From the NCBI GenBank assembly GCA_039583875.1, contig CM077150.1:183586375-183650374 (forward strand): a stretch of 64,000 nt of DNA, written 5' to 3'. A model generated the notes under the pieces. The model did not search any database and was not told the origin of the DNA. It saw nothing but the letters and a program-made list of their open reading frames with translations. A program made the translations under genes and the position numbers. This document shows positions 1 through 64,000 of this stretch, in pieces. The DNA comes from Platanthera guangdongensis (Eukaryota; Streptophyta; Magnoliopsida; Asparagales; Orchidaceae). The stretch's first letter is position 1, and every line of letters starts with the position of its first letter.

Positions 1-2
1 AA

Positions 3-2635
3 GCCTTATGCAAAATCAAGTCAGAGGACAACACAACTATGTTGACAGGTATAAGGAAAGGTAACATCTACCTAGTAGACTTTCTTTCAACTGATATAGA
101 TATCTGCTTGTTTAATTCAGTCTGTAGACCAAATGTTTTATAGCATGAGAGACTAGGACACCTAAACCTTAGAACTATTGCTAGGCTATACAAGGACAAC
201 CTTGTTAGAGGACTATCTTCTGGCCCCTACAAGAAGGAAGGACTATGCAAGACTTGTCAATTAGGCAAGCAAACTAAAAACAGTTTTAAGTCACTTAATA
301 AGAGTGATTCACCTAGGATATTGTACCTGTTACACATGGATCTATTTGGACCCATCACAGTACAAAGCCTAGGAGGGAAATCCTACACTTTAGTAATTGT
401 AGATGACTTCTCTAGATTCACTTGGGTGTTCTTTCTAAGGAAGAAGTCTGATAACTTTAAGTGTCTGACAGAGTTTCTCAAATGTATACAGATTGAGTTC
501 AATACTCACATTGCCCTGATCAGAAGTGATCATGGGACAGAGTTTGATTCTCTTCTTATGCAAGAGTTCTGTCAGAGTGAAGGGATCAGGCATACTTTCT
601 CAGCTTCTAGAACTCCTCAACAAAATGGGGTAGCTGAAAGGAAAAATAGAACCCTTATTGAATCTGCCACTACATTGTTGTCAGATGCTCATCTACCTCT
701 ATCCTTTTGGGCAGAGGCAGTGAACACCTCCAACTATGTGCTGAATAGAAGTCTGATACATAAACTGAAGGGAAAGACTCCCTATGAATTACTCAAAGGG
801 AAGAAACCTAAAGTTTACTATTTTAGAATTTTTGGTTGCATTTGCTATATTCACAATAATGACAAGAAATACTTAGCAAAATTTCAAGCCAAAGCTGATG
901 AAGGAGTGTTTCTGGGATACTCTATGATCAGCAAGGCCTATAGGGTCTATAATAAATCATCTTTGAAAATTGAGGAATCTGTTCATATTTCATTTGATGA
1001 AACTAACATGTCTTTCAAGGAGAAGATTTCTTCTACCATAGAACCTTTGCAGGAACACTCTCTAGTTGAAGATATGAACAAGCTACAGGTTGCTCAAGAG
1101 GATGAAAGCAGTGAAGATGAAGGGAATGCTCAACACATTGAAGCTCAACTTGAAGAGCCAGTTGTTGTACCACAAGAGGAAACAACAACACAGGTTGGTG
1201 AACAATCAACACCCCCTGTTGATTTAGTAACATCAAGAGACCATCCAATTTCCCAAATAATTGGAGAACTCTCAGCTGGTGTGCAAACCAGAAATCAGGT
1301 CAACCAAAACCTGTTGCACACCTGCTTCCTTTCTCAAATTGAACCTCAGTCCATTCAAGATGCAGAGCAAGATCCACACTGGATCATTGCAATGCAAGAG
1401 GAGTTGCATCAATTTGAGAGGAACAAAGTATGGGAACTAGTGCCAAAGCCTAAGGATCATTCCATTATTGGAACAAAATGGGTATTCAGAAACAAACTGG
1501 ATGATCAAGGAGTAATAATAAGGAACAAGGCAAGGCTAGTTGCTCAGGGATATTCTCAAGAAGAAGGAATTGACTACGACCAGACTTTTGCACCTATTGC
1601 AAGATTAGAAGCCATCAGGATATTTTTAGCTTATGCAGCTCACAAAGGCTTCAAGGTCTATCAGATGGATGTCAAGAGTGCTTTCTTAAATGGAGACATC
1701 AAAGAGAAAGTTTATGTCAGACAACCTCCAGGTTTTATCTCTCCAACTTATCCTGATTATGTTTTTAGACTGAACAAAGCATTATATGGTCTCAAGCAAG
1801 CTCCTAGAGCATGGTATGAGACCCTAGCATGCTTTCTCTTGGAAAATGGTTTTATAAGGGGGAGAGTAGACCAAACTCTTTTTATTAGAACCCATAAGTC
1901 CCATACCCTACTAGTGAAAATTTATGTAGACGATATCATTTTTGGTTCTACTGACTCAAAATTGTGCAGAAGGTTTTCTAACCTGATGCATTCTAAATTT
2001 GAGATGAGTAGCATGGGTGAGCTATCCTTCTTCCTAGGATTGCAAGTCAAACAACATGCTGAAGGCATCTTTATTTCTCAAACCAAATATGCTAATGAAC
2101 TGGTTAAGAAATTTGGTATGTCTGAGGCATCCTGTATGAAAACACCCATGCCTACCAATGCTGTATTGGATGCTGATGAACATGGGAAACCTGTTGATCA
2201 GACAACATATAGAGCAATGATTGGCTCTTTACTGTATCTTACAGCTAGTAGACCAGATATAATGTTTGCTACATGTATATGTGCTAGGTTCCAAGTAAGC
2301 CCTAGAGAGTCACACCTAACATTAGTAAAAAGGATTCTCAGGTATGTTAAAAGTTGTCCAAATCTAGGTCTCTGATATCCAAAAGATTCAGCATTTGATT
2401 TAACTGGATTCTCTGATTTTGATTATGCTGGATGCAGAATTGACAGGAAAAGCACCAGTGGAACTTGTCAGTTCCTTGGTGACAGACTTGTCTCTTGCTT
2501 TTGTAAGAAACAAACATCTGTGTCAACTTCAACTGTTGAAGCTGAATATATGGCTGCAGGCAGTTGTTGTTCACAAATTTTGTGGATCCAAAACCAACTC
2601 CTAGACTATGGAAAGCTAAAAATTGACCAAGACTA
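3..2635 (+). pseudogene. pol: Element E pol: integrase, reverse transcriptase, RNase H (broken)
   Basis: One frame covers the zinc-binding pre-integrase region (HERLGH, then CKTCQLGK), the integrase core ([15 protein letters not shown], and the glutamate in GVAERKNRT), reverse transcriptase ([35 protein letters not shown]) and RNase H (SDFDYAGC, STVEAEYMAA). The family product copies element RNA into DNA and inserts it. Two in-frame stops are seen, TAG at 141-143 and TGA at 2373-2375, each where relatives have tryptophan. RNase H ends early after the LLDYGKLK segment, and the usual C-terminal CD...HIDIRYH...FTKPL region is missing, so a deletion lies near 2635. The catalytic residues of integrase and reverse transcriptase are intact, so decay looks fairly recent. 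Confidence 0.93.
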
Positions 2636-2687
2636 GGCAAAAATTCTGATTTTTCTTAGTGTCTAGAATTTTTCTGATCTCTGAACT

Positions 2688-2945
2688 GCGCTCGACGATT
2701 TCCCCTAAGATCGTCGAACGGAGATCGACGATTTCCAGAATCGTCGAACTGAGTTCAGCGCCTCTCAGATAGTATGAACTATCTCTTCCGGTCAACGATC
2801 GTCGAACGGCGCTCGGCGATTATGTTCACTGAACGATCGTCGAACGGAGCTCGACGCTTTCCAAGATCGTCGAACGGAGATCGACGATGTTGGAGTCTCT
2901 TCAGATTCCTTTAGAAGCCTCGATCGTCGAACTGAGTTCAAAGAT
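2688..2945. promoter_or_regulatory. Element E internal TCGTCGAAC motif cluster upstream of ORF3
   Basis: Six copies of TCGTCGAAC occur at about 2711, 2741, 2799, 2837, 2867 and 2923, several followed by GGAG(A/C)TCGACGAT, giving an imperfect palindrome. The same motif fills the LTR of this element (6555-6858). The cluster ends about 25 bases before a TATA-like box. Its position between pol and ORF3 suggests an internal promoter region; function is inference. Confidence 0.75.
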
Positions 2946-2968
2946 CTTTCCAATTCTGCGTCGAACCC

Positions 2969-2979
2969 TAATATAAAAC
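2969..2979 (+). promoter_or_regulatory. TATA-like box for ORF3 of element E
   Basis: The sequence TAATATAAAAC lies about 115 bases before the ORF3 ATG at 3092 and just downstream of the TCGTCGAAC cluster. Elements A and B have TATA boxes at the equivalent place, which raises confidence. No transcript start was mapped. Confidence 0.6.
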
Positions 2980-3091
2980 TCATTTTTCGCCGTCGTTCTC
3001 TCTTGCGCTTTCGATTTCTCTGCAAGGATTTTCTTTCCCTCCAAACAGTTCTACGCTTGGTCGTTTTGTTTGTTGAATTCTTGCAGGTACA

Positions 3092-6000
3092 ATGGCTGTG
3101 TCAGTTGTAGTTCTAGCCGCCATGAAGTTCGATGCTGGATTCGACATTGATCTGGAATCGTTCAACACTACTGATCAAATATTCCAAGACATTCTGAGTT
3201 TATTCAAGGATCAGAACTTATCTGCCCTCATGACCACGAGGATAAAGCTGGCCTCAGATGAAATCAAGGAATGGGTTTACACTGCTCATAATCTGGACAA
3301 CTCTACTATAGTTGGCTCCATTGCTGGAAACCAGGTACCCTTGACACCCACAGTTTTAACAGAGATTTTTGGCTTGAGAAATGGAGAAGAAACTGCTGAG
3401 TTATCTGGAGAGGAGTTTTCTGCCATGCTTGCCAGGATGGGTCATCCAGGGGGAAACCCTAGCAAGCTCTTCAAGAGGAATCTATCTATTGAATACAGAT
3501 TCATAGCAGATGTGGTAGGAAAAGTGCTGCTGGCAAAGCACTCAGCTCATGATACTATCTCCAGACATCAGCTCTGTCTCATGGGAGCTCTGGTAGATAA
3601 GAAAAGTTTGAACTGGGGAGAGGTCTTCTTTGACCTAATCAAGAAGAAAATCAACAAAAGCTTTGTTAATTTTGGAAGGATTCTTGGAGTCTTCCTGCAG
3701 ACAAGGTGCCCTGCCTTGCTGGTCTCCTCTAGAGTTCACATTAATGCCTCCAAGAGACTTACCTGTGCCCTCTTTGGCAAGTGGGACAGGCAAATAAGCA
3801 AGCCCAGCAGTCCCTCCTCTAGTGCTCCTTCAGGCACCAGGACTCTCAGAGTCACTCTCCCACAGGTCTCTGCTCCTGCAGAAGACCTGGCTGCTGCTGT
3901 TGCTGCCTCTTCTCCTCCTCCAATTCCAACCCTACCTCTTCCATCCACCATTCCAGCTTCATCCCCCATTACCATATCCAGCCCATCTCCAACCTCAACT
4001 CCATCTCCAGACCCAATTCTACATCCACCAGCAGACCACTTCCACCCATTGTTTTCATACCCCCCACCAGATATCACATCATCACCATCCATACCATCTT
4101 TCACCCTTCTGGATGACTCCTACATGGATGATTCCCCATCCTCTCCTCCAGACTTACCCTCCTCCTCAACTTCATTCCAAGATCTCCTCCTCCACATCAT
4201 TGACCAACCAACATTCACTCCATCCATATCAATCCCCTTGTCCTCCATATCCACCATCCCCACACCTCAGCCATCCATACCTCCACTCTCCAGCCCTCCT
4301 CTTCCAGCATCCTCAGCTATCCCTATTCCATCTACCTCTGCTCCTGTGGTTGAGCAAGTAGACCTCTCAGCCCTAGCTAACAGGTTGTATGAGCTCATTG
4401 CCCCCAGGCTCTCTCTATTATTAGAGACCTCCTTATCTCCTCTACAACAGTCAGTGGCAGCTCTCTCTGCCAGGATTTCCTCCCTCCTTCATCAGGCAGC
4501 ACCTCCAGCAGTGTGCCTTGATACAGATGTATCTGCATCTAGGCAGGGGGAGATGCCATATGAAGCAAGCTTTCATGCTGTTGCTGCTGCTGTCTCTGCT
4601 CCTGCTGTTGATGATACTGCTGCTGCTGCTGATGTTTCTGTTTCTGCTACCTCTACTCTTACTGTTGTGCCTCCTACTCCAGTTCTGGCACTAGACCTAA
4701 AGTCCTTGCTCTCAGCCTTTGATACTGCATTTTTCAGTTGTTTGCCTAAGAGTAATGCTGTCCAGCCCTCAGAAGACCTGTCCAAGGCACTAGTGCCTTT
4801 CTCTGGCTGTGACCCCAGCATTATATCTTCTTTTGTACTCTCAGTAATTGCTGCTACTGCTGCTATTGAAGAAAGGACTATTTTTGCTGCTGCTGAAAAT
4901 ATTCTTACTGCTGCTGAAATCCCAACTGCCTCTGATAAGCAGATATCCAAGGATTTTCTGATGACAGAGGCCACTGATTTTGAGCCTGCTGCAGATTTTG
5001 TTGATGTTACTGAAGTTGCTGCTGCCATCACTCCTGCTGTTGCTGTTGTTGGTTCTGCTTCTCCTCCTGTATCTGCTACTGAATCTGCTACTGTATTTGC
5101 TGCTGTCTCTACTGTTGTCCCTGCTGCTGCTATTTCAGCTTCTGTCTCTTCTGCCTCTACTCAGCTGAAGAAAGACTTGATGAAAAGAATAGATACTTTA
5201 TATGATGATCAGAGCTCTGAATCTGATGAATACAAAACAGACTCTGATGATTCATCTGCCACTATTGCTAGGAAGAGGAAGTAAAGGAGCAAGGCAATGA
5301 AAAGGGTTCCTCCTACAAAAGTCAAGGATAATAATGATATTCCTTATTATATTCTGCATAACTGCCCCATCACAGAATATTGGATGCAATATTCTAAAAA
5401 TCAGCTCAAGGCCATGAAGAAGAAGAGAAAGTGTGAAAAGGGCTCATCCCAGTTCCAGCACCCTCATCCTTCTCCACCACCTCCTCCTGATGCAGGTGCA
5501 GGTGGCAGCTCTGCAAGTCAAGCCCCAGCTAGAAGCCAGGCTCCCTATCAACCCCATGCCAGATCCTACCAAAGGGAAAGCCAGTCTAGGGGTTCTTATT
5601 CCAGGAGAGGAGGATACAGGGGTAATCAAAGAGATATTCAGGTTTATTCCAAAGGGTATTCCAGGCAGCACCCATACTCCAGGGGAGGACATAGTGCTGC
5701 TGATACTACTTCAGGTCCCTTCCCCTACAAGCTCAAAGAGACAGTGTCTGCCAGGCCTCCTCAAGACAATTCTTCCAACAGGTATGAGCCACCTGTACCA
5801 TTTGAGGACCCTGAAAAGAATCCATCTGCTTGGACTGCTAGGATGAAGGAGTTGGCTGCATTAGACCAGATCAAGAAGGCCAGAGAGCAAGGTTTAGATT
5901 CTTCAAATATTTCTACAATGTCAGAGCAAAGATAGAAAGAACTAGAGAAATATGCCTCAAGAAAATTCTTTGATGCAGACAGATATATGGAATTGCATCC

Positions 6001-6127
6001 TGCTGCTGTAGTTCCCAGGTCTTCAAAGCAAACCTATTTAGGTGCAGCAGATGACACCAGGTCCAACAAGGAAGCCCTAAACCCTAACAGAGAAATCAAG
6101 ATGGTTAAAGACAAAGAGAAGAAGTGA
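3092..6127 (+). pseudogene. Element E ORF3: plant-transposon-type accessory protein (broken)
   Basis: One frame of about 1,010 codons is cut by TAA at 5282-5284 and TAG at 5933-5935. Residues about 1-220 form a folded-looking domain (EIFGL, RFIADVVGKVLLAKHS, HDTIS, NWGEVFFDLI) that resembles the family named putative plant transposon protein; that match is from memory. Next come a long Pro/Ser/Thr-rich stretch (about 240-430), a helical segment (LYELIAPRLSLLLETSLS), an Ala/Val/Ser-rich region, an acidic SSESDEYKTDSDD patch, a basic KRK segment and a Gly/Arg/Tyr/Ser-rich tail. No signal peptide or membrane segment is seen, so it does not look envelope-like. The function is unknown. The ATG follows a TATA-like box. 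Confidence 0.82.
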
Positions 6128-6175
6128 CTTTGTAAGGTGACAATCTTTGGATTTTCTGACTGCTATCTGGATGAC

Positions 6176-6281
<106 letters not shown>

Positions 6282-6378
6282 GTGATGTTTCTGCAATGTC
6301 TAGCTGCTGTTTTTATGCTTTTCTGATTGTATGTTGTTATTTGAATTTTCCAAAGTCTGTAAATAGTTATCCTAACCC

Positions 6379-6392
6379 AAATAGGGGGAGAT
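6379..6392 (+). other. Polypurine tract of element E
   Basis: AAATAGGGGGAGAT abuts the LTR start TGTTGG. It is the primer site for plus-strand DNA synthesis in LTR elements, and the same tract occurs in elements A and D. Confidence 0.92.
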
Positions 6393-7898
6393 TGTTGGAA
6401 CACCCTATTACTATTTTGGGTCAGGATCACTATGTCTCTAGGAACCTTTGTTTGACCTCCTGTATAGCTTAATAGGTCAATTAGAATTGAGTCTAAGGGT
6501 TAGAAATCTAGGATTGGAAGCTGCCCTGAAGACCAAGTTTTTCTGTCTGGAGACCAAGTCTGATCATCGAGCTCAGCACGACGATTCGTCGAACTCCGGT
6601 CGACGATCGTCTAGCTCAACTTCGACAGATCGTCGAACTCCATTCGACGATCGCTGAGCTCAACTTCTTAATATCGTCGAACTCAGTTCGACGATCGGTG
6701 AGCTCAGTTCGACGGTTTTGACTCTGCACTGGATCTTTATCTCTGAGCTCAGTTCGACGATCTTTGAGCTCAGATCGACGATTATTTTGCTGCTTGAGTT
6801 TTCCAGTTCGCTGAGCTCAGCTCGACGATAGCAGAGCTCAGTTCGACGATTTTGGTTAACTTCCAGAATTCAAATTCAAATCAGACAGGAGTTATTATGC
6901 AATTAATTCAAATATTTGCTAGCCGTTTTCATTTATTTCTGGACCAAGTTACAAGGGATCTTTCAAGGAATAATTCTGTGGACTTTCCTCCAGAAGAGTT
7001 TATGCAATTAAGGCTGCAATCAATGCAGACCAACAGTTATCTTTGACAGAGAATGATATTCTATTCTGGAACAGAGAATAAAAGACAGAATGTTTTTGAA
7101 TCAATAGAGATTAACAAGAAGAGAATACACAACACAGATTACAGAGACTCATTCAAAATCTTCTGTCAAAAAGAATTCTGAAGAACACTCATCAAAGAGA
7201 TCAAGCTTTCAAAATCTCTTCATCTTTCAAAGTGTTCAAGGACAACATCATTTCAAGGCTCCAGACACTCAACATTTCAGCCATTGCTGAAACCATCTAC
7301 TGCTAGAGTTCTATCTTTGAAGGCCTATCACCCTCAGCAAAGCTTTTCTTCCTGAAGATTTCAAGGATTCAGGGGGAGCTTTGACATCAATCCACATAGT
7401 CTTCTCAGTTGTTTGAGAAAGAGAAGACTGCCATCACTCTCTCACCCCCAGTTTGTAAAGGGTTTCTCAAACTCCCTTCAAAAGTTTGAATCTAGTTTTT
7501 GAGCACCTTGTCAAAAGATCATTGGTGGCAAGACACCTGATCAAAAAATCTGCTTTGGTTTTTGAGCACCTTATCAAAAGCTCATTGGTGCCCAGGACAC
7601 CTGATCAACTCATCCTGCAGTGGATTCCTACCTAGGGTGGTAGAAGAGTGGATGTACCCAAGTTTGGGGAACCACTATATTTCCTTGTGTCATCTGGTTC
7701 TGCGTGTTTTCTTTTTGTTTCTGGCCTTGATTTGTCTGTGCTTAGTTTTTGCATAGCTTAGTTCTGTGATTAGATTTATATTTACTTCCCTGCTCACACT
7801 TATTACAACAATTGTTGTAAAAGTTTTTAAAAGTACTAAAACACCATATACTCTATTCACCCCCCCTCTATAGTATATCAGATCTAGTTGCACTTTCA
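6393..7898 (+). repeat. 3' LTR of element E
   Basis: It is about 1,506 bp, begins TGTTGGAACACC after the polypurine tract and ends CTGCACTTTCA-like (here GTTGCACTTTCA). It matches the D LTR at 22180-23696 along its length. A cluster of TCGA motifs fills its front part. No canonical TATA box was found in the expected place. Confidence 0.95.
6555..6858. promoter_or_regulatory. TTCGACGATC / TCGTCGAAC palindrome cluster in the E LTR
   Basis: The stretch repeats GAGCTCAGTTCGACGATC and its inverse many times. In places the two halves meet to form a palindrome (for example around 6674-6698). The region lies in the presumed U3 promoter part. It matches the cluster ahead of ORF3 in the same element. 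Confidence 0.85.
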
Positions 7899-8332
7899 TC
7901 CACTTCTCTCTAGAACCTTCCCCCTCATCTATAAAAGGAGCCCTTGCCTCAAGCTTTAAAAGGGTTGGATTTTGGAGACTAAGTGAGAGTGCTAGTGCAA
8001 GTTCTTTTTTTTCCTTGTTGCTAATCCGTTTTCATTATTGTAATCTTTTTATTAGTATAATCTTGTCTCTCTTTATTATTATTATTGTGTACTCCCTTTT
8101 TATTAATTAATGAAAATGAATTTTCTTCATCTTATTTTTGTTTCCTTTTCAACCATGCGTAGCAAATTTTCCTTTAGCATTCGATCATGAGGATCCATAA
8201 AATGAGATGAGATTTCCTTTTACTTCTTAGTTTTATTTTTGTCAAATTTATTCTCGATCCTTCTTTGATTTATCTCCTGTCGACTCCGTGTTTCCGGTAT
8301 ACGGTAGTAGGCAATTTGATCTCATTTCATAG
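7899..8332 (+). mobile_element. Element F (Athila-like gypsy) LTR, left segment
   Basis: This AT-rich stretch continues directly with 50130 onward once element A is removed, as the CATAG duplication shows. It has a TATA box CTATAAAAGG at 7929-7938 followed by pyrimidine-rich leader sequence, as in R-U5 of gypsy LTRs. Assignment to F rests on the downstream primer site and gag at 50648 and 50813. No coding sequence is seen. Confidence 0.7.
8328..8332. other. Target site duplication of element A, left copy
   Basis: CATAG here is repeated at 50125-50129, directly after the right LTR of A. This fixes both ends of the A insertion in F. Confidence 0.93.
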
Positions 8333-8649
8333 TGTTTGGTATTGTATCCACACTAACCCAGATTTGATGAAGTCATCCTTAAGCTAAGTGAATTAAGTTG
8401 TATTTGATGCTTGGTTTGAGTTATGTGTTTGCAGGATTCTAATGGGAAGTGTAGACCAATGTCAGTCTACAATGGGTCACCAAACACAGGACCATACAAT
8501 CTAATCCCTCATTGTGTGATCTAAGGTGTTGACTCATGTGTAGCCTCTCTACTAGGATGCACTTCATATTCAAGCTCTAGGACTAAGTGGAAAAGACTTG
8601 ATGCTGGTCTCAATAAAGAAGAAGAGAATTCTGTCATGAAAATTTCCTA

Positions 8650-9425
8650 AGTATTATACTCGAGTAGTTCTATATCTACTCGAGTAAATAGCTGAGTTTA
8701 TACTCAAGTAATATTACTCTTACTCGAGTAAGGATGACTGATCCCGAGTAGTCAACTTATGGCTGTCGAGTAGTTAAGACAACTATTTGAGTAGATTCCC
8801 TCTTGCTCGGGTTTACTGAATTTTCTTCTCGAAATATTTTTTAAGTGAAATACTCAAGTAGGCCATATAGATACTCGAGTCGTTTATCTCTTTAGTCTCG
8901 AGTACCTGAATTCTGGCTCTCATGTAGTTCTTACTTACTCGAGTAGTCTAAGTCATATGCTCGAGTAGTTCACTTACTACTCGAGTAATCCAAAGTTTTT
9001 ACTCGAGTAAACCGGAACCTTCATTCCTCAAAATTTCTCTCTGTCAATTACTCGAGTAGTCATTTACATATACTCGAGTAGTTCTTATCATCTCGAGTAG
9101 TTCAACTTCAATACTCGAGTAGTCCTTTATTCCAGTTCAGAAAATTTTCTAAGTCCCTGTCTTGAGTAGTATTCCTTATACTCGAGTAATCCACTCCACC
9201 TCTTGTGTAAATACTTAAGTACTCGAGTATGTCATTATTGATTCTCGAGTAGCTGATTTCTTTCTCTTCATGTTTACTCGAGTAGTCATCTATATGTACT
9301 CGAGTAATTATCTTCTTCTCTCTCGAGTAGTTTTCTTGTATACTCGAGTCGTTGTCATATGCCCACTCGAGTAGTTCTGTAATGTACTCGAGTAATCATT
9401 TCTTTACTCGAGTATATTACTTCAA
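8650..9425. promoter_or_regulatory. TACTCGAGTA palindrome array in the A LTR
   Basis: More than 20 copies of CTCGAG, mostly as the palindrome TACTCGAGTA, are spaced irregularly by about 15-40 bases. Variants such as ACTCAAGTA and ACTTGAGTA fit loss of methylated CG sites. The array ends about 110 bases before the LTR TATA box. The matching array in the other LTR is about 48500-49270. Confidence 0.92.
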
Positions 9426-9535
9426 TTTTTCTGAAAATTTTGTTAAGTACAGATTAACGGATTTCTTAATGAGCCTTGACGTGATTGGTGCACGTGTTCC
9501 TCATTGTGAATGATTTATGACGTTTCTTTGTCGAT

Positions 9536-9546
9536 CCTATATAAAG
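9536..9546 (+). promoter_or_regulatory. LTR TATA box of element A
   Basis: CCTATATAAAG follows the CTCGAG array. The copy in the right LTR is CTATATAAAG at 49391-49400. This is the likely start signal for the genomic transcript. Confidence 0.8.
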
Positions 9547-10275
9547 TCTTGTCAAACCGACAAACCCTAAGTAAGGAGATCATTCAGAAGTTTTGCAGCG
9601 GAATATTCTTAAGCTTTCTGATTTCCTCTCTCTCTCTCCAAGGAACAAAAACTGTCGCCGCCGCTGATTCCCGTCCGGCTAGGGTTTTGATTTTAGAGGA
9701 TTCAGATCAAGAAGGTTTTACAGATCGAGATTGCCGCACAACTCTTCATCTTCTATTCGATCGATCGTGTGAAGCCAAGAAGATCCAGATCTGATTTTGC
9801 CAAGATTTTCTTCACCTTTCTGATAAAGCTGCAAAGCCTAGAAGAAGATGATCATGGCCGACATTTGCAGATCTGAATAAGAATTATTGTTTGTATTTCT
9901 ATACACATTTTATTTCATTCTTGTTGGAGAAATTTCTCCGAGTGTAGGAGCCTTTGTCTCCGAGATTGTAGGAAGTCTTATCTTCTGAGTGTAGATCCGT
10001 TTTGTGGATCGAGATTGTAGGAACGTTGTTCCGAGGTGTAGTATTGATTTTCAATCCAAGATAGTGGAGTAGCCGAGTCTAGTATATTGCTAGATTGGTG
10101 AGGGAAAGTAGATGTACCCAAGGTTGGGGAACCACTATAAATCTTTCCTCGTCTGTGATTGATTGGTAGATAGTTCTGTGCTTTGATCTATAATTTTTTA
10201 TTCCTAAAAAAGACGCACATCTCACCTATTCACCCCCCTCTAGGTGATTTAGGTAGGCAACTATAAACTTTCAAT

Positions 10276-10287
10276 TGGAATCAGAGC
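10276..10287 (+). other. Primer binding site of element A
   Basis: TGGAATCAGAGC lies two bases after the LTR. It differs by one base from the usual plant copia site TGGTATCAGAGC, which pairs with initiator methionine tRNA. Confidence 0.88.
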
Positions 10288-10356
10288 CAGGTTGATCATT
10301 AAAAGGTAACACCTTGATCAGATCCTTATATAGTTGTCTTTTGAGATCTGCCAAAC

Positions 10357-12845
10357 ATGGACAAAGCTAAATATTTTGCCATGCTTCCTTTGTGCACCAA
10401 GAATAACTTTCCCATGTGGAAAGAGAGAATCAAATTCTTTATGGAAGCTGTGGATCCTAGGATCTTCATGATAGTTGAAGAAGGTCCTTACATTGCAATG
10501 ATAATCTCGACTATAGATCCAACTAAGAAAGTCCCAAAGAAACTGATGGATCTAGATAAGGACGAGATTGCACTTGTGTCATTAGACAAAAAGGACAAAA
10601 ATATTATAGCAAGTGCAGTCGATGACTCAATGCTGCAAAACTTGATCCACTGCCAGTCTGCAAAGGAGATGTGATAGTCACTAGTTACCTTGATGGAAGG
10701 TACAAAAGAAGTGAGGGATGATAGAAGATCCCTTCTAAATCAGAAGTATGAAGCCTTCCGACAAGGAAACAAGGACACCATTGCTGACACATTTGAGAAT
10801 TTCTTCAAGATAGTGAATGGGCTAAGGGTCTATGGCAGAGTCTTCATTAATGGAGAATTGAATGACAAGTTCTTGAGATCCCTAATTAAGGAATGGGATA
10901 ACAAGGAATGTGTTATTAGGGAGTTTGGAAAACTAGCCGAGACAGACCCACAGAATCTCTTCGGGAAGCTTATGTCATATGAGCTTTAACTCAATACCAG
11001 AAAGGCTGAAGAAGAGAAGAGCAGGTCTGCATTTAAAAAGAAGTCTGTTTATTTAAAGGCAGATACCTCTAAGAAGTCAAAGGTTGTTCCTCCTACTCCA
11101 GCACAAGATGTTAGTGAAGAAGAAACCTCAGAGCCATGCACCTCAGGGTCTGAGCTATCAGAAGGTGAGTTCTCACTACTCTCATGATATTTCAATAAAT
11201 TCCTGAACAAGAAGAAGCAATGGAAAGGCAAGGATGCCTCCTATGGAAGATCACGACATGATGGTGATCGTCAAAGAAAAGGCTCAAGCAGCCATGACAA
11301 GTATACTTCTAAACAGAATAAACATGTTTCCACTGACATTATTTGCTACTGCTGTAATAAGCCAGAACACGTCGTTGCTGACTGCCCTCACAAGAAGAAG
11401 GAGGGTGGTAGAAGAGAGGTAAAGAAGTCCTCGTACAACAAGAAGAGGACAAAGAAGAGCTTAATAGCCAAAAAGGGCAAAACTCTTAGTGACTCTGACT
11501 CATTTGAGTCGAGTGAAGAAGAAGAAGCCTATTTTGGGCGTATGGCTCAGACAGATGACGAACAAGAACCCCAGTTCACTGGGAAGGTAAACTCTCACAC
11601 ACCTCTTTCAGATTCTGAAGTTTCTGAACATGATCATGAGGATAACTCTTCTGACGATGAGTCTGAACTTATGGCCCAGTATAAGGAGTTGATCATGGCT
11701 TACGACAAATGTCACCGAGTCATGAAAACTCGGTCTAAAGAGAAAAAGTCTCTTAAAGCTGAAGAGAGCATCTTGAGAGAGGATGTCGCCAACACTGACT
11801 CAATCAAGGAGAACTTCAATAATGTTGTTGAAGAATATAAGAAGGCTCTTGAGCATCTTGACCTTAAAGAGAAAATCATCAAAGAGTTGGAAGAGCAACT
11901 CACCGCTGAAAAGAAACTTGTTGAAAGTTTCTCGGAGCCTAAGACTGTTCTTCCATTCGTTGCTGAATTCTCAGTTATGGCCAAGGGTGCTGGACTAGGC
12001 CATGAAGAAGCTCCTAGTTAGTCTTCTAGGAGAAATAAGACTCAACTGAAGAATAAGGCCGCCAAAAAGGCCTTAGTCAAAGAGAAGGGGAAAACCCCTC
12101 AAGATCAGACCTCTTTCAAAAAGGTCATATTTCCTTCAAATGAGTTTGATCTTGACTCATCATATGGACACTTTGCTAGGCCTACCTATGTAGAGCCAAA
12201 GTCCCGTTTTTAAGGATGGACTCGCCCCAGAAAGTTTGGTGAAAGTGTCTTTAAGGCACCGTATGAAGAAGTGATTCTTCAGAGCTATGGCCCTTTCAAT
12301 CATGGTCATAACTTCAAGAAGGAACCAAAGGCAAAGCCTGTTGTAGAAAATCCAATGAAGGAGAAGAAAACATGCGATTGTCATCATCATGAAGCTTCTT
12401 CCTCCAAGAATGATGCCCCTGCTAGACCATAATTTCAAAAAGTCAAGCAGGAGAACATAAGGTAAAGATACAACAGATTTGACTGTTGGTGTTGTGGTAG
12501 AACTGGTCACTTTGCCATTGATTGTTGGTTTAATCCTAGAAATGCTGCAACCCCTCATGTTGACAATATGAGAAAGACCACTCCTAATGCTAATATTCGT
12601 ACGGGGAGTGTTCTAACCCGAGACTAAGGACCCACACATATTTGGGTTCCTAAGGCAAACTGTTTATGATTGCAGGTATGTTCAAAGGCCACCAAAATGC
12701 CAATCTGGTATTTGGACAGTGGATGTTCTCGGCATATGACCGGGACAAGAAGCCTAATTCAGAATTTTTCTCCAGTCGTGAACGGACCAAAGGTCATCTT
12801 TGGAGGTTCAAACCATGGAATCACTAAAGGCTACGATATGATTAC
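10357..12845 (+). pseudogene. gag: Element A gag and protease (broken, interrupted by B)
   Basis: One frame runs from ATG at 10357 to the B insertion. It holds the copia gag region (PMWKERIKFFMEA, KFLRSLIKEWD), a CCHC zinc knuckle (about 11345-11395, CYCCNKPEHVVADC), an acidic coiled-coil region (about 11540-11940), a second CCHC knuckle (about 12480-12530, CWCCGRTGHFAIDC) and the aspartic protease motif LDSGCSRHMTG (about 12706-12740). Gag packages element RNA and the protease cuts the polyprotein. I count in-frame stops at 10672, 10675, 10987, 11185, 12019, 12211, 12430, 12463, 12625 and 12667. Two widely spaced knuckles also occur in element B. The frame resumes at 42642. Confidence 0.92.
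12841..12845. other. Target site duplication of element B, left copy
   Basis: ATTAC here is repeated at 42637-42641, just after the right LTR of B. Removing B plus one copy restores an uninterrupted reading frame of element A. Confidence 0.95.
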
Positions 12846-13846
12846 TGAAAGAATTAGTTTCAAGATAACCTAAACACCTCTAGGGGGGTGAATAGCTACA
12901 ATTCTTTTTCACTCTAAGACAGAATACTATTTCAGTTAATCAAAAATAATCAAACAGATCTACTGCTAGCACATCACAAAAATCACAAAATCACACACAA
13001 TCACAGATGACACAAAGTTTTATAGTGGTTCCCCAAATGATGGGTACATCCACTTTCCCCCTTCGCCTATCTAGCAGTGTGCTAGATTCAGCCTAACTTC
13101 TTCCTTCCTTCTCAGATTAACTAATCCTACAGCCCAAAACCCAGTCAAGGTTCCTACAACTAAGAGTGAGTCCGCACTCCTACAACTAAGGCAATTAAGC
13201 CCTACCTCAGCCTTCACCAAGGCCTACAACTCAGAGAATCAAATCTCCTACCTCAGGCACACAACCCTACCTCAGCCTTCCCAAGGCCTACAACTCAGAG
13301 ATGTAAATCTCCTACCTCAGGCACTCAGCCCTACCTCAGCCTTTATAAATTAGGCTTACAACTCAGATCAATAATGATCTTATAGAAAAATGATAAAACA
13401 ATAAGTTGTATCTTTCACCCAAGTTGAGGGAGAATGGGTAGAAAGTTTTCTTGATCATTTCTTGAAGAATCTGATTTCACAGAAATCCACCTATCTTTGG
13501 CTTTCTTCAAAGCTTCTTGAATCTGAACACAATAAGGTTGAATTTCTTGAAGATGATCTTCAATCAGCTTCCTTCTTAAAATCCAGAAATCAATCTGATT
13601 TCTTCTTTGTAGATTAGTTCAGGATCTGCTCTTAAGAGATTAGTTGTCGATAGTCTCTTTCACTTGAATTGTTGGAGCTCTCTCTCAACAAATTATTCTG
13701 AAGATATGTTGAAATTCTTCACTTAGATCCACTTGAAATCTCTGACTGGATTTCCTTGTGTATATTGGATCTTCTGTTGTAATTGCGATTTGTGTACTTC
13801 GTTTTTTTGTTTTTCTTACTTGTTCCTTTGTTGATAGAATCTGTCT

Positions 13847-13854
13847 TTATATAG
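13847..13854 (-). promoter_or_regulatory. LTR TATA box of element B
   Basis: The minus strand reads TATATAAA, downstream of the GTGTCGACAC array in the minus direction. The same box is at 41803-41810 in the 5' LTR. Confidence 0.78.
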
Positions 13855-14007
13855 ACTTCATCCAAGGTTACTGGCTGATCCGGTTGCTAACCAACTCCTG
13901 ATAGATCTGACAGTTGCAGCAGACTTGTTGGTTATGGCAGCTGTCAAGTCTTCCAGTCACTTCTTGAAACTTCGTCTCTGTCAGCAAAATGTCAAGTCTG
14001 AACTTCA

Positions 14008-14525
14008 CATGTGTCGACACAAGTAGACTAAGTGTCAACACAATCCTTGGTGGTGTCGACTGAGCTCTCATGGTGTCGACACTGCTTCTTGACATAGCTT
14101 CTGTAAGAAATTGTCGACACAAGTCCTGTGTGTCGACACAGTCACTTCTTGTCTTGACACAATTGACTTAGAATAAATTCTGGTGTGTATGTCGACACAA
14201 GTCCTGTGTGTCGACACAGTTGATGTCGACTGAACTTTCTGTGTGTCGACACAAGTCCTGTGTGTCGACACAGTTGATGTCGACTGAACTATCTGTGTGT
14301 CGATATAAGTCCTGTGTGTCGACACAGTTGATGTCGACTGAGCTTTCTGTGTGTCGACACAAGTCCTGTGTGTCGACACAGTTGATGTCGACTGAACTTT
14401 CTGTGTGTCGATACAGCTTTTCCAAGTGTCGACACAATTGACTCCAAATGTCGATACAGTTTTTCTCAAGTGTCGACACAAGTCTCCACAAGTGTCTACA
14501 CAGCTTCTTCTGGTGTCGACACATG
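14008..14525. promoter_or_regulatory. GTGTCGACAC palindrome array in the B LTR
   Basis: More than a dozen copies of the palindrome GTGTCGACAC are present. Part is a tandem of about four 54-bp units (about 14190-14405), each with two full palindromes and one half site. The partner array is about 41945-42500. Short reading frames through this stretch are artefacts of the repeat. Confidence 0.92.
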
Positions 14526-14660
14526 GACTTAGAAACTTTTCCCGCATATTCTTAACCTGCACATGTAAACTCAAAACAACATCAAATACACCTTGATGTA
14601 TATCACTGAGTTGGGTGAGGCTTCTCCAAATCTGGTACACATTATCCAATGTATCAAATA

Positions 14661-14674
14661 ATCTCCCCCTATTT
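14661..14674 (-). other. Polypurine tract of element B
   Basis: The minus strand reads AAATAGGGGGAGAT, identical to the tract of A, D and E, and abuts the B 3' LTR. Confidence 0.9.
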
Positions 14675-14916
14675 GGAGAAGTCATAACCCATAGTCAATG
14701 ATATACACCATTTATAATAAACACACATTATGATGTATAAAAACATTACATGACAGGACAACATATAAACAAAACATGTATAATATGTCATTACAGAATG
14801 ATGCAAACACAGTGAGAATGAATCATTGTTTTGTTTAAACTACCAAAAGTTTTTCAACAATCTGTTTACATAGATTTTTATAACAACTAAAGATTACATT
14901 ATTGTAAAATCTATTT
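14675..14916 (-). other. Element B 3' untranslated region, left part
   Basis: This AT-rich stretch without coding sequence continues at 32307 once element C is removed. Confidence 0.75.
14912..14916. other. Likely target site duplication of element C, left copy
   Basis: TATTT precedes the C LTR and TAGTT follows the right LTR at 32307-32311. Four of five bases match, so one base would have changed since insertion. Confidence 0.6.
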
Positions 14917-15017
14917 TGTACAACCCCGTGTCCGGCGAGCAAGGTCTCCAGGAACCAGACATTTCGGGTTGAAGAAAGTGGGCGAGCTCAGCAATAGAGA
15001 AGCCGAGCCCGAGCTCG

Positions 15018-15110
15018 GCATTCGTCGACCGGAGATCGGCATTCGTCGACCGGAGATCAGCATTCGTCGAACGAAGATCAGGCATTCGTCGACCCCGAGC
15101 TCGGCATTCG
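15018..15110. promoter_or_regulatory. GCATTCGTCGACCGGAGATC repeat in the C LTR
   Basis: About four tandem units of 21 bp carry the core TCGTCGA(C/A)C. The core closely resembles the TCGTCGAAC-GGAGATCGACGAT unit ahead of ORF3 in the unrelated copia element E. The copy in the right LTR is about 31613-31710. Confidence 0.85.
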
Positions 15111-15416
15111 CAGAGCTAGTCCAAGAATCGTCAAGCTTAGGCCAACTAATGGCGACCAGGGGATGGGCGAGTTCACCGTCCCAGCTCGCGCTCTCGCAAC
15201 AGAGCTCAACAGCAGCAGGCGAGCAGGACCTACCGAGGTGATCAAGCCCCCCAGCTCGCCTGGATGAGTGAGGTACTTTTTACTGTTTTGCCCCCGCTGG
15301 TCTGCCCATAGCCCTTCAAAATAGTGGTGTTTGGCTATTGGCAGACCCAGCCAAGGGTTTTTTTGGTAACTTCAGGTCAGTTCATTTGATTATTTCGCAG
15401 TTCAGATTCCAAAAAC

Positions 15417-15424
15417 TATAAATA
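15417..15424 (+). promoter_or_regulatory. LTR TATA box of element C
   Basis: TATAAATA within ACTATAAATAGG; the same box is at 32030-32037 in the right LTR. It lies about 300 bases downstream of the TCGTCGAC repeat. Confidence 0.82.
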
Positions 15425-15693
15425 GGACCCAAGGGGTACCCCAGAGGGCATGCTTCTTGTGCTCTCCTGCTCTAGTTTTCAAGTGCTTTCTGAGGGTACC
15501 TTATCTTGGCCTCTGGCTAAGGAGGGGAAGCGCTCTCAGATCTTCCGGGTGTGAGGTGGGTCCTCCCCGTCGAGCCCTTGGGTCGGTCTTTCCTTGTGTT
15601 TCTTTGTTGTTTTTCTTGCAGGAGTGAAGTAGGCGCGAGACCACACCTTCCCCAAGGGTGAACTCCACAGGAGTCTGTTTTTCAGTGTCAACA

Positions 15694-16093
15694 TTTTGGT
15701 GCGGTGAGCGTGGAGCGTGGTCAGTGCAGAAAAGCTTCAGCGAGTTTGATGATGGGAGGACAGGGATCTGACAGGCTAGACTCGCCCCCCCGCCTCTCGC
15801 CACAGTGAGGATGTTTGAGGATTTCTTGAGTGAGGTTCTGAACCTCGTCAAGTTCGCACTCGGCACGTGGGCCGACTGCTCGACTCCAGCAGCCCAGATC
15901 GCGGCCGCCCCCTGCTTTGGGCGAGGACGCCCCCGGCAGGCGAGCTGGGAAGGAAGTGGCCGAGGAAGGCCGGGGGTGCGAGCTCCCCGGGCGCGAGCTC
16001 TTCCCCAGCTCGGCAGGTCGAGGCCGGTTCCACGAGCTAGGCTCGTGAGATTCTCCAGCTCGCCCAACAGGGGAAGGCAGCCCCTTCAGAGAG
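15694..16093 (+). other. Leader and possible gag N-terminus of element C
   Basis: A TTTTGGTGC-type primer region follows the LTR. Then comes GC-rich sequence with open frames in which the gag frame appears to shift before 16094. I could not assign residues with confidence. Confidence 0.5.
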
Positions 16094-17035
16094 TTGGTCT
16101 CTTCAGCTCCAGTTCCAGATGGGTTCAGGGAACCCGAGTTGTCCTACTACACCGGGAAGGGAGACCCGATCCAGCATGTTCAATGGTTTGAGGATATAGT
16201 CTCTATTCGGCAGATGTCGGACGGGTTCAAGTGCCGACTCTTCGCTATCACCCTCAAGGAGAAGGCAAGGGAGTGGTTCGATCAGCTATCGGCCAGCTCC
16301 ATCTACTACTTCGAGGACCAGCGCCGGGGGTTCATGCTGAGGTTCACTACCTCGAAGAGGAGGAAGAAGGAGTCAGAATCCCTATTCCACATCAAGTAGG
16401 GAGTGAATGAGACCCTGGGGAGCTACGTGGATCGGTTATAGGAGGAGGTTACTGAGGTCCAGGAGATGCCGGGCCATAGCTTGATGATGTCCTTTACCTT
16501 GGGCCTGCAGTAGGGGTTCTTCAGGATGGAGCTGAAGAGAGTTCCCCCCTCTCCTACAAGGAGCTGATGGAGAGGGCGGCAAGAGAAGTTGACAGGGAGG
16601 CATCAAATCCGGAGTTTGCGCGGAAGCTGGCCAGGTGGGCTATGGAGGAGGAGAAGGAGTCGAGCGGAGGAAGAGGACAGGAGGAGAGGAGAGGAGAGCC
16701 CCAACAGAGGGAGCAGAGGCAGCTCCAGGGGACGCAGCAGCCGAGGTGGGGGCGTCAGGAGCCTGACCGTCGGCTGGGCTGGAGACCTGAGTGGCAAGGG
16801 CAGGGGCCACAAAGAGGATTTCAAGGAAGGGACCGCTATCAAGGGGGGAAAGATCAATTCCACCCCCCGGGCTGGAGGCAGGCCCAGAGGCCCCGACTCC
16901 CCGATCAAGAAGAAGCTATGGCCATAGCCTTGGGGGAGAGGAGGAGAGTAGCAAGGCGGAGGAGGAGAGAAGTTAGGGTGGATTTTCCCTATTGCGACTT
17001 CCATCAGGAGGAGGGGGACGCCACGACCACGTGAC
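16094..17035 (+). pseudogene. gag: Element C gag (broken)
   Basis: The first part matches the gypsy gag core (YYTGKGDPIQHVQWFED, KCRLFAITLKEKAREWFD). In-frame TAG stops occur at 16397-16399 and again near 16438 and 16510. A frameshift near 16560 moves the rest to another frame, where a long Arg/Gln/Gly-rich basic region is followed by YCDFHQEEGD, a decayed version of the Tat zinc-finger motif YC-FH---GH---C. The product would form the particle and bind RNA. The upstream start is unclear because the N-terminus is shifted. Confidence 0.85.
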
Positions 17036-17289
17036 CGGAGTTCCTTGAAATGAGAGTGAACTGGGAGTAGCAGCAGCTGCAGGGTCACCAGGAAGTAAGG
17101 ATCGAGGAGGTCCTGCCTCGGCCAGAGGAGTACCGTTGTGAAGACCCGGTGGATGTTGGTACCCGAGGAGGGATCAGAGTGATCCACGGGGGGTGGGGGT
17201 CGAGGCTTCCTGCAAGGCGAGCCTCCAGACCATGTACCGTCGGAGCGTTGCCTCCACATCCCAAACCACACCCCAGAGGAGAGGATCAC

Positions 17290-18160
17290 CTTCTCCAGAG
17301 GCGAGCTGCCAGATCACGAGGATCCATTCTGTGATGCGCTTGTCATCAAGGCAGCCATCGAAAATTTTACCGTCTCTCGGATCCTCGTTAACAATGGGAG
17401 CTCCGTCAACGTCGTCTTCAAAAAGGCGTTTGACGCGATGAGGGTAGAGGCGAAGAGGGTGCTGGCCTCGGACGGACACTTGTTCGGGTTTTCGGGGGAG
17501 AGGAAGGAAGTGGAGGGAGGAGTCGGCCTCCATGTCACCCTGGGGGGGGGGCAGTCCAGAAACTGCAGGTTCGTCATTGTGGATGCCCCCAGTAGCTACA
17601 GTGCCATCTTCAGGAGGCCCCCTATCAGCGCCTCCCGCTGCGTCCCCTCATCATTCCACCAATTCTTAAAGTTCAACGCTGAGGGGATTCATGTCAGGGT
17701 CAGGGGGGACCCTAAGGTGGCGCGGGAATGCTATGCCACCGCCGTGAACTCCATCTCTTGGCATGAGGGAGACGAGGAGATGGGGCGAAGAATGGAGGAG
17801 GTTGAGCAGGAAGCTGGCAGGGAGGTGCTGGAGGTGGAGAGCTGCGCTGAGGAGGAGGCGGTAGGAAGAGATCAGGAGGAGATGGCCGAAGTGTTGGCCG
17901 TGGAAGAAGAGGTGGTGGAGATCCCAGTCCCGGAAAAGAGGGATGCTGAAGGATGGGGAGAGCAGTCCTGGTTGGAGGCTGCAGAGGAAGTGGTGGAGTT
18001 GGAGGTGCTCACCCGTGGAGGCAGGGTGGAGAAGGTCCGTGTCAGTGGAGGGATGACCCCGGAGGACCAAGGCAGGATGCTAGAGTGCATCCAGAAGAAC
18101 GTAGACATCTTCGTATGGAACACTGCGGAGATGTCGAGGGTTGACGTGGATGTGGCCTGA
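17290..18160 (+). pseudogene. pol: Element C protease and acidic linker (broken)
   Basis: The segment VNNGSSVNVVF sits where retroviral-type aspartic proteases have a D-(T/N)-G-S-S loop. The catalytic aspartate is asparagine here, a single G-to-A change, so the enzyme would be dead. A Glu-rich linker (about 17760-18030) leads to the reverse transcriptase start. TGA at 18158-18160 interrupts the frame and probably came from CGA. Confidence 0.82.
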
Positions 18161-18890
18161 CACCGCCTCAACCTGGACCCGGGAACACGCCCCGTCCAAC
18201 AGAAGAAGAGGTCCATTATGGACAAGCTGGCAGAGCCCATCAGAGAGGAGGTGGCAAAGCTCCTCAAGGCCGACTTCGTGTCCGAGATCCAATACCCCGG
18301 CTGGGTCTCCAATGTGGTCATGGTCAAAAAGGAAGACGACCGGTGGATGATGTGTATCGATTTTTCTTTACTTAATAAAGCTTGTCCTAAGGACTGTTAT
18401 CCTTTGCCTCGGATCGACATGCTGGTTGACTCAGCCATTGGTTTTTTTGTAATGAGTTTTCTAGATGCTTTTTCAGGTTATCATCAAATCAGGATGCACC
18501 CCCCGAACATCAAGGATGTCTCGTTCATCATGGGGGATGGATGCTACTGTTACAAAATGATGCCCTTCGGGCTGAAGAACGCAGGGGCGACCTACCAGAA
18601 GATGATGGATAGGGTCTTCAAAGAGCAAAAGGGGAGGAATCTGGAGGTGTACGTAGAAGATCTCATGATCAAGAGTCGAGATATGGACTCCCACCTCCAG
18701 GACCTCGAGGAGACCTTTGCTACCCTACGCAAGTATAAGATGCGGTTGAACCCTCTGAAGTGTGTTTTCGGGGCTAGCTGGGGAAAGTTCTTGGGGCATC
18801 TCCTCACCCCCGCGGGGGTCGAGCCAAATCCTGACAAGGTCAGGGCCATCATGGAGCTAGGATCACCACGGAACACCAAGGAGGTGCAAC
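18161..18890 (+). pseudogene. pol: Element C reverse transcriptase (interrupted by D)
   Basis: The frame is the same as the protease. Motifs are PGWVSNVVMVKK, MCIDFSLLNKACPKD, FLDAFSGYHQI, MPFGLKNAGATYQ and YVEDLMIKS. The last should be YVDD; the second catalytic aspartate is glutamate. The frame runs into element D at 18896 and gypsy sequence resumes at 23702. Confidence 0.93.
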
Positions 18891-18895
18891 AACTG
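18891..18895. other. Target site duplication of element D, left copy
   Basis: AACTG here is repeated at 23697-23701, directly after the right LTR of D. Confidence 0.95.
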
Positions 18896-19089
18896 TGTTG
18901 GAACACCCTATTACTAATTTGGGTCAGGATCACTATGTCTCTAGGAAACTAGTTTTTGACCTCCTGTATAGATCTAAAGGTCAACTAGAATTGAGTCTAA
19001 GGGTTAGAAGTCTAAGTTGGGAAGCTGCCCTCAAGACAAAGAATTTTCAGTTTGAGACTAAGTCATATCGTCGAGCTCAGCATGACGAT
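18896..19089 (+). repeat. Truncated 5' LTR of element D
   Basis: It matches the first about 194 bases of 22180-23696. The break falls at GACGA, inside the first copy of the TCGA motif cluster. Confidence 0.9.
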
Positions 19090-22010
19090 AGGTTCCTTGA
19101 CCCCAGAATCAGGATCAAAACACCATTGTTGGGTCAATTTCTGGCACACAGGTACCCTTGACCCCAGAAATTCTGACAGAGATTTTTGAGTTAAGTACTG
19201 GTGGAGATTCTGCTGACTTATCTAGAGAAGAATATGCTGACGTGCTTGCCAGAATGGGTCATTCTGAGGCTAACCCTAGCAAGCTGTTGAAAAAGAATCT
19301 GTCTGTGGAATATAGGTTCCTGGCTGATGTAGTTGGGAAAGTCCTATTGGCTAAGCACTCTACCCATGATACTATTTCCAGGTATTAGCTATGCTTAATG
19401 GGAGCCATAGTGGACAGGAAGAATCTGAACTGGGGAGAGGTCTTCTTTGACCTAATTAAGAAGAAAATTAACAAGAGTTTTGTAAATTTTGGAAGAATTG
19501 TAGGCCTGTTTCTGCAGAATAGGTGCCCTGCATTGCTAGTATCCTCTGTGATACACATAAATGCTTCCAAGAGACTGTCCTGTGCCCTATTTGGTAAATG
19601 GGACAGGCAGATCATCAAGCCCAGCAGGCCCTCTTCCAACACACCTTCAGGCACCAGGACTGTCAGAGTCACTTCCCCTCAGGTCTCTGCCCCTGCAGAT
19701 GACCTGCCTGCTACTGCCTCTCCTCCTCCTCTTCCAATTCCATCCACCATTCAAACTCCATCCACCATCATCATCTCCAGCCCATCTCCAACATCCATAC
19801 CAACACTAATCCCAACTGTCACAGAAGAACCATTCCATCCATTATACTCATACCCTCAACTAGATATAGTCACTTCATCACCCTCCATTCCCTCATTCAA
19901 CCTTATTGATGATTCCTTCATGGATGACTCACCCTCCTCTCCTCCTGAGCTACCCTCATCCTCAACCTCTTATCAAGACCTGCTGCAAGAAATCATTGAT
20001 CATCCCACCTTCACACCATCTATCTCCATCCCACTGTCCTCCATCACCACCTTACCCACACCTCAACCATCTCTTCCCCAATACACTAGCTCTCCCCTAC
20101 CATCATTAACATCTACACCTCCATCCTCTACCTCTGCTCCAGTCACTCCTGAGCAAGTAGATATTCCAACCCTTGCTGACAGGATTTATGAATTGCTAGC
20201 CCCCAGGCTATCTCTTCTCTTGGAGACCTTCTTGGCTCCATTACTCCAGTCAGTGGCAGCTCTTTCTGCTAGGCTCTCCTTCTTATTCCCTCAGGCAGCC
20301 CCTTCAGCAGTGTGCCTTGATCCAGCTCTGTCTGAATCTAGGCAGGGGGAGATGCCCTATGAATTGAGCCTGCCTGCTGTTGTTCTTGCTGTTTCAGTGA
20401 GCCTGCCTGCTACTATTCTTGCTGTTTCAGTGAGCCTGCATGCTGTGTCTGCTGGTTCTTCTTCTTTTGTTACTGCTGCTGCTGCTGTGTTTCAAGATCC
20501 AGTTCCACCTCCTGTTGTAGTCTTTTCAATAGACCTCAGGTCTTTGCTCTCAGAATTTGATTCAATGTATTTCAGTTGTCTGCCAGATAAAGCTTGTCTT
20601 CCAGAGAGAGTTACTATCCATCCCCCAGAGGATTTGTCCAATGCCCTTGTGCCCTTCTCTTATTGTGACTCGAGCATCATAACCTCCTTTGTTAACTCAG
20701 TTTATGCTGCTGCTACTCCTGCTGATAGCATTGCTGATGTCTCTGATGCTGCTACCCCTCCTGCTGCTGAAAGTTTTGATGATATTTCTGTTACTGCTAC
20801 ACATGATTCTATTTCTACTGATATCCTTATGACAAAGGCACATGATATTGAGCCCTCTGTATTTTCTGATGATATTTCTGCTGCTGATATTGCTGTTTCT
20901 GTAAGGGAAACTTCTGCTGCCCCAACTGCTGTTGATACTGCTTCAACCTCTGCTTCTGCTTCAACTTCAACTGCCACACCTTCAGTATCTGCTGCTGTTG
21001 CTACTGCTTCAACTCCTGTTACTAGTTCTGTATCTTCTTCAACACAGCTCAAGCAAGATTTGATGAAAATGATTGATGCTCTTTATGATGATCAAAGTTC
21101 TGAAAGTGATGAGTTCAAGACAGATTCTGATGATTGTTCTACTACCATTTCCAGAAAGAGAAAGGCAAGGAGCAAAGCCATGAAGAGAGTACCTCCAGCC
21201 AAGGTCAAGGACAACAATGACATACCATATTATATTCTTCATGATTGCCCCATAATTGAGCACTTGATGCAGTACTCAAAGAATCAACTTAAAACAATGA
21301 AGAAGAAAAGGAAATATGAAAAAGGCTCTTCTCAATTCCAACATCCTCATCCTCCTCCACAACCTCCTCCTGATACAGGTGCAGGTGGAAGTTCAGCTGC
21401 TCAGCCCTCTGCTAGAAGCTAATCCCCCTATCAGCCACATGCCAGATCTTATCATAGGGGAAGCTAGTCCAGGGGCTCTCAATCCAGAAGAGGAGGCTAT
21501 AGAGGCAATCAAAGAGAATTCCAGGTTTATTCTAAAGGATACTCAAGGCAACATCCCTACTCCAGGGAAGGACAAATCTCATCTGACACAACCTCTGGTC
21601 CTTTTCCCTATAAATTGAAGGAAACAGATTCATCCAGGCCTCCTCAGGACAATCCATCTAATAGATATGAGCCACCAGTGCCATTTTAAGACCCTGAGAA
21701 CAATCCAGCTGCTTGGACTGCAAGGATGAAAGAGCTTGCTGCACTAGACCAAATTAAGAAAGCTAGAGAGCAAGGCAAAGACTCATCCAACTTCACTACA
21801 ATGTCTGAACAGAGAAAGAAAGAGTTGGAAAGATATGGTTCAAGCAAATTCTTTGATTCTGATAGATACATGAAGCTGCATCCTGAAGCTGTAGTTCCCA
21901 GGCCCAAACAGCAAACCACTTTAGGTACAGCAGATGATACAAGATCAAAGAAGGAATCCCTCAACAACAATAGAGAAATCAAACTCATAAAGGGCAAGGA
22001 GAAGAAATGA
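19090..22010 (+). pseudogene. Element D ORF3 (5' truncated, broken)
   Basis: It is homologous to ORF3 of E from about codon 65 onward: EIFELS, RFLADVVGKVLLAKHS, NWGEVFFDLIKKKINKS, a Pro/Ser/Thr-rich middle, ESDEFKTDSDD, and a basic C-terminus. In-frame stops are TAG at 19386-19388 (CAG in E), TAA at 21420-21422 and TAA near 21687. The frame otherwise holds to TGA at 22008-22010. The longest open part is 19398-21422. The conserved N-terminal and C-terminal blocks against a fast-changing middle suggest the ends were under constraint in the family. Confidence 0.85.
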
Positions 22011-22165
22011 TTATGTAAGGTGACAATCACTCTGATTTCTGATTATTATCTGGGATGATATATATATCTGTGGTTCTGCAATGTCCAGCTTTTTGTTTTT
22101 ATGTATTGTTGCTTGTATGTTGTTATTTTATTTTCTTCAAACTCTGTAAATAGTAATCCTAACCC

Positions 22166-22179
22166 AAATAGGGGGAGAT
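22166..22179 (+). other. Polypurine tract of element D
   Basis: AAATAGGGGGAGAT abuts the 3' LTR. Confidence 0.92.
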
Positions 22180-23696
22180 TGTTGGAACACCCTATTACTA
22201 ATTTGGGTCAGGATCACTATGTCTCTAGGAAACCAGTTTTTGACCTCCTGTATAGATCTAAAGGTCAACTAGAATTGAGTCTAAGGGTTAGAAGTCTAAG
22301 TTTGGAAGCTGCCCTCAAGACCAAGAATTTTCAGTTTGAGACTAAGTCATATCGTCGAGCTCAGCACGACGACTCGTCGAACTCCGATCGACGATCGTCT
22401 AGCTCAACTTCGACAGATCGTCGAACTCCATTCGACGATCGCTGAGCTCAACTTCATCAAATCGTCGAACTCCATTCGACGATCTGCGAGCTCAGTTCGA
22501 CGATCTTGACTCAGTATTGGATCTCTATCTCTGAGCTCAGTTCGACGATCTTTGAGCTCAGATCGACGATATTGTGTTGAGGTATAAGTCCAAATCGCTG
22601 AGCTCAGTTCGACGATAGCAGAGCTCAGTTCGACGTTTTCTGATGACTTCAAGGATTTTTAAAGATTCAAATTCAGATCAGTTAAGGAGTTATTCTGCAA
22701 TTAATTCAGAAGATTTTCTAGCCGTTTTCATTTATTTCTGGACCAAGTTTCAAGGGATTTTCAAGGAATGTTTCTTTGGACTTTCCTCCAGAAGACATTT
22801 TGCAATTAAGGATGCAATTAATGCAGGCCAACGGCTATTCATGAAAAAGGATGTTCTTCTATTCAGTACCAGAGAAAAAAAAAGACAAGATTTTTGAATC
22901 TCTCTCAGACATCAATAATCCTTAGAACACAGACAAGAAAAAGAACAAGTACAATATATTCTCTGTCTCAAAGAATTCTCTGAAGAACACACATCCAAGG
23001 AGATCAAACTTTCTGAAATCTTCTGATCTCTCTTGCCTCAAGTGTTCAAGGCCAACATCTTTCAAGACTCCAGACACCTAACATTTCAGCTGTTGCTGAA
23101 ATCAACTTTTGCTGGAGATCAACTTTTGAAGTCCTATCACCCTACAACAAAGCTTCTTTTCCTGAACATCTCAAGGACTCTGGGGGAGCTTTGACACCAT
23201 CAAATCCACATAGTCTTCTCAGCTGCTTTGAGAAAGAGAAGACTTCCATAAATCTATCATCCCCATCTCTGTAAAGGGTTTCTCAAACTCCCTTCAAAAG
23301 TTTGTGCTTGGTTTTTGAGCACCTTGTCAAAAGCTCATTGGTGGCAAGACACCTGATCAAAAAATCTGATTTGGTTTTTGAGCACCTTATCAAAAGCTCA
23401 TTGGTGCCCAGGACACCTGCTCAACTTATCCTGCAGTGGATTCCTACCTAGGGTGGTAGAAGAGTGGATGTACCCAAGTTTAGGGGAACCACTATAGTTC
23501 CTTGTGTCTTCTGGCTTGTTTGTTTTTATTTTTGTTTCTGGCTGTGATTAGTTTGTGAATTATTTTAGTTCTGTGATCAGATTTTATAATTGGTTCCCTG
23601 TTCACTTAGATTACAACAATTGTTGTAAAAAGTTCTCAAGCACCACATACTCTATTCACCCCCCTCTAGAGTATATCAGATCTAGCTGCACTTTCA
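22180..23696 (+). repeat. 3' LTR of element D
   Basis: It is about 1,517 bp and complete, and it matches the E LTR. The TCGTCGAAC/TTCGACGATC cluster is at about 22350-22640. Confidence 0.95.
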
Positions 23697-23701
23697 AACT
23701 G

Positions 23702-24270
23702 ACAGGGAAGCTGGCAGGGCTAAGTAGGTTTCTCTCTCGGGCTGGGGAGAAATGCTCACCCTTGTTCAAAACTCTAAGGGGGGGGGGTCAAAAATTTGAA
23801 TGGACCAAGGAGTGAAAGGATACATTTCAGGCCCTCAAGATACAGCTGACCCAGGCTCCGCTGCTCCAATGGCCCAAGGAGGGGGAAGACCTATTTTTAT
23901 ATCTCGGGGTCTGGGCAGAGGCCTTAAGCTCCGTCCTAGTTCGGGAAGAGGGAAAGAAGCAGCTCCCTATTTACTATGTGAGTCGGGTCCTGAGAAAGTC
24001 CGAGCTCCGGTATCCAATTTTAGAGAAGTTGGCTTTCGCCCTGATCATCTCAGCCCGGAGGCTGCGACCTTATTTCCAGGCACACTCAATCCGAGTGGTG
24101 ACTGACCATCCCCTCTGCAACATCTTTGAGGGGATGGAGCATTCTGGAAGGCTGGCCAAATGGTCGGTAGAGTTGAGTGAGTTTGACGTTTCCTTTGTCC
24201 CTCGTGTCTCGATCAAAGCTCAAGCAATGGCCGACTTCCTGGTTGATTATGTGATTGAGGTGGCAGAGGA
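23702..24270 (+). pseudogene. pol: Element C first RNase H (broken)
   Basis: It continues the gypsy polyprotein after D: connection region (LTGKLAGLSRFLSRAGE), then SRVLRKSELRYPILEKLA, VVTDHPL and ADFLVDY, the usual gypsy RNase H landmarks. A frameshift occurs near 23815, close to a run of nine or more G residues around 23778. In Tat elements this domain is commonly degenerate. Confidence 0.85.
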
Positions 24271-24284
24271 AGAGCTCACTCGTC

Positions 24285-24691
24285 CGACCCCTTGGAAGGT
24301 AAAGGTGGATGGCGCCTCGGGGAGGCATTCCTTAGGAGTGGGGGTGATCTTGGAGAGCCCTCAAGGGACTATAATTGAGCAGACGGTGGTGGTGCACTTT
24401 CCCATCACCAACAATCAAGCCGAGTATGAAGCCGTGATAGCAGGGCTGAGCCTAGTCAGGGAGCTGGGGGTGTTGGACGTGGAAGTCCTTACCGACTCCA
24501 TGGTGGTAGCTTCCCAGATCAACGAGGAGTTTGAGGCAAGGAAGCCTACCCTGCGATTGTACTTAGCTAAAGTAAAGGGGGTCATCGGCACGTTCCAAAC
24601 TTTCTCCATCCGGCACGTACCCCGGGAGGAAAGTGAACAGGTCGATCAGCTCGCAAAACACGGTCCTCGGGTGGTGGGGTACCATAACTGA
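24285..24691 (+). CDS. pol: Element C second (additional) RNase H domain
   Basis: WKVKVDGASG, NNQAEYEAVIAGL and VLTDSMVV hold the catalytic D, E and D positions of RNase H. A second RNase H after the first is the hallmark of the Tat lineage. The domain itself is open and looks intact. It would remove RNA from RNA-DNA hybrids during copying. Confidence 0.9.
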
Positions 24692-25956
24692 CCTGTTCCG
24701 CCCTTCCATCGAAGAAGGAGAGCTCATGGATATAGATCAACGGACTTCATGCATGGACCCAGTTGTAACTTTCCTTTCCACAGGAGAGTATCCGGAGGGG
24801 GCAGATACGAAGAAGCTAAGGCATAAGTCGGCGTACTACCTCCTCCTGGACGGGCAGCTGTACAGGAAGACACTCTCGGGGATGTTGGCTCGTTGCGTGG
24901 CTGAGGAGGAGGTATAAAGAATCTTGGAGGAAGTCCACTCCGGAGAGTGTGGGAGCCACTCCAGGAGTCGGACCCTGGAATGAAGAATTGTTAGGCAGGG
25001 GTACTTCTGGCCCACCCTGGGCCATGATGCAACGGAGTTCGCAAGAAGGTGCCATAAGTGCCAGCTGTTTGCCCCCCCTCCAGCTACAGCTGGTCCAGCG
25101 ACTCAAAAGTATCACGGCCCCCTGGCCCTTCGCCATTTGTGGAATGGATTTTGTTGGGCCATTCCCCCAGGCTAGTGGGCAGAGGAGGTTCCTCCTAATA
25201 ATGATCGACTACTTCTCCAAGTGGTTGGAGGTGAAGGCGCTGACCAAGGTGACCTCCCAGGTTATCAGAAACTTCGTCTCGGGAGAGATCATCTGCCGCC
25301 ACGGGCTGCCCCAGGCCATCGTCACGGACAATGGGCCCCAGTTCGCCAGCGTTGAGTTCACCAATTTTTACGAACAGCTTGTAATCGACCTCAGGTTCGC
25401 CTCGGTCCATCACCCAAGGAGCAACGGGCAGGTGGAGGCCGCGAACAAAATCATCGTCAACCTTCTCAAGAAGAAAGTGGAGAATTTGAAGGGGAGCTGG
25501 GTGGAGCAGCTTCCCGCGGTTCTCTGGGCCCTGAGAACCACCCCCAACACAGCTACCGGAGAGACCCCCTTCAAACTCTCTCATGGGTGCGAGGCAGTGC
25601 TCCCCGTGGAATTTGAAGTCCAAACACCTCGAGTCATTACGACCAAGGAAGGTAGAGAAGAATGGCAGGCAGAGAACGAGGAGGAGCTGCAGCTCTCCCT
25701 CAACAGGGTGGAAGAACTGCGGGACCTCTCCGCCCTCCAACAAGAAGAGGTGAAGAGGAGAATGGCCAAGTACTTTGACAAGCATGTTAGAGTCAAACAG
25801 TTTGTGGAAGGGGACTTGTTACTAAAGATGGTGGATACAGTAGGGAGGTCGGCATCCGTAGGGAAGCTCAACCCCAGCTGGGAAGGACCGTTTATCGTAA
25901 AGGAGGCTTTAAAATCGGGAGGTTATCGACTCAAAATGTGGAGGGTGAGACCCTAA
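24692..25956 (+). pseudogene. pol: Element C integrase (frameshifted N-terminus)
   Basis: The N-terminal zinc-binding part is spread over frames (HSGECGSHS then CHKCQLFAPP), with frameshifts near 24917 and 24960-25110. The catalytic core is open: ICGMDFVGPFP, IVTDNGPQFAS and the glutamate in RSNGQVEAANK. The C-terminal segment SWEGPFIVKEALKSGGYRL is typical of gypsy integrases. The long open part is 24949-25956. Its position after RNase H marks the element as gypsy and not copia. Confidence 0.92.
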
Positions 25957-26087
25957 GTCTAACCTGGAGCGGTGACGACTTAAAACGCTTTTTTCCTTGA
26001 AGCTTGTAAGTTATGCCTTGATTTTTAATGAAAATTCTTTAATATATCAATATTGTCACTATGAGTTCGTATGAAGGAATGAGGTGA

Positions 26088-27190
26088 ACTTGGACCCCGA
26101 GCAGATCCCGCTGTCAGGATCTCACCTAGTTGGCAGGGCTGGAAGTCACTCGGTGTCATCCTTGGCCTCGAGCAGATCCCATTGTCAGGCTCTCACCTAG
26201 CTGGAAGGGCTGGAAGTCACTCGATGGTTTTAGTAGTGGACCCCGAGCAGATCCCGCTGTCAGGCTCTCACCTAGCTGGCAGGGTTGGAAGTCACTCGGT
26301 GTCATCCTTGGCCTCGAGAAGATCCCGCTGTCAGGCTCTCACCTATCCGGCAGGGCTGGAAGTCACTCGACGGTGTTAGTAGTGGACCCCGAGCAGATCC
26401 CGCTGTCAGGCTCTCACCTAGATGGCAGGGCTGGAAGTCACTCGTTGTCATCCTTGGCCTCTAACAGATCCCGCTATCAGGCGCTCACCTAGCTGGCAGG
26501 GCTAGAAGTCACTCGATGGTGTTTGTAGTGGTCCCCGAGCAGATCCCGCTGTCAGGCTCTCACCTAGCTGGCAGGGCTGTAAGTCACTCGGTGTCATCCT
26601 TGGCCTCGAGCAGATCCCGCTGTCAGGCTCTCACCTAGCTGGCAGGGCTGGAAGTCACTCGATGGTGTTAGTAGTGGACCCCGAGCAGATCCCGCTGTCA
26701 GGCTCTCACCTAGCTGGCAGGGCTGGAAGTCACTCGATGGTGTTAACAGTGGACCCTGAGCAGATCCCGCTGTCAGGCTCTCACCTAGCTGGCAGGGCTG
26801 GAAGTCACTCGATGGTGTTAATAGTGGACCCTGAGCAGATCCCACTGTCAGGCTTTCACCTAGCTGGCAGGGCTGGAAGTCACTCGTTGTCATCCTTGGC
26901 CTCGAGCAGATCTCGCTGTCAGGCTCTCACCTAGCTGGCAGGGTTGGAAGTCACTCGATGGTGTTAGTAGTGGACCTCGAGCTGATCCCGCTGTCAGGCT
27001 CTCACCTAGCTGGCAGGGCTGGAAGTCACTCGATGTTGTTAGTAGTGGACCCCGAGCAGATCCCGCCATCAGGCTCTCACCTAGCTGGCAGGGCTGGAAG
27101 TAACTCGGTGTCATCCTTGGCCTCGAGCAGATCCTGCTGTCAGGCTCTCACCTAGCTGACAGGGCAGGAAGTCACTCGATGGTATCGACC
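26088..27190. repeat. Tandem array of 71- and 75-bp units in the C 3' region
   Basis: About 14 full units start near 26114, 26185, 26260, 26331, 26406, 26477, 26552, 26623, 26698, 26773, 26848, 26919, 26994, 27069 and 27140. All share TCAGGCTCTCACCTAGCTGG; they differ in the tail, either GTGTCATCCTTGGCCTCGAG (71 bp) or ATGGTGTTAGTAGTGGACCC (75 bp). The first part alternates the two types strictly, and later 75-bp units are repeated alone. Open frames through it are not genes. Hypervariable 3' arrays are known in Tat elements. Confidence 0.96.
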
Positions 27191-27838
27191 TTGAATTTGC
27201 CAGGTAAAGACCAAGAAGTTTCGAATGCCAAGGAATAAGGGGGGAGAGGTTCTGCACAGGCGAGTTTGGACTCGCCAAACCCAGCTCAGCATCAGCAAAG
27301 GGGTAGCAAGTCAGGTCTCAGGACCTCGCTGAAAGAAGGCAAGCCAAGCCAGGGCACTTCACCCCGTCTATTTTACCTAGAAGATTTTCTGCGTTCAACC
27401 TGGATGGCTCGTGGGCGAGCTGAGGTGGCGTGACAAGGGCGGAGAGCAGCTCGCTCCCTAATCGTCTGAAGCTCAGCAAGCACTCAAAACATAACCTCTC
27501 GCGGGCGCGTACTAATGACTATCCTACTCGCAGTACCTGCCTATGCAAGGTCACTCAAAACATACCCTCTTCACCTCTTCTTGCTGGAGGGCGGATATAC
27601 AGAGCACAATATAAGAAAACAAAAAAAAGAGAAGTGGCACGAGTATGATCAAAAACCTTTCTTTCATTAAATAAGTATTTACAAAAGATGTTTATAGGGG
27701 CTCGCCTCGGCGAGTAAACCAAAATGAAGAATATGCGAATTCAGGCCTCGCCCCCCCCCCCCCCCCCCCCCCCCGCCGGACTGGTCCACCCCTTCACCCG
27801 TCTGGTCCGGGAAGTCCTTCCCGAACATTTCGTCCAGG
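27191..27838. other. Element C spacer between array and antisense gene
   Basis: I see no gene. It contains a run of 24 C residues at 27751-27774. Confidence 0.7.
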
Positions 27839-28228
27839 CTATCTTCCTTCTCGCTGGGGGGGCGTCGCCGGGAATAAGCTCAGCATCTGGTCCCTGGCGG
27901 AGATCTCCTCGCACCCCTGCAACAGTACCCCCGTGTCCTTCATCATTTGGAGGGTGCATTCGGCGGACTGGATAGAGTTAATTCGCAGCCTCTCGGCGAG
28001 ATTGGCCTCGCCAAAGATCCGCGGACTCTTGTAGGGGAGGGAAGGATCGGAGCCAATGGTCGGGAAGAAGATCTCTGCCTGGCGGCGGACTTCGCGGTTG
28101 AGGTGTTGATTCTCCTCTTTCAACTTCGTGTTCGCCCCCTCCAGCTCGACAAGGCTGGTGTGTAGCTGGCTAATCTCCTCCCCTTGCTCAGCATTACGAT
28201 CCTGAAGCTCTCCTGCGACCTTAGCATC

Positions 28229-28314
28229 CTGGTAAATAGAAAGTCCGGTTAGCAGCAACACAAAATGTTCTAAATATAAGTGAAGAGGAGAGCTTGACAT
28301 TTACCATCCCGCCG
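28229..28314 (-). other. Predicted intron in antisense gene 1 (86 bases)
   Basis: On the minus strand it opens ATG|GTAAATGTC and closes CTATTTACCAG|GATGC, with T-rich sequence before the AG. Removing it joins the upstream helical region to the coiled-coil region. Confidence 0.7.
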
Positions 28315-29125
28315 GCAGCCTGGGCGAGGTGGCCCTCAGCGATGCCGAGCTACTTTGCCTGATCAGCAACCTTGTCCATAGCGACATCGCGGGCCTGCTC
28401 AACTTTTAGGAGTTGATTGCTGAGGGCAAAGTTGCGGCGGGTTAGCATGTGGTGGAGCTCCATTGTCCGCAGGTGGGCCTGCAGACCCTCATTGCCGAGC
28501 TGCCGGAGGGTAATGTTCTTATAGGCCGCGGCAACCTCGCGGCCATAGAGGCCGAAGCCGAGGGCGTAAGCATGGCCGGTGGCGGGCTCGCGGTCATGCC
28601 AGGACGGATGCAGAGTGGAGATGGAGACCCGATGGGCCAGCTCATCACACTGCACCATGGGCTCGCCCGCCGAGTCCCTCCACTGCCCCCCGAAGTTAAA
28701 GAGGGGATGTTATTTCGGTGCCTCGCGCTTGCGAGCTGCCATCTTCGCCGAAGGGGGTGGGGAGATCGCCGCCGCAGAAGAAGGAGCCTCGCCGCCCTTT
28801 CGGCTTTTGCTGGTGATCTCCTTCAGCGGGATCTCCGGCGACGCGTCGGGAGGGGTCTCCGACGATCTAATGTATTTGGGGCTAGATTGATGTTGTTATT
28901 GTTGTTGCCCCCACGAAGACAACAGGGCTCTCCCCATCTTTTTTGGCAGTTTCTGGCGGTGTGGCGGGTTCGACCCCGTATCCTCAGGCCGCCTCTTACT
29001 AGAAGAGGGTTGAGAGAGGGCCGTCTCATCTCGGCAGGCCGCTGCTGCCGCCTTCTCGCGAGCAAGAAGGTCCCGGTGCGACCCCGAGTCCGCAAATGGC
29101 GGGTTCGCGAGAATTATCCGCTCCC

Positions 29126-29223
29126 CTGCAAGAAAATACTTGGAAAAAGTTAGAAGAAATTCAGCAGCAATATGGCGAGCTCGGTAATCAGGTGAGCTCG
29201 GCAAAATGAGGAGAGAACAATAC
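29126..29223 (-). other. Predicted intron in antisense gene 1 (98 bases)
   Basis: On the minus strand it opens GCGAAG|GTATTG and closes TTTTCTTGCAG|GGGAG. The flanking segments are coding-like, while the intron is T-rich. Confidence 0.75.
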
Positions 29224-29998
29224 CTTCGCCGGGCGGGACGGGGAGAAGCGAGTTGAGGCCCCTTTGCAGGAAGGAGACCTCGAAGTCCTTGTGGAGGAAA
29301 TACTTGTGGAGCTCGGCATCGTTGCCGGACACGGCAGGGGGGCGGTAGAACTCCTCGCCCTTCTGCTGGGGCGAGTAGGGGATGTTGCCGAGATCGCCCT
29401 TGATGAAGGCGATCTTGGTCATCCCAGTGTGATGCTTGTTCGCAATCTCGCGAACCTTGATCAGCGAGCCGCCGAAGTAGGCGACCCCATTCGGCGTCGC
29501 CTTCTAGGAGAATAGTTTCCTAAACACTGTCAGGTTGAAATCAATCCTCTCCCGCCGGAGGTAGCTCGCAAAGGCCACCATCATCGTGACGGCGTTGGAG
29601 TTTAACTACGCGGGTACTGCGCCGTAGTACTTCAGGATTTGCCGGATCTCCGGCCAGAGGGGGAGGCGCAACCCCACCTCGAAATACGAGATGGGGAAGG
29701 CGAGCTCGTCCTCATTGAAAGTGTTGATGGCCTCACCTGCCTCGGCCTGCGTGCCTCGATGCCCGGCAACACATACTCAGCCTTGAACTCCGTGAGCTCC
29801 TCCTCGCTGGTGTGCCCCTCAAAGAAGCAATAGTCGATGAAGTGCTGCGCGCACTTGGAGTGGTCGTCAGCATCAGGGTTGGCATTGCCCATGTTCGCAG
29901 AGGAAGAAGCAGAGCGCGAGCAGAAAAGGAGAAAAGCGCAGGAAGAGAGGGAAAGAAATCAATAAAAGCACAGTACGGGGTTGGTGCGGGGGGGGGGG

Positions 29999-30093
29999 CT
30001 ATTTATACAAAAAGAAATCTGGGGCCAGGTCGTCCAATCGGCTCAGCTCGCCACCCCAGCTCGCCAACCCAGCTCGCCACCCCATCTCGCCGA
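29999..30093 (-). promoter_or_regulatory. Promoter of antisense gene 1: TATA box and CTCGCCACCC repeat
   Basis: The minus strand reads GTATAAATAGCC at 30008-29997. About 40 bases upstream lie four near-copies of AGCTCGCCA(C/A)CCC (plus-strand writing, 30045-30093). The same repeat stands about 36 bases upstream of the second antisense TATA box. Confidence 0.75.
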
Positions 30094-30280
30094 CTTCCGG
30101 TGCGTCCCAACCAAGGCTAAGTCAAACATCACAGTATATTATTTGAATATCACATGTCCAAGAATATTCTAAAAAATTTCTTATTACAGAAACTAAGTTC
30201 AGGAATAAAAAAGCGGAGCGCGCGAGCAGGGGGAACACCAGGAGGCGAGTATCGGTCGGCTCGGCAAAGGAGCCGCCCTC

Positions 30281-30562
30281 TCACCAACCCCGGCCTCGCA
30301 GCTCCCGCCCCCCAGATTGCCGCGCGCGGAGCAGCTCGCGGATCCTCCCCGAATTCCTCTGCGCCACTGAGAGGCCATCATCTATCTCATCTAGAAGCCG
30401 GGAGGGGGACATCAGCTCGCCAGCCTGGCCGCTTCGCACCTCGTCGGCGAGACGCGCGTATTCGCGTTGTAGCGTCTCGTTGAACCCCTGCACCTCGCGC
30501 AGCCCGCACATTAGCTTCTTGAGAAGCATGACCTCCCTCCTGGTCAGCTCGCCTTGATCCAC
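30281..30562 (-). CDS. Antisense coding segment of element C, coiled-coil protein part
   Basis: A 93-codon open frame is rich in Glu, Arg and Leu (REVMLLKKLMCGLREVQGF, REYARLADEV, RIRELLRARQSGGRELR) and would form helices. It lies downstream of the 31332 segment on the same strand and may be its later exon; I could not fix the splice sites. No named family is recognised. Confidence 0.5.
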   Translation of the reverse strand: MDQGELTRREVMLLKKLMCGLREVQGFNETLQREYARLADEVRSGQAGELMSPSRLLDEIDDGLSVAQRNSGRIRELLRARQSGGRELRGRGW

Positions 30563-30737
30563 ATCAGGGCCCAGTTAAGAGTCCAGCGAGCTTGGGGAAG
30601 GGAGTGGAGAGTAGTGGGCTGCCCGCGAAGACTCCTCGACAGCGGATTGGCAGGGTGGAGAAGTTAAGACATACGTCAGCAAGAAGAGGAATGCAGGAAA
30701 AGCTCATGGGGCAAGAATCCAAGCAAAATTGACCTGA

Positions 30738-31332
30738 CTAGCTTGGAAGCTCGAAGGAGATGCGGGGATGGAGGAACCTCAGATCCTTCCCGCGACATGG
30801 GCCGTGAGTACCCGGTGAGAGAAGCTCGAACCCCGGGGTGGGGATGGTCCCCAAACCCGCCCCCGCGGCCACGTCAGTTCGCCGAGGAGAGGGGGCGGGT
30901 ACCGGTGAGCCTGGCCTCTGCGAGATCAACCCCAAGGTCCCAAAGGGAGGGGACGGCTCCCAGTGGCGGTTCTGCAGAGTCACGAACCGCGAGTCCGCAA
31001 GAGTGGTCTTGGCTCGCGGGGTGGCGTCTCGCGATGCGGTGTCTTCTGCACGATCAGGGCGACGGTCTGGGCCGTCGCAGACCTCGGCGACATTCCTCCC
31101 TGTTTCAGAGGCAGGCAGAGTGGAGGAGACGGTCTCATGCTCCAAGGTAGCCCTCAGGTCGTTGTAGATGGGTTCGGCCGCCTGGGGGAATGGTTTCATC
31201 TTCTTGGAGCTAGGCTCGGCAGAGCCACCCTGCGACATAATAGTAGGGACCGCTGTCACGACGGCTACGTGAGCTGTAGAAGCCTGGCAAGCTCGGTCCA
31301 AACACTCTTGAATCTCCTTGGGGAGCGGCATC
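30738..31332 (-). CDS. Antisense gene 2 of element C, N-terminal segment
   Basis: The chosen start is the ATG at 31332 (MPLPKEIQECLDRACQAS), about 55 bases after a minus-strand TATA box. The open frame extends further upstream but that part overlaps the LTR and promoter. The roughly 198-residue product is low in recognisable structure: a short helical start, then Ser/Pro/Arg-rich sequence. It may be spliced to the segment at 30562-30281. No domain is recognised. A gag-like or regulatory role cannot be judged. Confidence 0.55.
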
Positions 31333-31385
31333 TTGGCAGGGTTAGGGCAAAGGGAATGGTAAGAGTCAGGTAGGTGAGCAGGTGC

Positions 31386-31453
31386 ATATATATAGCCGCG
31401 GGTGGACCCCACCCAAAGATTCCCTCCAACTCGCCACCCCACGCTCGCCACAC
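31386..31453 (-). promoter_or_regulatory. Promoter of antisense gene 2: TATA box and CTCGCCACCC repeat
   Basis: The minus strand reads CTATATATATGC at 31395-31384. CTCGCCACCCCACGCTCGCC (plus-strand writing) begins at 31430, about 36 bases upstream. The arrangement copies that of antisense gene 1. Confidence 0.72.
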
Positions 31454-31493
31454 ACTTGTGGTTGGATGGTTCTTTCCGAGCTTTGCCAAGCTC

Positions 31494-31507
31494 AAAAAGA
31501 GAGGGGA
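31494..31507 (+). other. Polypurine tract of element C
   Basis: AAAAAGAGAGGGGA lies three bases before the right LTR. Confidence 0.88.
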
Positions 31508-31510
31508 TTA

Positions 31511-32306
31511 TGTATAACCCCGTGTCCAGCGACCAAGGTTGCCAGGAACTAGACAGATCGGGCTGAAGATAGTGGGCAAGCTCGGCAGTAGAGAAGCCGA
31601 ACCCGAGCTTGGCATTCGTCGACCAGAGATTGGCATTTGTCGACCGGAGATCGGCATTCGTCGACCAGGGATCAGCATTTGTCGAACGAAGATCAGGCAT
31701 TCGTCGACCCCTAGCTCGGCATTCGCCGAGCTAGTCCAAGAATCGTCAAGCTCAGGTCAACTGATGGCGACCAGGGGATGGGCGAGTACACCGTCCCAGC
31801 TCGCGTCCTCGCAACAAAGCTCGACAGCAGCAGGCGAGCAGGACCTGCCGAGGTGATCAAGCCCTCCAGCTCGCCTGGATGAGTGAGGTACTTTTTACTG
31901 TTTTTCCCCCGCTAGTCTGCCCATATCCCTTCAAAACATCGGAGTTTGGCTGTTGGCAGACCCAGCCAAGGGTTTTTTGGTAACTTCAGGTCAGTTCATT
32001 TGGTTATTGGTAGTTTAGATTCCAAAAACTATAAATAGGACCCAAGGGGTACCCTAGAGGGCATGCTTCCTGTGCTCTCCTGCTCCAGTTTTCAAGTGTT
32101 TTCTGAGGGTACCTTAGCTCGGCCTCTGGCTAAGGAGGGGAAGCGCTCTCAGATCTTCCGGGTGTGTGGTGGGTCCTCCCCCCCGAGCCCTTGGGTCGGT
32201 CTTTCCTTGTTTTTCTTTGTTATTTTGCTTGCAGGAGTGAAGTAGGCGCGAGACCACCCCTTCCCCAAGGGTGAACTCCACAGGAGACCGTTTTTCGGTT
32301 TCAACA
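31511..32306 (+). repeat. 3' LTR of element C
   Basis: It is about 796 bp, begins TGTATAACCCCGTGTCC and ends GTTTCAACA. Its TCGTCGAC repeat (31613-31710) lies between the antisense promoter at 31394 and the LTR TATA box at 32030. Confidence 0.93.
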
Positions 32307-32373
32307 TAGTTAATCTATACTAAGGCTAATCTGGCTCCTTGATGACTATGCCTTTTCTTGGTTTGACCTGAGC

Positions 32374-34911
32374 CTACACAGTAGGTTCAACATCATTAGC
32401 AGGTTTCTTAACTTTCAGATCTTTCTTTTTCTGTTCTTCAGCCCTTATCTTTTGCCTTTCAAAATAATGAAAAGGCTTTGGGAAGTACTTGCTAGGCTCC
32501 AGAGCATTAGCAGGTAATTTCCCAGCTTTTACTTTCCTTCTGTATTGAAGAATGGCTTCCTGCCTGGCTTCATACTTGTTCCATTCTTGCTTAGTGTACC
32601 ATTTACCCCTTTCATGGGTCTTGTCCTTTACAGCTTTCCAGACAGCCAATATAATATTCCTGGAAGTAGGAATCCATTGCTCAAAATCAGTCTTCAACTC
32701 TGCCTGTTCTCTAAATCTTTTCTTTGAGAGTTGAGCTTCTTGTTCTTTATTCAAAGCTGCCTTTGACATTTCTACTTTCTCAATGATAACATTGTTAGTA
32801 CCCTATGGAGGGCTATACATCTGATGAACCAGGTGTTGAATGTCCACAAAGTTAGAAGGGGGATAGATGATTTGAGCTACTTCCTGTTGCCCCCCTTCAA
32901 TTCCTACAGCTTGAATTCCTGATACAGCTGTGTTGTCATCATCACATAGGGGTGGATATCCCAGAGTTGCTCTAACAACATTTGTTATCCATTTGGCATG
33001 CTCTGAGCTAGCATTGACTATCAACCTCTCCCCCTTTATGACCTCTCTTTTAATATGATCACTGAGATCATTCTTTTGGAACCTGATTTGAGTATCCAAA
33101 TAATTTGTTCCCTCTGTATAATAGGCTTTAAACTTTAGAAGCTGAGCAGATATAATCTTCTGAGAGGCTTGAAGTGCAGATTGAAAAGTGGCTAAATCCT
33201 CTTGAAGTTTCTTATCAAACTCTGATTTGTCTTTAGCCCTTGCCTCAGTCAGTGCAGTGGCAGTATTCTTTTATTCTGTAACAATCACATTATGTGATTC
33301 TGTAAGATTATCATTCATCCTCAGTTGATTTTCTAGGACATAGTCTTGCTTAACTACTAGATCAGCAACTTGAGCCTTTATTCCTTCTTGTTGTTTTGCT
33401 AGAAAAACCATATCATTACCTCCTTTATGAAAGAAATCTGTCATCTCCTTTTTATTCTGAATTATCTCAAATCTAATTGATTTTATATCTTGAGCAAAGG
33501 AGAATTGCAAATCTTTATGAGTCTCATCCATATATTTCTCCATGGCTATTCTTTGTTCATCTAATTTTACTTGCAAAGATAACAGTAAGGGGCTATAATC
33601 ATGTGCATGAACTGGTTGTGGAGCAGTTTGCAATGCCTTTTTATAGCTTTGTCCACTTCTTCTGAAAACCATCAGCTTTCTCTTCTTTGCTTGAGTTTCT
33701 GCTTTACCTTCAGAAGCTGAGGTACTAGCTATATCAACTCTTTTCTGAGGACTAGGAGGCAGTTCCTTTTCAGTCCTAGTTTGCTCCGCCTCAATTCCAG
33801 CTTACTCCCCTTCAGTCCTTGCTCCCCCTCAGTTCTGGCTTGCTCTATATTAGGGAACAACTCTTCAAGGGTAAACTCTTGTTGAGGTTGGACTGGAGGC
33901 ACCACTAACTCTGGAGCATCAGCAACTGGAGATGTATCTTTCATGATAACATTCTGTGCTTGATTGTTGAGTTAAGTGTTCTGGTCAACATCAATCAAGG
34001 GCACAGTTAGTATTTCATCCTCATTATTAAAAATTGTTTGATTAACTTATTGGATTACCTCAAGAATAGTTTGATTAGCCATTTCACTTTTTAAGTGTGT
34101 TGGCTCTTCCTCAAGATGAGGCTCCCCCCTACATCTGATCATCATGTCTAATATCTTGAGCAGGTGATTTCTCAGTATTCTCTGGCCTCTCTTCATCACC
34201 CATGTCTTTTATCAGCACTCTATCCCATCTAGAGATTATCCTTAGATCCATTCTCCTCATGTGATTGATCTTGGATCCAGCAGCCTGTTGCATCACTTCT
34301 GGAATTTCTTCAGCCAAGTATAAGCTTAATATCCTTCCCAGATTAGGTTTCTTGATGCTTTCTCTAATCTTTTCATATATGACTACAGAACAATTGGTGT
34401 TGATTTTGTAGATGATCCTGGTCATGAGCCTGAACATGTAGGCTGAGTCCCTATAATGTCCACCTGGTTTGCATAAGATTACTTTGCCAACTACTTCAGA
34501 AAGGAATTTTCCTTGTACATTCATTCCTTTTCTATGCATAGATGATCTAATTTTCATGGTGGGATCTAATCCACACCACTGGAGTGCTTCCCTGGTCTTG
34601 GAAGATGTAACTTCTTCGTCTTCTTGAGTTTTTGGCAGATGTAGAGTTTTTCGTATGCTTTTCATGGTGAGTTTGACTTTTTTACCCTGGACTGAAGACC
34701 TAATTTTTAGTCCAGTAGAATCATGAGTTGCACCTCCATAGAACTCAATGATTTCCTTCTTCGATATCTTTGTAGGTTCTGATGTCAAATACACCAAGCC
34801 ATTTTCTGCAATTAGAGCTATTACATCTTTAATCACTGGTTCAGCATCGTCAAAGGCATTCTGTACCAGTTCATATCCCTAATTCACATTTTTGTCAAGT
34901 TTCGGCGCCAT
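32374..34911 (-). pseudogene. Element B ORF3: plant-transposon-type accessory protein (broken)
   Basis: It starts with ATG at 34911, about 105 bases after a minus-strand TATA box. A stop falls ten codons later, then the frame is open over the N-terminal domain (IIEFYGGATHDS, RKGMNVQGKFLSEVVGKVI, NLGRILSLYLAEEIPEVM). This fits the same plant transposon protein family as ORF3 of E and A, though divergent. Pro/Glu/Gln-rich sequence follows, then a coiled coil (33672-33271) and a Lys-rich C-terminus with a YFERQKIRAEEQKKK segment. The pieces at 33672, 33099 and 32769 are in the frame of the N-terminus; 33944-33729 is shifted. The function is unknown. Confidence 0.8.
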
Positions 34912-35013
34912 TGGGATGGTGAGAAATCTTGAATGGAGAAGAGAGAGTTTGTCGACACAAGAATCTAGTCTCAACAAAAATCTGGAGAGCGTGTCGACAG
35001 GGTATGTTCTTGA

Positions 35014-35027
35014 CCTATTTATATGTG
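35014..35027 (-). promoter_or_regulatory. TATA box for ORF3 of element B
   Basis: The minus strand reads CATATAAATAGG. It stands between the GTGTCGACAC cluster and the ORF3 ATG, as in elements A and E. Confidence 0.72.
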
Positions 35028-35069
35028 TCTAAACATTGAAGGTCAAAAGGCACGTCAAAATTTACCTAG

Positions 35070-35335
35070 TGTGTTGACACTGTTGAGTTGTTGTCGACAC
35101 AGACAGCTAATGTATCGACAGAAGTGGTTACTACTATGTGTCAACACCAATTAATGATGTGTTGACACAGACATTCTTATTAGTTCAATAGAAATTCTGT
35201 GTCGATTCTAATTCTAAGTGTCGACATAACTTCTGGATGTGTCGACACAACTCCTCTGAAGTGTCGACACCAATTTTCTAGATGTGTCAACACAACTTCT
35301 CTGTGTCGACATGGACCTCTTTTTGTGTTGACACA
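35070..35335. promoter_or_regulatory. Element B internal GTGTCGACAC cluster upstream of ORF3
   Basis: About ten copies and near copies of GTGTCGACAC (some GTGTTGACAC or GTGTCAACAC) lie between pol and ORF3. Further copies are at 34950-35000 in the leader. The motif is that of the B LTR and is absent from the A and E spacers. Confidence 0.82.
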
Positions 35336-35360
35336 AAATTACTTAGACAAATTTGTCAAT

Positions 35361-38300
35361 CTATACTTTGTTCAGCATACCTAATTCAATTTTAAAATTA
35401 TTGAATTTAGTTTCATCCAAGGGCTTAGTGAACATGCCAGCAATTTGATAACTTGTATTGACAAATTCTAAACATATATCCTCTTTTTCTACATGATCCC
35501 TAAGAAAATGATATCTTATTTCTATATGCTTTGTTCTACTATGAGAAACAAGATTATTAGCAATAGAAATAGCACTTATAGAATCACATAATAAAGGGGT
35601 TCTACTTACCTGGATACCATAATCTTTAAGCTGATGGTGTATCCAAAACAGCTGTGCACAGCAGCTCCCTGCAGCTACATACTCAGACTTAGCTGTGGAG
35701 ATTGCCACACTAGTCTGCTTCTTACAGCTCCATGACACCAATCTTCCTATTAGAAATTGACAGGTGCCAGTTGTGCTTTTCCTATCTTCTTTACATCCTG
35801 CAAAGTCTGCATCTGAATATCCAGTCAGCAAAAAATCTCTATTCTTAGGGTACCAAAGGCCTAGATTAGGTGTGCCCTTAAGATATCTCAAAATCCTCTT
35901 AACATCAGTATAATGAGATTCTTTTGGGCAGGATTTGTACCTAGCACAGACACATGTAGCATACATGATGTCAGGTCCCACTAGCAGTCAGATAAAGGAG
36001 GGAGCCAACTATCTCTCTATACAAAGACTCATATATAGGTTTTCCTGCATCATCTTTGCTTAAAGGCATACTTGTCCCCATTGGAGTTCTCATGGTAGTG
36101 GATGACTCCATACCATACTTCTTAATTAACTCATGGGTGAACTTAGACTGGGATATGGATAGGCCATCATCAGTCTGTCATACATGGAGTCCCAAGAAGA
36201 ACTTAAGTTCTCCCATGCTGCTCATCTCAAACTTCTCTTACATAAGTTTAGCAAACTTCCTACAAAGGTTGTTTTCTGTAGAACCAAATATTATGTCATC
36301 AACATATATCTGGACTAGGATTATCTTCCCTTTGGATTTCCTAAGGAATAGAGTTTTGTCTATTTTCCCCCTTGAGAATTTGTTCTCAATGAGAAAAGTA
36401 GACAAGGTTTCATACCAAGCCCATGGGGCTTGTTTCAAACCATATAGGGCTTTGCTAAGTCTATACATATAATTAGGATAAAGTGGATCAATAAAACATG
36501 ATGGCTATTCTACATAGACTTCCTCCTTTAAGTCTTCATTCAGGAATGCTGACTTAACATCCATTTGGAACACTTTGAAACCCTGATATGCTGCATAGGT
36601 TAGGAATAGCCTTATTTCTTCCAACCTTGCCACAGGGGCAAATGTTTGATCAAAGTCTATGCCCTCTTCCTGCCTGTATCCTTTGGCAACCAGCCTTGCC
36701 TTGTTCTTAATTATGATCCCACTCTCATCTAGCTTGTTCATGTAGATCCACTTAGTCCCTATGACATTGTGGTCTTTTGGTTTAGGAACTAACTTCCAGA
36801 CCTTGCATCTCCTGAATTGATTCAACTCCTCCTACATAGCATTAATCTAGTGTGGGTCTTATATAACTTCTTCAAATCTTTTAGGTTCCTGTGGAGACAA
36901 GAAGCTTGAGCATAGTATAGTGTTCAAGCTCCTTCTTCTATTTTATACCCCTTGTCTAGGATCACCAATAATCTGGTGTATAGAATGATCCTTTAAATAT
37001 CTAACTGCTGGAGGAAGTCTGTCTATAGTTTGACTTTCTCCATTTTCTTCATTCTGCTGTACTTCATTGTCTTCTTCATCCAGAGAGACTTGTTCTCCCC
37101 TAGACAGCAAGCATCTTTATCTTCATCCGGCCTAGCAGTTTGATCTTCTTTGATAGTCAGCATGTCAATTTTTGTCTTTTATACCTATAGTGCTACAAGA
37201 ACTACTAGGCAACTCACTGTTAATAAGTCTTGATCCATCAAATATAACATGAACAGACTCTTCTACAACTTGTGTAGTCAAGTTATAAACTCTATAAGCC
37301 TTACTATTATTGTTGTACCCAACAAATATCCCATCCTGGGATTTGGCAGCAAACTTTGTTAGATAAGACTTGCCATTATTAAGCGCATAACACTTGCAAC
37401 CAAAGATCCTAAAATAGGATAAGTTTGGTTTTCTGCCTTTCATAACCTCATAGGGTGTCTTTTTGTGGCTCTTAGTGATGGAAGCCCTATTGAGCACATG
37501 ACATGCAGTGTTTACTGCCTCAACACAAAAATATTCTGGGAGAAAAGTGTCACTCAATAGAGTTCTACCTGCTTCAATGAGAGTCCTATTCTTTCTTACA
37601 GCAATTCCATTTTACTGAGGAGTTCTAGGTGAGGAGAATTCCCGATGAATTCCAAATTCTTCACACAACTTTGTCATATTTTCAGATTGAAATTCAGTTC
37701 CATGGTCACTTCTGATTTTGACCACTGAATTGTTCAGTTCATTCTGTTTTTGCTTAACAAAGTTGCAGAAAACAGTTGGGATTTCAGATTTCTGGCTCAG
37801 AAAGAAAACCCATGAAAATCTAGAATAGTCATCAACAACCACAAATGTGTAGACTTTCCTACCTAGAATCTGAACTGGCATTTGACCAAATAAATCCATA
37901 TGCAAGAGGTATAAACACCTCACTGAGTCTTTGGTTTCAAGGTTATGAAAGGAGGATCTGGTCTACTTGCATTTTTGACAAGCTGAGCATATTCCATCCT
38001 TAATGCACTTAACTTGAGGACCATTCCTCACTAACTCTTTATTAAAGAGTTGACCAATAGTCTTGTAGTTTAGATGAGCTAGCCTCTTGTGTCATTTGAC
38101 ACAATGAGAGGCTCTCTCATAATCTACAAGGCAAATAGGAGAACCTTTATTCTCACTCACAAAGTTTAGGCAATACACATTACATTTCCTATAACCAGTT
38201 AACATGATCTTCTGATCACTTGACCTTTTAATATGACAACCATTTTTAATAATTGAAATGTCATATCCAAAATCACTTATTTGACTTATGCTTATCAAGT

Positions 38301-39115
38301 TATGTTTCAAACCCTTCACATAAGCCACTTGTGTGATAGTAATTGAGCTATTAGAAATGTTACCAAACTCTTTGATGACTCATTTTTCAGAACCACCAAA
38401 GATTACTTTAGGTCCATTCAATATGGGTGAGTAGTCCTTCAGCAATCCTCTTGTTGCATTCATATGTCTGGAACATCCACTATCCAAGTACCATAAAGGG
38501 GCATGACCACTTGGACTTATCTGTAACAAATAATTACGTAACATTAGAACCTAAATTATTATTGGATCCTTGGTTCAGGTTAGACTGAAATTTAGCATAA
38601 TTTGTAGCAGCCCTTCTTTCAGGTAAGCTGACATTCATCCTGACACTAAAGTTATGCCAACAGTCAATGGCAAAGTGTCCCACCTTGCCACAACAACAAC
38701 ACTCATATCTATTATACCTCTTTTTAGGTACAGTTTTAACAGCTTTGCTGTCAGCTATTCTTAATGTTGTAGGTACAGTGTTTCTTTGCTTGAGTGGTGG
38801 ATACCACTTGTCATTCAGAATGCCAGGCTTACCATGACCATGTATGATATCATGATCATTACTATTGGTAGGCTGTTGCACTTTTTTGAGAGCAATAGGG
38901 GGCTTAAAGACAAGTGGCTTAACTGGGCTTTCCTTTTTCTTTGGAATTAGCTGCCCTAGTATTTCCCTTAAAACCCAATCCTGCCTTACCCTTATGAGAT
39001 ACAAAGTCATCAATTAAGGGTAGGACAGATTTTGGCTTAGTGAAATTAGCCACTAGATCTTTTTCCTTCTGAAGTCTGACTTCCAGACTTTTGATTTGAT
39101 CACTCTTGAATGTGA
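35361..39115 (-). pseudogene. pol: Element B pol: protease, integrase, reverse transcriptase, RNase H (broken)
   Basis: On the minus strand the order is a second CCHC knuckle (CCCCGKVGHFAIDC, about 38700), a protease loop LDSGCSRHM (about 38475), a pre-integrase region (GLKHNLISISQISDFGY), the integrase core ([19 protein letters not shown]), reverse transcriptase ([36 protein letters not shown]) and RNase H (SDADFAGCKEDRKSTTG, HIEIRYHFLRDH) to the stop at 35361. The third integrase catalytic residue is lost: where relatives have AERKNR this copy has AVRKNR, next to a stop. Several stops and shifts break the frame, so it is not functional. Confidence 0.92.
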
Positions 39116-40744
39116 TTATTCCATCTGAATAACAGTTATGTTTTTCCGCTTGGCAATCTCATTCATCTTCTGATCTAGTAGCTTTTTTGAATCAGATGAA
39201 GCCAACTTAAGAGCTGCAATTTCCTTAGCCTGAATTTTAGTTAGGTTTTTGCATCTCTTAAATGCCTGCAGCAAATCACCATATTCATCTATAAGTTGAT
39301 GAATATATCCTTCAGATTCAGATCCATCCACATCTCTTGATGCAGATGATTCTGATTCTGAGCCAGTGTAATAATCAGAATCTTCAAGTAATCTTTTTAC
39401 CTTACTTGGACCAGGATGATCCTGGCAGTGATCTTCATCAGTTAGGGCCATCAGCCCTTTACACCGATGATCTTCAGTTCCATTTATTGAGTCCAGCAGT
39501 TGCAAGAACTCAGTCTCTTCTTCTATTGCAAACAGACCAATATACGCTTCAGCAACAGATTCATAATCTGAAGATGATGGATCTGTCCAGCTTTTCTCTT
39601 TCTTAGCTACAAGGGATTTCTCCTTCTTGTTCTTATACTGAGACTTCTTCTTATCTGCAGATTCCTTTCTTTTGTCTGGACAATCAGTTACTACATGTCC
39701 TAGTCTGTTGCAGCAATAGCACACAATCTTTGTAGTTGTTGATTTGCTAGGTTTTGACCTACTCTTGTCCTTTCTAGATGACTTCCTTTTCTGATAATAT
39801 TCATCCTTGGACTGAGAGGAGGATGGCTTAGTTCTCCACTGCTTCTTCTTCAAAAATCTCTGAAACTGCCTTGTGAAGGCAGCAAAGTCCTCATCAGAAT
39901 GATTACTGTCTGAGGTGTGACTATCAGAAATTTCAGAGATCACTTCTACAACTTTCTTAGGAGGATATGAAGACATCCTCCTGTCCTTTCTTATGGCTTC
40001 TGCCTTGAAGGCCGCTGACTTTTCTCTATGGTCAACTTTAGTACTTTTCTCTTCCTCTTTTCTGGCCATGAGTTGCATTTCATAAGAAAGCAATTTGCCA
40101 AATAGTGTTGGTGGAGAGATTTCTGCTAGTCTGGCCACTTCACTGATGGCACAGATCTTGGTGTCCCAATCCTTAGTCAAAGATCTAAGGAATTTATCAT
40201 TCAACTCATATGTACTAAATACCCTTCCATATGACATTAGTTCATTCACAATTCTGAAGAACTTCTTATAACATTCAGTGATGCTGCCTGATTTGCTTTG
40301 TCTGAAGCTCTCATATTTCGGATTAAGCATTAACTTTCTATCTTGTCTAACTTCTTCTGATCCCTCCATGTAGACTATCAATGTGTCGCACTTCTCCTTG
40401 GAGGCTTTACAGTGAATCAGATTTTGGAATGTTGAGTCATCTATGCCACTCACTATAATATTATGAGCTCTCTTGTCTATAGTAGCCAAGATAATCTCAT
40501 CCTTAGTCATTTCTGAAAAGTCTTTTGGTGTCCTCTGATTAGCATCAAAAACTGAGACTTTCATTGGAATATAAGGCCCTTTCTTAACAGTTATATATAT
40601 TTTTGGATCAGATGCTTCCATAAACAATCTGACCCTTTCTTTCCATATTCCAAAGATTTCCTTCCTGCATATGGGCAACTTCATGGAACCAAGTTCCTTA
40701 TGATTTTCTCCTGAACCCATCTGTTCTAATTTATTCTGCCTCAC
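39116..40744 (-). CDS. gag: Element B gag
   Basis: An open frame of 542 codons holds the copia gag core (FGIWKERVRLFMEASDPKI, KFLRSLTKDWDTKICAI), a Lys-rich region, a CCHC knuckle (CYCCNRLGHVVTDC) and an acidic, Ser-rich, partly coiled C-terminal region. It would form the particle and package RNA. The start follows the primer site by about 40 bases. It is the only long gene of B without an internal stop, though the natural product probably continued into protease. It is homologous to gag of element A. Confidence 0.9.
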   Translation of the reverse strand: MRQNKLEQMGSGENHKELGSMKLPICRKEIFGIWKERVRLFMEASDPKIYITVKKGPYIPMKVSVFDANQRTPKDFSEMTKDEIILATIDKRAHNIIVSGIDDSTFQNLIHCKASKEKCDTLIVYMEGSEEVRQDRKLMLNPKYESFRQSKSGSITECYKKFFRIVNELMSYGRVFSTYELNDKFLRSLTKDWDTKICAISEVARLAEISPPTLFGKLLSYEMQLMARKEEEKSTKVDHREKSAAFKAEAIRKDRRMSSYPPKKVVEVISEISDSHTSDSNHSDEDFAAFTRQFQRFLKKKQWRTKPSSSQSKDEYYQKRKSSRKDKSRSKPSKSTTTKIVCYCCNRLGHVVTDCPDKRKESADKKKSQYKNKKEKSLVAKKEKSWTDPSSSDYESVAEAYIGLFAIEEETEFLQLLDSINGTEDHRCKGLMALTDEDHCQDHPGPSKVKRLLEDSDYYTGSESESSASRDVDGSESEGYIHQLIDEYGDLLQAFKRCKNLTKIQAKEIAALKLASSDSKKLLDQKMNEIAKRKNITVIQME

Positions 40745-40785
40745 AGATCTTACTCAAACTGTTAAGTCTATCTTTGAGCAACCTC

Positions 40786-40797
40786 CCTCTGATACCA
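40786..40797 (-). other. Primer binding site of element B
   Basis: The minus strand reads TGGTATCAGAGG two bases after the LTR, matching the initiator methionine tRNA site except at the last base. Confidence 0.9.
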
Positions 40798-40799
40798 CT

Positions 40800-42636
40800 T
40801 GAAAGAATTGGTTTCAAGATAACCTAAACACCTAGAGGGGGGTGAATAGGAACAATTCCTTTTTACTCTAAGACAGAATACTAATTCAGTTAATCAAAAA
40901 GAATCAAATAGATCTACTGCTACCACATCATAGAAATCACAAAATCACACACAATCACAGATGACACACAGTTTTATAATGGTTCCCCAAATGATGGGTA
41001 CATCCACTTTCCCCTTTCGCCTATCTAGCATTGTGCTAGATTCAGCCTAACTCTTCCTTCCTTCTCAGATCAACTGATCTTACAGCTCAGAACCCAGTCA
41101 AGGTTCCTACAACTCAGAGTGTGTCCACAATCCTACAACTCAGGCAATTAAGCCCTAACTCAGGCTTCACCAAGGCCTACAACTCAGAGAATCAAATATA
41201 CTACCTTAGGCACACAGCCCACATCAGCCTTCCCAAGGCCTACAACTCAGAGAAGTAAATCTCCTAGCTCAGGCACTCAGCCCTACCTCAACCTTTATAA
41301 ATTAGGCTCACAACTCAGATCAATAATGATCTTACAGAAAAATGATAAAACATTAAGTTCTATCTTTCACCCAAGTTGAGAGAGAATGGGTAGAAAGTTT
41401 TCTTAATTAGTTCTTGAAGAATCTGATTTCACAGAAATCCACCTGTCTTTGTCTTTCTTCAAAACTTCTTGAATCTGAACACAATAGGGTTGAATTTCTT
41501 GAAGATGATCTTCAATCAGCTTCCTTCTTAAAATCCAGAAATCAATCTGAATTCTTTTTTGCAGATTAGTTCAGGATCTGCTCTTAAGAGACTAGTTGTC
41601 GATAGTCTCTTTCACTTGAATTGTTGGAGCTCTCTCTCTCCACAAATTCTTCTAAAGATATGTTGAAATTCTTCACTTAGATCCACTTGAAATCTCTGAC
41701 TGGATTTCCTTGTGTATATTGGATCTTTTGTTGTAATTGTGATTTGTGTACTTCGTGTTTTTTTCATTTTTCTTACTTGTTCCTTTGTTGATAGAATCTG
41801 TCTTTATATAGACTTCATCCAAGGTTACCGGCTGATCCGGTTGCTAACTAACTCATGACAGATCTAAGAGTTGCAGTATAATTGTTGGTTATGGCACCTG
41901 TCAAGTCTTTCAGTCACTTCTTGAAACTTTGTCTCTGTCAGCAAAATGTCGAGTCTGAACTTCACATGTGTCGACACAAGTATACTAAGTGTCGACACAA
42001 TCCTTGGTGGTGTCGACACAGCTCTCATGGTGTCGACACTGCTTCTTGACTTAGCTTCTGTAAGAATGTGTCGACACAAGTCCTGTGTGTCGACACAGTC
42101 ACTTCTTGTCTTAACACAATTGACTTAGAATAAATTCTGGTGTGTATGTCGACACAAGTCCTGTGTGTCGACACAGTTGATGTCGACTGAACTTTCTGTG
42201 TGTCGACACAAGTCCTGTGTGTCGACACAGTTGATATTGACTGAACTTTCTGTGTGTCGACATAAGTCCTGTGTGTCGACACAGTTGATGTCGACTGAGC
42301 TTTCTGTGTGTCGACACAAGTCCTGTGTGTCGACACAGTTGATGTCGACTGAACTTTCTGTATGTCGACATAAGTCCTGTGTGTCGACATAGCTTTTCAA
42401 AGTGTCGATACAATTGACTCCAGGTATCGACACAGCTTTTCTCAAGTGCCGACACAAGTCTTCACAAGTGTCGACACAGATTCTTCTGGTGTCGACACAT
42501 GGACTTAGAAACGTTTCCTGCATATTCTTAACCTGCACATGTAAACTCAAAAGAACATCAAATACACCTTGATGTATATCACTGAGTTGGGTGAGGCTTC
42601 TCCAAATCTGGTACACATTTTCCAATGTACCCAACA
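40800..42636 (-). repeat. 5' LTR of element B
   Basis: It is about 1,837 bp. The GTGTCGACAC array is at 41945-42500 and the minus-strand TATA box at 41803-41810. The far end reads CCCAACA before the ATTAC duplication. Confidence 0.95.
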
Positions 42637-42641
42637 ATTAC

Positions 42642-45149
42642 GAATGGTAACGTATCCTTCTCAAATGTGTCTTACGTTGAAGGTTTGAAACATAACCTTA
42701 TAAGCATAAGCCAACTCTGCGATAAAGGATACATAGTTGAGTTTCATGCTGATAAGTGCTCGATAAAATCCATCAACAATATGGAAATGATTCTATCCGG
42801 CACTTGAAGCAGAAACATTTTTTGCTTAAATTTTATTTGTATAGACTCTTCTACACCAGTGTGCTTTTTAGCAAAAGATAGTGCGTCTCTTGGTGACCAA
42901 TGTCACAAGAGACTAGCACATATTAATTACAAAACTATTAATAAATTATTTTCAATAAACTTAGTATGTGATGCCCCAATTGTCAATGACGTCAAAGATA
43001 GACCTTGTCATGCTTGTGTAAAAGGCAAGCAAACAAGGGCTACCTTTAAAAGCATTATTGAAACCAACGGTCTCATACTTTAGAATTTTTGGCTGTAAAT
43101 GCTTCGTGCTCAACAATGGCAAGTATCATACTACTAAGTTTAGCAAAAAGAGTTTTGAAGGTATTTTTGTAGGTTATAGTAGCCATAGTAAGGCATACAA
43201 GATTTTTAATAGAAAAACCCTGGTTGTAGAAGAATCAATACATGTTGTATTTGATGAGACGAGCTTGCTACAAAGCAACTCTTCTAGTGTGCTTATTGAA
43301 GATGCAGGTGCAAAGCTAAAAGAAATTAGCTTGGATGAACCATCCGATGATAAAGGTGAAAAGTTCATCAAGATCACCACTCCAACCCCTATTGGAGAGG
43401 CTGATGATCAAGATGAAGAAGTCATCCAAGATGAAGAAGTCATCCAAGATGAAGAAGTCACTCCGGTGATAGGAGATAATCCAGATACAAGGACTCTAGA
43501 GCTTAGACATCTAAAGGATCACCCCATGGACCAGATCATAGGAGATCCCCGAGATGGTGTCAGAACTCGCAGAGGTACAAATAATGAGAATTTGTATTTA
43601 AGTTTTCTCTCACAGGTTGAACCAAAGAAGTTTGAGGAAGCAAACTTAGATGCATCGTGGATAATGGCGATGGAAGAAGAACTAAATCAGTTAGAGCGCT
43701 GTAAAGTATGGAAACTTGTTCCAAGAGCCAAAGGTAAGAACGTCATCGGCCCAAAATGGTTCTATAGAAACAAGATGGATGAGGATGGAACGATCATAAA
43801 GATCAAGGCTAGACTCGTTGCTAAAGGTTATCGTCAAGAAGAAGGAATCGACTTCGATCAGACGTATGCTCCAGTGGCAAGGCTGGAGGCAATAAGATTG
43901 TTCCTAGCATATGCTGCACTCAAAGGTTTCAATGTCTATCAAATGGACGTGAAGTCTACATTCCTTAATGGTGACCTAAAGGAAGAGGTGTATGTAGAAC
44001 AACCTCCAGGTTTCGTTGATTCTAGTTTTCCTGATTACGTTTATTTGTTACATAAAGCTTTATATGGTCTGAAACAAGCTCCTCGAGCTTGGTATGAGAC
44101 GCTGTCTAGCTTTCTACTTGAGAACAAGTTCACAAGGGGAAAGATAGACAAGATATTATTTCTTAGTGAAATAAAAGGAAAGATTCTGCTAGTGCAAATC
44201 TATGTCGATGACATTATTTTTGGCTCTACTGACGACAACCTCTACAAGAAGTTTTCAATTCTTATGCAAGGGAAGTTTGAAATGTGCAGTTTGGGCAAGC
44301 TGAAGTATTTCTTAGGGCTTCAGGTGAAACAATCTGAATATGGAATTTTCATCTCGCAGACCAAGTTCACCAAAGAGCTGATTAAGAAATTCGGATTGGA
44401 GAACGCAACCTCGACGAGGACTCCAATGGGTTCAACAATGTCTCTAGACAAGGATGAAAAAGGGAAACATTTTGATGAAACCATGTACAGAAGCATAATT
44501 GGATCCTTGCTCTACCTTACTGCAAGTAGACCTGACATAATGTTCTCAACATGTGTCTGTGCTAGATTTCAGGTGAACTCTAAGGAATCTCACTACGCTG
44601 CTACAAAGCGTATTTTGAGATACGTTAAAGGTACTCCAAATCTTGGCTTATGGTACCCAAGAAGTAATGATAGCGAGCTAATAGGTTTTTCAGATGCAGA
44701 TTTTGGACGGAGCAAAGACGACAGGAAAAGTACTTCTGTGATATGCCAATTCTTTGGAAGAAGGCTTATCTCCTAGAGTAGCAAGAAGCAAAACTTTGTA
44801 GCAATGTCAACAGCCGAGTCAGAGTACATCTCTATAGGCAGCTGCTATGTACAGTTACTATGGATAAAGAATCAGTTTGAGGATTATAATATGAAGTTTC
44901 AGAACATTCCTCTATTTTGCGACTCTTTCGGCGCAATTATAATAGCCAACAACCCAGTCTCGCCCAAGACGGATGAAGTATATAGAGCTAATATATCACT
45001 TCATCCGGGAGCATGTGGAGCATGGGGACATAGACCTTCAATATCTCTATAAAGATAGGTAGATTGCAGACATTTTCACGAAGCCGCTGGACGAGACCAA
45101 GTTCTCGTTCTTCAAAACAGAACTTGGAATTCTCAACAAAGAAGATTAG
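42642..45149 (+). pseudogene. pol: Element A pol, right part, with integrase core deleted
   Basis: The frame continues from 12845. The pre-integrase region is present ([42 protein letters not shown]). Then, near 43053, it joins directly to the post-core segment [12 protein letters not shown]. The whole integrase catalytic core, about 520 bp by comparison with element E, is missing and the frame shifts. Reverse transcriptase ([23 protein letters not shown]) and RNase H follow in the open stretch 43058-44776. TAG at 44774 replaces a tryptophan codon, and a shift near 44960 breaks the last part. The end is TAG at 45147-45149. Confidence 0.93.
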
Positions 45150-45224
45150 AGAAGGTAGATTTTCAAGAAGGATCAAAGTTCAAGGATTAGTCAAAAGTTG
45201 GATTTTTATAAAATTCTAACTCCT

Positions 45225-45365
45225 TGACTCGAGTAAGAAGCAATATACTCCAGTAGTCTACTTGACCTACTCGAGTAGTAGAATGACATACTCAAGTACT
45301 TCCAGACACATCTACTCGAGTACCTCATTTCATCTACTCGAGTAATATCAACTCACTCGAGTATA
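45225..45365. promoter_or_regulatory. Element A internal CTCGAG cluster upstream of ORF3
   Basis: At least five CTCGAG copies, mostly within CTACTCGAGTA, plus CTCAAG and CTCCAG variants, lie between pol and ORF3. One more copy is in the leader at 45521. The motif is that of the A LTR. Confidence 0.82.
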
Positions 45366-45470
45366 TGCCGGGACATTATTCAAACTTTCTTATGCGCAAA
45401 CCAAGGCTTATGCCGCCACTTCTAAGGTATGATTCCTTCATCTTTTAATTAATTAGACATAAACCTAGGG

Positions 45471-45480
45471 TTATATAAAT
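45471..45480 (+). promoter_or_regulatory. TATA box for ORF3 of element A
   Basis: TTATATAAAT lies about 110 bases after the CTCGAG cluster and about 140 bases before the ORF3 ATG at 45616. Confidence 0.72.
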
Positions 45481-45615
45481 CAGAAATTCTGTAAATGTCC
45501 TACACGAAATCATTTCCACTCTCGAGTAGCCGAGTATCTCTTCGCCTTCCTTCAACAAGTTGCAGAGCTGCGCGAGTTCCCTCTACCCGTCGAAATTTTT
45601 CAGGGTTTCTGAATC

Positions 45616-47982
45616 ATGGCCGCCTCTTCCAAAATTGGGGTTGGTTCGGAATTGGTTGCCGCCGGGATTGCCGAACTTTCCGACGATTTCCATAATCTCA
45701 TGATCTTGCTCGACACTGCCGGACTCACCTTCATCCTTCAAGAACCATGTCGAATCCTCTTCCTCGAAGTTGCAGAGTTCTTCAGAAAAGTCAAAGTGAA
45801 GCGCCACGGGGCTGTTCTCAAATCCAAAGTCAGAGGTATCAAAATCAAACTTACAAAAATTTCAGTTTCTCAACTTCTCTAATTGCTAGTTGTAGATGAA
45901 CATGATGATCTTGGGGAAGAAGAATCAGCCAGAACTTGCTTGTTCTGTGGTATTCCTACAGCTGCACAGTACATCAAGAGGTATGATATGAATGCTGAAG
46001 GGAAATTGTTAGTTGATATCATTGGAAAAGTCCTTCTCTGCAGAATAAACTCAATCAGAGGCATACCCCTTTACTTCTTTGAAATCATGCAAGTAATAGT
46101 CTATAGAAAGAGTTTTCAGTTTGGCATGCTAATCCTAGGAAAAATTAAAGACAGTATTAAATCCCCAAATTATGCTAGGATCATATCTCTAGTTCTTCAT
46201 GAGATCAACCCAGAAGTCTTCAATTTCTCTAAAGGGAGTATTCTTCACCATATGAAGAAGGTATCTATTTCCTCCATACAAAGATGGGATTTAAAACTGC
46301 AGAATCCTTCTCAGGCTACAAAGGTTACAGAAGTCCAAGACACAGAGGACAGGACCCCATCTCCCTCTCCATCTCAGGTCCCCAGAACCTCTGGTGCACC
46401 TGTTGAGGGGGAACCTGTTCCTTCTATCCCAGCAAGGATTCCTACCCCACAAGAAGTAACTCCTCCACCTCCTCAAACTCCAGAAGAGATTCTATCTGAT
46501 CAACAAATTCAAGAAGACCTCCTCTCCACAGAAGCTCCTATCAATGAAATGATAGAAGAATTGACTGCAGTAGATCCTCCTCCTCCTCTTTCTTCTAAGG
46601 AAACAACTACTGAAATTCCCAAGGACTCCACTCCAGTACAATCCCCAACACATTCTCCATCTCCAGAAAATTCTCCTGCCTCACACCAAGAGCAGACAAA
46701 AACTATTTTCATTTCAGATGAGGCATCACCTAAGACAGTTGAAGCTCCACTAAGGAATTTGAACTTCTCCATCCCCATAGTCACTGAAGCAGGGGATGCC
46801 CTGATTCACACTACCAGAGCAAAACGCTCTGTCTCCATTACAGAAATACCTCCATGGTTTGCTCCTCCTCCTCCAGTTCCCTCTGCTAGTGCTCCTCCTG
46901 TTGTTGCCTCCTCTACTGACTTGCTAAATCAGATTGCCCTTCTACTTCAAGAACAGAAAAGCTACTTTGACACCTCTTTAAAAGCTATTACTGCTAAGGT
47001 CACTGCTCTTGAGAATGAGATGAGCATAGGATTTGCTAAAATTTAACATAATACAGATCAGCTCAGAAGCCTTTTTCAAATTGGTGGAAAGGCTCTGGAT
47101 CACACCATTACTAGTATTGGTCAAGTAATGGACCAAGGTATGACTCTGGCTCGAAATCAGATTGAATTAGACAAAAGAGATGAAGCCACAAAAATGAAGA
47201 TCTGTGAAGAGGTTGGTACTTTTAAATATGATGCCATCTCAAAGCTGACTGTAGAAGTCAGAAAGAGGGATAGTTTGGTGAAAGAGTATTTAGAAAAATC
47301 AGATGCTCTCAAGTAATAACTTTGGGAAACCAAAATGAAAGAAATTCATGATCATGTATTAGTATAGATTTAGAGTGTCAAATTTCATACATATGATATT
47401 GCTGTCTGGATGCATAACCAGATTCTTACTGAGTTTACTCCTGATCCTAATATCATTCCTCCTCATCTCAACCCCCTAGCTGCTGCTGCTCCTGCTCCTC
47501 TCTGCAACCTACTTTCTCTCCTAGACCTGAAGGCCAGGAAGGTCCTCCTCCATACTCTTATTCTCAAATCTGTGAGTATCATGACCCTGAAGATATCTTC
47601 CTTTAAGCTCCTCCAGATTCAGACTTCTAAGAAGAAAAGAAAATATGGTGAAGGTCCCTCTGACAGCAGGTTTACCCCAGTTCCAAATTCAAAAAAGAGA
47701 AAGGCTCCAAAATTTGCAGAGATATGGTCTCCTACCTCCAAGTCCATTATTTTGGACACTCTCAAACTTGTTATGGACTAGCAGGAGAGCAGGAACATTC
47801 ATTACAGTTCACAGGAATGGGAGTTATATGAGAAATCCATGACTAAGAGGAGATTATATGACAGAGAATTTGGAAGAAATAACCCTGCTGCTCCTCCAAG
47901 ACCTCCTAAGTACTACCCAAAGCCGTACAGCTACCAAAGGAGACAACAAGAGAAGCAAGACAGGCAGCATCATCAAATTTAA
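45616..47982 (+). pseudogene. Element A ORF3: plant-transposon-type accessory protein (broken)
   Basis: One frame of about 789 codons is cut by stops at 45880, 47044, 47314, 47317, two more by 47400, and 47779. The N-terminal half has blocks like those of B ORF3 (YDMNAEGKLLVDIIGKVLL, NYARIISLVLHEINPEVF). A Pro/Ser/Thr-rich region follows, then a helical segment (DLLNQIALLLQEQKSYFDT), more helical sequence, a basic KKKRKYGEGPSD patch and an Arg/Tyr/Gln-rich tail. No membrane segment is seen. The start ATG at 45616 was chosen because it follows the TATA box and begins the homologous frame. The function is unknown. Confidence 0.8.
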
Positions 47983-48171
47983 GCTACAAGAACATATGAT
48001 TGTGGAAATGATTGTTGTAGACATGACATTTTTGGAAAATCACATTTATATAATTCTAAGTTTTTGATGCTATTATCTTGTTCATAGTCTTATGCTTGCT
48101 TACACTGATTTATCTACTTAGCACTTTTTTTGTCTATAATTCACCTTAGAGTAAAGGGTTCTAACTTCTAC

Positions 48172-48185
48172 AAATAGGGGGAGAT
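48172..48185 (+). other. Polypurine tract of element A
   Basis: AAATAGGGGGAGAT abuts the LTR start TGTTGG. Confidence 0.93.
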
Positions 48186-50124
48186 TGTTGGTTATTGTAT
48201 CCACACTATCACAGATTTGATGAAGTCATCCTTGAACTAAGATGAATTAAGTTGTATTTGATGTTTGGTTTGAGTTATGTGTTTGAAGGATTCTAATGGG
48301 AAGTGTAGACCAATGTCAGTCTACAATGGGTCACCAAACACATGACCATATAATGTAATCCCTCATTGTGTGATCCAAGGTGTTGACTCATGTGTAGCCT
48401 CTCTATTGGGATACACTTCATATTCAAGCTCTAGGACTAAGTGGAAAAGACTTGATGATGTTCTCAGCAAAGAAGAAGAGAATTCTGTCAAGAAAATTTC
48501 CTGAGTATTATACTCAAGTAGTTCTATATCTACTCGAGTAAATAGATGAGTTTATACTCGAGTAATATTACTCTTACTCGAGTAAGGATGACTGATCCCG
48601 AGTAGTCAACTTATGGCTCCCGAGTAGTTAAGACAACTACTCGAGTAGATTCCCTCTTTCTCGGGTTTATTGAATTTTCTTCTCCAAATATTTTCTAAGT
48701 GAAATACTCGAGTAGGCCATATAGATACTCGAGTAGTTTATCTCTTTTGTCTCGAGTAAATGAATTCTGGCTCTCGTATAGTTCTTACTTATTTGATTAG
48801 TCTAGGTCATATACTCGAGTAGTTCACTTACTACTCGAGTAGTCCAAAGTTTTTACTCGAGTAAAACAGAGTCTTCCTTCCTCAAAATTTCTCTCTGTCA
48901 ATTACTCGAGTAGTCATTTCCATATACTTGAGTAGTTCTTATTGTCTCGAGTAGTTCAACTTCAATACTCGAGTAGTCCTTTATTCCAGTTCAGAAACGT
49001 TTCTAAGTCCCTGTCTTGAGTAGTATTTCTTATACTTGAGTAATCCACTCCACCTCTCGTGTAACTACTTAAGTACTCGAATATGTCATTATTGATACTC
49101 GACTAGCTGATTTCTTTCTCTTCATGTTTACTCGAGTAGTCATCTCTATGTACTCGATTAATTATATTCTTCTCTCTCGAGTAGTTTTCTTGTATACTCG
49201 AGTAGTTGTCATCTGCCCACTCGAGGAGTTCTGTAATGTAGTCGAGTAATCATTTCTTCACTCGAGTATATTACTTCAATTTTTCTGAAAATTTTGTTAA
49301 GTCCAGATTAACGGATTTCTTAATGAGCCTTGACGTGATTGGTCCATATGTACCTCATTGTGAATTATTTATGACTCTTCTTTGCCGATCCTATATAAAG
49401 TCTTGTCAAACAGACAAACCCTAAGCAAGGAGATCATTCAGAAGTTTTGCAGCCGAATATTCTTTAGTTTTCTGATTTCCTCTCTCTCTCCAAGAAATGA
49501 AAACTACCGCCGCCACTAATTCCCGACCGACTAGGGTTTCGATTTTAGAGGATTCAGATCAAGAAGGTTTTACAGATCGATATTGTCGCACAACTCTTCA
49601 TCTTCTATTCGATCAATTGCATGAAGCCAAGAAGATCCAGATCTGATTTTGCCGAGATTTTCTTCGCCTTTCTGATAAAGCCGTAAAGCCCAGAAGAAGA
49701 AGATCCTGGCTAACAGTTGCAGATCTGAATAAGAATTATTGTTTGTATTTCTATACACATTTTATTTCATTCTTATAGGAGAAATTTCTCCGAGTGTAGG
49801 AGCCTTTGTCTCCGAGATTGTAGGAAGTCTTATCTTTTGAGTGTGGATCTGTTTTGTGGATCAAGATTATAGGAACGTTGTTCCTTGGTGTAGGATTGAT
49901 TTTCAATCTGAGATAGTGGAGTAGCCAAGTCTAGTATATTGCTAGATCGGTGAGGGAAAGTTGATGTACCCAAGGTTAGGGAACCACTATAAATCCTGCC
50001 TCGTCTGTGATTGATTGGTACATAGTTCTGTGCTTTGATCTATAATTTTTTATTCCGCAAAAAGACGAACATCTCACCTATTCACCCCCTATAGGTGATT
50101 TAGGTAGGCAACTATAAACTTTCA
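48186..50124 (+). repeat. 3' LTR of element A
   Basis: It is about 1,939 bp and pairs with 8333-10273. The CTCGAG array is at 48500-49270 and the TATA box at 49391-49400. CATAG follows at 50125-50129. Confidence 0.95.
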
Positions 50125-50129
50125 CATAG

Positions 50130-50638
50130 TAGTCGAGAGACTCGTTGATTTGAATGATCACTCAAAGAAGGAAGGAGTTGCACGCAATCTTAGAGATAGG
50201 ACGATGTAAATCCTCCGGATTGGAGTCAAATCCAATATTACGGATCACTTCTATAATGTAACTTTTGGCCTTTTTGATTTGCAAAGAGATTTCGGTCAAA
50301 ACGTTTATAAGTTACGAGATTTAATGCTCTAGCGAGATTATTTCTTATTTTCGGATCCATCACGGTGGAGTTTGATTTGCAATCATAAAACTTTATTTTT
50401 TTCCTTCTCATCTTTTTCATGGAGAATCATTGATCGAATGCTATCTTTTTATCCAAAGTTTTCGTTTTAATATTATCTTTTGTTTAATTTTAAATTCTCA
50501 AACAACCAACAATCGTACGGTAGGATAATAGTACAAGCGTGAGTAATAGTACATGACAACCCCGAGTTTTAATACGACCTTGGTGCTACAATTCGATAGG
50601 TACACTTGCCTTTTCAGGTTGATAGTGAATTCAATTCA
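50130..50638 (+). mobile_element. Element F (Athila-like gypsy) LTR, right segment
   Basis: It continues 7899-8332 across the A insertion. The end near ATTCA at 50638 is inferred from the primer site that follows. I see no gene in this AT-rich stretch. Confidence 0.65.
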
Positions 50639-50647
50639 CCAAGTTTT

Positions 50648-50665
50648 TGGCACCGTTGCCGGTGA
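50648..50665 (+). other. Primer binding site of element F
   Basis: TGGCACCGTTGCCGGTGA resembles the TGGCGCCGTTGCCGGGGA site typical of Athila-like elements. Element G carries the same type in reverse. Confidence 0.75.
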
Positions 50666-50812
50666 CGCTTTTTCGTCAATATTAGGAAAACGCTTTCGCT
50701 ATTACTTCTGCAAAAATAAAAAAACTTTACCTTTCTCTATTTTATTCTTCACGTTTCTATTTCAGTTCTTCACTTTTTCTTTCCTCCATTCTCCTTCTAT
50801 TTTTCTTAGTGC

Positions 50813-51571
50813 ATGACCCGCACGAATCCGTCGCTACTTGTTGACTTGGACCCAGAAATCTAACGCTCCTTTCGGAGAAACTTGCGATTCAGGGGTTCCA
50901 CTTCTCAAACAGTGGTTGAGGATTCCGACGGTGATTGTAACTTCAACTCCGAAATGGGAGACTCCAACCCAGCATTTTCCCAGCAAAGGACGATGTCTGA
51001 TTATGCTCGACCCAACCTGGAGGGTATATAAATAAGTATTGTTCGACCTGCAATTACGAACAATAACTTTTAACTTAAGCCTAGCATCATACAAATGGTG
51101 CAGCAATATGTACAGTTCGACGGATTACAAGATTAAGATCCGAACTTGCATATTGCTAGTTTTCTCAAGATCTGTGACACCTTCAAAATCAATGGTGTCT
51201 CAGACGACGCAATTTGGCTTAGACTCTTCCCCTTCTCCTTAAGTACAAAAGCCAAGCAGTGGTTGAGTTCTCTTCCAAGAGGATCAATCACTACTTGGAA
51301 CATTTTAGTTGATAAATTTCTTGCTAGATATTTCCCTCCCGCAAAAACTGCTAAATTAAGAAATGATATAACTTCTTATTCTCAAATTGCTTCTGAAACC
51401 CTCTATGACACTTGAGAGATGTTCAAAGAACTTTTGAGATGCTGCCCTCATCATGCTCTGCCAGTATGGTTACAGGTTCAGACATTTTATAATGGGCTAA
51501 ATCAAGAGACTAAGTAGATGATAGATGCCACTTCCGCTGGTTCTTTGGACCGCAAAACTCCGGAAGCCGCT
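50813..51571 (+). pseudogene. gag: Element F gag (Athila-like, broken and truncated)
   Basis: The frame from ATG at 50813 contains MSDYARPNL-type sequence, then the Athila gag core (LKICDTFKINGVSDDAIWLR, PFSLSTKAKQWLSSLP, FLARYFPPAKTAKLRNDI, WLQVQTFYNGLN). In-frame stops occur near 50861, 51026, 51124, 51413 and 51513. The frame is cut at 51571 by repeat H. Gag would form the particle. Pol of this element is not in the window. Confidence 0.85.
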
Positions 51572-51829
51572 TGTAACATCCCATTTCCAACTAAACCCCT
51601 AAGAGTGGTTTTGGACATGACTAGGTCATGACAAAACCCAAGGAAGCTAAAAAGGGTCAAGTGATAGAAGGCCAAGGTGAGAATCACCTTGGTCTGCCGA
51701 TGGCACAACCTCATCACAAAACCTAGGGTTTAACCTTAGGGCTTCACCATGACTCCATGACCCCACCACAACATCACTAACCTATCAAAGGATCCACTAG
51801 AGCCTTAAGGGCCTATTGGAGTCAACCCA

Positions 51830-52345
51830 AAGTGGCCAATTTGACCTAGGACCATCATAGGCCTAAATTGGGCAAGGTGCCCTAACACGGGCAGTTGGCC
51901 TCTAAGTTGCCCAACCAACCTTGCCCAGGCCTTCCTAGACCTAAAGTGAGGTCAATGGGTCACTAAGGACACATTGGGGTCAGCCCTAGAGTCCAAGTTG
52001 ACCCAAGTCAACTCAAGCCCCTAATTTGGTCAAAGTACCATTACTAAGGGTTTGTGACCTCCAAAGTGCAAGGTAACCCTACATAACCCTTCCTAGACTT
52101 TGTGGGAAGCCATGGGGTCACCAAGGACCCTTTGGGGTCAACCCAAATGGTCATGTTGACCCAAGTCAACTCTAGCCCTAAAGTGGTCAAAGTGCCCTTA
52201 CCAAGGGTCAAGTGACCTCCAAGGTGCCAAGTCAACCCTACCCAACCCTACATAGACCTTAGGGGAGACCAATGAGTCACCAAGGACCCATTGGAGTCAA
52301 CCCAAATGGCCATGTTGACCAAGGTCAACTCTACCTTAAAGTTAA
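51830..52345. repeat. Degenerate tandem repeat, about 157-160 bp, in repeat H
   Basis: About three units each contain GGTCACCAAGGACCC, then GGGTCAACCCAAATGG, GTTGACCCAAGTCAACTC and CAAAGTGCCCTTACCAAGGG in that order. Anchors lie near 51957, 52113 and 52274. Confidence 0.8.
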
Positions 52346-55319
52346 GTCAAATAGCCAAATGGGCTAACCCAAGCTCAAGCCCATCTCCCCCACTTGGGCT
52401 AACTTTATTTTAATTAATAATAATGATTTATGGGCTGCAAATAGGCTAGAGTGATGAAAACATTCGGCCATGAGGGGTGTAGGAGAGAGAAAACTCCAAT
52501 TTCCCTTTAATGGGGGAGAGAGAAAATGGAGTAAAGGACATTCATGCCATGGGGAAGCCAGGGGCCATCCTTCCTTGCTTGATTCATCTCCCCTAACAAC
52601 CCTGAGAAGATTAGAAGACTTTCCAGGCTCTTCCTCTGGCTGGATGCACTGAACCACCAAGGCCGAGAGGTGGCTTTCAAGGCCATTAATGGCCATTGAT
52701 GATCCAGCCTCTCCCCTCCCCATCTGAGGCTTTAAACACCTTCAGTGGGCCGAGAGGAGGATTTCCCAGCCCTTACCTGAAGAAACAGAGCTTCCCCACT
52801 GTGTTGTTGCAGAAACCGAGCGGCGCCGCCTTCAAAGATGGATTTCCGACGATTGTCTCGACTTCAGGCCACCGGCAAGGTCCTCCTCGACTCCTTCTTT
52901 CATGGGTAGATCTTAGGAATCCTTAGGGCCAAGGTTCGGGCTCAATTGAGCCCGATCCAAATAAAAAATTTCCTGGTTTTTTTGCAAACATGCAACCCTG
53001 GGGATCGCCGGAATAGGGCTCTCCGGCGGCCGTGACGCCGCCCGGCGACAGCCACCACCTCAATGGAGGTGATGGTGGCGGTGGCCGGCCGGGAAGGCCG
53101 CTGGATGGCCGGCGGCAGCCGTTTCAAACTGTCCTAGGAAGAATAAATCCTGGCCGTCGGCTCAAGGTAGAAGATGAATGGATTCCGTCCATCTTGCGCC
53201 AAGATTCGTGCTATATTTGATTTCAAACTATAGTATAACATTTTATGATTATTTAATTATGTCACAGATTTTACATTTAATTGTTTTAATCTTTAAAAAT
53301 ACTTAGAAGCTATAACAAAAATAGTGGTCAACATAGAAAATGAAGCCCTTGATGTCTAGTTTAATTTAAAATTGATTTCACCCAATTTAGAGTCCTGGTT
53401 ATACCACATCAACCATTTTGGTGGGCCCTATACCTAGGGCTATCCTGAGCTTAATATGGATGCCCACCCTTTATCCCTCGTACCAATGACCTGAAATTTG
53501 GGCAGGGAGTCTACCCTAGCAAAACCTAGGGCCTGTCCAAAATTCAGAATTTTTGGAGAAAATTTTTCTATAGTTTTTAGGAAAATTGAATAATCCATGA
53601 ATAAATTAATTAGGTGTCCTAAACACCTAAAAATCCCCCCAAATTTGGGTGGGAGGTCTTAGAGGACATGGTAGAGCTCTGGTAAAAGTTTCACCCCATT
53701 TGGAGATGTTTGGGCTAGGTATTGATCCAACCCTAGGTTGGCCCCTTTTAGGGTTAAATAGGTCAAGCATCCCCTTTGGGTTTTGAGTGGTCAAATAACC
53801 TCAACAGAGGTTGATATTTTGGCCACTGACTTTTTATAGCATGACTCACCCTCCAATGGAATTTGGGGTGGTTAAGAGTAGGGTAGCCCAAGAACCCTAG
53901 GGTAGGTTCCTTAATGGGGATTTTTAGGGTTTGAAGATCATAGGGTGAAATGACCTGGATTGACTTGAAACATTTTGGGAAGGACCATAGGATTTGTATA
54001 GTTCTCAGGTTAAAATTTTATGGAATTTGGAATCCTTAAACCCCCTCAAAACCCTAATCCTAGCTTAGGGAACAAATCTTGTAAGGATATAAAATGTAAC
54101 AAAAACTCTTTGAAAAGTGATGAGACTTGGGTTGAGTAGTTTTTGAGGTCAGAACAAGCTCTGGAGATTTTATGATGAATTTAGGATTATTATTTTGGAT
54201 ACTTCATTAACAAATTGGTAATTGATATTATTTACCTAGAAATTTGTTAGAAAGCAACTACTTGCTGGAAATTGATGAAATTTAGCCAGAGGACTTACTA
54301 TTATGTTTTAAAGATCTGTGAATTTTTATAGAATTTTTGGAGGACTATTTTTAAGGGTTGCTTCATTAAGTGTGGTTTCCAATGAACAATTAATTTAATT
54401 TATTTTGGAGTCTAGCAAGCCTCTAAAATTATGATTCTTGTACCATGATCTTTTCTAAACTATATTAAGATTATGTAAGTTTTGTATAATTTTTTGATGA
54501 ATGATTTTGGTACTTCCTTCTTTACATATGATTAAGGGAAATATTTTTGATAAATTAATTAGAGGTCAAATAATTTCCGAAGAATTATTGAAATTTGTAT
54601 GTAGTCATATATCTCTGTTAATTTCGTGATCAAAATTTTTGGGGGGTCATTACTTGAGTAGATCATATAGTTCATGTTCAAAATTGCCCATGGCCAAGCA
54701 TTTGGGAAAATTCAATAAATACCAAATTAATTATAAAAATTATGGATCTCTGATTTTATGCTAAATTTGTTATGATAGACCCCTGGAAAAGTTTATAGGA
54801 GATTTGAAAGACAATCTGAAGTACCTCCTTTATACACCACATATAGTATAGGGTGGCCAGCATATAGTAACTGCGGAAACTAAACTAAAGTGGGTCGTGA
54901 ATTTTGGAGCGTTGAATACTCGGTAGGTTGCTGGTTTGGGTAAATAAAGGAGTTCATCATTGGAAGACAAGATTTGTAGACTGAGAGGATGACTAGTGAT
55001 AGGTGGTGCTCGGGATTGGCGAAAGATTGTCCTTCCCGTAGGGAGGAAGTGTTTAATGCACTAGGGCTAGATTTAGTAAAATTAATTAAGGGTTGGGAAG
55101 ACGGTTAGCAACCAATAATAGTAAGTGCCTTGCGAAAGGGAGCTTTGGGCGTAATCCCATCGTCATTCTTAGTGCCTTCGAGAGCCCTTCACGGGGTATA
55201 CCTTGGGCAGTCCTGGGCTAACGTAAACTGTAGGAGTGATAAAATCTTAAATAGCAACTAGAATAATTAGGGGTTCACTTTCACACACCCCGATGTCTCG
55301 GGAAGTTGGTTTGACTGGG

Positions 55320-55409
55320 TTGATATTTGTGAGGGGCTGGATGGCCCGACGAGCTTTGGCTCGGTTGATATTTGTGACGGACGGGATGGTCTGGGGAGCT
55401 TTGGCTCGG
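55320..55409. repeat. 45-bp doublet
   Basis: Two adjacent units open TTGATATTTGTGA and end GAGCTTTGGCTCGG. Confidence 0.85.
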
Positions 55410-55710
55410 TACTGATACATGAGGTTGCATGTGCATAAAATTTAAGGTGGTGGGTCTTCGGTATTAGAGTGTCGATTCACCGACGCCAATACGTTGACTT
55501 GGCAAGTATGGCTAGCACTTCGCCAACAGAAGTCCGGTGCGCCAGCCGGCAAGAGTACGCAGGAGTCCTCTTAGTGCACCAGCGTTGAGGCGTACGATAG
55601 GTCTGACCGGTAGTGCTTTTCTGGTTTAGAGGTGGGCGAGGCCCAACCCACCGCTTCCGTCTGCCACTACGGAGGTATCCTGGGAGGTTTGGTGATTGAA
55701 TGAATCGCAT

Positions 55711-55737
55711 CAAGTACCCAGCAACGGTGCCAAAAAC
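55711..55737 (-). other. Primer binding site next to G LTR copy 1
   Basis: The minus strand reads TTTTTGGCACCGTTGCTGGG directly after the LTR end. It shows that a minus-strand element once continued leftward; only about 50 bases of it match the G interior at 61230-61281. Confidence 0.75.
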
Positions 55738-57105
55738 CTGATTGGTTAAAACTCCAAAAATAGGTGAGGATTCACGCGGAGACCCAGACGGTTTTATTTA
55801 ATTAGAAAAGCGGATTGGTTTTTTATTTAGAAAACGAGGCGCGCGTATTTATTTATTTGGATATAAAAAGATGTGATCGAGTTTTAACGAAAGGAGACAA
55901 GTGCACCTATCGTGAGTAGTACAGGATATTCTGGGTGGAATATCGAGGTCGTATTGTTCTCGGGGTCGGTTCGATTATTTCTACTCTTCCCTGGAGGGGA
56001 CTATTATTTTACCGATAATTACTTGTCGGGTATTTTATATATAATAAAAAATGACAGAAAAAGAAAGCATAAAAAGGAAAGAAATAAGGTGGAGCCGATG
56101 AAAGCTTAGCGCGACAGCATTGAATAAAATTTGAACCAAAATAAACTTTAAATAAAAAGAGATCCTAAATTTCTAATTAATTAGGGCGGAGACTTCGCTG
56201 TGGAGGTTCCACTAGAATGAGCTCACCTAGCTATAGGGCTATCGCTCACCTGAACTCTAAGACTATTCGACCAAACGTTAGTCCGACGAAGGATTCCTCT
56301 TAACGCCCGCATTACGCTAAGAACCCCGCTATTGGGTGGGGAACCCAATCCGATAGAGTTGGCGCGCCTCCTCTCTCGAGGGTTAGTGCGGAACTCTCTT
56401 TTCCAAGGGCAATCTGTCCATACGCACGGCCTCTCGGCGAGCGTATGGAAAACGGAAATAAGTCCCACTCATCGATATGTGGTCCTACGCGTCGTTAACC
56501 CCGAGCAAACCTTAAGTACTTTAATTAATTAGAAAAATGAGACATTTTATTATTTTAAGCAATTTTATCTGTCCCAATGCTCTTCGATACCGAGGGGTAA
56601 GAACGATTAGGCACTCATCGGAATGAGGACGGCTTGCAAGGAAAGCAATAACGAAAGAAGTAAAGAAAGCAGTAAAAGGAAAGTAGTAAAGGAAAGTAGA
56701 AATTTGCAAGTTCTACTCAAACGAGTAGGACTGAAATGAAAGCTGTAAAAGTGCGAGTCCCGATGCAAATGCGTGGGTGGGAGAAAATAAGCTGGTCCTA
56801 ATCAAACGAGTAGGGCTAAATAAATGCAACACACGCACACACTCGACAGAAAGTAAAACTCACGCACACGCTCGACATAAAGTAAACACACTCACTCTAC
56901 AGGAAAGTAAAACACACGCACACACACTCTCGACATAAAGTAAAACACACACACACGACAGAATGTAAAAACTCACACACTCTACTCAATGGAATAAAGC
57001 AAAGCGTCATTTAACTCTTAACAAGTAGGCGGAAATAAATGCGCACACACACATGAGCGAAAAAATTAAGAAAAACTATGTTGACGAAAAAAATAAAATA
57101 ACATC

Positions 57106-57480
57106 ATTTCTACCGCTATAATGCGGTAGAAATGCATAAAAAGCTGAAATGAAAATAAACCGGGCAAAAAGGTTTGCAAATAAACGCAAAATAAAATGCC
57201 CAAAAAATTAAAACATATATATTTCTACCGCTAGAATGCGGTAGAAATGCGTAAAAAGAGAACGAAAAATTTAAAAGAGCAAAAGTTTAAAATGAAAAAT
57301 CTAAGTGCATGAAAAATTAAGACGGCTATATAATCATTCCTATAACTTGATAACAATGCTAAAAAAGTATAAACAAATTAAAAAGAACGGAAAATTTAAA
57401 CAACCTAAAGAAGAAAATCTAAGTTAATGAAAAAAAAAGAAAACACTTTAAAAACATTTTTACCGATTTATAGGAATGCA
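57106..57480. repeat. Degenerate tandem repeat of about 115 bp with stem-loops in G LTR
   Basis: Units begin near 57106, 57221, 57335 and 57455. The first two carry perfect 11-bp stems, ATTTCTACCGC and GCGGTAGAAAT, with a six-base loop (57106-57133 and 57221-57248). Each is followed by GC(A/G)TAAAAAG. The equivalents in copy 2 are at 62653-62680 and 62769-62796; in the second of these one stem base has changed. Confidence 0.8.
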
Positions 57481-57837
57481 TAAAAAGTTATAAAAATCCT
57501 AAGTTAACAAAACTAAATAAAATTTCCTAAGTATAAAAACAAGAAAACAAGCCTCATACACACACACACCCGTATAAAAAGGAATGAAAAACAAAGTTAA
57601 AACAAATATAAATTAGATTGCATAAGAGAAGAGTCGCATAGATCGATTCCAAACCCACAATAAGAGAAGAAAAAAACACATTTTATTAAATAAAAAGACG
57701 AGTTACAAAGACACGAAAATAAAAGCTAAGGAGAGTGGGAGAAATATCCCTTACATAAACTTTGGAAGCATCCAGACAACATTTTCCCTATACAAAATGG
57801 AACCAAAAATTGGAACAGAAACTCTTACAGCAAGCTG

Positions 57838-57848
57838 GTATTTATAGA
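57838..57848 (-). promoter_or_regulatory. LTR TATA box of element G
   Basis: The minus strand reads CTATAAATACC; the same box is at 63408-63418 in copy 2. Confidence 0.78.
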
Positions 57849-57864
57849 GAAAAAAAATCAAAGT

Positions 57865-58340
57865 ACATGCCCCCTGACACGGGCGTGTAGGGGGGGCGAG
57901 TCAGCACTGTACAAAATGTGGCTGGCGATTTGTCGGGAAAGTGGACGTCAGGCTGGACAGGTGTCGTTTTCATGTTGCTCATGCCCCAGATCACTGGCGT
58001 GATACTGGGCGTGTCGAGGAGGTGGATCTGGGCGCGGTGTGTCAAAAGTCGTCACGCGGGTCTTGTCGGCCAGGTGGAGGAGTCACGCCCTTGTTCACGG
58101 GCATGACGTTGGGCGTATCGGGTTGGTCGATGATCGTCGAGCTGAAAAATCGTCGAGCGGGAAAATGGGTTCGACGATCGTCGAGCGGTATGGACATGGG
58201 CTTGGGTCACGCCCCGTGTCGAAGTGACACGGGCGTGGGGTCGGGCGTGTCGATGTTCGTCGAGCTTGAATTCGTCGAGCTGATTTCACGGGAAATTGAA
58301 TTGTCACGCCCTAGACACGGGCGTGAGCAGTAAGTACACG
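57865..58340. promoter_or_regulatory. CACGGGCGTG and TCGTCGAGC motif cluster in G LTR
   Basis: Copies of CACGGGCGTG or its half CACGCCC, and of TCGTCGAGC or TTCGACGATCGTCGAGCGG, fill this GC-rich patch in otherwise AT-rich DNA. It stands just upstream of the TATA box on the minus strand. Copy 2 has the same at 63430-63915. Confidence 0.85.
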
Positions 58341-58524
58341 GGTGTGTAATTACTGTTTTGGGCTAATTTTTGATTTTTCTTGAAAAATAAAATAAAACAA
58401 GTTAGTATAATATTTACAAAAATAGGAGCATTTTATTGAACAAAAAGAAGTAAAAGAAGAGAAAAATAAAGTAAAATGACTTATTTAATGTACATAAAAA
58501 TGCGTATATTTACAATTCATCAAA

Positions 58525-58545
58525 TACCCTCATACTTAAGCTTTT
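58525..58545 (-). other. Polypurine tract of element G
   Basis: The minus strand reads TTAAGTATGAGGGTATTTG before the LTR start TGATGAATTG. This fits the TTAAGTGTGGGGG-type tract of Athila-like elements, recalled from memory. Confidence 0.6.
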
Positions 58546-61211
58546 ACTATTCCAGAGCAAAAGTTGGAGATGAACTTATAAGGAATTAAAGATATCCTAG
58601 GTTTAGCTACCGCTTGACTTAATTAAAAAGAAAGATCAAAATAAATATTTGGGGTCCTAGAGTTAAATCCTAAATTATGAAAATGTTATAAAATAGAGGA
58701 ACAGTTTCAAAAAGACTTTTAGATAAAATAAAATAGAAAGAAAAAATTTATTTTTGTTAGTTTAACAAAAATGGATTGAAATTGTATAAAAAATCGTTGC
58801 TTAAAAGAAGTTAAAGGAAATAATGCAATTTAAAAATTATGCTCTCAAAAAATTTTAAATTTATTCTAGAATCATTGAAATAGGATAAATGGTTTGGCGG
58901 GTTATGAAGAGGGCTTGGATTTAGAGGCGAGGCAATTTTTTCTCGAACCTCTACATATATTTTTTCTTTTTGGATGAATGTTAAGGAAAATAAAATCTTA
59001 TTTTCCTAACATACAATATTTTTTTTTCTTTCTTCATAAATAATAAATAACCCAATGTATATGTGTAGTAGTAATGAATTTTACCCTCTTACTCCATAAC
59101 ATATAATCTTTTTAAATATTGGGTGCCTATATTTACGGAACGAAATCTTATTCACATTGACATAGGATCATTTAAGGGGTGAAATAGGGGTGAACATGTC
59201 AAGTAAGACATGAAAAAAATGGAAGTGGGTTTATTTTTTTCAAAAACAAAACTAGCTTTTAATAAAAAAATTTTGAGAGCAATCTTTTTAAAATGAACGT
59301 TTCAATATTTCTAAAAGAATGAAGTAGAAATAAATGAAATCCATGAATGTTATGTTCTAATATAAAAAACGAGCTTCTATTTAAAAATTAGAAGTGATGG
59401 TGAAAAACAAGTTCCCTATTATAAGGAAAAGACATGAAAAATTCTTTAAATCTTAACCCAAGACACTTAAATCTATCAAACTTTAATTAATAAACAAATA
59501 GTAAGCAAAGAATTAAAAGAATTCGCTTATAAATTAACTCGAAACAAGATTTTTGGAAAGCAAAAAGGTTTAGATATGGTATATTTGATTTATTTTGTTA
59601 CATAATTATCATAACATATGTTTTTGGATTTGTTAGAGTTTTTATCATTTTTTTGTATTTTGATTATTATCTTTTTTTTATTTTTAGAGTTATTCCTTTT
59701 TTAATATTTTTTTATTTTTGTATTTTTAGGGTTTTTGGATTTTCAAATTTTTTTATTTTTTGATTTTTTAGTTTTTTATCAAATTATTTACAAGAAAGGG
59801 GAGAGAAAAAAGTATTATTTATAAAAAGATAGGGGGGAAAGAGAATTTTTTTTTGTTTCGGAGAGAAATTTTTTTTTTGTTTTCAAATAATGTACAAAGT
59901 AAAAAACTCGAAGGCGGCCCGCGAACAGACTCTTATTTGGGTAGTTGGTTCGATGAGTCGAACGCCGCGGGTTTGCTAAAAAGGCGAGCTTTTATAAATA
60001 AGAAGATGGGGGGGGGGGAGAGATTTATTTTTACAAAAACTTATTTACAAAGGAAAAGAAAAATTTTTTGAATTGAAATTTTTTTTCCGTTTTTTTTATG
60101 TTTTATAAGTTTTTTTGTAATTTTTTAGTGTTTTATGATTTTTTAATGAGTTTTATGATAATAACAAAACAAGGAAAATGTTTTATGTTTTCATTTTTTT
60201 TGTATTTTTATGAGTTTTTGTAAAGTACATAAATAAAAAAAATACGAAAACACTCCTATACTTAAACCCAACATTGTCGCCAATGTTGTAATCTAAGTAT
60301 GCAGAATAGGTAATATACAAAATATAATAGGTGCAAAAATAAAAAGAGAGGGTAGGAACTTCCCTAAGACGAGTTCGGGGAGGCCCGGGTTGAAACCCTG
60401 CATTATTGTGAGAAGACGTAGGAAAAATATAACAGAGATAAAAAATAAAAGGAAAAATATAAACTTGGCGAAAAGATGCGGGCGGTAGGGGGGCATGTGC
60501 GTGGGGGAGTCGAAGGTAGTTAAGGCCTCAGCTACGTGAGTGTGATGGAAATGCTCACCCCTAGCGCGCACAAGAATGGATGCGCGCCGAAGCTAAACAA
60601 AACAAAATAAAATAAGTTAAAAGAAAATAAATTAGACAAAATATATAAACTTGTATTTTTTGTGTTTTAAAGTACGTTTTTTATTTTTTAGTTGTTTTTT
60701 GGTAGGTGTTTTAGTTTTTTTTTTTGAGGGTTTTTAGTTTTTAAGTTTTTTTTTTGTTAAGTTTTAAGTTTTAAGGTTTTTAATAGTTTTTTTTATTTTA
60801 TTTTTAATTTTTTGATTTTTAGGTTTTTCTTAGTGTTTTAGTTTTTTTGTTTTTTTCATAAAAATAATGAAAATTTTTTTAAAGTTCTTTCATCATTTTT
60901 TTTAGAATTTTTTTTGTTTTTTGTTTGTTTTTCAAATTTTTAGTGTTTTAGAGATTTTTCGATTTTTTTGTTTTATGGGTTTTTGAATTTTTTTTCTTTG
61001 GTTTGTAGGTTTTCCAAATTTTTTTTTTTAGTTTTATAATTTTGTAAGTTTTTTTAGTTATTATTATTATTATTATTATTATTTTTAATTATTATTATTT
61101 TTAATTATTATTAGTAATAAAATTTTTGTGGGCCCTTTTTGTAATTTTTAGTATATATATATAAATATTTAAAATTAATAGATTTCCAGGGTTCAAAATT
61201 ATGACTCGAAA

Positions 61212-61280
61212 CTCCCCGGCAACGACGCCAAAAACTTGATTGAAAAAATTGCATCAAGTCCCCGGCAACGGCGCCAAAAA
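61212..61280 (-). other. Duplicated primer binding site of element G
   Basis: Two reverse copies of the primer site, TCCCCGGCAACGACGCCAAA near 61206-61228 and TCCCCGGCAACGGCGCCAAA near 61257-61278 (plus-strand writing), lie about 45-50 bases apart. The inner one is followed by TGATTG, the LTR terminus sequence. Confidence 0.75.
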
Positions 61281-61281
61281 C

Positions 61282-64000
61282 ATGATTGGTTAAAACTACA
61301 AAAAAAGGTGAGGATTCACGCGGCGACCCGGGCGGTTTTATTTAATTAGAAAAGCGGATTGGTTTTTATTTAGAAAACGGGGCGCACGTATTTATTTATT
61401 TGGATATAAAAAGATGTGATCGAGTTTTAACGAAAGGATGCAAGTGCACATATCATGAGTAGTATAGGATATTCTGGGTGGAATATCAAGGTCGTATTGT
61501 TCTCGGGGTCGATTCGATTATTTTTACTCTCCGTGGAGGGGACTATTATTTTACCGATAATTACTTGTCAGGTATTTTATATATAATAAAAAATGACAGA
61601 AAAAGAAAGCATAAAAAGGAAAGCAATAAGGTGGAGCCGATGAAAAGCTTAGCGTGACAGCATTGAATAAAATTTGAGCCAAAATAAACTTTAAATAAAA
61701 AGAGATCATAAATTTCTAATTAATTAAGGCGGAGACATGGCCGTGGAGGTTCCACTAGAATGAGCTCACCTAGCTATAGGGCTATCGCTCACCTGAATGC
61801 TAAGACTATTCGACCGAATGTTAGTCCGACGAAGGATTCCTCTTAACTCCCGCATTACGCTAAGAACCCCGTTATTGGGTGGGGAACCCAATCCGGTAGA
61901 GTTGGCGTGCCTCCTCTCTCGAGGGTTAGTGCGGAACTCTCTTTGCCAAGGGGCGATCTGTCCATACGCACGACCTCTCGGCGAGCGTATGGAAAACGAA
62001 AATAGGGCCCACACATCGATATGTGATCCTACGCGTCGTTAACCCCGAGCAAACCTTAAGTACTTTAATTAATTAGAAAAATGAGACCTTTTATTATTTT
62101 AAGCTATTTTATCTGTCCCAATGCTCTTCAATACCGAGGGCTAAGTACGGTTAGCCACTCATCGGAATGGGGACGGCTTGCGAGGAAAGCAATAAAGAAA
62201 GCAGTAAAGAAAGCAGTAAAAGGAAAGCAGTAAAGGAAAGCAGAAAATTGCAAGTCCTACTCAAATGAGTAGGACTGAAATGAAAGCTGTAAAAGTGCGA
62301 GTCCCGGCGCAAATGCGTGGGCGGTAGAAAATAAGAGGGTCCTCCTCAAACGAGTAGGACTAAATAAATGCAACACACACACACACTCGACAGAAAGTAA
62401 AACTCACGCACACGCTCGACATAAAGTAAACAGACTCACTCTACAGGAAAGTAAAACACACGCACACACACTCTCGACATAAAGTAAAACACACACACAC
62501 ACACGACAGAATGTAAAAACTCACACACTCTACTGAATGGAATAAAGCAAAGCGCCATTTAACTCTTAACGAGTAGGCGGAAATAAATGCGCACAGACAC
62601 ATGAGCGAAAAAATAAACAAAAACTAAGTTGACGAAAAATTAAAATAACATCATTTCTACCGCTAGAATGCGGTAGAAATGCATAAAAACCTAAAATAAA
62701 AATAAACCGGGCAAAAAGGTTTGCAAATAAACGCAAATTGAAAATGCCTGAAAAGATAAAACAAATACATTTCTACCGCTAGAATGAGGTAGAAATGCGT
62801 AAAAAGAGAACGACAAATTTAAAAGAGCAAAAGTTTAAAATGAAAAGTCTAAGTGCACGAAAAAATAAGATGGCTATATAATCATTCCAATAACTTGATA
62901 AAAATGCTAAAAAAGTGTAAATAAAGTAAAAAAACGGAAAAGTTAAACAACCTAAAGAAGAAAATCTAAGTTAGGGAAAAAAAGAAAACACTTTAAAAAC
63001 ATTTTTACCGATTTATAGGAATGCATAAAAAGTTATAAAAATCCTAAGTTAACAAAACTAAATAAAATTTTCTAAGTATAAAAACATGAAAACAAGCCTC
63101 ATACACACACACACACACACACATACACACACACACACCCGTATAAAAATGAACAAAAAACAAAGTTAAAACAAATGTAAATAAGATTGCATAAGAGAAG
63201 AGTCACATAGATCCATTCCAAAGCCACAATAAGAGAAGAAAAAGAACACATTTTATTAAATAAAAAGACGAGTTACAAAGACACGAAAATAAAAGCTAAG
63301 GAGAGGGGGAGAAATATCCCTTACATAAACTTTGGAAGCGTCCAGACAGCATTTCCCCTATACAATATGGAACCAAAAATTGGAACAGAAACTCTTACAG
63401 CAAGCTGGTATTTATAGAGAAAAAAACAAAGTACACGCCCCCTGACACGGGCGTGTAGGGGGGCGTGTCAGTACTGTACAAAATGCGGCTGGCTATTTGA
63501 CGGGAAAGTGGACTTCGGGCTCGACACGTGTCTGTCTCGCATTGGTCACACCCCAGGTCAATGGCGTGACGCTGGGCGTGTCAAGGAGGTGGATCTGGAT
63601 GCGGTGCGTCAAAAGTCATCGCGCAGGTCTTGTCGGCCAGGTGGAGGAGTCACGCCCTTGGTCACGGGCGTGACGCTGGGCGTGTCGGGTTGGTCGACGA
63701 TCGTCGAGCTGAAAAATCATCGAGCGAGAAAATGGGTTCGACGATCGTCGAGCGGTATGGACACGGGCTTGGGTCACGCCCCGTGTCGAAGTGACAGGGG
63801 CGGGGGGCCGGGCGTGTCGACGATCGTTGAGCTTGAATTTGTCGTGCTGATTTCACGGGAAATTTAATTATCACGCCCTGGACAAGGGCGTGACCTGTAA
63901 GTACACGGGCGTGTACTTACTGTTTTGGGCAGATTTTTGATTTTTCCTGAAAAAAAATAAAATAAGTTAGTATAATATTTACAAAAATAGGAGCATTTTA
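61282..64000 (-). repeat. LTR of element G, copy 2 (cut by the window end)
   Basis: It matches 55739-58440 or so and would need about 65 more bases to be complete. The TATA box is at 63408-63418 (minus) and the motif cluster at 63430-63915. A (CA)n run at about 63099-63137 is longer than in copy 1. Confidence 0.88.

Follow-up and report, generated by a model that had tools for sequence, protein, structure and literature searches.

The closest described counterparts of the elements analysed here are Sireviruses. According to Bousios et al. (2010; PMC2829016), in the portions of that paper available to us, Sirevirus LTRs hold family-specific palindromic boxes before a conserved TATA, and where an element contains ENV, it holds additional boxes upstream of this gene (9 of 9 such boxed elements); of 79 linker copies, 77 lie before ENV, and none occurs in the four boxed ENV-less elements. 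The box core is CGG-CCG in 12 of 13 cases, Tnd-1 being the exception, and CpG islands are present at the LTR boxes and at the boxes before ENV. Boxes match the sites of stress factors, and LTR boxes are also found in Sireviruses without ENV. The boxes were taken to support an internal promoter, as put forward by Peterson-Burch and Voytas (2002), the promoter itself not being conclusively identified, and what the third gene does was described at that time as unproven and controversial (PMC2829016).

Two further systems are relevant. The accessible text of Hosaka et al. (PMC5735166) describes VANC as far more variable than the neighbouring transposase, and places the motif arrays of VANDAL21 partly in introns; a meeting report (PMC12859917) mentions, in the part at hand, unpublished VANC-DNA structures. 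In maize Grande, the interval from pol to the 3' LTR holds an extra gene that has a promoter of its own and encodes a nuclear product (cited in PMC7264820), and the role of such extra genes was described as unclear in 2020 in the available part of the same source. In the open-access literature searched, as far as its text was accessible, no paper was found that links Sirevirus ENV-like genes with VANC proteins or anti-silencing.

Nested copia elements and their motif arrays

The stretch analysed here (the window) comprises 64,000 nucleotides of Platanthera guangdongensis DNA and consists of nested retrotransposons: copia element A contains B, B contains a Ty3/gypsy-like element, and the latter contains F. 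The 5' end of another copia element, E, lies to the left of the window; its 3' LTR, the end of the element, is inside. The layout is as follows.

6394-7898, plus strand: 3' LTR of E, motif cluster at 6585-6850, TATA-like AATAAAAGA near 7078
8333-10273 and 48187-50126, plus strand: LTRs delimiting copia element A
8333-10273, plus strand: 5' LTR of A, CTCGAG cluster at 8658-9412, TATA at about 9538
48187-50126, plus strand: 3' LTR of A, CTCGAG cluster at 48532-49267, TATA at about 49392
42638-40800 and 14662-12870, minus strand: LTRs delimiting copia element B, nested within A
40800-42638, minus strand: 5' LTR of B, GTGTCGACAC cluster at 42498-41968, TATA at about 41810
12870-14662, minus strand: 3' LTR of B, cluster at 14521-14011
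14913-32307: Ty3/gypsy-like element, nested within B
18896-23696: F, a relative of E, nested within the Ty3/gypsy-like element

Copia-type pol was recognised by Pfam RVT_2 matches in E (E-value 2e-83) and A (E-value 4e-70), the two elements covered by the scan; B pol has 67-69% identity to A and E pol in a DNA comparison. The junction of the PPT and the 3' LTR start reads GGGGGAGATTGTTGG in E and A and GGGGGAGATT in B, as judged by eye without scoring against the published consensus, and a ATTCACCCCCC-type stretch (the poly-C integrase signal), also an unscored reading by eye, lies near the LTR end in E, A, and B. A repeated palindromic motif in the LTR and before the third gene, as in Sireviruses, is found in all three. 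The CGG-CCG core is absent from the E, A, and B motifs, whose cores are TCGA, and we therefore call the elements Sirevirus-like. The array architecture is already known from Sireviruses, E, A, and B being new members with TCGA instead of CGG-CCG cores.

The first-pass annotation had claimed the order pol, motif cluster, TATA box, and ORF3 start codon for E, A, and B (the last on the minus strand), and this order was found in each of them:

2640-3091, plus strand: pol-ORF3 spacer of E (TATA at 2972, ATG at 3092)
2680-2960, plus strand: motif cluster of the E spacer (TCGTCGA / TCGACGA core)
2971-2978, plus strand: E TATA box ATATAAAA, at -120 from the ATG
3073-3087, plus strand: 3' splice-acceptor-like site of E (end TTGCAG G), directly before the ORF3 ATG
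3092-5284, plus strand: E ORF3 to an in-frame stop (the frame continues at 5285-5935), with a PF20167-like N-terminal domain of about 240 aa whose predicted fold is that of VANC21
45151-45615, plus strand: pol-ORF3 spacer of A (TATA at 45472/45474, ATG at 45616)
45225-45362, plus strand: CTCGAG cluster of the A spacer, with one extra copy at 45521
45472-45480, plus strand: A TATA box TATATAAAT, at -144 (strict TATAWA at -144/-142)
45616-47046, plus strand: A ORF3, in-frame stop near 45880
35360-34912, minus strand: pol-ORF3 spacer of B (TATA at 35023, ATG at 34911)
34950-35313, minus strand: GTGTCGACAC cluster of the B spacer, plus GTGTCAAC-like decayed copies
35015-35023, minus strand: B TATA box TATAAATAG, at -112
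34129-34911, minus strand: N-terminal part of B ORF3, in-frame stop near 34881, homologous to E ORF3

The motif had also been said to differ between families while equalling that of the element's own LTR, and both exact and de novo counts bear this out cleanly for E, A, and B. Across the window, ACTCGAGT has 37 exact occurrences, with 18 and 14 in the two LTRs of A and the remaining 5 in its spacer. The 39 exact occurrences of TGTCGACA are confined to the two LTRs of B, with 18 and 14, and its spacer, with 7. Of 63 E-type 8-mers, the E spacer and the E LTR contain 16 each and the F LTR 17; the other 14 are strays located in a repeat pair at 55-64 kb (11), a gypsy LTR, a truncated piece of the F 5' LTR, and at 51115 (one each). 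Independently of the motifs noted previously, 8-mers present at least three times in each LTR were collected de novo and counted in the element's own spacer, which yielded 42 (E), 30 (A), and 41 (B). Shuffled spacers (1000 shuffles each) contained means of 1.6, 1.0, and 3.4 and maxima of 10, 7, and 15 for the E, A, and B 8-mers, respectively; other internal windows of spacer length contained at most 3, 7, and 4, and the spacers of the other two families 0-5. The A and B motifs are perfect palindromes, and the E motif forms inverted-repeat pairs. As a correction to the earlier annotation, extra motif copies are present downstream of the TATA box in the A and B spacers. In B, GTGTCAAC words resemble decayed motifs. 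The idea that the spacer merely duplicates the LTR was considered and rejected: a single partial match was obtained, in B only (about 105 bp at 75% identity), and no further spacer-LTR match of at least 80 bp was found within the window at an E-value of 1e-8.

The chance of encountering TATAWA in the zone from -150 to -80, estimated from 2000 dinucleotide shuffles each, was 0.006 for E, 0.063 for A, and 0.014 for B. A TATATAAA likewise follows the motif cluster in the LTRs of A (131 bp downstream) and B (165 bp downstream). The E LTR contains no TATAWA, only AATAAAAGA, 235 bp after the cluster.

Further copies and CpG content

At least 40 copies of the E spacer with 98-100% identity were present (40 scored among 2604 first-look candidates). 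The ORF3 N-terminus could be anchored in 25 of 30 near-identical copies (L003, L004, L008, L011, and L012 were left out), and TATAWA is kept in 24 of these 25. More distant relatives were collected with a P. zijinensis ORF3 relative (P0004) as query, which gave 30 loci; at 27 of these, ORF3 shares 73-80% identity with that of E, and L031-L033, which match another part of P0004 and have no ORF3 anchor, were left out. The first-pass annotation had proposed searching genome copies for the cluster-TATA-ORF3 order, and all 27 diverged relatives show it, the 520 bp upstream of ORF3 containing 4-15 exact E 8-mers and TATAWA lying at -115 to -125. Across 28 aligned spacer rows, three runs of 7-8 bases do not vary at all, and ATATAAA is among them. 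The start codon reads GTG in one of the 27 (L057). In two further B copies, the 0.75 kb retrieved includes 10 and 20 GTCGACAC, respectively, as well as an identical TATAAATAG, the array being present in both. One of three further E-type LTRs (L067) is without any exact E 8-mer.

In the sister species, the annotation of protein P0003 runs through the spacer, so that the motif appears as a repeated RRTE peptide and NPNIK is read at the place of AACCCTAATATAAAA in E; the B leader is visible in protein P0012. A coding leader was considered and rejected, because the distances from TATA to start, 115 to 125 in the E relatives and 108, 109, and 112 in the B copies, differ by steps that are not divisible by 3.

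A fourth family was sampled through ten copies with an ORF3 61-81% identical to protein P0005, which is itself 50% identical to E. Its motif, TCGACGAAC (a shifted version), is found in 10 of 10 spacers, in both LTRs of the family that could be used (two of four stretches, L081 and L083, had no recognisable LTR start and were left out), and in 0 of 5 E-type pieces. The E-type word also occurs in 9 of the 10 spacers and outnumbers the family's own motif in 3, and tracking of the LTR by the spacer motif, which holds in E, A, and B, is therefore only partial in this family. Nine of the ten copies have no strict TATAWA at a distance of up to 200 bp from the start; a looser TATA-like pattern is present at -81 to -94 in all ten. 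In one copy (L070), the start reads ATT.

CpG content was compared between coding and non-coding regions. In E, coding CpG is nearly gone: there are 2 in 2639 bases of pol and 0 in the 2539 bases of ORF3 past the first 300. The spacer cluster has a CpG observed/expected ratio of 1.93, or 0.93 once the motif is masked; the ratio is 1.45 for the leader and 0.37 for the first 300 bp of ORF3. A CpG island extends from the cluster across the TATA box into these 300 bp. In the E LTR, the ratio is 1.62 in the cluster (0.73 masked) and 0.04-0.11 after it (first 146 bp excluded). The contrast of pol with spacer and leader was repeated in ten other copies. CpG is retained at the beginning of ORF3 in A and B as well, with ratios of 0.86 and 0.56 over the first 300 bp compared with 0.03 and 0.01, respectively, in the rest of ORF3; A retains CpG elsewhere too (0.32-0.58 in gag-pol). 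With the motif masked, the ratio of the B spacer falls from 0.67 to 0.31. A CpG-rich spacer as a mere by-product of the motif is rejected for E, where the masked value stays near 1, and may hold for B. These data suggest an escape from methylation in the lineage, or selection, for the motif arrays and, in E at least, for the flanking DNA too. Whatever the cause, the pattern is one of low past methylation or selection, and in B it is mostly that of the motif itself.

The ORF3 protein and a VANC-like reading

As a further small correction to the first-pass annotation, an in-frame stop near the start interrupts ORF3 in both A and B as they stand in the window. The E frame stops at 5284, yet similarity to F extends past this position. 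Matches of ORF3 to PF20167 score under the cut-off of that family. The predicted structure of E ORF3 has the fold of DNA-bound VANC21 (PDB 9lnj, 9lnk), with 9% identity across the fold alignment; it is the one confident ORF3 model, the model of the B domain (pLDDT 46) not being used further.

Sequence comparisons were conducted in parallel. No Pfam match to DUF1985 or DUF287 was obtained at E-values up to 10 in five ORF3 pieces, nor in 12 members of A1. ORF3 profiles run against sequences of solved structures did not return VANC21; unrelated matches appeared at E-values of 6.2, 0.74, and 1.1. Comparison of E ORF3 with viral contigs gave one pattern match and no relative, and a Foldseek comparison with viral proteins gave a best E-value of 0.097 and probabilities of at most 0.21 among the best 50 of 207 matches. 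Against a DUF1985/PMD-like orchid protein, ORF3 profiles scored P 0.09 and 0.02; with a mixed alignment and controls, hhalign gave P 0.003 (B-anchored) and 0.03 (E-anchored, with 1 of 12 unrelated chunks scoring higher). The orchid protein itself reached VANC21 only at an E-value of 0.58, below an unrelated aminotransferase at 0.48. Given these P values, we grade the sequence link between ORF3 and VANC as weak.

Homologs of ORF3 were found among Platanthera proteins alone (one search scored 7997 candidates sharing most words). The gene is under purifying selection, with a median dN/dS of 0.07 in 176 of 190 pairs, the other 14 having been left out for a dS below 0.05 or saturation. Synonymous divergence of ORF3 exceeded that of pol in 55 of 55 pairs of 11 copies, which are not independent pairs (medians 1.38 versus 0.18), and ORF3 dS relative to E was about 1.5-2.6 in 16 scorable pairs. 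Between E and ten relatives, identity is mostly 85-95% in pol, 78-91% in the spacer, and 68-75% in the first 150 bp of ORF3. Thus, ORF3 acts like a rapidly evolving or exchanged module, preceded by a control region that is conserved.

The explanation that we prefer, and to which we assign very nearly an even chance as a whole, is that a VANC-like ORF3 binds its own motif arrays and blocks silencing in the LTR and the spacer. The third gene of Sirevirus-like copia elements would encode a family-specific DNA-binding protein of the VANC type, and its target would be arrays of the element's own CpG-bearing motif in two non-coding control regions, the pol-ORF3 spacer and the LTR. When bound, both regions would stay unmethylated and active, and ORF3 would thereby support its own expression (through cluster, TATA, and ATG) as well as that from the LTR. 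Upon a family split, motif and ORF3 protein would change together. In its general form, in which the envelope-like third gene of the Sirevirus type is a motif-specific anti-silencing factor, the boxes of LTR and spacer are its binding sites, and the circuit is self-sustaining, we hold the proposal tentatively, as somewhat short of an even chance.

Several observations count against the VANC reading. It relies on a single confident model, a shared fold does not by itself show DNA binding, neither VANC21 nor DUF1985 is reached by sequence, and the PF20167 matches are below the cut-off. LTR boxes are present in ENV-less Sireviruses, E-type motifs occur in unrelated repeats, the fourth family lacks a strict TATA in 9 of 10 copies and has mixed motifs, and one E-type LTR is without a cluster.

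Alternative readings and comparison with known systems

It is possible, but less than probable, that ORF3 is expressed by splicing, a transcript started in the LTR being joined to an acceptor at the ORF3 start and the spacer array being intronic, as a factor-binding site or a CpG island. Splicing has likewise been predicted for envelope-like genes of some gypsy elements. In each of the 28 E-type rows, TGCAG lies 3-8 nt upstream of the ORF3 start, although the preceding T-run varies in length; an acceptor-like TTTTTCAGG is present in A, and the fourth family has TGCAGG at the start in 8 of 10 copies, TACAGG in one, and a broken site in one. The annotated sister-species proteins P0002 and P0012 span pol pieces into ORF3, from which we infer predicted introns; the join in P0012 lies before the leader and not at the acceptor. 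No donor site was found, a clear acceptor is missing from B, and splicing does not predict a TATA box and a CpG island over the leader. The two readings are compatible: VANDAL21 arrays are also partly intronic (PMC5735166, in the part available), and a spliced ORF3 is therefore no argument against the VANC reading.

A second alternative is that cluster and TATA form an internal promoter driven by the host factor of the LTR, ORF3 having a different role (envelope-like, for example) that does not involve motif binding. The cluster-TATA order common to spacer and LTR in A and B, the conservation of TATA in every one of the 27 E relatives, the E CpG island reaching over the leader into ORF3, and, from the accessible parts of PMC2829016, the stress-factor site matches and the LTR boxes of ENV-less elements are all in its favor. 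We nevertheless consider it unlikely, the family-specific motifs and the predicted VANC21 fold being left unexplained by it. A promoter of ORF3's own, as such, had been claimed by the first-pass annotation and is plausible; conservation of cluster and TATA and the CpG island in E support it better than before, and splicing to TGCAG or anti-silencing arrays fit as well. Transcription would then start at the spacer TATA; splicing of the LTR transcript, an internal start, or both fit the data. The additional claim that this is a new expression strategy does not stand, boxes before ENV and the internal-promoter idea having been available in Bousios et al. (2010; PMC2829016). A passive origin, by which recombination copied LTR sequence into the spacer and drift kept the copy, is very improbable: the partial match in B and a 193-bp LTR piece adjoining an internal part of ORF3 in F would suit it, but the window holds no other such match, and the arrays are kept in all 27 E relatives despite their synonymous divergence in ORF3, in both further B copies, and in all ten fourth-family copies.

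LTR retrotransposons make up a large share of many plant genomes. If the VANC-like reading is true, one answer would serve for both puzzles, the role of the third gene and the repeated boxes, and sequence-specific anti-silencing would extend past VANDAL DNA transposons to LTR retrotransposons.

In foamy viruses, an internal promoter shares its activator with the LTR, and the gene product, Tas, activates both. These are animal retroviruses with an unrelated protein, and the likeness is one of analogy only. The Grande gene differs from ORF3 in being antisense and in belonging to a Ty3/gypsy element, and no LTR motif shared with it is reported in the available part of PMC7264820. The boxes of Sireviruses (RM boxes; PMC2829016) are like the arrays of E, A, and B in that a family-specific motif is repeated upstream of TATA in the LTR and, in elements with ENV, also upstream of that gene, with CpG islands at the two sites; the accessible text of that paper assigns a function neither to the ENV protein nor to the boxes, and TATA boxes are placed here at -112 to -144.

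VANDAL is a Mutator-like DNA transposon, whereas the orchid ORF3 lies between copia pol and the 3' LTR of a retrotransposon. In the parts of PMC5735166 at hand, the likeness to VANC and VANDAL consists in an element-encoded protein with this fold, which is predicted here for E ORF3, and in arrays of short family-specific motifs in the non-coding DNA of the element. VANDAL arrays have low CG methylation, which in the orchid elements is only suggested by CpG retention. The fast evolution of ORF3 beside a conserved pol parallels that of VANC beside the transposase (PMC5735166).

Divergence and sequence conservation in pol and ORF3

Synonymous divergence was compared between pol and ORF3 in 11 copies of the type of the Sirevirus-like copia element E (loci L034-L059, around ORF3). 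The medians were 0.18 for pol and 1.38 for ORF3, and ORF3 was the more diverged in every pair (55 of 55). This jump suggests either that the ORF3 module was exchanged or that pol was homogenised.

Within the RNase H region (2370-2640), pol of E stops sooner than pol of elements A and B. Because this stretch is kept in 27 relatives (L034-L060), the early end seems to be shared by the whole group and not to be a peculiarity of the copy in the window.

Copies with altered structure or LTR motifs

Element F, a relative of E flanked by AACTG repeats (18896-23696), is an internally deleted copy without gag, pol and spacer; 193 bp of its 5' LTR adjoin an internal part of ORF3.

The 3' LTR of L067, an E-type LTR stretch, contains no exact E 8-mers (repeated words of the E LTR), and the pol-ORF3 spacer of L047 keeps nine. 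L067 and L047 probably belong to one copy.

Other repeats in the window

26089-27183, tandem array inside the gypsy-like element, repeat offsets of ca. 73 and 146 bp
55693-58435 and 61237-64000, two direct repeats of 2.7 kb, 92% identical
14913-15694, gypsy LTR with short arrays resembling the E motif
58130-58180 and 63690-63820, further such arrays

The DNA between the 2.7 kb repeats is A/T-rich and lacks open frames of at least 200 aa; the pair may represent LTRs of a non-autonomous element.

The E-like arrays, found in unrelated repeats, are of TTCGTCGAC-type and GATCGTCGAGC-type. These repeats might make use of the binding factor that E uses; alternatively, the arrays might be a sign of a host factor. 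Exploitation of a shared binding factor reportedly has a precedent in Arabidopsis, with AT9TSD1 and VANC6.
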